Origin: Dysgonamonadaceae bacterium
Lineage (GTDB): Bacteria; Bacteroidota; Bacteroidia; Bacteroidales; Azobacteroidaceae
DNA length: 42,357 bases
Direction of reading: 5' to 3'
Assembly (NCBI GenBank): GCA_031267385.1
Contig: JAIRZF010000116.1
Coordinates: forward strand, 1 to 42,357
Numbering within the stretch: the stretch's first letter is position 1; every line of letters starts with the position of its first letter. A model generated the notes under the pieces. That model was not told the DNA's origin and did no database searches. It worked only from the letters and a program-made list of their open reading frames with translations. Shown here in pieces: positions 1 to 42,357 of this stretch. The position numbers were made by a program, and so were the translations under genes.

Positions 1-2
1 GA

Positions 3-875
3 ACATACCTTATAGAACAAAACACGCTCGAATTGTCGAACAATTACCTGTTGACATTCACACCGGGTGTACTCTTTACCATCGACCCCACCCACCCACG
101 ATTGCTTCAGGATCTGGAAGACGCCGTCGTCTGTGCCGGCGAAAGCTATACTTTCGCGATCGTGGCCGAGTGCGACAACCTGAGTTATGAGTGGTATCGC
201 GGGAACGGTCGCATCACCGGCGCAAACAGGAATACCTGTACCATAACCAACGCGGAATCCGGCCATTCCGATCGTTATTACGTAATTGTAAGGAGTGATC
301 TCGGCAGTTACCGTTCCAGTGTTTACAGTAAGGAAGTTAGTCTCTGGGTAGCTAGTCAGTTGCCGGAAACGCTGCGCTTTACGGAATTCCCGTCCCCGGC
401 AATTACCGGGCAAACCTACCGCATCAAGTTAGCCGGTTATCCGGATGTGACGCAATACGTTTGGAGTTACGACCGGGACGGCGTCACGTTCTCTCCCGTA
501 GCAGGCGGAGTAGGGAAAAACGAAACCCTGGCAACGTTCGGCGTTCTCTCGGCAGGCCAAGGCCTGTTGACCGTGACACTGGAACACCCTTGCGGAACAC
601 GTCAGGCTACACAGGCTGTCCTGGTGCAATGGCCGACCGGGGTCGAGCAGGTTGCAGCCGGTCAGGTCACGGTTTCCCCCAACCCGACAACAGGGATCAT
701 AAAGGTTTCCGGGACAACATCGAACCAGATCATCCGCATAGTAGACATCACCGGTTCCCTGAAAGGAACGTATCCTGCTCAGGACGGCGAGACGACAATC
801 GACCTGTCAGGTTTCACCAAAGGAACCTACCTGGTTCAATACGGCGGCAAGACGGTCAAGGCAATCAAGAAATAA
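3..875 (+). CDS. T9SS type A sorting domain-containing protein with Ig/PKD-like domains (5'-truncated by window edge)
   Basis: Frame is open from the window start through the listed TTG at 33 (upstream codons read ...TYLIEQNTLELSNNYLL), so the true start is outside the window. The C-terminus 'VTVSPNPTTGIIKVSG...GTYLVQYGGKTVKAIKK' fits a type A T9SS C-terminal domain. Confidence 0.85.
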   Translation, partial: TYLIEQNTLELSNNYLLTFTPGVLFTIDPTHPRLLQDLEDAVVCAGESYTFAIVAECDNLSYEWYRGNGRITGANRNTCTITNAESGHSDRYYVIVRSDLGSYRSSVYSKEVSLWVASQLPETLRFTEFPSPAITGQTYRIKLAGYPDVTQYVWSYDRDGVTFSPVAGGVGKNETLATFGVLSAGQGLLTVTLEHPCGTRQATQAVLVQWPTGVEQVAAGQVTVSPNPTTGIIKVSGTTSNQIIRIVDITGSLKGTYPAQDGETTIDLSGFTKGTYLVQYGGKTVKAIKK

Positions 876-950
876 CGTAGGGGCGGGTTTCAAACCCGCC
901 CTGATTGTTACGGCAACGATGTTAGGGTGGGTTTGAAACCCGCCCCTACG
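876..950. repeat. Nested GC-rich inverted repeat (dispersed-repeat-like; possible bidirectional terminator)
   Basis: Arm 876-902 cgtaggggcgggtttcaaacccgccct versus arm 924-950 agggtgggtttgaaacccgcccctacg: 26/27 complementary. Each arm also contains its own near-palindrome gggcgggttt-c-aaacccgccc. Confidence 0.85.
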
Positions 951-1053
951 CGGAATCAAATCAACAATTTTCTATTGATATTGTTTCCCTACGGGAAACG
1001 CACAGACGGCACGAACAACGGCATTGTCTTACGGTCTTACATGTCTTACGGTC

Positions 1054-4000
1054 TTATTTCAGGATCACCTTTTTTGTGGACTTTGTTTTAGAACCGTATA
1101 AGTTCAAAAGGTATGTTCCCTTCTCATTTCCGGTTATGTTGAATGATTCTTTGTAGATTGACTTTCCTTTTAATATCCTCCGTTCTATTATTTTCCCGGA
1201 TCCACTGTCTATCAGTTGAAGCGATAGGGGCGTATTGTCTTTCACTTCGATTAAAGTTTCAAAATAACCGGGGTTAGGATTCGGATGAACTGAAAATGAT
1301 CTCAATATTGGTTCATCAGCATCTTCATAACCGGAAATGTTTTCTTTGTCCATTACCTGCACCGTTTTGTAAACAGTTTCCGTGCAGTTTCCGGAATAAC
1401 TGACCATTCCGATTGTAAAATAACCATATTGCTTGAAAATCAGGTTCAGAATGTCTTCGCTGTTTTCAATCACTTCAAAAAGAGAACCTTCGCCTTCCGG
1501 TACGATCCATTCAATGCTGTCGGGGGTGGGGTCTGTGATGTTTACAACCAGGAGATTATCGTTGAGAGGGGCTTGAGAAGCAACCAGGAACTCATTCGCA
1601 ATGATCCGGTTGTCCTGTTCTACCCTGATGTTTCCGGCTCCCCGGCATCCTTTTCCGGTTATAACTTCCACTTGGTATATGCCGGGATCCGTTACAATGA
1701 TGGATTGTTTACCGGACAATTTAATCCCGGATGGATTGAACCAGGCATAAGATCTCACATCTTCGTCGATCGTAGCCGTAATTTCTCGTGATTGCCCTTC
1801 ACAAAGGACAATATCGTTTCCCAGGTCGACCACAATGCTGTCGGGCTGCGATAGCGTATAAGTGAATACTTCGTGAGCGCAATTATTGGCGTCCGTAATC
1901 GTGATGCTGTAATTTCCGGCTTGCAGGCCGTTACGGATCAGATTTTGTTGTCCGTTCTCCCATTCGTAATGATAAGGCGCCTCTCCTCCGGAAATGTCGA
2001 GCTGGATTTCTCCGTCCGACCCGTTATGGCAAGCGGGAGAGATAAGCGTTGCATTTGCCTTGATCCCGTTCAATTGGGCGATGCTGGTATTTGTTGCGAT
2101 TTCACATCCGTTTGAATCGGTTATGTATACGAAATATTTCCCTCTTGGAATATTTTCGATGCGGGAAGAAGTCTCTCCATTCGACCAGTTGAACTGATAA
2201 GGAGTTGTTCCTCCGGAGGCCTCAACCTGCGCCCATCCGTTGGTGTCGCGACTGCATCGCAAATCGGCAGCCGTAGCCGTAGCCGATAATACCTGAGGCT
2301 CTTTGAGAAAAATGAGTCCCGATTCAATGGAAATATTATTTGCATCACTGACTACAACGTAGTAATATCCTTCTCCCAGATTGGAAAGACTGTTGTCGTT
2401 CGTTCCTGTGGGCGTTCCATTTCTATACCATTGATAGCTGTAAGCCGGGACGTTATCAAAGGGGACTCCTCCTTTAGCGTGGACTTCAAACGCTCCGTCA
2501 TTACTGCCGAAACACCGGATGATCTTCGTGTTTTCGATTTCTAATTCCAGCTTTGGAGGCTCCGGCATGTAAAATGACTGATCGAACAGGCAGCCGCAAG
2601 TTGTGAAAGGCGAAGGTTGTTCCACATCTTGATACTGATTATCTTGTATGAATAAATGATAATTTCCTTCCGGAATATCCTGGATGATCGACGTTACAAT
2701 TCCATTTTCTTCACTGTCTTCACTGTCCAGGATGTCTCCGTTATCATTTTCCCAACGGATAGAATACGGTAATTCACCTCCGGAAATACTTATCCTGATG
2801 CTTCCATCGGAATATCCGAAGGCTAATGGGGGGATTATTTCTTCCGGTTTTGCAATCACCGGGATAACATCCGGTACGGTAAATATCGTGTCTCTGAAAC
2901 AACCCAGGTCATCAGTGATTCTGACGTCGTAACTCCCCGGATAAATATCGTCCAGGTAAGCCGTTGTCTCTCCATTCGACCAGGAATAGTTGTAAGGCGC
3001 TTCACCACCTGAAATGATCATGGAAATATAGGCATCTCCGTGTCCGTCGCACAAAGGAGGCCTCAGGTCATACGTGATCTGAATGGATTGGGGACTGGAA
3101 ATAAAAGTAGAATCAGTGACCTTACATCCTCCCATGTCTTCGACGGAAAGTGCATACCACCCTCCCGGTTTATTCTCGATACGGGTACTTCCGGTTTCAC
3201 CTCCGGCCCATTCATAAGTATATCCTCCCCGGCCTCCGGTAACAGTCGCCTCTACCCATCCGATGCTATCACTGGCACAGGTCAGAACAGCTGATTGAAA
3301 TTGCATCTTAAGGGCAGGCGGATTCGTCAGGGTATAGGGAGAAGAAAAGACGGAAACATTGTTCTTATCTATTACTTCCACCAGGTAAGCGCCGGATCTT
3401 ACTTCTTCAATCGTAGTCTTGTTTTCGGAACCTTCGATGAAAACCCTGCTTGCGCCTTGTTGCCGGTACCATTTATAGGAATAGGATTCTTCCGATTCAA
3501 AGGGAGTTCCTCCTTCCGCCTGAACGGAAAGTTCGCCGTCCTCTTCGTCATTACACGTGATGTGATGTGTTTCCGTAATGCTAACAATTAAAGGAGGAGG
3601 TTCCGAAATGCTGAATTCGACCGTGTATGTACATGGGTTGTAGCTGTTATCCTGGCTGGTTTGATAATTGCGATCCTGTATGAATAAGGTATAATTCCCT
3701 TCGGGTAAATTTCTTATTTCGAGGGAAGCGGCTTCTCCTTGCGGATAGAGAATCCCAGGTACGGTATAGCGGTTATCTTGTTCGTCGCTGCATGTTGCCC
3801 GGTATGGTATCGTTCCGCCTTCAATCCGGACTAAAATACTTCCGTCTTTTTTGCCGTTTTCAGAAACATTGATTAGTCGTGCAGTCGCCACAATCAACGG
3901 TTCCGGTTCGGGAACAAAAATCGTTTTGTCTATTGTTTCGCAACCGTATCTATCGGTTATGGTGACGGAATAATATCCCGAAGTAAGGTTTTGGGCATAG

Positions 4001-6285
4001 GAACTTGTTCCTCCATTGTCCCAAAGCAGGATATACTCCGGAGTTCCTCCTGAAATATTTAATTGTATACTACCGTTATTCATTCCTGCACAAGAGGGGG
4101 GCGTTATCCTTTCCGGGGCAGACATTGGCGCCGGTTCGCTTACGGTTTCATAAAATGTGTCGTGACATCCGTTTTGATCTTCGACGGAGAGTTGGTAAGT
4201 CCCGGCCGGAATATCGTTTAATTCGGCAACAGATCCGGAACCCGATAGTCCATACTCCCAATTCCAGCTGTAATTACCGGCGCCGCCCGATATGTTTGCA
4301 ACGAGCAACCCGTCTTCATCCCCGCGACATTGCAGCATACCGGTATTGAACGACACTTCCATCGGATTGGGCTGGGTCACAGTGACAATCTCAGACCAGG
4401 ATTGATTCCCCTCGCTGTCGGTTACTTTCATCCTGTATTTCCCTCCCGTTATATTGGAAATAACCGGGCTATTGTATCCCGTAGGATAATAATTCTGATA
4501 ATTATCTACCGTATACCACTCATATTTTGTATAAATACCGGATCCGCCGGAATTGATTGTCGCCGAAAGTTCCCCGTTGTTTTCCCCATAACAATGGATA
4601 TTGGCGGTTTGAGTCATTGTAATATCAAAAACGGGGAAAGCGTCCAGGAATATCGTTTCGTGAGTCCGGCATCCGTTGGCATCCGTAAATTCGACATAAT
4701 ATGTGCCTTTCCCCTGATTAGTCAGTGTGCTTATTTCATTCGTATTCCCTCCTGTTTGAATATTTGAATCAATGATCTCCCCGGATGAATTGCCTTTCCT
4801 CCAGTTGGACGTGTAGGGAGGCGTCCCGTTTTTTACCGATACGGAGATGCTTCCTGTGTTTTCTCCTTCAATCGGATTGAAAAGACTGACATTCTCAATG
4901 CTTATGGGATTCTCCGGGTTTCCGATGATTATCTTTTCCTGGAAAATATCCGTCAGGCAACCTTTTGAATCAGCGATCCAAGCATAGTATTCTCCTACCG
5001 GAAGGGCATTAATGGCGACTTCGGAATAGGAAAAACCGGATTCGAAAGTTTCCATGTCTGCGTTTTCGCAGATCAGTTTATATTCTCCGGAGCCTCCTTC
5101 TCCCTGAGCGATGACCCAGCCATCGTCGCCATCCGGACAAGTGACGCCTCCGAAATCAATCAACCGGGCGCTGGGAGGAATTCCCATATCAATATTTTCC
5201 GTAAGGGAATACTGATCGCTACCGGCTATAATTCCTGTCGATATCCGGTCTCCGTGTTGATCGATGTATGAGCCGGTGAGTTGAAATGTAATCGTTCCGG
5301 GAGGAAGATTGTAAATCCTGCACCGGTTGCCGCCAATCATTTCATGGGAAATGGAAAAGAAGAGTCCGGATCCATCTTTGCCGATCATTTCAATTGTTTC
5401 TCCGGAGAAGATACTGCGGTTGAATTCTACGATGATCTCTCCGTCGTTGTTTCCAGGACAACTTTCGTCTTTTTTCTCCAGCACGGCTTTGAATGTCGGA
5501 GCTGCAATTTTAGGTTGAAGATCAATCCGATTACTACTTTTAAATCCGTCACAATTGCAATTGATACGTATATAAACCGGCGTTTTGTACATGATTTGCT
5601 CGTAACTGAGCAGATCTGTCGCTTTCAGGGTGATTTCCGTACGATTCCCGTTCATGTACCGGTTATCCAGGGACGCCCAGCTATAGGTGTTTCCGATGGA
5701 GTATTCCCATTTATAAACACTGGTCGGATAACCGCTTGTCGCTTTTATGGAAACAGGGATGTTTTCATGAAGGAAATTGATGCCGGGAGCGTCGTCGTTC
5801 CCGTATTGAACGGAATTATGATAACTGATTTGAACGCTAACAGGTTCGATTTTTACATTGACATAGCTCCCGTTATCGTATTTCCCGATAATCTGATGAT
5901 TGAGTCTGATATTTACACAAGGATACGCCGACTCCGGGATGGCCAGATAATCACTGCCCTCGCCGACGGTATAGCAGGATTTGGGTCCGGAAGGATTATC
6001 CGCATGTATTCCAACGCACTTGACCCCGGTTATCTTCTCATTCGTGAGGAATTCTTTTGAGAAAGTCCAGGCTCTGCCTGCATCATGATTTCCATTCAAT
6101 AGGATTTCTTCGTATTTTGTACTCCCGGAACTATAATAATAGGTCATTTGCACCCGGGTGTGACATTCGAGATTTTTATCTCTACTAATGATATACCCGG
6201 TTACATTTACTTTGTATTGTTGCGAATATAAGTTGCAAAAACAAAGAAAAAATGCCGGAATGAGAAACGAAATAATTTTCTTCAT
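1054..6285 (-). CDS. Large SprB-repeat adhesin with T9SS type A C-terminal sorting domain
   Basis: Start taken at MKKIISFLIPAFFLCFCNLYSQ (signal peptide; cat at 6283-6285) rather than the ORF-track Met at 6333. Many repeats of the form C...G..DG.....GG..PY.Y.W..G...........G.Y.V.ITD..GC. C-terminus 'FSVHPNPNPGYFETLIEV...GTYLLNLYGSKTKSTKKVILK'. Confidence 0.9.
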   Translation of the reverse strand: MKKIISFLIPAFFLCFCNLYSQQYKVNVTGYIISRDKNLECHTRVQMTYYYSSGSTKYEEILLNGNHDAGRAWTFSKEFLTNEKITGVKCVGIHADNPSGPKSCYTVGEGSDYLAIPESAYPCVNIRLNHQIIGKYDNGSYVNVKIEPVSVQISYHNSVQYGNDDAPGINFLHENIPVSIKATSGYPTSVYKWEYSIGNTYSWASLDNRYMNGNRTEITLKATDLLSYEQIMYKTPVYIRINCNCDGFKSSNRIDLQPKIAAPTFKAVLEKKDESCPGNNDGEIIVEFNRSIFSGETIEMIGKDGSGLFFSISHEMIGGNRCRIYNLPPGTITFQLTGSYIDQHGDRISTGIIAGSDQYSLTENIDMGIPPSARLIDFGGVTCPDGDDGWVIAQGEGGSGEYKLICENADMETFESGFSYSEVAINALPVGEYYAWIADSKGCLTDIFQEKIIIGNPENPISIENVSLFNPIEGENTGSISVSVKNGTPPYTSNWRKGNSSGEIIDSNIQTGGNTNEISTLTNQGKGTYYVEFTDANGCRTHETIFLDAFPVFDITMTQTANIHCYGENNGELSATINSGGSGIYTKYEWYTVDNYQNYYPTGYNSPVISNITGGKYRMKVTDSEGNQSWSEIVTVTQPNPMEVSFNTGMLQCRGDEDGLLVANISGGAGNYSWNWEYGLSGSGSVAELNDIPAGTYQLSVEDQNGCHDTFYETVSEPAPMSAPERITPPSCAGMNNGSIQLNISGGTPEYILLWDNGGTSSYAQNLTSGYYSVTITDRYGCETIDKTIFVPEPEPLIVATARLINVSENGKKDGSILVRIEGGTIPYRATCSDEQDNRYTVPGILYPQGEAASLEIRNLPEGNYTLFIQDRNYQTSQDNSYNPCTYTVEFSISEPPPLIVSITETHHITCNDEEDGELSVQAEGGTPFESEESYSYKWYRQQGASRVFIEGSENKTTIEEVRSGAYLVEVIDKNNVSVFSSPYTLTNPPALKMQFQSAVLTCASDSIGWVEATVTGGRGGYTYEWAGGETGSTRIENKPGGWYALSVEDMGGCKVTDSTFISSPQSIQITYDLRPPLCDGHGDAYISMIISGGEAPYNYSWSNGETTAYLDDIYPGSYDVRITDDLGCFRDTIFTVPDVIPVIAKPEEIIPPLAFGYSDGSIRISISGGELPYSIRWENDNGDILDSEDSEENGIVTSIIQDIPEGNYHLFIQDNQYQDVEQPSPFTTCGCLFDQSFYMPEPPKLELEIENTKIIRCFGSNDGAFEVHAKGGVPFDNVPAYSYQWYRNGTPTGTNDNSLSNLGEGYYYVVVSDANNISIESGLIFLKEPQVLSATATAADLRCSRDTNGWAQVEASGGTTPYQFNWSNGETSSRIENIPRGKYFVYITDSNGCEIATNTSIAQLNGIKANATLISPACHNGSDGEIQLDISGGEAPYHYEWENGQQNLIRNGLQAGNYSITITDANNCAHEVFTYTLSQPDSIVVDLGNDIVLCEGQSREITATIDEDVRSYAWFNPSGIKLSGKQSIIVTDPGIYQVEVITGKGCRGAGNIRVEQDNRIIANEFLVASQAPLNDNLLVVNITDPTPDSIEWIVPEGEGSLFEVIENSEDILNLIFKQYGYFTIGMVSYSGNCTETVYKTVQVMDKENISGYEDADEPILRSFSVHPNPNPGYFETLIEVKDNTPLSLQLIDSGSGKIIERRILKGKSIYKESFNITGNEKGTYLLNLYGSKTKSTKKVILK

Positions 6286-6289
6286 ACGT

Positions 6290-8359
6290 CTAGTGATTAA
6301 TAATGAGTTCTTTTCTTTCGGATATTCTGCCATTAGAATAAATAGCTTGTATCTGATAATGATAAATATATCCCGTTTTTAAGTTATGGTCTGTAACAAA
6401 TAAATCTTCCGTTTCTTTCCATAAAGAGATCGGCGCTTGATTTTCCGAACGGAAAAGACGATAAGACCGGATCCTTTCACGACCGGTAACTTCCCACGAC
6501 AGGCTCAACTGTCGTTCTTCCGGATCCCATTTGTGATGAATTTTTTGTATCGCTTTAGAGGGAGCGGATAAAGATGCCGTCACTTGTAAAGCCTGACAGG
6601 GCAGCGATTCAACCCCCCATTTACTTTGCGCCGTCAAAAAGTAAACATAGGTATTGCCTCCTTCCACAGTTGTATCTTCATAAGAGGTAATGTCCGCTCC
6701 GTCAAATAGTTTCACAAGATCATATTGCAGGCTGTCTTTTTGTTTTCTGTATAGAATATGTTGAGCGCAAAATTCATCGGGACAACTGATCCATTCGAGG
6801 TATATTCCTGTTTTATCAACTCTGAAAGACGTTAAAACAGGGGATGACGGTTGGGTTTTCAAAGGTTTTTCTACTTGTAAAGGCAATGAAAATTCCGATT
6901 GATTGTATCGTTTATCCAATGCTTTTATTCTGTAATAGACGTACGGATTTAAATTATAAAGGTCTGTACTGTCTGTATAGTTGGGTTCGGGCAGTAGAGA
7001 GTCGATGATTACAACGGGTTCTTCGTCCGGGAGGTTGTATTTGAAAATACGATACCCTTCCAGATCGGCTTCATGATTGGCGTTCCAACGGATCCGGATG
7101 ATACCGGAGCTGTCGGCTTCAGCAGATAATCCGGTGGGCGCTTCCGGAGGAATAGAATCCGGAGTGATCAACATATAAGGATAGGATCCGGCACTTTTTC
7201 CATACAGCGGTTCTGCAACAATGACCAGGTAGTTGACCGGGAGCAATTCTTTGAAGAAAATGTTCCTCGTCTCTTTGGAAATATTGGAAATCAGAGGATA
7301 ATATTCTCCGGAAGAACGAGCCGATTGCATCAAAGTGAAAGAATGAATTTCATCATTGCCTTTTTCGTCGAAAGTCCATTCTATATTAGCGGTTCCATCA
7401 TCATTCACCCGACCGTTAATGATCTGGGGGACATACGGCAATACCGGTTCTCCTATTACCCGGATCGTATCGGACGGAGAGCCTGCTTCCCCGAAAGGAT
7501 TGATTCCCCGTATCCGGTAATAATAAGGTATATTGTTTTCCGGGAGGGAATCCCGGTACATCACATACCCGTCGCGTTCGTCGCCAATTGCAGCAAAAGG
7601 TTTACCCAAAGGTATAAAGTCCTGATTGTTTGATGATCGCTCAATCTGATACGCGCTGAAAAAATGTTTCATGAGTTCATTATTCCAAAATAACATGACG
7701 GAACGATCTCCTGATTCGGCATGAAGTTGGATAGGTGACGGGAGTTCTGTGATTTCTCCCGTACAACAATGATCAAATCCATAATTAACTTCCTTTCTTG
7801 CTCTTCCTGAGGCGTCAAGAGGAATTACACGGTACAGATAACATTCGTCTGGAACGACCTGATCGTCGGTAAAAGCCCATCCGGCAAGAGTTGCCGCTTC
7901 AAAACTCATGTCTGCACAGTAGAGGGCAAAGTTATATCGCTGTTCCAGTTCCAGGGTCTGATCGATCATCCCTTGTAAATTATCCGTTTTCATTCCCGTA
8001 GTCTCAAAGGAATCTCCATAAATAGCCTGGGCAATGATCGCTGCATATTCATTTTTTGTTGCCGGAATTTCCCAATCATCTAATGAGGCGGGTTTGAGTC
8101 CTTGCGACAATATTTTCTTTTCCCGTTCTTCAAGGACTTCCCCATTTCTTGAAATAGTGTAACGTTCAACGGCAAATCCATTTTGAAGACAAGATTTCCA
8201 TAAAACAGGATTATTCGCAGCCCAGCGTAATTTTATCGCTGATTCCGACGCCGATATTCGTAAACTGATTTTTGACGAATCCTGTTGATTCTGGGACATT
8301 GCCCGTATATTTACGAGTAATATCATCAGTATTATCAATTTAATGCAATTGTATTTCAT
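6290..8359 (-). CDS. Exported fibronectin type III-like domain protein
   Basis: 689 aa. N-terminal signal peptide MKYNCIKLIILMILLVNIRAMSQ. Repeated Fn3-like segments such as 'PPEAPTGLSAEADSSGIIRIRWNANHEADLEGYRIFKYN'. Stop codon lies only 4 nt from the next gene's ATG. Confidence 0.8.
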   Translation of the reverse strand: MKYNCIKLIILMILLVNIRAMSQNQQDSSKISLRISASESAIKLRWAANNPVLWKSCLQNGFAVERYTISRNGEVLEEREKKILSQGLKPASLDDWEIPATKNEYAAIIAQAIYGDSFETTGMKTDNLQGMIDQTLELEQRYNFALYCADMSFEAATLAGWAFTDDQVVPDECYLYRVIPLDASGRARKEVNYGFDHCCTGEITELPSPIQLHAESGDRSVMLFWNNELMKHFFSAYQIERSSNNQDFIPLGKPFAAIGDERDGYVMYRDSLPENNIPYYYRIRGINPFGEAGSPSDTIRVIGEPVLPYVPQIINGRVNDDGTANIEWTFDEKGNDEIHSFTLMQSARSSGEYYPLISNISKETRNIFFKELLPVNYLVIVAEPLYGKSAGSYPYMLITPDSIPPEAPTGLSAEADSSGIIRIRWNANHEADLEGYRIFKYNLPDEEPVVIIDSLLPEPNYTDSTDLYNLNPYVYYRIKALDKRYNQSEFSLPLQVEKPLKTQPSSPVLTSFRVDKTGIYLEWISCPDEFCAQHILYRKQKDSLQYDLVKLFDGADITSYEDTTVEGGNTYVYFLTAQSKWGVESLPCQALQVTASLSAPSKAIQKIHHKWDPEERQLSLSWEVTGRERIRSYRLFRSENQAPISLWKETEDLFVTDHNLKTGYIYHYQIQAIYSNGRISERKELIINH

Positions 8360-8388
8360 ATGTGCATAATTTGTTTTTTAAAGGTCAT
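8354..8388. repeat. 35-bp exact direct repeat, copy A (contains the leader and ATG of the Fn3-like gene)
   Basis: tttcatatgtgcataatttgttttttaaaggtcat, identical to 8439-8473. Confidence 0.95.
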
Positions 8389-8438
8389 ATGGAACTCGCG
8401 TCAGGTTCATGCTCTTTGGTGCAAGTTTTGCATGCTCG

Positions 8439-8473
8439 TTTCATATGTGCATAATTTGTTTTTTAAAGGTCAT
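8439..8473. repeat. 35-bp exact direct repeat, copy B (abuts the stop codon of the 1469-aa ORF)
   Basis: tttcatatgtgcataatttgttttttaaaggtcat, identical to 8354-8388 with an 85-bp period. Confidence 0.95.
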
Positions 8474-11400
8474 TATCTTCGGTAATTGAATTCCGTACTA
8501 CTACCTTTGCCTTCCCTTCCCGGCAACCAATATTGTAAAGAGATTGTGTAAGCGCCTTGTTCCAATACGGGAAAACCCCTTGTCGGGTCGTTCAGGATAT
8601 GTCCTTTGATATTGTTATCAATCACAATTCGCTGGATTTCCTTAAAGTCCAGGAAATAATAGAAAGGAAGGGCATATGCATATTGAAAATAATCCGCTCC
8701 GAAATCAGATACGGTGATGGCTTTGAATGGTGGTATCCCATATTCATCCTGTCTGGAAAGAGTAAATTGTCCGTTGACGGGATAATTCTGATACAGGCGG
8801 GGATAAATAGTATGCCGGTAATAATTGTCCTCCGGGATGGCTTCAACTGCGATGAGAGGATCTGTTCCCTGATTTCCTCTGATTTCCAGATCTTCAAACG
8901 GTTCTATTCCGGCCTTTTTCATGTACAACACCAGGATATCATTTCCAATTACTTCAAACAAAGGCAATCCTCCCCTATTGGAGTTTTCTACTTTATGCCT
9001 GAATGTGCTGTAAGCGCTTGAAGAGAAAGGATAATTCAATATGGATTTACCGTCGCCCGAACGAACAACGTCGGAAGCTTCTTTTACTGTTTGTGTCACT
9101 GTATTTTCGCTGTCGTAATTGAAAATTTCAACCTCTTTACTTTTTCCGCCTTCAGTAGAGCCGCTATTTTCATTCAATATGAATAAATTAAACTCGAAAC
9201 TGCTATTCCGGGAAACCCTTGGAAGTCCGAATGAAATCTTTTTCCCGGAATAATCATAACTGAAACCGGATGAACCGACAATGGATCCTTCCGAATTGAT
9301 TTGACTCTGAAAACTTCCTTTTCCTTCAAAAAGATACGATTGGTCTTGTCGTAATACGATGTATCCGTTACTGCTCTCGTCAGGATAAAAATACTGTTGT
9401 CCGGGTGACGGATAGGCATAAAGTATGTTATGAAGAGGAATTGTCTCCGGGCGTTTTCCCGTCGTAAATGAACTCTCGCGTTTTTCTTCTCCCGACAATA
9501 GCTTCCAGGCGCCATTTTCCCATTCTTCCACCACAACACTTGCTTTGACTTTCAGGCTTTTTTCTCCGGGTAATACGGAATATGGGATCAACGTGGCAAC
9601 ATCATGACTTTTGTTCCACTCTATCGTCGCCGGCAATTGAGTATTCCCTTCGTATACTGCAAATTCTTTTAGCAGGACACGGTATCTGGCTCCTCCGTCA
9701 TCGAGAGAGAACTCCCTGTTTTCCTGAAGTGTAAGGGTCAGTTGAGGCGCTGTAAACACATCCGATTTTTGACTGCCATCCACCGGCGTCATATCTCCTA
9801 TTAAAATCATATCGATTGGAGGCGCTCCGGGATAAGTCAGATTGCATTTTTCTCCTAAAGTAAATTTGAAACGCATATCACCCTTGACCAAACCGCCCAA
9901 AAGATTAAATTTAGCTCCAATATCACCCCTCAACCATATCGGATTGGGCAGTTGAGCTTGCAACAGGGCGGCAACTCCTGTCTTGAGAATCGGGATTCTC
10001 AGTTTGATAAATTTCAGATTTACTTTAACTCCCATTTCTCCTCCCAGATAGGCATACGCTTGTCCCTGGGCATACCATCCGTTGATTCCGATAGATCCGG
10101 AATGGCCGGCACATTGCATGTTTCCATAATCCCTTAACATGATATCGAATCCCATTCCGGCATAAAATTTGGCATACAATATCAGGAAATCCAGGTCTCC
10201 GGTTTCAATTCCGAGTGCGGAACCAAAAGCAAATCCGCCGCCCTTACTCAAAAGAGAGCCGGATCGGGAATTCCCATTGATCCCGATGTTGTGTTCTCCC
10301 AGAATATCGGCTACATGTCCGGGGGGAGGTAAGGCATCAGGCATATGATTTCCGGTCATGAAATAAGATTTGGATTCAACGGTCGCCAGACTGGGGATCC
10401 CTACCTGGAGACCAATAGGCCTTTGCGGGGTGCCTAAATGCAGATACCATGTTGAAGGATCTATGTGTAAAACTCCGCTACCTGCCAGATTATCAGAATT
10501 GACTCCACGGACAATTCCTCCGGCCAGGCTGACGTATATTTCAAAGTTTGCATGAAATTCCTGCTGTTCAAAATTGTAATACATCCCCATGTGGGCGGCT
10601 ACCGCAGAATTTTTGATCTCATCTTTAGAAGCTTCCCGGATGTCCGGATCATTTGCCCGGTCGGTTTCCTTATTCGATTCTCCGGAAGATCCGGCAGCAG
10701 ATGAGAGTTTTTTCTCAAGTTCCATGAGTTTTCCGAGTTTTCCGGTGAGCTTGGATTGTATATTTGAAAATTCCAGGTCTTCCATGAAAAGAACAGACCC
10801 GAAAAGCCCTAAATATCGCACTCCTCCTGTTTTGTAAAATTCGATTTCAAAAGCGGCATCACCTTTCATGGCTTTACCGCCGATGTTGAAAAGTATGGCA
10901 GACTTTAATCCGATTCCCATTTGGGGATCAGGGATATATTTACATCCGGATGATGTAAATGAGCCTCCGGACTCTTTTTTCATCCCACTGCTCAGTCCTC
11001 CGCCAAATCCGTTGATTGATAAAGGGCCTAAAGGGATGGCTACTCCTTGAGGGAATTCCGCTAACCCGTCGACATACCAGTAGCGATGTTCTTCTTTTTT
11101 TCCAAAGATTGCAGATGATTTTATGTGAAGTCCGGCCAAAGGCTTTTTAAAAGTCATATCCAGGTTTCCTTTGAAGCCATCTCCATACTCCGGATCCTTT
11201 TTCATGATAGCCAGTTCTCCGCTAAGCGATACCGCATTTGCAATGGTGCAGTCAATTTTGACCCCGGAAATATCCGTTTTTTCGTATTCCCAGTAGTGTC
11301 GATTCTCATTTGTGATATATTTGGCTTTAATTTCCAGTCTTGAACTTGCATGAATAAACTGTTTGTCCAGATTCAGACTCAGATTAAAACCCAATACCAC

Positions 11401-12882
11401 ATTCTTTGAAGGAGCAGTTAATTTCACGTCCGATATGCTCACCGGAAATCCGAATAGATTTATTTCACCGCTATATCCCATACTTTTCACCTGGATATAA
11501 GGATCAACAGTCTTTAGTATCAGGTTTGTAAATTCGATATTCTTTAAATTGGAATTGCCGGTAGTATCTTCTTTTTCCGGTTCGGTAGAACTCATAGGAT
11601 CTTTAGGATCGGCATTGATGTCCAGGTAACCGCTTAACCTGGCTTCCGGTAAGAATTTCTCATCTTTTATTTCCAGGATGACGGACGAATTCTTTTTCAG
11701 AACAGCTTTTGCCGCCAGAAAATCAAATTTAAGACTGTCTTTTAATGCAACAGACATGCTGTAATGATCATTTTCGGCTATAATTGCTTCATAATTGAGT
11801 AGCGCTTGTTTTTTGGAGACCGGTAATCCGATAAGGCCTTTGAAACCGGCGGCAGTGATCGTGTTTGATTCCAATTCCATCAGGAAGTCATCAATAGAAA
11901 AAGCCCATCCGGATGCATTTCCTATGTCGACAGGTAAAATGTTTGTTGCTGTAAACTTTCCGGAAATTCCTCTGTCGTCTATCAGCATGTCATTGGCATC
12001 AAATGAGATACGTCCTTTATCAAATGAAAAAGCTTCGGGCAGGGTAATTTTGACTTCCCGGAAATATGCACCTCTCCACAATCCCGGACTTGTTTTATCA
12101 ACCCCTTCGTATTTAGAAGGGAAACGAATAGCCGAGGGATTTTTGAAGTCGCTGAGATCGAGGGATGCGCTTTTAATGTCGAAAATAAATCCGTTCAGAC
12201 CTTTGATTGCAAACCGGGGCAGGCTTATTTCGACTAATAAGTCGTTCCAGTCCTGTACCACTGTCCGGAACGAACTGGTGACCGGTTTTCCCGTTGGTTT
12301 TCCGTTACTGCTGACTTGCTCAATCATTTTATCGGAAAATGTAATTTCTCCGCAGACTGACAACTCTTTGAATCCGACACATTCGATTTTCACATACGTC
12401 AGATTATTCATTCCGGATTCGGATTCGGGAGCCCTTCCTGTTGTTGCATCCATTCCACCTTTAAGAATGAGTTCCATACTACCGCTGATAGGTATTTTGA
12501 AATCATCCAGCAGGACGAGATAAGCGTCGCCTATAAAACTTCCTTCATAGGAAAATTTGACATTTTGTGCACCGAAGAACAAGACCTTGTCTTTTTGAGG
12601 AATTTTCATCCGGGCAAAAACAGTGAATTCGGCATGTGTCTCCAGAAATTTAATACTACTTACAGCAACGGTAAATTCACTATTACCGATAGTTTGTTTC
12701 AGTCCTACCGGAAGCGTTTGTAATTCTGAATTATTCAGTTCTTCGCAATATTTCCCGGATTGATCCAATTTCTCGAATACCTGTTCGGCTTCAGCCCGAA
12801 CGTCGGCTTTGATCTCATATGGCTTTGGAAAAAAGTTGAAAAGAACGAAAAAACAGAATGGAAGTAACATTCTTTTTTTCAT
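8473..12882 (-). CDS. Very large exported protein of unknown function in the TANFOR/SprB cluster
   Basis: Uninterrupted 1469-aa ORF with signal-peptide-like N-terminus MKKRMLLPFCFFVLFNFFPKPYEIKA. Many beta-strand-like stretches. No catalytic motif recognised. Confidence 0.8.
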   Translation of the reverse strand: MKKRMLLPFCFFVLFNFFPKPYEIKADVRAEAEQVFEKLDQSGKYCEELNNSELQTLPVGLKQTIGNSEFTVAVSSIKFLETHAEFTVFARMKIPQKDKVLFFGAQNVKFSYEGSFIGDAYLVLLDDFKIPISGSMELILKGGMDATTGRAPESESGMNNLTYVKIECVGFKELSVCGEITFSDKMIEQVSSNGKPTGKPVTSSFRTVVQDWNDLLVEISLPRFAIKGLNGFIFDIKSASLDLSDFKNPSAIRFPSKYEGVDKTSPGLWRGAYFREVKITLPEAFSFDKGRISFDANDMLIDDRGISGKFTATNILPVDIGNASGWAFSIDDFLMELESNTITAAGFKGLIGLPVSKKQALLNYEAIIAENDHYSMSVALKDSLKFDFLAAKAVLKKNSSVILEIKDEKFLPEARLSGYLDINADPKDPMSSTEPEKEDTTGNSNLKNIEFTNLILKTVDPYIQVKSMGYSGEINLFGFPVSISDVKLTAPSKNVVLGFNLSLNLDKQFIHASSRLEIKAKYITNENRHYWEYEKTDISGVKIDCTIANAVSLSGELAIMKKDPEYGDGFKGNLDMTFKKPLAGLHIKSSAIFGKKEEHRYWYVDGLAEFPQGVAIPLGPLSINGFGGGLSSGMKKESGGSFTSSGCKYIPDPQMGIGLKSAILFNIGGKAMKGDAAFEIEFYKTGGVRYLGLFGSVLFMEDLEFSNIQSKLTGKLGKLMELEKKLSSAAGSSGESNKETDRANDPDIREASKDEIKNSAVAAHMGMYYNFEQQEFHANFEIYVSLAGGIVRGVNSDNLAGSGVLHIDPSTWYLHLGTPQRPIGLQVGIPSLATVESKSYFMTGNHMPDALPPPGHVADILGEHNIGINGNSRSGSLLSKGGGFAFGSALGIETGDLDFLILYAKFYAGMGFDIMLRDYGNMQCAGHSGSIGINGWYAQGQAYAYLGGEMGVKVNLKFIKLRIPILKTGVAALLQAQLPNPIWLRGDIGAKFNLLGGLVKGDMRFKFTLGEKCNLTYPGAPPIDMILIGDMTPVDGSQKSDVFTAPQLTLTLQENREFSLDDGGARYRVLLKEFAVYEGNTQLPATIEWNKSHDVATLIPYSVLPGEKSLKVKASVVVEEWENGAWKLLSGEEKRESSFTTGKRPETIPLHNILYAYPSPGQQYFYPDESSNGYIVLRQDQSYLFEGKGSFQSQINSEGSIVGSSGFSYDYSGKKISFGLPRVSRNSSFEFNLFILNENSGSTEGGKSKEVEIFNYDSENTVTQTVKEASDVVRSGDGKSILNYPFSSSAYSTFRHKVENSNRGGLPLFEVIGNDILVLYMKKAGIEPFEDLEIRGNQGTDPLIAVEAIPEDNYYRHTIYPRLYQNYPVNGQFTLSRQDEYGIPPFKAITVSDFGADYFQYAYALPFYYFLDFKEIQRIVIDNNIKGHILNDPTRGFPVLEQGAYTISLQYWLPGREGKGSSTEFNYRR

Positions 12883-12943
12883 ACTGTTTCGTTTTTATTG
12901 TTTGGTTTGATTCATTGTTTTTTGTTATTATAATTATAAATGT

Positions 12944-13363
12944 TTACAGGGCAGGGGTAATCATGAGATATATTCCCAGCGTGGTCATTAACGTATTGGC
13001 ATATATTCCCCAATAACTTATGATAATATCGTTCCTTTCCATGATATGATAAACTAAATAAGTGCAGGAAAGAATCAAAGAACAAATAAAGAATGCTATT
13101 TTAATATCAGAGTTAAATGAGACAGAAATGCAAAATATTATGTATGTATATATCAAAGATACAAACAAATATAAATAATTTTGTATTTTATAATTTTTCA
13201 AATAAGACACAATTAGAGTAAATAAGATTGAAAATATATAAAAAGGAATAATAAAAAAGACGTAATAGACAAAAATATTCGATTTTACCATTGTCATTAT
13301 TATTGTTGCAATATAAACGATACAAAATATGCTTAAATATTTGTTGTAATTTTTATTTTTCAT
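12944..13363 (-). CDS. Small polytopic membrane protein (candidate immunity/accessory protein)
   Basis: 139 aa, several hydrophobic segments (YLSIFCIVYIATIIMTMV, YVFFIIPFYIFSILFTLIVSYL, IAFFICSLILSCTYLVYHI, TLMTTLGIYLMI). AT-rich gene between two large cluster genes on the same strand. Confidence 0.7.
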   Translation of the reverse strand: MKNKNYNKYLSIFCIVYIATIIMTMVKSNIFVYYVFFIIPFYIFSILFTLIVSYLKNYKIQNYLYLFVSLIYTYIIFCISVSFNSDIKIAFFICSLILSCTYLVYHIMERNDIIISYWGIYANTLMTTLGIYLMITPAL

Positions 13364-13387
13364 TGCTTTTATAGTGGATTTATTTTT

Positions 13388-14425
13388 TTATCTAATCTGG
13401 TACATTGGTCTTGGCATATAACCATGATTTTTTGTTGACCTGTATTTTCGTGATGTTTGGTAGCGTAAGTATTTTTTATTTTCTATTGTGATAGTATCGA
13501 AGAAGAATTTGTCCTGCCAAAACCCTTTTTTCATAGGGTGAAGATGTTCTTGATATTCTTCTGTTTTAAGGAAATAGTTACCCATATAATTAAAATGGGA
13601 TGAAATTACTTCATTTGTGTAAATTTCTCGGGTATATTTATCATATTGAGAGACAGGATGAGAATAGGGATAAACATCAATTCCACAATCTTTTTTTTCA
13701 CAAAATAAAACCATGCCATTGTAGTAATTTATATCAAAACTCGGTGTTGTGTTTTTGTGGGTTAATATGGCTATAAAATGTTGGCAAGAAGGAGAATACA
13801 TGATAAATTCACATTGAATGGAATTTCTGATACTGTGAAACCCTACGGTATCCGGTTCCCTATAATTATGGCTTAATAAGTCGTTAATCAAAGAGAGTCG
13901 GACAGAATCACTCATGTGTTCATCATTCTTAGCTCCTTCATCAAATGACGAAAATAAGCTCTTGATACCGTGAATTAATTTATTCTGATCTTCTAAAACG
14001 ATTTTTTTATCAGGATAAAATAGTATAGCGTTTTGTAATGTTTTTTGAGCTTCTTTTTTAACAACTTCCGCATTTTTCTTTATGCGATTAATTTCTTCTT
14101 CTATGGTTGGAGGTTTGGGACGTATAATAGACATGGAAATCTTATAATTGACAACAGATATACCAATTAATAAAATGATTAATGAAATCCATGTAATATT
14201 TTCATTTGTATATTTGTATATTAGACGAATGGAAATCCAGCATATAAAGGAAAAAAACACACATAAAGCAATGACGCGAATTTTAATGAACAGTTCTATC
14301 AAAGAGCCTGCTAGTTCAGATGTGTTTGATAGATATTTGAAACAATGAAATCCTATCAAAAGATTGACAATAAGCACTAGCCAGAAGGCTGTTTTGGCTA
14401 TCGAATTCAAATTTTCATGATCCAT
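13388..14425 (-). CDS. Membrane protein with N-terminal TM helices and C-terminal soluble domain (candidate immunity protein)
   Basis: 345 aa. Hydrophobic segments AFWLVLIVNLLIGFHCF, VIALCVFFSFICWISIRLI and ITWISLIILLIGISVVNY, then a soluble region. Located 51 bp downstream of the TANFOR-like toxin candidate. AT-rich. Confidence 0.75.
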   Translation of the reverse strand: MDHENLNSIAKTAFWLVLIVNLLIGFHCFKYLSNTSELAGSLIELFIKIRVIALCVFFSFICWISIRLIYKYTNENITWISLIILLIGISVVNYKISMSIIRPKPPTIEEEINRIKKNAEVVKKEAQKTLQNAILFYPDKKIVLEDQNKLIHGIKSLFSSFDEGAKNDEHMSDSVRLSLINDLLSHNYREPDTVGFHSIRNSIQCEFIMYSPSCQHFIAILTHKNTTPSFDINYYNGMVLFCEKKDCGIDVYPYSHPVSQYDKYTREIYTNEVISSHFNYMGNYFLKTEEYQEHLHPMKKGFWQDKFFFDTITIENKKYLRYQTSRKYRSTKNHGYMPRPMYQIR

Positions 14426-14476
14426 ATTTTGTTTATTTTTGGAGTTTTAATCTAACAAGGTTAAGTATAACAATCA

Positions 14477-17400
14477 TTATTTTCGTGGTTTAATATATCC
14501 GTCTTCGATCACTTTTAATTCAAACACCCATCCATAATTGCTAATAAAATGGCTTTTAAGGAATCCCTGCGATACATCGCTTGGAATATAGGCCCGTTTA
14601 CCGTCAATTCCTCCGACAGGACACTGTGGAGCGACGCCGTCCAGTAACCAGGGTTGATCTTTCAATTTATCTTCACGGCTACCATATTGCCAAACATCTT
14701 CCCATTCAGCTGTATTTACCTCTCCACAACTTGGATTTTCCGGTGCAAAAATGTAAAGACGTCCCAAAGTTAATCCTTTTAATTCAGATTTCATGGCATT
14801 TTTAACTTCATCTATTATGCCTAAAGCGTGAGCAAATCCCATGCTATGACAAATAATATCAAGAGTATCCTGAACGATTCCGGAATCATTTTTACTACAA
14901 CTAATGCTTAATTCCTTTACAAATTCCTTGCCACTTAATCTTCCGTTTGATCGTCTGGTGTTAAAACCGTTTACATTAGGAGCGTTATTCAGTTCTACAC
15001 AAGGAGCGGAGTGATAACATGGATTAGGCAATGGTATCCCTTTTACTATAATAAAGGGTATGAGAGTGTTGTAAGAACTCACACAACTGGCGGCAAACAA
15101 TCCTATTGTTTTGTGATTGGATGTCCCAATATTATCATGTCCTGTGACATAAAATGATTCTTTTGATTTTAATAAACCGGCCATGTTTTTTGAGAAGTCA
15201 TCCCAATAATCCATTATATCAACTTCAGAGATATCTTTTCTTACAAAATTTATTGCATCCAATTTACTTTCAGGCAAGTCTTTAGTATAACTGCTATTGG
15301 GATTTATAAATTCCCAGAATTCGGATTGCCAATTATATCCTGATACGAATAACGATATGGAACCTGCCTTGTTTTGTCCCAGATATGCCAATAAAGCCAA
15401 TTGTTCTTTTTCTGTTTCGAGCATAATACGTACTCCAATGTCTTCGAATAAGATAAGATAAATCGTGTTTCCCCATCCGTCAATACTGGTATTCTTTACT
15501 AACTTGGGCTGTTTAACTGTTTTTTCAATTTCAGATATCCTGATTTTAATTGATTGATATTTTTGGCTGCCAATGTATACACCATCGCTATTTGTTTCCA
15601 GTAAACTGGCGAATATCTTAAAGGAACTTCCTTTTTGAATTGATGATTTTGTGTCTCGTAGAAACTCCAAAACTCTTTCGTTTCCACTTTTGGCCATTCC
15701 ATCCTCGTCACTCTCGAACGGATTCACCAGCCATGCCGGATCATGAATTTCGTCCCACTGCCATTTCGCAAAGTGTGTTCCTTCCCCATAATCCATCAGA
15801 TTATTTGTTTTCCCTTCCAGCGATTGTGCCGTACTGCCGTATTCGCCATCAAAAGTGTGACGTAATTTGAACATCCCGTGTCCTAATTCGTGTGCTATAG
15901 TCCGGTTGATATCTCCTCCGCTTTGGGTAAAAACATATCCGAATTGTTTCCCTCTGGGCATGTCTCCCATCATGGATTGCCCGTTGATTGAACCTTCATT
16001 GAGTATGAATATATAAGCTGTATTTTTATCCAGGCTACCTCTGGAGATCCGGTATGCAGTATTCATTTCTTTCATTTCGTCGGTATACCGGGAGAAAAAT
16101 GAACTACCCTCCGAATGAAGGTCGATGTCCGGGTATGTAAAACTGGAATCTGATTCCACATTCCATTGGATGCCTACTTTCCCGTATACGGCATTTAAAT
16201 ACTCCCCGATCTCATGTGAGTCCACATAATTTTCGTTCACAGGAATCAACCTGACATTGAAAGTTTTCTCAGGATAAGATAATATTTTCAGTTTGCCAAG
16301 GGTAAGATATCCTCCTTTCCCGTCCGGATAGAGGGCGAATAGATCCTGGGCATCATTTTCTTTTCCTCCCGCGATATGAAGTTGCCCGTCTTTCGGTTCA
16401 ATACTATAGCCTGCTTTTGTCCTGAAAATAATGCTGTCTTCATTCAGTTTTTTATCCGTTTTGTTCACTTTGAAACGGACATATTCGCTTTTGCCGGAAG
16501 GAATTAGTTGACAGGCAACAGGATATGTCCCTATAAATTCGTAAGTATTTTTGTTTACTATTAAAGAGACCGTCTTGTAATAATCCTGCCAGGTATCGAA
16601 TGAATAGCTTGAATTGTCTCCTTCTAAAAACTCCACAACAGCTTTTTGTGTAGCAATAGTCGTTTCACTGAAACTTCCTTCTGTCAGAGGTTTATCATTT
16701 TTCCCTATTTGTTCCGAAGAAGTTTTTCCGTCTTCATCCTTTGTGAAAACAACGATATTACCATCACTGTCTTCTACGATGTAGGTGTATGGATTCCCGG
16801 ATGTGAATATTTCCCGGTCTTCTTCCGGTATTTTTACTGTTCCTACGGCATTTCCATCCTTATCATTGATCACGAGGTTTCCACTATCGGCGTCATACTC
16901 AGCCGTTGCTTCATTCGGAATGGAAAAATTCGCCTTTACTTTGCTTTCTACGGCTCCGGTCTTAGTGAATCCGGTCTCGCTTCCGCCATGCCACAAACGA
17001 TCCAGATCGGCAATGAGTTTTTCATCCTTATCGTATGATGCTTCAATAGAGCCGTCAACCAGTTGATACTCTTTATTGATTTTAACGCCGGAAAACCGGA
17101 CTGCTATTTTCACAAATCCGAATAAAGGCAATGTTGTCCATCCGGTTCCGGTAAAAACGCCGTTTGAACCTTTTGATTCGATTACTGTGACCGGAAAATC
17201 TCCGGCGATGAAGACGTCTGCCGGATTTAATTTTGCCAATGGATCGAAATTGCTTTTATCAAATGAAGGGATCATACCGCAACTGATTTTGAATTTTTCT
17301 TTCCAATTTTCCAGGATAGCAGTATAAATCTCGCTGTAAGTAATGCTTCCGTCGCTGCAAACGGTTCCGACTTTGTATTCATATTCAATGTCGAAAGCCA

Positions 17401-18427
17401 AATCAAAAATACGGGCGTAATCCTGATTCCCTTTTATGACGACCCATTCGTTACCGGAATTTTTAAGCCGGTATGCCACCAATGAAATTTCAGCATTGGG
17501 TTCTGGAGTCCATTCTATGACCAAGTGATCCCTATCCTGGGAATGACGAATATTTTGCGGGGCATAACAACTTTGAGCGATGGAAAATGTATATATTTCA
17601 CTGAATCCATTGTTCTCAAAGAGACTGAGTTCATCCGCACCATCTTTTGCTATCGCCTGAACTTGCCAGGCATAACGTTTACTTTCCATCAAAGTCGGCA
17701 TCATTACGGTATAAGGTAAAGCCGTTGTCCGGATTGTTGTCGAGTAAATCTCCGGAGAATAGAGGAATCCTGCTTCCGGCGCGATGTTTTCGTCCCAAAT
17801 TTCTTTCAATATAAATTTGTATTCCACATCACTCAGATTCTGATGCCGGGGCGTCCATTGGAACAGGATGTTCTGAGCTTCCTGAAACGGCAGACTAATC
17901 CCTTTCTGTGGTAAATTAAGGATAGGCGGCCGGTTGAGGGCAATCCAGGCGCGGGCGCAGGAATTTTGGGAAATGATCTTGTTTGTTTGAACTTCTATTA
18001 CGAAAACGCAGAACTCGATCATTCCTTCCGGGAATTGGCCGTTGGGAAGTATTCCCTGGATGTTCAGGTTTTCATATTGCAGGTAAGGGCTCAGGTCGTT
18101 TTGTGTCAGCAGGTATGGGGTGCCGGATTGCAGTTGTATCACAGGATAGGAGACATGATCTTTTGTCTCCAGCCGGACGCCGTTTCCGGCTTTGATACTG
18201 AAGTGTAATTTTACATTTACCAGCGGTTCCATGAGATCCCTGTTCAATAAAGTAATGGATAGTTTGGGCTTTGCCGGGTTGTAGTAATCTTCCGGTTTGA
18301 GGCTATAGGGAGGGTTTATAAAGGCGTTCACCTGTACCGGATAAGTCAACCGCAAATTTTGAGATTGAGAGGGTAATATGCTAAAATAGAAGCAGGTGAC
18401 GAGAAGAATTAAATGATTGTATTTCAT
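14477..18427 (-). CDS. TANFOR-like exported protein with internal HELGHG metallopeptidase domain and C-terminal serine-hydrolase-like region (polymorphic-toxin-like)
   Basis: Signal peptide MKYNHLILLVTCFYFSILPSQSQ. N-terminal 'LRLTYPVQVNAFINPPYSLKPEDYYNPAKPKLSITLLNRD' resembles the Bacteroidetes TANFOR region (recalled, not searched). 'TIAHELGHGMFKLRHTF...NNLMDYGEGTHFAKWQWDEIHDP' is zincin-like. C-terminal 'DTLDIICHSMGFAHALGII' has a nucleophile-elbow-like motif. Confidence 0.85.
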   Translation of the reverse strand: MKYNHLILLVTCFYFSILPSQSQNLRLTYPVQVNAFINPPYSLKPEDYYNPAKPKLSITLLNRDLMEPLVNVKLHFSIKAGNGVRLETKDHVSYPVIQLQSGTPYLLTQNDLSPYLQYENLNIQGILPNGQFPEGMIEFCVFVIEVQTNKIISQNSCARAWIALNRPPILNLPQKGISLPFQEAQNILFQWTPRHQNLSDVEYKFILKEIWDENIAPEAGFLYSPEIYSTTIRTTALPYTVMMPTLMESKRYAWQVQAIAKDGADELSLFENNGFSEIYTFSIAQSCYAPQNIRHSQDRDHLVIEWTPEPNAEISLVAYRLKNSGNEWVVIKGNQDYARIFDLAFDIEYEYKVGTVCSDGSITYSEIYTAILENWKEKFKISCGMIPSFDKSNFDPLAKLNPADVFIAGDFPVTVIESKGSNGVFTGTGWTTLPLFGFVKIAVRFSGVKINKEYQLVDGSIEASYDKDEKLIADLDRLWHGGSETGFTKTGAVESKVKANFSIPNEATAEYDADSGNLVINDKDGNAVGTVKIPEEDREIFTSGNPYTYIVEDSDGNIVVFTKDEDGKTSSEQIGKNDKPLTEGSFSETTIATQKAVVEFLEGDNSSYSFDTWQDYYKTVSLIVNKNTYEFIGTYPVACQLIPSGKSEYVRFKVNKTDKKLNEDSIIFRTKAGYSIEPKDGQLHIAGGKENDAQDLFALYPDGKGGYLTLGKLKILSYPEKTFNVRLIPVNENYVDSHEIGEYLNAVYGKVGIQWNVESDSSFTYPDIDLHSEGSSFFSRYTDEMKEMNTAYRISRGSLDKNTAYIFILNEGSINGQSMMGDMPRGKQFGYVFTQSGGDINRTIAHELGHGMFKLRHTFDGEYGSTAQSLEGKTNNLMDYGEGTHFAKWQWDEIHDPAWLVNPFESDEDGMAKSGNERVLEFLRDTKSSIQKGSSFKIFASLLETNSDGVYIGSQKYQSIKIRISEIEKTVKQPKLVKNTSIDGWGNTIYLILFEDIGVRIMLETEKEQLALLAYLGQNKAGSISLFVSGYNWQSEFWEFINPNSSYTKDLPESKLDAINFVRKDISEVDIMDYWDDFSKNMAGLLKSKESFYVTGHDNIGTSNHKTIGLFAASCVSSYNTLIPFIIVKGIPLPNPCYHSAPCVELNNAPNVNGFNTRRSNGRLSGKEFVKELSISCSKNDSGIVQDTLDIICHSMGFAHALGIIDEVKNAMKSELKGLTLGRLYIFAPENPSCGEVNTAEWEDVWQYGSREDKLKDQPWLLDGVAPQCPVGGIDGKRAYIPSDVSQGFLKSHFISNYGWVFELKVIEDGYIKPRK
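15711..15892 (-). other. Metallopeptidase signature block within the TANFOR-like protein
   Basis: HELGHGM is encoded at 15872-15892 and NNLMDYGEGTHF at about 15771-15806 on the minus strand. The arrangement HExxH...LRHTF...NLMDY is zinc-peptidase-like. Confidence 0.75.
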
Positions 18428-18452
18428 ATGAGCATAATTTGTTTGGTTCGCA

Positions 18453-20135
18453 TCAAAAACTATAGTTATATCCGCTTATTATGGTTAATCCGTTTGTAAT
18501 CAGTTTATTCATATTTGCTTGCATGAAATTATCCCGATAAGTAACACTTAGATTGAAACGATGTTTTTTCATCAGGGTGTATCCGGCATTGAAACGGAGA
18601 TTCCAAACCGTAGATTGCTTGTTTCCTTCCACATAATTGGCATTATGGGACACAATGAATGTAGTATTGAGTTTCTTATCAAGGAGAGGAACCGTCACGT
18701 TGAAAGTCGCTCCTCTTATCAACATTTCTTGTCCTGCTATCTGAGTTGTAGACAAGTTCAGGTTTACATTGGCCGCGATTTGCCGGGGAAGGTATTGAAA
18801 TCCATACCCCAATGATGTATTGCAAAACAGGGTCATCCCTCCTTCCGGAACAATATCGCCCTGTTTGTCGACCGCTTCCTGAAGACTGATGTTAAAGTTC
18901 AGGTTTTGTGCATTGGTTTCATTTTTTTTGAATGTATAATTTGTGGTAAATACAATGTTTTGAGAGATTTGAGTATAATTAAGAGTATCCAGGTTATCAT
19001 AAGGAGTCAGTGCATTGATATAATCGAATTGTGATTTAAGGTTCATATGTGTCTGGAAACTTGAATATCCCAGATTGAGATTCAGGTTGTCCAGAGGAGT
19101 ATAAGCAATATTTACCGATGCAATAAACCGCCGGGTTTGCGATTCTTTCGTCTTTCCCAGATCATCATGCTCGATACCTCCGCTCAAAGCAATATTTCCC
19201 TTATTTTTCAGGAAAGGGCGGGCATAGTTTAAGGTGATATTTTCCATATCATTATTAAAATAATATGCTCCCAGGGTCTTGTATCCGGGATCAATGCGTT
19301 CATAGCCGATCCCGATGGTATTATTGCCAAAAGTGTAATCCAATAATAAGCGAATCGCATGAAATTTGGAGTTTTGCATATCATTTCTCCTTATATCATT
19401 GTTCAGTATGCTGACTCCATATTCGCCGTTAAGACGCATGTTTTCAATCAATTGAATATTTCCGTTCAGGCTGACGGCCAGATTCTCTTCGGGAAAGATG
19501 AACAGACTGTCAGGATGCCGGTTCAATGAATTGATGTCATCCTTTGCCGTAAAGAGACTGGCGCCGATTTGATACTTTGATTTTTCAAACCGTATTTGAG
19601 TTCCGTACCCCATTCTTTTATACCCCGCCGGCACATTCTGATTCCCGGTTCCGTATTCAACAGCCTGCTGCATCCGTCCGTACATAGCACCGATCTTCAA
19701 AGGAGAGTTTGTTGACGTTCCAATATCAAATCCAATTCCGGTAAAAAGATGTCCATTAAGAGTATAAGGTGAAAAGTTCATGGAAACATCTCCAAAATGT
19801 CCCGTGATCCATTTGTAGTTCGGGTGTAAGGAAAACCGGTTTGGCATAGTTGGATAAGTGTAATTTGAGCCTGAGTTCGTAAAGTTGAATGTAAACGGAA
19901 TATTTGCCAGATTCATGACATTCAGGTTTACCGAACCGGTAAAGTAATAATTAAAAGGGTCGCGGGTATAAGGTTCATTCCCTGAATAGAAGACGGAATT
20001 CGCGAGGAAATTTCCGGACAATTTCAGTAAGTTCCCTTTCGAGAAATGCGCCTGTGTATTTCCGAGATCTATCTGTTGGGCGAATGTCGGAATAGACAAT
20101 GCGATGATGCAGAGTAAAAATAATATTTGTTTCAC
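18453..20135 (-). CDS. Outer-membrane beta-barrel protein
   Basis: 560 aa. Signal peptide MKQILFLLCIIALSIPTFAQ. Alternating aromatic/hydrophobic strands throughout, ending 'TNGLTIISGYNYSF' (terminal F). Confidence 0.75.
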   Translation of the reverse strand: MKQILFLLCIIALSIPTFAQQIDLGNTQAHFSKGNLLKLSGNFLANSVFYSGNEPYTRDPFNYYFTGSVNLNVMNLANIPFTFNFTNSGSNYTYPTMPNRFSLHPNYKWITGHFGDVSMNFSPYTLNGHLFTGIGFDIGTSTNSPLKIGAMYGRMQQAVEYGTGNQNVPAGYKRMGYGTQIRFEKSKYQIGASLFTAKDDINSLNRHPDSLFIFPEENLAVSLNGNIQLIENMRLNGEYGVSILNNDIRRNDMQNSKFHAIRLLLDYTFGNNTIGIGYERIDPGYKTLGAYYFNNDMENITLNYARPFLKNKGNIALSGGIEHDDLGKTKESQTRRFIASVNIAYTPLDNLNLNLGYSSFQTHMNLKSQFDYINALTPYDNLDTLNYTQISQNIVFTTNYTFKKNETNAQNLNFNISLQEAVDKQGDIVPEGGMTLFCNTSLGYGFQYLPRQIAANVNLNLSTTQIAGQEMLIRGATFNVTVPLLDKKLNTTFIVSHNANYVEGNKQSTVWNLRFNAGYTLMKKHRFNLSVTYRDNFMQANMNKLITNGLTIISGYNYSF

Positions 20136-20167
20136 CGGGTTTGGGTTTTATTAAGTTTTGGAACTGT

Positions 20168-21535
20168 TTAAGAATGATTTTTTTGTATTTTTATATCGAC
20201 AACAATATAAGAATCAAGTCCTTTGTCTATGATTTCTTTGATTTTGATGACTCCCTTTCTCCCGTCTCCGGTTTCAAACAGTACCAGTTTTGGAAGATCG
20301 TATCCGGATGTAAAATAGTCTTCTCCGGCTGGATGGGCGTTAAATGTGATTTCCCGGAGTTTGCTGTCGTCAGTCATTTCATCAAAATCCGTGATTGTAA
20401 ACGGAGTATTATTCCTCTCGGGGAAAAGGATGAACCGGGTCTGTATCGCATTTGTAATGGCTTCAAATACCGTGTTTTGTGCCTTATCGGGAGAAACAAA
20501 AGTCCAGTAATTAAAACCGGAATTCAGTCCGAAGAACACAAAATCAATATCGGGGCCATTTCTGTCGTCCAGTTCATTCTGAAGAAACGCCTTCCTGAGC
20601 CGGGATGAAAAAGCATATCCCGACGATGCGGTATTGATTCCCAGTTTTATATCCGTAAACCGGTAAATATTAGAATTTTGCTCAATACGGATCGTTTGTA
20701 TTTTTTGAATCTTTTCCTTTCGGTTATCCGCTTCCAGGCAAACAATATAGTTTCCGGGAGAAGAAAACTGTATTTCCGTGTGAAAAGCGGTGTCATTCAG
20801 TATTTTGCCTCCCTCCGAAACCCAGTGGTATGAAATTCCGTTGCAGGTTTCGTTCCTCAGATACCCTTTCCACTGCGCTTCCATATCTTCCGATTCAACC
20901 GACGGGATCACTGTAAAATCAGTCTTCAATCCGGATAGAAGAACTATTTTTTCCGTCATGGTATACGTTTTCCGTCCGGATGTTGCACTCAAGCTGATCT
21001 CGTATTCTCCGGGTTGTTCATACCTGATTAAGGGCGGTTCTTTATCTTTGCAGGACGACGGATTCCCGCCTTCAAATATCCATTCGAAAGTTTCTGCTCC
21101 AACAGACAGGTTGTGTATTTTAATTTCTGCCGGAACGAACGAATTGATTAAAGTTTCAGTCACAAAATGGATACTTGCAGAAGAATCTATTTCGACTTCC
21201 AACTCTTTAACCGATTGGTGAAAGTCATTCCGGGCTTCCAGCCGGATCATATACTTTCCGCCCTTAAGGTATCTGATTTCTCCGGGATCCTTTTTGTCCG
21301 ACGTCTGAGGTATTCCTCCCTCAAAACTCCAAAGATAAACATTTGCCCCAACTGTTTCATTATTAATGCGGAGAGTCGCAGGAGCATCATACTTTTCATT
21401 CCGGACTTCATACGAAAATTCAGAGATCACATCAATGACCGTCTCTTTGTAACACGAAACGAAACAGGATGATAAAACCGTTGTGCTGAAAACAAGAGGT
21501 ATCTTAAACCGCCTAAAATTGTAGATATGAATCAT
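20168..21535 (-). CDS. PKD-like domain lipoprotein
   Basis: Start taken at MIHIYNFRRFKIPLVFSTTVLSSCFVSC (lipobox-like; cat at 21533-21535). Three repeats of 'F.P..I..N.S.GA....W.FEGG.P..S...P..I.Y...G.Y.I.L.A', PKD-like. Confidence 0.75.
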   Translation of the reverse strand: MIHIYNFRRFKIPLVFSTTVLSSCFVSCYKETVIDVISEFSYEVRNEKYDAPATLRINNETVGANVYLWSFEGGIPQTSDKKDPGEIRYLKGGKYMIRLEARNDFHQSVKELEVEIDSSASIHFVTETLINSFVPAEIKIHNLSVGAETFEWIFEGGNPSSCKDKEPPLIRYEQPGEYEISLSATSGRKTYTMTEKIVLLSGLKTDFTVIPSVESEDMEAQWKGYLRNETCNGISYHWVSEGGKILNDTAFHTEIQFSSPGNYIVCLEADNRKEKIQKIQTIRIEQNSNIYRFTDIKLGINTASSGYAFSSRLRKAFLQNELDDRNGPDIDFVFFGLNSGFNYWTFVSPDKAQNTVFEAITNAIQTRFILFPERNNTPFTITDFDEMTDDSKLREITFNAHPAGEDYFTSGYDLPKLVLFETGDGRKGVIKIKEIIDKGLDSYIVVDIKIQKNHS

Positions 21536-21567
21536 AGTTAATGTCAGGTTGTAATTAATATTGGGTG

Positions 21568-21598
21568 CAAAGTTACAAATTGTTTTTAGTTTTGCAAA
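21568..21598 (-). promoter_or_regulatory. Candidate Bacteroidota-type promoter for the 21535-1054 cluster
   Basis: Minus-strand TAACTTTG (caaagtta at 21568-21575) matches -7 TAnnTTTG. TTTGC lies about 18 bp upstream (21594-21598). The ATG is about 33 nt downstream. Confidence 0.6.
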
Positions 21599-21790
21599 TA
21601 ATTCTAAAAAATAATTGAAGAATCTGAAAAATAATTGAAGAAGCACAAGTCCGGGTAAAGATCAAGAATGTTCTACAGTGCGTTTTGGAAGTTGTGGTAT
21701 TGATAGATCTATTTAACCATAAGACAATCACTTATGCGGCAAATATACGAATTATTCTCCGCATTTTTAATGAGAAAGCATCAAGGAACC

Positions 21791-23455
21791 TTATTGAGTT
21801 ACCGTCAATGTCTGATCATACAGGGATTTATCGCTCAGGACTTCAATTGATTTATCCATATCCCTGTCATCACTCAAAGTATAGATCAATGTCCCTTTTG
21901 CGTAATAGTATTGACGCATAATTTCCATAGCAAGGAGTTTTGATAAAGACTCTCTGTGCAATTCAAGATCCCGGTCAAGATCGGGTTGGAGTTTCTTTTC
22001 CAAAGCCTTGAATTCTTCGGATGCGGCTTCCAGATACCCTTCAAATTCCATGATCTCTTTAAGGCTTGTCAAGCCTTTCTCGCTCTGACGGTCATACTTA
22101 AAGTCCGATCCTTTCATGTATTCCTTAAACTCTTCGTAATCCTGATCCGTCAACACAAATTCTGCAGGAGGTGCAATTGTCGGATGTTTCACCCGCCATT
22201 GCACTACAAAATTCATCATCGACCCTTCGGCGTCCATGTAGTAGTAAATATTCGGCGTTTTTGTTTCCGTGACGGAAAAATCAGGGGTAACCCCTCCCCC
22301 ATCTCTTACCGGACGACCTTTTTCGGTATAAAAAACGGTAGTCAAACTATCCGGAATACGTTCGGCATATCCTCTGGAATCACGGTGAGCATAGTCGATT
22401 GCTTGTACGCAACGCCCACTCGGAATATAATATTTATAGGTAGTTACTTTTAATTGAGAATTATACGGTAATTCACGAGGAGTCTGAACCAAGCCCTTTC
22501 CATACGAACGGCGGCCTACAATCACGGCTCTGTCCTGATCCTGCAAGGCCCCGGCCACAATTTCCGAAGCAGAAGCCGATCCCTGATTGATCACTACAAC
22601 CAAAGGCATTATCGTGTCTATCGGATTCTGTGTGGCACGGTATACCCGTTCACTCTGTTTGTCTCTGCCTTTTGTGGTTAACATGACTTTTCCTTTCGGA
22701 ACAAACATATTGATCATCTGCAAAGCTTCTTCCATCGAGCCTCCGCCATTATCGCGCAAATCCAGGATTAACGATTTGATCCCGCTGTTTTTTCTAAGGT
22801 CTTCGAAAGCATTACGAACATCCTGAAAACAACCGTCGGTAAAAGAGGACAACGCAATGTATCCGATACCGTTTTCCATCACCTTATAATATGTCACCGG
22901 ATCTATATGAATCAATTTACGTTCAATTTCTACGGTGCGTGTTTTTTTCTCTCCCGCCCGCTGAAATTTGATCTTCACTTTGGTGTTCGGTTGTCCTTTC
23001 AATCGGTCACTTGCCTCGGAAGAGTTTTTTCCTTCTAAAACAAATCCGTCTATTTCAAGAAGTTGGTCACCTACTTGTAGTCCGTTATTTGCTGCAGGCA
23101 TTCCTTCATACGGGTCTATGATCAGGATTTTTCCGTCCTGGCTCGTAATCACAGATCCAATCCCGGCATACTCGCCTGTTATCATAAACTTGAATTTCGG
23201 CATTTCATCTTCGGAAATATATTCCGTATAAGGATCAAGGCTGTTCAACATGGAGCGAATACCTAATTCAACCAGTTCTTTTGACTTGATCGAATCCACG
23301 TAAAACAGATTCAACTCTTTGAAGATGGTGTTGAAAACATCAAGGTTTTTAATAATTTCAAAATTTCTGTCATCAGACTGTTGAGAATTCACATCAGGCG
23401 CTAATGCAAGTATTGCGATAACTAAAATGACGATTTTCGAAATAATCCTGTTCAT
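21791..23455 (-). CDS. S41 family peptidase (C-terminal processing protease) with PDZ domain
   Basis: 'GEYAGIGSVITSQDGKILIIDPYEGMPAANNGLQVGDQLLEIDG' is PDZ-like. 'VVINQGSASASEIVAGALQDQDRAVIVGRRSYGKGLVQ' is the S41 catalytic region. Signal peptide present. Confidence 0.93.
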   Translation of the reverse strand: MNRIISKIVILVIAILALAPDVNSQQSDDRNFEIIKNLDVFNTIFKELNLFYVDSIKSKELVELGIRSMLNSLDPYTEYISEDEMPKFKFMITGEYAGIGSVITSQDGKILIIDPYEGMPAANNGLQVGDQLLEIDGFVLEGKNSSEASDRLKGQPNTKVKIKFQRAGEKKTRTVEIERKLIHIDPVTYYKVMENGIGYIALSSFTDGCFQDVRNAFEDLRKNSGIKSLILDLRDNGGGSMEEALQMINMFVPKGKVMLTTKGRDKQSERVYRATQNPIDTIMPLVVVINQGSASASEIVAGALQDQDRAVIVGRRSYGKGLVQTPRELPYNSQLKVTTYKYYIPSGRCVQAIDYAHRDSRGYAERIPDSLTTVFYTEKGRPVRDGGGVTPDFSVTETKTPNIYYYMDAEGSMMNFVVQWRVKHPTIAPPAEFVLTDQDYEEFKEYMKGSDFKYDRQSEKGLTSLKEIMEFEGYLEAASEEFKALEKKLQPDLDRDLELHRESLSKLLAMEIMRQYYYAKGTLIYTLSDDRDMDKSIEVLSDKSLYDQTLTVTQ

Positions 23456-23502
23456 CTATATTTATTTTAATTGAGAGGGTAAAGTTAGTAAAAAATAATG
23501 AT

Positions 23503-24480
23503 TCAATTCAAAATTTCGGATGCGCCCAAACGAATTTTGTCCCACACTTCTTCCGAAAGCTTGGTACCAACAACTTTGATCACATTCGATGCCAACAGTG
23601 AACCGATCCGGCCACATTGTTCCAATCCGGCCTGATGGATCATTCCGTAGAAAAAACCGGCGGCAAAAAAATCACCGGCAGCAGTAGCATCCACCATTTG
23701 AGTCTCAATGGCGGGAATTTTAACCAAATCTTCGCCTTTCATTACAAAAGACCCGTCTGATCCGACTTTGACTACCGCAATCCGGGTCATTGAAGCCAAT
23801 TCTTTTACAGCCTCTTCCGATTCTTTTCCGGTCAGCATACGGGCTTCTTCCTTATTCGCAAAAACGATGTCCACGTATTCCCGGATTAAAGTCAGAAAGG
23901 AATCTCTATTTGCTTCTACTACGTTATAGCTCGCCAAATCGATTGCAATCATCAAACCCTGCGCCTTAGCCATCTGCATAGCCTTCTCAATAAGACTGTA
24001 ATTATTGATCAGATAACCTTCCACATAGAATATCCGGTATGCAAGAAACACATTTTCCTGTAACTCATTGGCTTGCAAATCAGCTGCTGCGCCAAGATAA
24101 GTCCCGAAAGTCCGTTCACCATCCGGAGTTATCAATGTCATAGCGGTGCCTGAAGGTGAATTCTCCCGGTAAAAATGCGGAGTAACTCCGGCTTCTCCGA
24201 TCTCCCTGACATAAAAACGCCCATACTCATCATCGCCCACTTTTCCGATAAACCCGGAATCGACACCCATCTTCGACAAAGCAAGAATAGTGTTTGAAGC
24301 CGAACCTCCGGTTGCCAGACTGGTGTTGTATCCGTCAACTGTACGGAAAATTTTTTCCCGCTTATGCTGATCAATCAGTTGCATACTTCCTTTCGGCAAC
24401 TCCAGTTCATTCAATACATTATCATCATTTAACCGGATCAACACATCTACAAGGGCATTGCCCATTCCTAATATTTTCAT
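23503..24480 (-). CDS. PfkB family carbohydrate/nucleoside kinase (adenosine kinase-like)
   Basis: 'GGSASNTILALSKMGVDSGFIGKVGDDEYGRFY' and 'VDATAAGDFFAAGFFYG' are PfkB signatures 1 and 2. Confidence 0.93.
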   Translation of the reverse strand: MKILGMGNALVDVLIRLNDDNVLNELELPKGSMQLIDQHKREKIFRTVDGYNTSLATGGSASNTILALSKMGVDSGFIGKVGDDEYGRFYVREIGEAGVTPHFYRENSPSGTAMTLITPDGERTFGTYLGAAADLQANELQENVFLAYRIFYVEGYLINNYSLIEKAMQMAKAQGLMIAIDLASYNVVEANRDSFLTLIREYVDIVFANKEEARMLTGKESEEAVKELASMTRIAVVKVGSDGSFVMKGEDLVKIPAIETQMVDATAAGDFFAAGFFYGMIHQAGLEQCGRIGSLLASNVIKVVGTKLSEEVWDKIRLGASEILN

Positions 24481-24500
24481 TTGTCTTGTAAAAATTTAGA

Positions 24501-24508
24501 CAAAGATA
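24501..24508 (-). promoter_or_regulatory. Candidate -7 box for the PfkB kinase gene
   Basis: caaagata on the + strand = TATCTTTG on the minus strand, matching TAnnTTTG, about 20 nt upstream of the ATG. Confidence 0.5.
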
Positions 24509-24531
24509 TTGCATATTTCGAAAATATCCAT

Positions 24532-24539
24532 TACCTTTG
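24532..24539 (+). promoter_or_regulatory. Candidate -7 box for tRNA-Asn
   Basis: TACCTTTG matches TAnnTTTG, 26 nt upstream of the tRNA 5' end. Confidence 0.5.
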
Positions 24540-24565
24540 CAACGCTTTTTTTGAAAAAAGTAAAT

Positions 24566-24639
24566 TCTTCCTTAGCTCAGTCGGTTAGAGCATCTGACTG
24601 TTAATCAGAGGGTCCTTGGTTCAAGTCCAAGAGGGAGAG
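24566..24639 (+). tRNA. tRNA-Asn (anticodon GTT)
   Basis: Cloverleaf read by eye: acceptor tcttcct/agggaga (one G-T pair), D arm gctcagtcggttagagc, anticodon arm tctga-ctgttaa-tcaga, T arm cttgg-ttcaagt-ccaag, discriminator G. No encoded CCA. Confidence 0.95.
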
Positions 24640-24641
24640 CG

Positions 24642-24687
24642 GAAAAATAAGAGAGTTACATTTATTTGTAGCTCTCTTTTATTTTTC
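24642..24687. terminator. Rho-independent-type terminator after tRNA-Asn
   Basis: aaaaataagagagttaca-tttatt-tgtagctctcttttattttt: ~18-bp stem with a G-T pair, flanked by A and T tracts. Confidence 0.75.
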
Positions 24688-24710
24688 GGAGATGATCTGT
24701 TTTTTACGTT

Positions 24711-24819
24711 TTTTACCACGGAGTAACACGGAGTTATTAAAAAGCTCCGAAGTCGAAGCAAAAAACCTAAAAACTCCGTGTACTCCGTGAAATAAACTCC
24801 GTGACACTCCGTGGTAAAA
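24711..24819. repeat. Imperfect long inverted repeat of the CACGGAGT type
   Basis: Left arm ttttaccacggagtaacacggagttatt (24711-24738); right arm aataaactccgtgacactccgtggtaaaa (24791-24819). The space between contains further actccgtgtactccgtg units. Confidence 0.8.
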
Positions 24820-24908
24820 CCTTGATGGCTCGGACCTGGTGGTTTATTCTGGAGAGATAACTTTGCATAATATATTGAAAATCAAAATCATACAAAAAAT
24901 TGCAGTAG

Positions 24909-26261
24909 TTAATCTAACACTTTTGTCAGATTAATTTCTTCTAAAACTTTAGGTAGTTCAATTAATGATCTATCAATCTTTATTTTCTTTTTCATCCCTC
25001 GATCTCCAGCTACAATATAATACTTGGCCGTATCCATTGACATTCTTTTCAAAAAGGCTTCCTTAATCCGTGATAGTTTTTCATTGATTGAACCTTCAAA
25101 AGGGTTACATATTCGATCAACACTTTCAACGATATTAAAATATGTTTCCCGATAAGATAATAATTTATATATTTCCAGCAGTTCTTTTTTATAGTCGATC
25201 AGCGACTTTAAATTGATCCCCTGTGGATGTCGTAAAAATAAAATAAACAATGATTTGGGCAAAGGGGTCATTCCAATTTCCATGTTGTTAAAATCAGGAA
25301 GATATATTTTAAAATTGTCATTTATCACTATCCTGCTTGGTTGAAATATCTTACTCGTTTCACTATCGAAAAGTATACTCCCTATTTCTTTAATTAGCAA
25401 TTCATAAAACCCTAAAGCTTTCAAATTTTGAATATCTGTCCTCATTTGCGAGATTAGTTCATATTCTTTGCATGAATGTTCATTTTTAGATATTTTCTCT
25501 TCTGCATTTAATGTAAAAGTATTATCAGTTACAAGTTCATCTTCTTCGTCAAAAAGAGATTTAGACCACGCATTCGCCTTTTTACTAAATAGATGTATAC
25601 CTGCCGCCTTTTTTTCAAAAAAATCTATAGGAAAGGGGGCTTCTTCCTGTAACTCAATATAACTTTCGTCCTCTTTAAATTTATCATCAAAGTATATAAC
25701 TTCTTCATCAACATTCGTTTGAGCATCATAGCCTTCTTTGTGAGATATTCTACCAATATAATAGTCTATTTGTTTTGATATTGAATATCTATTTGATACA
25801 TCAAATCGAAAGTATTCATATTCATAACTGTCATTTTTATCTTTTCCAATGTATCGAAAGAAACCCGGATTGATATGATCTTTATGGTCAAAGGCAGAAA
25901 AGAGTAAATGGGAAATAAAATCTGTTTTAAGAACCGTGAATGTATTCTGAGGATTCTTTCCCGTATCAATGTTAGGAAAATAGTAATTCAGAAAATAGAA
26001 GAGTGAAGTCTGTGAGTCTTGAAACTGATTTGCTATGACTGGTAAATACACAAAGTCTGCGGATAGTTTCGATTCTTTCAATCTTGAAAATATCTTATTG
26101 TAGTTTTTACTGATAAACTTATTTATCTTATTGTCGAAATATCCTTCCACATAAATAACTTGCCCGGGAAGAAGATTTAAATCGGTTCCTGACTTGAGAT
26201 ATTGTTTATTTTGCTCCCAATGACTGTGCTTCCTATAAAATATTTCACTAAGATTCATCAT
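24909..26261 (-). CDS. Hypothetical protein with conserved-looking C-terminal 'PLPKSLFILFLRHPQGI...INEKLSRIKEAF' module
   Basis: 450 aa uninterrupted ORF. No signal peptide and no clear enzymatic motif. AT-rich. The C-terminal phrase seems familiar from Bacteroidales hypothetical proteins (recalled). Confidence 0.75.
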   Translation of the reverse strand: MMNLSEIFYRKHSHWEQNKQYLKSGTDLNLLPGQVIYVEGYFDNKINKFISKNYNKIFSRLKESKLSADFVYLPVIANQFQDSQTSLFYFLNYYFPNIDTGKNPQNTFTVLKTDFISHLLFSAFDHKDHINPGFFRYIGKDKNDSYEYEYFRFDVSNRYSISKQIDYYIGRISHKEGYDAQTNVDEEVIYFDDKFKEDESYIELQEEAPFPIDFFEKKAAGIHLFSKKANAWSKSLFDEEDELVTDNTFTLNAEEKISKNEHSCKEYELISQMRTDIQNLKALGFYELLIKEIGSILFDSETSKIFQPSRIVINDNFKIYLPDFNNMEIGMTPLPKSLFILFLRHPQGINLKSLIDYKKELLEIYKLLSYRETYFNIVESVDRICNPFEGSINEKLSRIKEAFLKRMSMDTAKYYIVAGDRGMKKKIKIDRSLIELPKVLEEINLTKVLD

Positions 26262-26282
26262 TTTATTCTTTATTTATTTTTG

Positions 26283-26290
26283 CAAAAATA
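26283..26290 (-). promoter_or_regulatory. Candidate -7 box for the 450-aa gene
   Basis: caaaaata on the + strand = TATTTTTG on the minus strand, matching TAnnTTTG, upstream of the ATG at 26261. Confidence 0.4.
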
Positions 26291-26429
26291 CAAATCATTC
26301 TTATAAAAAGCTCACTTTTACAACCTTGTTGATAAAATTCAATCTGCAAGGTTGCAGAATTTTAATTTATTTTCTGAAAACATTGATATTTGCACTTATA
26401 AACATTAAAATAATAAAACATTAAGAATC

Positions 26430-27092
26430 ATGAAAGTTAAAGTGTACAATTTAGTTATTTTAGATGAAAGTGGGTCGATGCAATCAATTCACAAGCCTGC
26501 GGTTGATGGATTGAACGAAACATTGCAAACGATTCAATCGGCACAAAAAATTCATGGAGAATTGCAAGAACATTTCGTTACAATGGTTTTTTTCAATTCG
26601 AATGGAATACGAACCATCGTGGAAAATAGACCTGTTGAACAAGTGAAATTATTAAAAATGAACGATTTTCATCCGAATTCAGGGACTCCTCTTTATGATG
26701 CAATGGGAATAACTCTATCAAGACTACGTTATCAGATAGATGAGAATGAAAAGTCCCAAGTCTTGATAACGATTATTACTGATGGCGAAGAAAATGCATC
26801 AAGGGAATATTCCGGGAAAATGATAAAAAATCTGGTTCGTGATTTGAAGCAAGCAGGTTGGGTGTTCGCATATATTGGAGCTAACCAAGATATAGATGAA
26901 GTGGCTGATTCTATGTCTATAGATAATAGGATGGGATTCAGTGCTGATGAAATAGGTAGTCAATTTATGGCATATAAGCTGAACGCAAGTAGAAATAACT
27001 TTTACAATAAACTATCCAGAAGTTTGTTTGGTGCTGAAGTTAATTTACAAGAAGATTTTTTCGAAGATGAAGGAAAGCCAAAGCCTGAGTAA
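26430..27092 (+). CDS. von Willebrand factor A (VWA) domain protein
   Basis: MIDAS-like elements: LDESGSM (DxSxS), SGTPLYDA (Thr), ITDGEENAS (Asp). 220 aa, no signal peptide. Confidence 0.9.
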   Translation: MKVKVYNLVILDESGSMQSIHKPAVDGLNETLQTIQSAQKIHGELQEHFVTMVFFNSNGIRTIVENRPVEQVKLLKMNDFHPNSGTPLYDAMGITLSRLRYQIDENEKSQVLITIITDGEENASREYSGKMIKNLVRDLKQAGWVFAYIGANQDIDEVADSMSIDNRMGFSADEIGSQFMAYKLNASRNNFYNKLSRSLFGAEVNLQEDFFEDEGKPKPE

Positions 27093-27247
27093 ATGAGCAA
27101 CTGTGCCTTTCGCTAAAAAAAACGACTCAAAAAAAAACTTTTGAGACATCTTCTTTGTTTATTCCAAAATTCAAACCCTGGCCAATAAACATATCAACCG
27201 GCTAAGTGCATTGAAAGAATATTATATTCGTGAAGATCTGTTTTTTT

Positions 27248-30200
27248 ATGAAACTGTTGCTGATAACCATTTTAATGGGGGGGATCATTCCTGTTATTTC
27301 GGCAAATAACAACCAATACCGCTTCAGGACTTTATCTCCGGAAGGGGGGTTTAGCTATGACGGTGTAATATCTGTTCAACAAGACCACGACGGATTTATC
27401 TGGATACTGATGGAAAATAACCTGTATCGCTTCGACGGTTATCAATATAAACATTATTACTCCCGGTTTACTTCACTCGATAATACTGTGGAATGGTTAT
27501 TTTACGGAATGGAAGTCTGTTCTTCCGGGAAACTCTTTGTGAGCGCCAATAACGGTTTATATGCCTACAATAAGACTTTTGATACATTCAATCTCATTTG
27601 TCCTCAAAATATCGAGGCTTTTACCGTCACAAATAACGACACCATTTGGATCAGGCAAAATAAAGAGTGGAATATTGTAGACATTGAAAAAAAGAGTTTA
27701 TATACTCCCCTGTATGATGGGGAAAAACCGCATTTCACCGGGTCGGTTTCCTGCCTCAATGACGAAGATTTTTATGTATTCGGAAATTATGGAAAACTCT
27801 ATAAGTATGATAATTCTAAAAGAGAATTTTCATTTTGTATGAACCTGCCTCATTCTGATATGCCGGTTTTAAAAGCAAAATCGCACAAAGGAAAACTATG
27901 GGCGCTCGTTGATAAACATGGTATTTATAAAATCAATTTATCAACTTTCACAATCGAAGCTCATTTCGATTTTTACAATGAACTTGGGAATAATCTCACC
28001 GTCAGGTCTTTTCATGTAGATAAAAAAGGAGAAATATGGTTGGGTACAATCCACGGACTGTACATTTTGAATCCGGAAAATGGGAGTTATACACATTATA
28101 AACACTCGGAATCCGACCTGTTCGGATTGCCGAACAATTCGGTATGGAGTATCAACGAAGATTATCAGAAAAACATATGGGTAGGCCTTTTCTCAGGAAA
28201 TATCTGTTATGTGAATCTTGATGAAAAAAATCCATTTAAAGCATATTACACACACAAGAACAGAGATAATCATACACCGGTCACCGCTTTCACCGAAGAT
28301 CCACGTCATTTATGGATTGGAACCGACGGATGGGGAATTAGCCTTATAGACAAAAAAACCGGAGATCATACCTATTATACATACCTGGAAAAAGGGAATG
28401 GTTTGTCGTCCGACCACATAAAATCGCTGGTGACAGACAAGGCGCAGAATGTCTGGATCGGCACATACATGGGAGGCCTGAACTGTTTCAACTCCAAAAG
28501 CAAACAATTCGGGCATTTTGTATCCGATACAGAGAAAAATTCCCTGTTAAATAACAATATAAGAAAAATTATACTTGAAAATGATTCGGGATTGTGGATA
28601 GCATATCAGCAAAAAAGACCGGCAATTTCTTTTTATTCATTCAAAAATAAGATTTTCACTCACTACGACTTTTCCAACGGGTTGAGTGATATAAACGTCT
28701 TTGACAATCATTGTAATTATTCTAAAAACAGCAATAATGTTTACATCTTCGACCTCCTGCGCGGAAGAGAAAATCAATTATGGATACTGAGCAGAAAAAA
28801 TCTCTATCGGATGGACATCAGGAAAAATACAGTGAAAAAAATTGAAACAAATGATACTGTATTTGCTAATTTCTCCACTTTTTGTTTTGATGACTCCGGT
28901 AATTTATGGATCGGGACTATGGGAAACGGATTGATCAAATACAATCCGGATACCGGCAATTTCAGTGAATATAAAGATCCTATGAACCTCGGCGCTTCTT
29001 CTATTTACAGTATTTGTAACGATGACGAAGGGAACATCTGGATGGGTACTAATACCGGTTTGATCCGGTACAATATAAAACAGGACTTGTTTTCGGATTA
29101 CGATAAACAGGATGGGATACAAGGGGCTGTTCACAATCCTATCGCATCAATGAAAGGCGCTGACGGTAATTTATATTTTGGAGGAACAAACGGATTCACA
29201 GTTGTTTTCCCAAAAGAAATTGTTCCTAACAGTTATCGCCCGCGAGTCATTTTGTCAGACTTCCTGATAAATCATGTCCCGACCAAGGCATTATTTTCCG
29301 GAAAAGATCCATCAAATTCAGAAAAAGAAATCGTCCTGAATTATAATCAGACAAATTTTGGCTTAAAATTCGCTTCGGACAACTACCTCATTCCTGAAAA
29401 AAACAGATTCAGATACCGCCTGAAAGGATATGATGCCCGGTGGATCGAGACAGATGCTTCTAATCGCACGGCTTTATACTCGAAAGTTCCACCCGGCGTG
29501 TACTATTTTGAGATAAAAGCCTCCAACAACGACAATGTCTGGAGTGATGAGACTACTGTCGTAAAAATAATACGTAAACCGACGCCATGGCTCTGGTGGC
29601 CGGCTTACTGTCTTTACTCGCTGTTTGGTTTATTCGTATTATACCTCATTTTACGTTATTATAACGGGAAGAAAAAATTAAAATTTCAGCTATATCTTGA
29701 GACTATTGAGAAAACTAAAAAAGAAGAGATCCATCAGACTCAATTAAGATTCTATACCGATATATCTCATGATTTTAAGACTCCATTATCACTTATTCTC
29801 GCCGCACTTTATAATATGAAGAAAAACGGTCAGAAAAAGAACTATCATGACATAGTGGAAAATAATACCAGAAGATTATTAAAACTGGTCAATGAACTGA
29901 TGGATTTTAAAACCATTGAAAATGGTGGAAAGAGCCTGGAATTGCAAATGGTAAATGTGAACACATTTGTTGAAAATATAGCAATGGATTTCAAAGAATA
30001 CGCCAATGAAGAAGGGATACATTTCAGGATAAAAACATCTTTGGCGCTCAAACTTGTTTGCATCGACAAAAATGTGCTTGAAAAAATCATTATGAATTTG
30101 TTGAATAATGCATTCAAGCACACAAACAACGGAGATTCCGTCTCGGTAGAGATATTGTCTGAAAACGATCTGTTCCAGTCGGAATATGCCGTTCATCATG

Positions 30201-31363
30201 CCATTTCCAGTGAAAATTTTGTTCCCGGAAACACATTCGGCATTGTGATCCGGGATACGGGCACGGGTATTCCTAAAGAATCGATAGAGGATGTATTCGA
30301 AAGGTACTTCAAATTAAATACAACGGGTTCCGACTCTCATCCGGGAACCGGAATCGGATTGGCTTTAGTGAAAAGCCTCATCTTGTTGCACAAAGGGGAA
30401 TTAAACATTTTCAGTGAAGAAAAGAAAGGAACTGACATCGAAATACGCTTCTCCATGGATGAAAAAACTTACGACGCCTCTTCTTCCACCGCACGAAGTG
30501 AACAGTATCTTCATGAAAAAAGTAAACTTAAAAAATTAAATCCGTCGTCTGATGAAAACAATGTCGACAGGTTGATGAAAAGTGGCAAGAAACGTATTCT
30601 GTTGGTTGAAGACCACGACGACTTAAGAGAATTAATTACCGACACATTATCGGAAGAGTATGATATTGTGCAGGCGGAAGACGGAATTGTTGCCCTGGAG
30701 ATATTAAAAGACAGGATTGTCAATCTGGTTATCTGCGACATCATGATGCCGAATATGGATGGCATCACTCTTAGTGAAAAAATTAAAAACAACATAAAAA
30801 CATCCCATGTTCCGATCGTCTTACTCACTGCAAGATCCGGGATAGAGAGTAAGATAGAAGGGGCAGGATCGGGAGCGGATATCTATCTTGAAAAACCCAT
30901 TGATTTCAATTTGCTGAGATTGACAGTCCGGAATGTTTTCAAACAACAACAGCAATTGAAAGAATATTACGCAAAAAATCACTTTGCAGACAATCCGGAT
31001 TTGTCCTCCAACGAGGAAGACAATAAGTTTCTGAGGGATTTTATTCAAATCATTGATAACAATCTCAATCAATCGGATCTGGACGTCAATTACATCGCAT
31101 CTCAAATGTCGATGAGCCGCAGTAAGCTGTATAATAAAGTCAAAATGATGACCGGACAATCCATTATCGAATTCGTATTGAATATACGATTTGCAAAAGC
31201 AGCCCGATTGATTATCGAAGAAAATATGAGTATGCGTCAGGTGATGGAAATGATCGGAATCGAAAGCCAATCTTATTTTACAAATACTTTCAAGAAAAAA
31301 TTTGGAGAGACCCCAACTACATTTGCATCCAATCATAGAAAACAGAAACCGGATAAAACCTGA
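27248..31363 (+). CDS. Hybrid two-component system regulator (periplasmic propeller sensor, histidine kinase, receiver, AraC-type HTH)
   Basis: Propeller repeats (FIWILMENNLYRFDGYQY, IWLGTIHGLY, IWMGTNTGLIRYN), Y_Y_Y-like region, H-box DISHDFKTPLSLI, HATPase boxes DTGTGIP and GTGIGLALVKSLI, receiver VEDHDD...VICDIMMPNMDG...LEKPID, AraC HTH at the C-terminus. ATG at 27248 gives a signal peptide; the track start at 27230 is a GTG. Confidence 0.95.
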   Translation: MKLLLITILMGGIIPVISANNNQYRFRTLSPEGGFSYDGVISVQQDHDGFIWILMENNLYRFDGYQYKHYYSRFTSLDNTVEWLFYGMEVCSSGKLFVSANNGLYAYNKTFDTFNLICPQNIEAFTVTNNDTIWIRQNKEWNIVDIEKKSLYTPLYDGEKPHFTGSVSCLNDEDFYVFGNYGKLYKYDNSKREFSFCMNLPHSDMPVLKAKSHKGKLWALVDKHGIYKINLSTFTIEAHFDFYNELGNNLTVRSFHVDKKGEIWLGTIHGLYILNPENGSYTHYKHSESDLFGLPNNSVWSINEDYQKNIWVGLFSGNICYVNLDEKNPFKAYYTHKNRDNHTPVTAFTEDPRHLWIGTDGWGISLIDKKTGDHTYYTYLEKGNGLSSDHIKSLVTDKAQNVWIGTYMGGLNCFNSKSKQFGHFVSDTEKNSLLNNNIRKIILENDSGLWIAYQQKRPAISFYSFKNKIFTHYDFSNGLSDINVFDNHCNYSKNSNNVYIFDLLRGRENQLWILSRKNLYRMDIRKNTVKKIETNDTVFANFSTFCFDDSGNLWIGTMGNGLIKYNPDTGNFSEYKDPMNLGASSIYSICNDDEGNIWMGTNTGLIRYNIKQDLFSDYDKQDGIQGAVHNPIASMKGADGNLYFGGTNGFTVVFPKEIVPNSYRPRVILSDFLINHVPTKALFSGKDPSNSEKEIVLNYNQTNFGLKFASDNYLIPEKNRFRYRLKGYDARWIETDASNRTALYSKVPPGVYYFEIKASNNDNVWSDETTVVKIIRKPTPWLWWPAYCLYSLFGLFVLYLILRYYNGKKKLKFQLYLETIEKTKKEEIHQTQLRFYTDISHDFKTPLSLILAALYNMKKNGQKKNYHDIVENNTRRLLKLVNELMDFKTIENGGKSLELQMVNVNTFVENIAMDFKEYANEEGIHFRIKTSLALKLVCIDKNVLEKIIMNLLNNAFKHTNNGDSVSVEILSENDLFQSEYAVHHAISSENFVPGNTFGIVIRDTGTGIPKESIEDVFERYFKLNTTGSDSHPGTGIGLALVKSLILLHKGELNIFSEEKKGTDIEIRFSMDEKTYDASSSTARSEQYLHEKSKLKKLNPSSDENNVDRLMKSGKKRILLVEDHDDLRELITDTLSEEYDIVQAEDGIVALEILKDRIVNLVICDIMMPNMDGITLSEKIKNNIKTSHVPIVLLTARSGIESKIEGAGSGADIYLEKPIDFNLLRLTVRNVFKQQQQLKEYYAKNHFADNPDLSSNEEDNKFLRDFIQIIDNNLNQSDLDVNYIASQMSMSRSKLYNKVKMMTGQSIIEFVLNIRFAKAARLIIEENMSMRQVMEMIGIESQSYFTNTFKKKFGETPTTFASNHRKQKPDKT

Positions 31364-31434
31364 AATTGAATGGGTAAAAGCAAATACAGAAAAAAATAAA
31401 TCATTTACAGCAAAAGTAATTTTTCCATTCCCAA

Positions 31435-31442
31435 TAGCTTTG
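31435..31442 (+). promoter_or_regulatory. Candidate -7 box upstream of the first SusC-like gene
   Basis: TAGCTTTG matches TAnnTTTG, 53 nt upstream of the ATG at 31495. No convincing -33 element. Confidence 0.4.
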
Positions 31443-31494
31443 TGGGGGAGGAATACACACACACTATTATTTACTAAATCCAAATTATTATTAC

Positions 31495-34350
31495 ATGCAA
31501 AAACATTTTAAAAATCGATCAGAGAAACATTTTGGGGATGACATCTTTATTTTCTCTATCTTCTTTATCTTTTCTTTGACGTGGGGAAGTTCGGTTTGGG
31601 CTCAACAAACAGATTCCGTCGAAGAAAAAGTCGAAAAAAAAGTAGACATTATTTATGGGAGTAAGACAAAACAGGACATGATCGAGTCTTATTCTACCGT
31701 GGAGGGAAAAGTAATTTCAGACAGGCCTACCTACAACATGGCGACCACTCTGTATGGAGTATTACCCGGACTGGGGTTCACTATCAATAGTGGAATGCTC
31801 AGTGAAGATCCTGCTTACAATTTTTCGTTACGCGGACAAACTCCGCTTATTCTGGTGGATGGAATTCCACGCACAAGAATAAATGTACCGGTAGAACAGA
31901 TAGAATCGGTTACCGTCTTAAAAGACGCACTGGGACTTTCAATGATGGGAATGACAGCAGGAGGAGGCGTAGTGAATATTACTACCAAAAAAGGAGATCC
32001 GGGGCGTTTGAAAGTGTCGTTCTCGGCACAACTCGCCGGTAATGAACAATTAAACAGGCCGGATTACCTGAATGCATACAATTATGCTACATTATTCAAT
32101 GAGGCGTCCGGAAACGATGGTTTACACATTCCATATTCTTCCGCCGATTTGGGTAAGTACAAGGATCATTCTGCTATCTATACCCATCCGGACGTCAATT
32201 GGCAGGATGTTTTGCTGAAAGACAAGACCCAGACTCAAATTTATAATCTGAGCTTTGAGGGTGGAGGAAAAAATGCAAAGTACTTCGTACATTTGGGATA
32301 CTATTCACAAGATGGGTTCTTAAAAGAAAATAAGAGTATAAATACTTACAAAACATCGGACTTTTCAAAAAAATATTCGCTGCGGACAAACCTGGACATG
32401 AAATTAACTCCGACCACCGACTTCAATTTGAGGATGGCCGGTCAAATGACCAAGGATAATGCTCCGGGGGGAGGGATCACCAACCTTTATAATGAGCTTA
32501 CACAAACGCCGAATAATGCGTATCCGATGCTGAACCCGAATGGTACACTTGGAGGAAATCTTTTATACAAGACCCAGAATCTTTACGGACAATTGCTGTA
32601 CGCAGGATATAACAACTATAACCTGGCGGATATTAACATCGACATGGAGGTCAAGCAACATTTCTCCGGCCCGTTATCCGGTTTTTTTGCCAAAATTGCA
32701 TATTCTTATAATTCGATGTTCAGGGATGCAATCAACAGGAGTAAATCATCCAGGGGAATTTATATGTACACCGAAGATGCTGACGGAAAAGGACAGTATA
32801 CAATTTTAAGTTCACCTTCCGTACAATCGTCATCATCCGATTATAACCGGCTGAACCGCATGATGCAATACGGAATTGAAGTAGGATATGACTATCAGAA
32901 AGGCAATCACACTTTTAATGGACTCGTAAGCTATAACAATAATAATTTCCTTTTCAGGAATACTCTTCCTGTCGTAAACTCAGGAATATCAGGCCGGTTC
33001 AGTTACGATTATGCAAAAAAATATTATGCTCAACTTGTTACATCTTATATGGGTATGAACCAATTCAAGAAAGGAAGCCGGTTTGGATTTTTCCCGGCTG
33101 TCGGCCTGGGTTGGAACATCTCAAAAGAAGAGTGGATGAGTGAAAACTCCCCGATAAATAACCTGAAATTGAGAACTACATTCGGAATGACCGGTAATAA
33201 TCTCACAGCCCCCTATTTCATGATGGGAGCCGGTAATTTATCATATTATTATGATTATCTCCGTTTTTACAGCGAAGACAATGCTGCTTATTTCGGGAAC
33301 ACACCTTCTGCCCAAACTGCCCTTGCAATGGTTTCTATGGGTTATAAAACGACCTGGGAAAAGAACGTCCGTTTTAATTTCGGAATCGATGCTACTGCTT
33401 TCAATGATAAGATAGATTTTATTGCTGAAATTTTCAACAATAAGATCAATGACATGTTGGTTACCAGAGCTTCTAATAATGCTGGAATTCTGGGAATCAA
33501 TCTAAACCAGGAGAACAATGGAAGTGCAACTATACGCGGATTTGAAGCTAAATTAGGATATTCCGATTCTCATGGAGATTTTAGCTGGACATTCGGAGCC
33601 AACGTCTCCCTTTATAAAATGACACAGGACGGATATGGAGAAGCTCACAAAGAATATGAGTGGATGAAAAGAACCGGGAAAAATTACGGACAATATTTTG
33701 GATACCATGCCGATGGATTCTTCCAAAATCAATCCGAGATAGATTCTTATCTGGCTAAAACCAAAATAGAAAGCGGATACGTTCCAAAACCCGGAGATTT
33801 GAGGTATAAAGATCTCAACAACGATGGAAAAATTAATTACATGGACATTGGAAACATCGGAAATAAAAATCCGAAAGCGCTCTATGGATTATACGGACAA
33901 TTCTCCTGGAAAGGCCTTGGTTTTAATATGCAGTGGACCGGAGTTGCAAATACGGAAGCAATGTTTACGGACGACATGCCATTTCAGGAATATACCAGAT
34001 CGAATACAGCTTATACCCAGGCCACGACAAATCATCTGAACAGGTGGACGCCGGAAAATCCCAATGCAAAATATCCCCGGTTATCCGTTGGAAAGAACAG
34101 TTATAATCAGGCGAATTCGACTTTCTGGCTGAGAAGTACCGATTATTTGAGATTGAAACACGTAGAAATATTTTATAATCTTCCTAAAAAATGGCTTGCT
34201 CCATTGAAGTTGGGAGGAGTAAAAGTATTTGCCACAGGATATAATCTTCTAACGGTCACCCATTTGAAAGGCAGGAATCCGGAATTAACTTCTTATGCCA
34301 GTGTGCCGGATATAAAATCTGTGAGTGCAGGTATAAATTTACATTTTTAA
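31495..34350 (+). CDS. SusC/RagA-family TonB-linked outer membrane protein (lacks the N-terminal carboxypeptidase-regulatory-like domain)
   Basis: Plug motifs 'YNFSLRGQTPLILVDGIPRTRINVPVEQIESVTVLKDALGLSMMGMTAGGGVVNITTKKG'. Barrel end 'SVSAGINLHF'. Confidence 0.93.
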   Translation: MQKHFKNRSEKHFGDDIFIFSIFFIFSLTWGSSVWAQQTDSVEEKVEKKVDIIYGSKTKQDMIESYSTVEGKVISDRPTYNMATTLYGVLPGLGFTINSGMLSEDPAYNFSLRGQTPLILVDGIPRTRINVPVEQIESVTVLKDALGLSMMGMTAGGGVVNITTKKGDPGRLKVSFSAQLAGNEQLNRPDYLNAYNYATLFNEASGNDGLHIPYSSADLGKYKDHSAIYTHPDVNWQDVLLKDKTQTQIYNLSFEGGGKNAKYFVHLGYYSQDGFLKENKSINTYKTSDFSKKYSLRTNLDMKLTPTTDFNLRMAGQMTKDNAPGGGITNLYNELTQTPNNAYPMLNPNGTLGGNLLYKTQNLYGQLLYAGYNNYNLADINIDMEVKQHFSGPLSGFFAKIAYSYNSMFRDAINRSKSSRGIYMYTEDADGKGQYTILSSPSVQSSSSDYNRLNRMMQYGIEVGYDYQKGNHTFNGLVSYNNNNFLFRNTLPVVNSGISGRFSYDYAKKYYAQLVTSYMGMNQFKKGSRFGFFPAVGLGWNISKEEWMSENSPINNLKLRTTFGMTGNNLTAPYFMMGAGNLSYYYDYLRFYSEDNAAYFGNTPSAQTALAMVSMGYKTTWEKNVRFNFGIDATAFNDKIDFIAEIFNNKINDMLVTRASNNAGILGINLNQENNGSATIRGFEAKLGYSDSHGDFSWTFGANVSLYKMTQDGYGEAHKEYEWMKRTGKNYGQYFGYHADGFFQNQSEIDSYLAKTKIESGYVPKPGDLRYKDLNNDGKINYMDIGNIGNKNPKALYGLYGQFSWKGLGFNMQWTGVANTEAMFTDDMPFQEYTRSNTAYTQATTNHLNRWTPENPNAKYPRLSVGKNSYNQANSTFWLRSTDYLRLKHVEIFYNLPKKWLAPLKLGGVKVFATGYNLLTVTHLKGRNPELTSYASVPDIKSVSAGINLHF

Positions 34351-34369
34351 TTCTAACAAGATAGTACAT

Positions 34370-36100
34370 ATGAAAACGATTCAATATATAGTTATGTCCG
34401 GATTTTTGATGCTGTGCCTGATTGTAGGGACAAGTTCCTGTTCTTCATTTGAAGATGAACCTCTTGAATGGAAGAGAGATCAAAAAGTATGGGAAAATGC
34501 GGATTCTTTAGGGATCTATGCACTGCAACAACTTTATGGAATTTATATAGAAATGCCTGTTTTACATAATCGCATTTCTTCGGATTATTTGGATGCATCT
34601 ACCGATGATGCTGTGTCCAGCGTTAATTCAAATCAGCCGGTCACCGGGTTCAGGGATGGAAGATGGTCGCCTGTAAACGTGATTGACAACAGATGGACTG
34701 AATGTTATTCCGGTATCCGCCGTGCAAATACGTTCCTGGCCAATGTGGACCGGGTGCCGTTGAGCAAGCAACTTCAGGATGCAGAAGTCGTCAAACAATG
34801 GAAAGCGGAAGCGAGATGTTTACGCGCCTATTTTTATTTTGAGCTGGTAAAACGCTGGGGAGGCGTTCCCCTGGTCGGAAATAAAGTATATGACGTAAAA
34901 GACAAGATAGAAGTAGCAAAAAGTTCTGCAGATCAGTGTTTCGAATACATTGTAACAGAACTCGACGCCGTGAAAGACGATTTGATAAAAGCAGATAAAC
35001 TGGCGGATACGGAAATCGGCCGTATGACAAATGGAGCAGCTCTGGCTATCAAAGCACGAACACTCCTCTACGCGGCAAGCCCGTTGTTTAATCCTTCGAA
35101 TGACAAATCAAAATGGCAAAGAACGGCAGAAGCAGCAAAAGCCGTTATCGATATGAAAAAAGGCGCCGCACCACAGTATACATTACAAAAAGACCCGGAT
35201 AAGATCTTTCTCGACTATAAAAACGGGGAGATGATCGTGGTTAGGATGACTGGAACTACAAGTCAGGAACTGGAGGAACTGAACAGCCCGGTGGGATGCG
35301 GCAACGCTGTAAACCAGGCTCGCGGAATGACCAGCCCATCCCATGACCTGGCTAAAGCGTTCCCTTTGAAAAACGGTAAAGCCATCGACAGCGGCGATCC
35401 CGGATTTGATCCGAAAAACCCTTATAAAAATAGAGATCCGCGTCTTTTGAAGACCCTATTTTGTAATGGAGAAAGCCGATGGTTGAAAAGAACCATATAT
35501 ACCTACGAAGGAGGTCCCGACAAACCAAATACCAATGGCATTCAAACCCGGACAGGGTATTACATGCGCAAATTTATGGGAAAATTCGAAGAAAGTACAA
35601 GTTACAGCGCCCAGAAACATGGCTTCCATCTCATCAGACTCGCGGAAATATACCTGATATATGCGGAAGCATTGAATGAAATAGGACCGGATGCCAACAC
35701 CATTGCCGGAACAACCTCCAACCGCAGTGAAATTTTAACGTACTTGCGCGAAATCAGAAAAAGAGCCGGTATTACTGCCGGCACGGAATCCGGACAGTAC
35801 GGCATTTCAAATAGTCTGAACCAAAATGAATTACGCAAATGTATCCGCAATGAAAGAAGAATTGAATTGGCTTTTGAAGAACACCGCTTTTTCGATATTC
35901 GTCGTTGGAACATAGCATCGGAAACTTTGAATAAACCTGTCACAGGCGTGAAAATCACTAAAAACGCCGATAATTCTTTTACTTATGAGGAAATAGAAGT
36001 AGCCGCTAAATCAAACTATCAGGACTACATGAATCTGTTTCCGGTTCCGGCTGAAGAACTGTACGGAAACGTTTTAATGACCCAAAACCCGGGATGGTGA
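34370..36100 (+). CDS. RagB/SusD family nutrient uptake outer membrane lipoprotein
   Basis: Lipobox GTSSC. 'AEARCLRAYFYFELVKRWGGVPLVGNKVYD', 'IRNERRIELAFEEHRFFDIRRW', C-terminal 'LMTQNPGW'. Confidence 0.95.
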   Translation: MKTIQYIVMSGFLMLCLIVGTSSCSSFEDEPLEWKRDQKVWENADSLGIYALQQLYGIYIEMPVLHNRISSDYLDASTDDAVSSVNSNQPVTGFRDGRWSPVNVIDNRWTECYSGIRRANTFLANVDRVPLSKQLQDAEVVKQWKAEARCLRAYFYFELVKRWGGVPLVGNKVYDVKDKIEVAKSSADQCFEYIVTELDAVKDDLIKADKLADTEIGRMTNGAALAIKARTLLYAASPLFNPSNDKSKWQRTAEAAKAVIDMKKGAAPQYTLQKDPDKIFLDYKNGEMIVVRMTGTTSQELEELNSPVGCGNAVNQARGMTSPSHDLAKAFPLKNGKAIDSGDPGFDPKNPYKNRDPRLLKTLFCNGESRWLKRTIYTYEGGPDKPNTNGIQTRTGYYMRKFMGKFEESTSYSAQKHGFHLIRLAEIYLIYAEALNEIGPDANTIAGTTSNRSEILTYLREIRKRAGITAGTESGQYGISNSLNQNELRKCIRNERRIELAFEEHRFFDIRRWNIASETLNKPVTGVKITKNADNSFTYEEIEVAAKSNYQDYMNLFPVPAEELYGNVLMTQNPGW

Positions 36101-36150
36101 TAGCGGGATGATGATAGTAAGAAACTATAAATTTAATAAAAAATGTACGT

Positions 36151-39100
36151 ATGAAAAAAAATATAATCATATTGCTCCTGATAATGCTTCCGTTCGGTAT
36201 TTTTGCTCAGGAACTAGCTGTGAAAGGTACTGTAATCGATGAGACGGGAGAGCCGCTTATAGGGGCTTCAATCATTGAGATTGAAAAGCCGGCAAATGGG
36301 AGTATTGCAAATGTTGATGGCGTTTTCACAATCAACGTGACTTCTTCAACATCGAAAATCAGGATAAGTTATGTCGGATATAATCCTGTAGAACTGGACG
36401 TTAAACCAGAGATGGGAACCATTGCCATGGATCCGTCATCCATCACGTTACAACAGGTTAAAATTGTTGGCGCTTACGGAAAAACAAAAGTCATCAACCA
36501 GGTAGGAGCTATCAGCCAAATGTCCAATAAAGACCTTAAACGGTCTCCTGCCGCCAACATTCAGAATGCATTGGCCGGAGCCGTACCCGGCTTGTTTCAA
36601 CAACAAACAAGCGGACAACCCGGAAAAGATGCCGCCAGCATCAGTATCCGGGCGCGTACAGCTTTTAACGAAGCTTCCCTGAGACCATTGATACTGATTG
36701 ATGATATCGAAACAAGTTACAGTACTTTGGCAGCTTTGGACGTGAACGAAATAGAAACCCTGAGTGTCCTGAAAGATGCTTCTACAACAGCTATGTATGG
36801 AATAAAAGGTGCAAACGGCGTTATTCTGGTGACTACTAAAAGAGGAACCGATTCGGCTCCAAAGATCACTTACAGCGGTGAATATGGATTGCAAATGCCG
36901 ACGGTATACAACAAGACGCTGAGATCTTATGATGGATTGAAAGTACTTCAAACTCACTATAGCAATGACAATGTTTCATTGGGATCAAACCCGTCTTCCC
37001 TGGATAAAAGATTTCCGGATTTATTTGGAAAAACAAGTAGCGGACGGGATTACCTCGACTATTACAGAACAGGTGAAGATCCCTATCATTTTCCTGATGT
37101 GGACTGGTATAACGAAGTGATGAGAAAAGCGGCTCCCCAAACAAAACACAATATTGATATACGGGGAGGAACAGCTATGGTGAAATATTTTGTAAACTTC
37201 GGTCTGCTCAGACAGGAAGGTATCCTTAAAAATTTCAAAAATCAGGATGGTTTTAACAGTAACTATTACTACAACAGATACAATATCCGCGCAAATGTCG
37301 ATGTGGAGTTAATCAAAGATCTGACACTGACATTGAGCTCCGGAGCCATTCTTGGAGAAACAAATCAACCTTATAATGTCGACCCGCGAGCTAGTGGCGG
37401 AGCATGGAATTTTTGGAGAAAAATGGCGGGAGGGGTATTGCTTCCGTGGAGTTTTCCCGTGAAAAATCACGACGGCTCACACGGAGGAACGACGAGAGGT
37501 TACGCGACAATTAATCCGGTGACAATGCTCACTCACTCCGGGTATGACAGGCTGTTCGCAAATAATCTTTCCGGAAACATTTCGTTGAATTATGACCTGA
37601 ACAGATATGTAAAAGGATTGAGAATCAAGGGCACGATGGCATTGACCTCTCTTTGGGGATACGAAAGAAGATTGAGAAGAGGTGAATTTCCGGATTTTAC
37701 ATACCTGGATTTTGAATCACTCAACCTGGTTCGGGTCAAAACAGGTGTAGATCCTCTTCCTGCATTAGCCGTAACAACTGCGAATACAAGCCCAAGCAGG
37801 AATATTACATCGCAATTTGTAGCAAATTATGACCGGGAATTTGGCGTCCATGAAGTGAGTATAATCGGAGTTGCCAACATGACCACCTCACGATCCGGAG
37901 CTAACGACCCGTACAATTACAGAGGTGTTTCCGGAAAACTCGGTTACACTTATGATAAACGCTATATAGCAGAAGTAAATTTCGGATACAACGGATCCGA
38001 TCGCTTCAAAGGCAAAAAGAAATATGGCTTGTTCCCTGCTGTTTCTTTAGGATGGAATATTTCCGAAGAAAAATTCATGAAACCTTTACTGCAATCCGTA
38101 TCAATCGATTATTGGAAAATCAGAGGTTCATGGGGTATCGGCGGATCCGATTATGTTCCGGGTGGTAATTATATTTATTTGGAAAAATATGCCCGTTCTA
38201 CTGCCGATGCTCAACGGTATTACTTTGGCGAAAACCCTATCACATGGCAGGGAATCAGACCCGATCAGTTGGGGAATGACAATGTTACCTGGCAAAAAGA
38301 GGAAAAAATCAATATAGGAACCGATATTTATGCTTTCAATAATAAATTAAAAGCATCAGTGGATGTATTTAAACAACACCGGTATGACCAGTTGATCGAC
38401 AGAGCTTCCGTACCTGAATTAACAGGCCTTAAAATGCCGAAAGCGAATTTAGGTATCATTGATGGGAAAGGGTATGAAATTGAACTTAACTGGCGCAGCA
38501 AAATCGGACAAGTTAATTATAGCCTGAGAGGTACCTATTATAAGGCTACTACCAAGGTTATTGAAGATGATAAAGTTTTTGCCACTTATCCGCTGACAAA
38601 AACAAAAGGGCATCCCAGGGGACAGATTTACGGATACATTTGGGATGGTTTTTATCAGAATGAAAAAGAGATCGCTGCATTGCCTGACGCCAGGGGTACA
38701 ATTTATCCGGGAGATTTGAAATACAAAGATATCAGCGGACCGGACGGAGTTCCTGACGGAAAGATCACCTTACATGACAGGACGGCAATCGGCAAACCTT
38801 ATTTCCCGGATGTCACCTACGGATTTTCCCTCAGTCTGGACTATAAAGGTTTTGATTTCAGCATGATGTGGCAGGGAGCTGCCGATGCAATGTTGTCCTC
38901 GTCCGGCATTCTTCAGATCGGAGGCGTAAATGGTAAACCCCGGAAAATCCACCAGGATGTATGGTCGCCGGAAAACCGGAATCCTGCTATGCCTCGTACT
39001 GCCGGGCCTAATTTCGATGTGTCGACTTTCTGGCTTCGTAATGCAAGTTACCTCCGCCTGAAAAACCTTGAACTGGGATATACATTTAAAGGATATTCAT

Positions 39101-39282
39101 GGATGAAGTCTCTGGGTTTAAATAATTTGAGACTATACACGAATGCATATAACCTCATTACTATAAGCGCCCTGGGACTTTACGATGTGGATCCGGAATC
39201 AAGTTCCGGCAGCGATGTTGCTGCTTATTCAAGCTATCCTCAGATGAAAATTGTGAATTTTGGCCTGAGAGCTGTATTTTAA
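36151..39282 (+). CDS. SusC/RagA-family TonB-linked outer membrane protein
   Basis: N-terminal 'VKGTVIDETGEPLIGASIIEIEKPANGSIANVDGVFTI' (carboxypeptidase-regulatory-like). Plug 'ISIRARTAFNEASLRPLILIDDIE...VLKDASTTAMYGIKGANGVILVTTKRG'. Ends 'NFGLRAVF'. Confidence 0.97.
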   Translation: MKKNIIILLLIMLPFGIFAQELAVKGTVIDETGEPLIGASIIEIEKPANGSIANVDGVFTINVTSSTSKIRISYVGYNPVELDVKPEMGTIAMDPSSITLQQVKIVGAYGKTKVINQVGAISQMSNKDLKRSPAANIQNALAGAVPGLFQQQTSGQPGKDAASISIRARTAFNEASLRPLILIDDIETSYSTLAALDVNEIETLSVLKDASTTAMYGIKGANGVILVTTKRGTDSAPKITYSGEYGLQMPTVYNKTLRSYDGLKVLQTHYSNDNVSLGSNPSSLDKRFPDLFGKTSSGRDYLDYYRTGEDPYHFPDVDWYNEVMRKAAPQTKHNIDIRGGTAMVKYFVNFGLLRQEGILKNFKNQDGFNSNYYYNRYNIRANVDVELIKDLTLTLSSGAILGETNQPYNVDPRASGGAWNFWRKMAGGVLLPWSFPVKNHDGSHGGTTRGYATINPVTMLTHSGYDRLFANNLSGNISLNYDLNRYVKGLRIKGTMALTSLWGYERRLRRGEFPDFTYLDFESLNLVRVKTGVDPLPALAVTTANTSPSRNITSQFVANYDREFGVHEVSIIGVANMTTSRSGANDPYNYRGVSGKLGYTYDKRYIAEVNFGYNGSDRFKGKKKYGLFPAVSLGWNISEEKFMKPLLQSVSIDYWKIRGSWGIGGSDYVPGGNYIYLEKYARSTADAQRYYFGENPITWQGIRPDQLGNDNVTWQKEEKINIGTDIYAFNNKLKASVDVFKQHRYDQLIDRASVPELTGLKMPKANLGIIDGKGYEIELNWRSKIGQVNYSLRGTYYKATTKVIEDDKVFATYPLTKTKGHPRGQIYGYIWDGFYQNEKEIAALPDARGTIYPGDLKYKDISGPDGVPDGKITLHDRTAIGKPYFPDVTYGFSLSLDYKGFDFSMMWQGAADAMLSSSGILQIGGVNGKPRKIHQDVWSPENRNPAMPRTAGPNFDVSTFWLRNASYLRLKNLELGYTFKGYSWMKSLGLNNLRLYTNAYNLITISALGLYDVDPESSSGSDVAAYSSYPQMKIVNFGLRAVF

Positions 39283-39313
39283 TGGGTGTTGAAATTAATT
39301 TATCGATTTTATT

Positions 39314-41113
39314 ATGAACAAATTTATAAAATATCTAACAATAGGATTATTCGCAATGAGTGTGCTATTCGCATGCAGTGAGTCGAATACGGGATTTTCA
39401 GACCCGGATACAACTGTTTTTAACAAAGAAATAGTCTTCAAAGACAGTCTTATGTCTTTTGAATTTGTAGCCGGAATATATGCACAAATGGTGGATATAA
39501 ATTATTTTCTGGACAATGGTATATATTCGGGTTCCTGCTGGATGTGGGACGATGCTTCCAACAATTCGCACCAGGTATATACCGGATCGGCTCAAATGTC
39601 GTACCGATGGACTACAAATACGGTAACATCAACCGACGCCAGGACAAAACGTCACTGGACGATTCCTTACAGTTGTATTTTCAGGGTTAATACTGTTTTG
39701 AATAATATTGAAAAAACTCCAATAAGTAGTAGTATACAGGAGCGGTTGAAAGCGGAAGTCCGTTTCATCCGTGCATACCAGTATTACCATCTATTGCGTT
39801 GTTTTGGAGGAACCCCTATTTACGGAGATATGGAAGTCGGACCGTCATCGGATTTGAAAGTATTCAGCCGTGCAACTTTTGAAGAACAGGTTGACTATAT
39901 TGTAAAAGAATGTACGGAAATAGCCCGGATACTACCTCCCGATTATGAATCGAAAGACTATGGGCGTGCGACTTCCGGAGCCGCACTGGCATTGAAAGCT
40001 CGTGTGCTGCTTTACGCGGCAAGTCAGTTAAATAACAATAATAATTTACCGGCAGGAGTAACACAGTGGCCGGCAGAATTGGTTCCGGTATTGAAATATC
40101 CCAATTATGATAAAGAAAGATGGAAAAAAGCGGTCGATGCCGCAAAAGCGGTCATTGACCTGAACCGTTATTCCCTGGTTGTGGATAATACAACAAGACC
40201 GGGCAATGGTTTTTATACCATGCAAATAACCCGTAAAAATTCGGAAATAATTTTTCCGCTATTGAAAAATAACAATAGCCGTTATCCTGCAAATTGTTTT
40301 TTGCCTAAATCTACCGGAGGCTCTCCTCAGTCCTGGCCTATCCAAAATCTCGTAGATGCGTTTCTCATGAAAGACGGAAAGAGAATTGATGACAAAAATT
40401 CAAAGTATAATTACGCTGTGGAAACAATGTACGAAAACCGGGATCCGAGGTTTTACTACACAATACTGTACGATGGCGCAATGTGGAGGCAAAGTTCTTC
40501 CTCCGCTACAAAAGTAAGGCTTAACATGAGTGCGGCATCTACTACTACGGATAAATTTGAGTGGGGAGCCAATAACAATAAGACCGGTTATTTGTGGAGG
40601 AAATTCTGTAGCGAAGACATGGCTGGTAATGGCCCCGGATATACGGATTGGGGATTTCCTTTCATTCGTTTTGCAGAGATGTATCTTGCTTATGCTGAAG
40701 CTCTTAATGAATATTATGGTCCGGGTTCTCACAGAAATGAAATACAGGAGCAGATAATCAAAATCCGGGAAAGAGCAGGTATTGATCCGGGAGATAATGG
40801 GCTTTATGGTATTCCCGCAGGTTGGACTCAGGAACAAATGCGCGATTTGATCTTCAACGAAAGGAGAATTGAATTTGCTGCCGAGGAAGCAATTCACTAT
40901 TTCGACATGAAAAGATGTAATTTACTTGTAAAATACAAATCGGAAGTCCCTATAAAAATAGCACAATGGAATAAACCTTATCCTACTACCGACGTGGAAT
41001 TCATAATCCCATATAATGCCAGGTTCGATCCGGGAAGACAATATTTTTTCCCCATCCCTCCCGGTGAAATTGATAAGGTAGGGAAAAGTTTGATCCAAAA
41101 TCCGGGATGGTAA
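39314..41113 (+). CDS. RagB/SusD family nutrient uptake outer membrane lipoprotein
   Basis: Lipobox LFAC. 'AEVRFIRAYQYYHLLRCFGGTPIYGD', 'IFNERRIEFAAEEAIHYFDMKRCN', C-terminal 'SLIQNPGW'. Confidence 0.95.
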   Translation: MNKFIKYLTIGLFAMSVLFACSESNTGFSDPDTTVFNKEIVFKDSLMSFEFVAGIYAQMVDINYFLDNGIYSGSCWMWDDASNNSHQVYTGSAQMSYRWTTNTVTSTDARTKRHWTIPYSCIFRVNTVLNNIEKTPISSSIQERLKAEVRFIRAYQYYHLLRCFGGTPIYGDMEVGPSSDLKVFSRATFEEQVDYIVKECTEIARILPPDYESKDYGRATSGAALALKARVLLYAASQLNNNNNLPAGVTQWPAELVPVLKYPNYDKERWKKAVDAAKAVIDLNRYSLVVDNTTRPGNGFYTMQITRKNSEIIFPLLKNNNSRYPANCFLPKSTGGSPQSWPIQNLVDAFLMKDGKRIDDKNSKYNYAVETMYENRDPRFYYTILYDGAMWRQSSSSATKVRLNMSAASTTTDKFEWGANNNKTGYLWRKFCSEDMAGNGPGYTDWGFPFIRFAEMYLAYAEALNEYYGPGSHRNEIQEQIIKIRERAGIDPGDNGLYGIPAGWTQEQMRDLIFNERRIEFAAEEAIHYFDMKRCNLLVKYKSEVPIKIAQWNKPYPTTDVEFIIPYNARFDPGRQYFFPIPPGEIDKVGKSLIQNPGW

Positions 41114-41127
41114 ATTGTCTCCATGAA

Positions 41128-41165
41128 ATGAACCCCAAAAGTTTGACAAAAAACTTTTGGGGTTC
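41128..41165. terminator. Perfect 16-bp stem hairpin between convergent genes (bidirectional terminator candidate)
   Basis: tgaaccccaaaagttt (41128-41143), gacaaa loop, aaacttttggggttca (41150-41165). Confidence 0.75.
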
Positions 41166-41193
41166 ATATTTGTAAATAAGTTCTATCTATTTC

Positions 41194-41544
41194 TTATTGA
41201 GTATCAGCATCATAAAGGTTTTTCATTCCAATCAACTTATTTTGAACTTCGATATCAAATCGACTAATATCCTCTAACGTTAATACTCCATCATAGAAAA
41301 GTCCAAGAATTGTCAAAAAATAATATGAGCCGGTCAAACCATCATATCGCTTTGCAATCTGTTTATCGAAAGAAGTAACTTTCTTGTACAATTTAAGATA
41401 AAGTTCATGCGGGTCTCCGGTTTTCCACTCCAAACTATTGGTAAGTTTTGTTATTTTATCGGTAAATGATTTACATTCACGCTGAAGTCCGAGTTGTATC
41501 AACTCGCGAGCGATTTTTTTCTGACTTTTGGATAGTTCAATCAT
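41194..41544 (-). CDS. Hypothetical protein
   Basis: 116-aa helical-looking ORF (MIELSKSQKKIARELIQLGLQRE...) with coding-like composition. Adjacent to a defence-gene-like mosaic ORF. Confidence 0.65.
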   Translation of the reverse strand: MIELSKSQKKIARELIQLGLQRECKSFTDKITKLTNSLEWKTGDPHELYLKLYKKVTSFDKQIAKRYDGLTGSYYFLTILGLFYDGVLTLEDISRFDIEVQNKLIGMKNLYDADTQ

Positions 41545-41622
41545 GGTGTATTTTCGTTTAAATTTATTGCATTTTTCCCTTTTTCAGTTGTAATATATTT
41601 TTGCTCCTGATGGTTGGGATTA

Positions 41623-42348
41623 TCAGGAAAAGTCATTGAGGCGCATATTTTTTAATATTCTTTTTGCCGGAACCAAGTTCTTCCGCCCGTAAGATTCAAT
41701 CAGGTTGACGCAAACCATATCGCGGTCGTTGTACCTCACATCCGGGTCGGTGGACAATGGATTCAGAAAGCGTTTATAGCTCATATTCCGGTATATAGCA
41801 TCAGTACGATGCCAAGGACAACAATTCAGCACCGTTTGTTCCTTGCTAAACAAAAGGACAACCGCAAGAATATAGCCCTCTTGATTTGTCAACGGGTCTC
41901 TCGCCAAAAACCTACCGAATATTTGATTTAACTCCTTGATATGCGCTTCCGACAAGTAGTTTTTAGCAATTGCCACATCCGATTTCATGATTTTGCCATC
42001 GGGGGCTAATTTCCAATTAGTCAGTCCCATGTTGATTTTGCTTGCATCAACGTTCGTATAAATAATTTCAGCCGCTGTCAGACCGGTAATCGCCCAATGC
42101 AATTTGTTTTGTACTTTGGCATAAAAATGCCGGGTAACAAGGGAATCTTTCTGGTAATCGTCAGCCGTAGCGTAAAATTCACTCAATACCTGTGTCGCCC
42201 AAATGCGAAACTGTATGGCATAGTTTGCCGTTTTATAAGGCTGTCCGGCAAAAACATCACATACTGCTTTTGCTGCATCTGCCTGAAAACGTTGGTGTTT
42301 GAATTTTAATTTCATAGTTTTATTCTTCATAGTAATATGAATAATCAA
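41623..42348 (-). pseudogene. Mosaic ORF: type III restriction Res N-terminus + RhuM-like core + AlbA/Schlafen-type C-terminal fragment
   Basis: 'MKLKFKHQRFQADAAKAVCDVFAGQPYKT' resembles the type III Res subunit N-terminus. 'FRIWATQVLSEF...FYAKVQNKLHWAITGLTAAEIIYTNVDASKINMGLTNWK...KSDVAIAKNYLSEAHIKELNQI' is RhuM-like. 'EGYILAVVLLFSKEQTVLNCCPWHRTDAIYR...VRYNDRDMVCVNLIESY' resembles the AlbA_2/ATP-binding (Schlafen-like) family C-terminal region. Single open frame. The probable ATG is the internal MKLKFKH or MKNKTMKLKF. Confidence 0.6.
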
Positions 42349-42357
42349 TTCCTTTCA

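What the first reader, a model, noticed from the sequence alone, without database searches (positions are those of the whole stretch)
14477..18427. TANFOR-like protein built like a polymorphic toxin: export N-terminus, internal metallopeptidase, C-terminal hydrolase-like tip
Seen: a 1316-aa exported ORF with a TANFOR-like N-terminus, then a 'HELGHGMFKLRHTF...NNLMDYGEGTHFAKWQWDEIHDP' zinc-peptidase block. After it lie ~410 aa of unrelated-looking sequence (about 14477-15710) containing 'DTLDIICHSMGFAHALGII', which resembles an alpha/beta-hydrolase nucleophile elbow. Known: in polymorphic toxin systems a peptidase is often placed just before a variable C-terminal toxin that it may release. Inference: the C-terminal tip could be a lipase/esterase-type effector exported in association with T9SS-linked surface machinery. 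I know of no description of this exact combination, but I could not search.
Basis: partly seen in the sequence, partly recalled or inferred. Interest (0 to 1): 0.82.

Follow-up and report, generated by a model that had tools for sequence, protein, structure and literature searches.

The report
Bacteroidota polymorphic toxin, lipase-like tip
A large exported protein of a Bacteroidota bacterium is a modular weapon: its export body and zinc-peptidase are shared with relatives, while its tip, a swappable lipase-like enzyme, also occurs on other toxins, usually next to a protective lipoprotein, which suggests it attacks rival cells from their periplasm.

Summary
The 14477-18427 (-) ORF is an exported trunk (TANFOR-like, Fn3, Ig-like and metzincin-like modules), a junction at aa ~911, then a tip. 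In 12 alignable relatives from the same bacterial family trunk and peptidase are kept (28-67% identity) and the tip differs (AHH nucleases, DUF5675, a PGAP1-type hydrolase, unknowns). The same tip recurs on the same trunk in 8 other distinct genomes, on RHS toxins, and as orphan fragments next to immunity genes. AlphaFold (pLDDT 81) gives an alpha/beta-hydrolase-type topology with conserved S1195/D1263/H1293; the nearest structures are lipases but none is significant. Genes just downstream of this tip family encode lipoproteins or TM proteins in all 17 cases counted, against 3/15 for other tips on the trunk, so the tip most likely acts from the target's periplasm, like T6SS Tle lipases. The window's own downstream genes are TM proteins of no known family. 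TANFOR toxins were described in 2020; this tip family, its lipoprotein partners and the constant metzincin are not in what I read. One Flavobacteriales clade has a membrane-anchored form with dead peptidase and intact hydrolase: probable domestication. Release, substrate, secretion and toxicity are inferred.

The parts
14477..18427 (-). polymorphic toxin, 1316 aa
18359..18427 (-). N-terminal Sec-type signal sequence (aa 1-23, MKYNHLILLVTCFYFSILPSQSQ), judged by eye, no predictor run
   Evidence: sequence
17528..18358 (-). divergent TANFOR-like N-terminal module (aa ~24-300), the part most widely shared with plasmid and chromosomal relatives
   Evidence: TIGR02542 not matched directly, only in homologues below cut-off
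17324..17563 (-). fibronectin type III domain (aa 289-368)
   Evidence: Pfam PF00041 27.4 bits, cut-off 25
15728..16642 (-). Ig-like domain plus metzincin-like peptidase (aa 596-900)
   Evidence: AlphaFold model pTM 0.78; Foldseek: mostly Ig domains, PAPP-A (M43) with the highest query TM-score among the listed hits; Reprolysin_4 aa 743-882
15857..15892 (-). zinc site HELGHGMFKLRH (aa 846-857)
   Evidence: HExxH plus a later His in the 24 sequences aligned (which selected for the motif); HExxH in every full-length toxin with this tip
15788..15802 (-). NLMDY, probable Met-turn (aa 876-880)
   Evidence: conserved block
15695..15724 (-). acidic junction motif NPFESDEDGM (aa 902-911), last trunk-conserved block before the tip diverges; candidate hinge or cleavage zone
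   Evidence: conservation drop after aa 911
15368..15694 (-). helix plus beta-rich spacer (aa 912-1020) present in same-tip, same-trunk toxins
14480..15367 (-). alpha/beta-hydrolase-type tip domain (aa 1021-1316)
14843..14845 (-). predicted nucleophile Ser1195 (CHSMG)
14639..14641 (-). predicted acid Asp1263 (DGVAPQ)
   Evidence: invariant column in A2
14549..14551 (-). predicted His1293 (SHFIS)
   Evidence: nearly invariant column in A2
13388..14425 (-). candidate immunity protein, 345 aa, three N-terminal TM helices plus soluble domain
   Evidence: position and hydropathy; no relatives in 48 family genomes; not of the lipoprotein family
12944..13363 (-). second candidate immunity protein, 139 aa, four TM helices, G+C 0.24
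18453..20135 (-). conserved cassette gene, 560-aa outer-membrane-barrel-like protein
   Evidence: homologues beside trunk or cassette genes in L040/L082, L045, L051, L007, L010 and, partial, L071
20168..21646 (-). conserved cassette gene, PKD-repeat protein
   Evidence: Pfam; homologues in L040, L056, L078
8473..12882 (-). conserved cassette gene, 1469-aa protein of unknown family
   Evidence: homologues in L009, L039, L054, L056, L057
6290..8359 (-). conserved cassette gene, Fn3 protein
1054..6333 (-). T9SS substrate of the cassette: SprB repeats and Por_Secre_tail sorting domain

Best explanation
This is a Bacteroidota polymorphic toxin of the TANFOR/T9SS-associated class carrying a previously unnamed alpha/beta-hydrolase toxin domain. 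Shown by sequence: the trunk, up to and including the zinc-peptidase block and an acidic junction motif, is constant, and the tip is exchanged as a cassette. Inferred: the protein is exported to the periplasm by Sec and to the cell surface with the help of the neighbouring T9SS-substrate cassette; the metzincin domain of the trunk processes the protein, probably releasing the tip near the acidic junction; in a competing Gram-negative neighbour the freed hydrolase attacks, from the periplasmic side, an ester bond in the envelope, most likely a membrane lipid (Ser1195-His1293-Asp1263). Kin would be protected by a membrane-anchored immunity protein: a lipoprotein in most relatives, and in this genome probably one of the two TM proteins encoded directly downstream.
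For: Tip swapping: 12 relatives in the same bacterial family align from aa ~1-30 (or from an internal start) to aa 895-947 only, at 28-67% identity, and their tips are unrelated: AHH nucleases (L047, L050), DUF5675 (L043), PGAP1-type hydrolase (L046), unknowns; on a Persicobacter plasmid, PT-HINT plus a further domain. Same tip elsewhere: 8 distinct genomes on the same trunk (L070, L071, L072, L074, L078, L093, L096, L102) and RHS proteins (L059, E 8e-13 pairwise; L063, L064, L065, L067). Orphan partial tips with further immunity genes in L071, L072, L078, L080, L081. G+C step at the tip. Fold: AlphaFold pLDDT 80.9, pTM 0.75, element order beta3-beta4-beta5-elbow-alphaC-beta6-beta7-His helix; best neighbours phospholipase A1, PETase, T6SS Tle1, class 3 lipases. 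Compartment: in the first set counted, the gene directly downstream of this tip family is membrane-anchored in 17/17 cases (15 lipoproteins, 2 TM) against 3/15 for other tips on the same trunk (Fisher 2e-6); later finds L093, L096, L102 also have lipoproteins. T6SS lipases show the same logic (PMC13133936: Tli lipoproteins; Tle1 toxic only with a signal sequence). Export context: SprB + Por_Secre_tail and PKD/Fn3 neighbours, the domain types enriched near TANFOR genes (PMC7073777); SprA present.
Against: The window's downstream genes are not of the lipoprotein immunity family, that family was not found in the held genome (86.75% complete), and the topology of the 345-aa protein is unresolved, so immunity in this genome is a guess. 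Foldseek gives no hit below E 0.001 and TM-scores of 0.2-0.3. Pfam gives no match for the window tip; the best match of any tip homologue is DUF900 (alpha/beta hydrolase) at 0.0012. The Fisher test counts related genes as independent. The Persicobacter relative has both the metallopeptidase and a PT-HINT domain, and two trunk proteins (L051), plus L057 which runs only ~11 residues further, end at the peptidase with no tip, so the peptidase need not be the tip-releasing protease. The toxin has no T9SS sorting domain of its own.
Confidence: 0.7

Rival explanations
1. Same modular toxin, but the metzincin is not a release protease for the tip: it matures the trunk or cuts a surface partner or target receptor, and the tip works tethered or is released by something else.
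For: Two trunk proteins stop right after the peptidase block with no tip (L051) and a third about 11 residues later (L057); one relative has an additional PT-HINT autoprotease between peptidase and toxin (L009); in the chromosomal clade the peptidase fold is kept although HExxH is lost.
Against: All full-length toxins with this tip keep HExxH, and the peptidase lies immediately before the exchange point, as releasing peptidases do in other polymorphic toxins (PMC3482391).
Confidence: 0.35
2. The tip is a periplasmic or surface esterase acting on something other than membrane lipid (peptidoglycan O-acetyl, LPS or lipoprotein acyl chains, glycan esters).
For: Structural neighbours also include carbohydrate esterases and PETase; conserved insert with a TSNH motif of unknown role between beta3 and the nucleophile; the sequence profile finds no lipase.
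Against: Highest-ranked neighbours in both structure libraries are phospholipase A1 and class 3 lipases.
Confidence: 0.3
3. Not a weapon: a secreted or surface hydrolase for nutrition or the cell's own envelope that happens to share trunk modules.
For: A Flavobacteriales clade carries the same domain pair as a membrane-anchored protein with no immunity gene seen.
Against: Tip exchange, the RHS-borne copies, orphan tip plus lipoprotein arrays and the G+C step fit toxins, and the chromosomal form falls inside the toxin sequences in the tree.
Confidence: 0.12

Closest known systems
TANFOR polymorphic toxins of Bacteroidetes (Jana, Salomon, Bosis 2020, PMC7073777)
   Same: Exported N-terminus, Fn3, exchangeable C-terminal toxin, downstream immunity genes, SprB/Fn3/PKD/Por_Secre_tail neighbours, T9SS genome.
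   Different: TIGR02542 is not matched by the window protein itself; the tip is an alpha/beta hydrolase, not among the toxin domains named in the text; the words lipase, peptidase and protease do not occur in the main text. Supplements and figures could not be read.
Tox-ABhydrolase-1/2/3 (Zhang et al. 2012, PMC3482391)
   Same: Predicted alpha/beta hydrolases, two of them lipase-like, as toxin domains of polymorphic toxins.
   Different: No Pfam or NCBIfam model matches the window tip; identity with Tox-ABhydrolase-2 or -3 could not be compared directly because their alignments were not available.
T6SS lipase effectors (Tle) with Tli immunity proteins (PMC13133936)
   Same: Tle1 (6sjl, 6ski) is among the structural neighbours; lipoprotein immunity, as in the relatives of this tip.
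   Different: Carried on a TANFOR-like or RHS trunk, no VgrG link seen; no significant sequence or structure match.
M43 pappalysins and M12B reprolysins (metzincins)
   Same: HExxH, a later His, NLMDY Met-turn-like block, metzincin-like element order; PAPP-A among the structural hits.
   Different: The third His is one residue further (HExxH-x6-H instead of HExxHxxGxxH).
Flavobacteriales pseudopeptidase-hydrolase proteins (L073, L075-L077, L079, L088-L090, L092, L062)
   Same: Same hydrolase domain with HSMG elbow, and in the five aligned in full the same Ig/peptidase fold by sequence.
   Different: HExxH lost, two TM helices between the two domains (five aligned in full), no downstream immunity gene seen; two are next to metK.

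Membership tests
TANFOR polymorphic toxins | TIGR02542 domain above its cut-off (67 bits) | tested here: not met
   No match at E<=10 for the window protein or anywhere in its genome; same-architecture homologues 21-29 bits, below cut-off.
TANFOR polymorphic toxins | Exchangeable C-terminal toxin domain behind a constant N-terminal part | tested here: met
TANFOR polymorphic toxins | Neighbourhood of T9SS substrates and T9SS in the genome | tested here: met
   SprB and Por_Secre_tail; SprA 2618 bits.
TANFOR polymorphic toxins | N-terminal Sec signal | tested here: inconclusive
   Hydrophobic signal-like start by eye; no signal predictor available.
TANFOR polymorphic toxins | Downstream cognate immunity gene | tested here: inconclusive
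   Two TM genes directly downstream, no known family; relatives have lipoproteins.
alpha/beta-hydrolase superfamily | Fold | tested here: inconclusive
   Predicted element order fits and the top-ranked hits are mostly alpha/beta hydrolases, but no Foldseek hit below 0.001.
alpha/beta-hydrolase superfamily | Conserved Ser-Asp-His | tested here: met
   S1195, D1263, H1293 columns conserved; geometry not measured, coordinates not available.
Tle / lipase effectors | Lipase activity on membrane lipids | not testable with these tools
   -
metzincins | HExxHxxGxxH/D zinc site | tested here: not met
   HELGHGMFKLRH: His at position 12, no Gly at 8.
metzincins | Profile match | tested here: met
   Reprolysin_4 23.9 bits, cut-off 22; weak adamalysin/atrolysin matches by profile, E ~0.04.
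PVC-type metallopeptidase (releasing peptidase) | Match to the family's own profile | not tested
   Only the general Pfam scan was run; it showed Fn3 and Reprolysin models only.

The most novel reading that the evidence does not exclude
A toxin turned into a cell component: in Flavobacteriales the peptidase-plus-hydrolase half of this toxin became a fixed membrane-anchored periplasmic protein. Its protease lost HExxH and kept only the fold, two TM helices were inserted, the hydrolase stayed intact, and the immunity gene was dropped. That would give a polymorphic toxin family with a traceable domestication and an enzyme whose natural envelope substrate can be found in a non-toxic setting.
Probability: 0.45. 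Interest if true: 0.68.

Novelty: new variant of a known kind. Interest (0 to 1): 0.55.

Why it matters
How T9SS-associated toxins of Bacteroidota leave the cell, are released and kill is open; the 2020 description demonstrated a DNase tip and left T9SS export as a hypothesis. A membrane-attacking tip with a lipoprotein immunity family would make the periplasmic end of delivery testable without having to cross the inner membrane of the target. The constant metzincin gives a concrete, mutable candidate for toxin release. The chromosomal pseudopeptidase form is a natural experiment on what the hydrolase acts on.

Tried and rejected
Eye-spotted likeness between the window's 345-aa protein and the lipoprotein immunity family: rejected (hmmsearch score -0.2, hhalign probability 1%). 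Lipoprotein immunity elsewhere in the genome: not found. TIGR02542 in the window protein: not found. Close tip relatives in plasmids: none. First genome-contig scan with the single tip sequence: none; the three-row alignment worked. PADLOC: no match. PDB sequence profiles for the tip: nothing credible (GrpE, insulin). Foldseek for the peptidase model was dominated by Ig-domain hits, and its five hits under 0.001 (a sialyltransferase, a dextranase) were not taken as informative.
Full report
What is there. The ORF at 14477-18427 (-) encodes 1316 aa. From the N-terminus: a signal-like stretch, a module related to TANFOR only through its homologues, an Fn3 domain (aa 289-368), an Ig-like domain and a metzincin-like peptidase (Reprolysin_4 aa 743-882; AlphaFold pTM 0.78), a short acidic block NPFESDEDGM (aa 902-911), then about 405 aa of tip.

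The trunk is constant and the tip is exchanged. In genomes of the same bacterial family, relatives align to the trunk and stop at aa 895-947. Two tandem copies in one same-genus genome are 67% identical to the window over aa 6-914 and then differ from it and from each other. Among tips on this trunk Pfam recognises AHH nucleases (L047, L050), DUF5675 (L043) and a PGAP1-type hydrolase (L046), and on a Persicobacter plasmid a PT-HINT pretoxin domain. Conservation per column falls just after the acidic block, and G+C falls from 0.43 to 0.365 at the same place and to 0.31 and 0.24 in the next two genes. Two proteins (L051) end at the peptidase block with no tip, and a third (L057) ends about 11 residues later.

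The tip is a family of its own. It was found on the same trunk in L070, L071, L072, L074, L078, L093, L096 and L102 (L094, L095 and L099 are duplicates by tree identity), at the end of RHS-type proteins (L059, L063, L064, L065, L067), and as partial orphan tips with further immunity genes (L071, L072, L078, L080, L081). No Pfam or NCBIfam model matches the window tip. AlphaFold on a 16-row alignment gives pLDDT 80.9 and pTM 0.75 with an alpha/beta-hydrolase order of elements. Foldseek gives no hit under E 0.001; the leading hits are phospholipase A1, PETase and T6SS Tle1 in the PDB and class 3 lipases among viral models. Ser1195, Asp1263 and His1293 are the conserved triad candidates.

Where it acts. 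On this trunk, tips of other kinds are mostly followed by a soluble protein without a signal (12 of 15), while this tip family is followed by a lipoprotein or TM protein in 17 of 17 cases in the first set (Fisher 2e-6, relatedness not corrected; one of the 15 lipoproteins, L064, was called by eye) and in three more found later. The other alpha/beta-hydrolase tip, L046, which was left out of the count, is followed by a five-TM protein. The lipoproteins form one family in the main group. T6SS lipase immunity proteins follow the same logic (PMC13133936). I therefore infer action from the periplasmic side of the target. The window is an exception in detail: its 345-aa and 139-aa downstream proteins have TM helices but belong to no family I could find.

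Export. The toxin lies in a cassette (1469-aa protein, Fn3 protein, SprB/Por_Secre_tail protein, PKD protein, 560-aa barrel-like protein) whose members recur next to other trunk proteins in this genome and in related and plasmid loci; the genome encodes SprA. Export through T9SS remains a hypothesis here, as in PMC7073777.

A possible domestication. In Flavobacteriales, ten sequences (L073, L075, L076, L077, L079, L088, L089, L090, L092, L062) carry the same hydrolase domain with the HSMG elbow but no HExxH. The five aligned in full (L073, L075, L076, L077, L079) show the peptidase fold with the zinc motif replaced, then two hydrophobic segments, then the hydrolase with Ser, Asp and His in place. 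L089 is shorter (735 aa) and L062, L090 and L092 are shorter still (562-578 aa); I did not check how much of the peptidase part each keeps. No lipoprotein gene follows those inspected; two are next to metK. They form one clade (100/98) placed among the toxins with moderate support (86/92 and 82/91). The direction of change rests on rooting with two long RHS branches.

What was not shown. Toxicity, substrate, autoproteolysis, secretion and immunity were not tested; supplements and figures of the 2020 paper were not readable, so this tip may be among its unnamed domains.

Noticed in passing
L073 3240-5879, L075 3246-5870, L076 3222-5873, L077 3153-5885, L079 3153-5879 (all +): Chromosomal pseudopeptidase-2TM-hydrolase proteins of Flavobacteriales; HExxH lost, hydrolase triad intact, two of them directly upstream of metK.
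   Followed up: partly
G000 contigs C312 (L054), C113 (L055), C59 (L056): The same genome carries further trunk-type toxin sequences on three other contigs, two of them with the same cassette genes.
   Followed up: partly
L009 5929-12288 (+): Relative on a Persicobacter plasmid with both the metallopeptidase region and a PT-HINT domain before its tip.
   Followed up: no
L081 993-4475 (+): Same trunk with a different tip containing GDCFAHT, followed by a four-TM 123-aa protein and then by an orphan hydrolase tip with its lipoprotein.
   Followed up: partly
L046 8930-12871 (-): Second, different alpha/beta-hydrolase tip (PGAP1/Mbeg1-like, above the Pfam cut-off) on the same trunk, followed by a five-TM 148-aa protein.
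   Followed up: partly
L051 1134-4175 (+) and 12099-15140 (-): Two trunk proteins in convergent neighbouring loci that end at the peptidase block, each followed by signal-bearing ~320-aa proteins of unknown kind.
   Followed up: partly
8473-12882 (-): 1469-aa protein with no family match that recurs in the cassette; function unknown.
   Followed up: no
27230-31363 (+): Hybrid two-component regulator with Reg_prop propeller, histidine kinase, receiver and AraC-type HTH.
   Followed up: no
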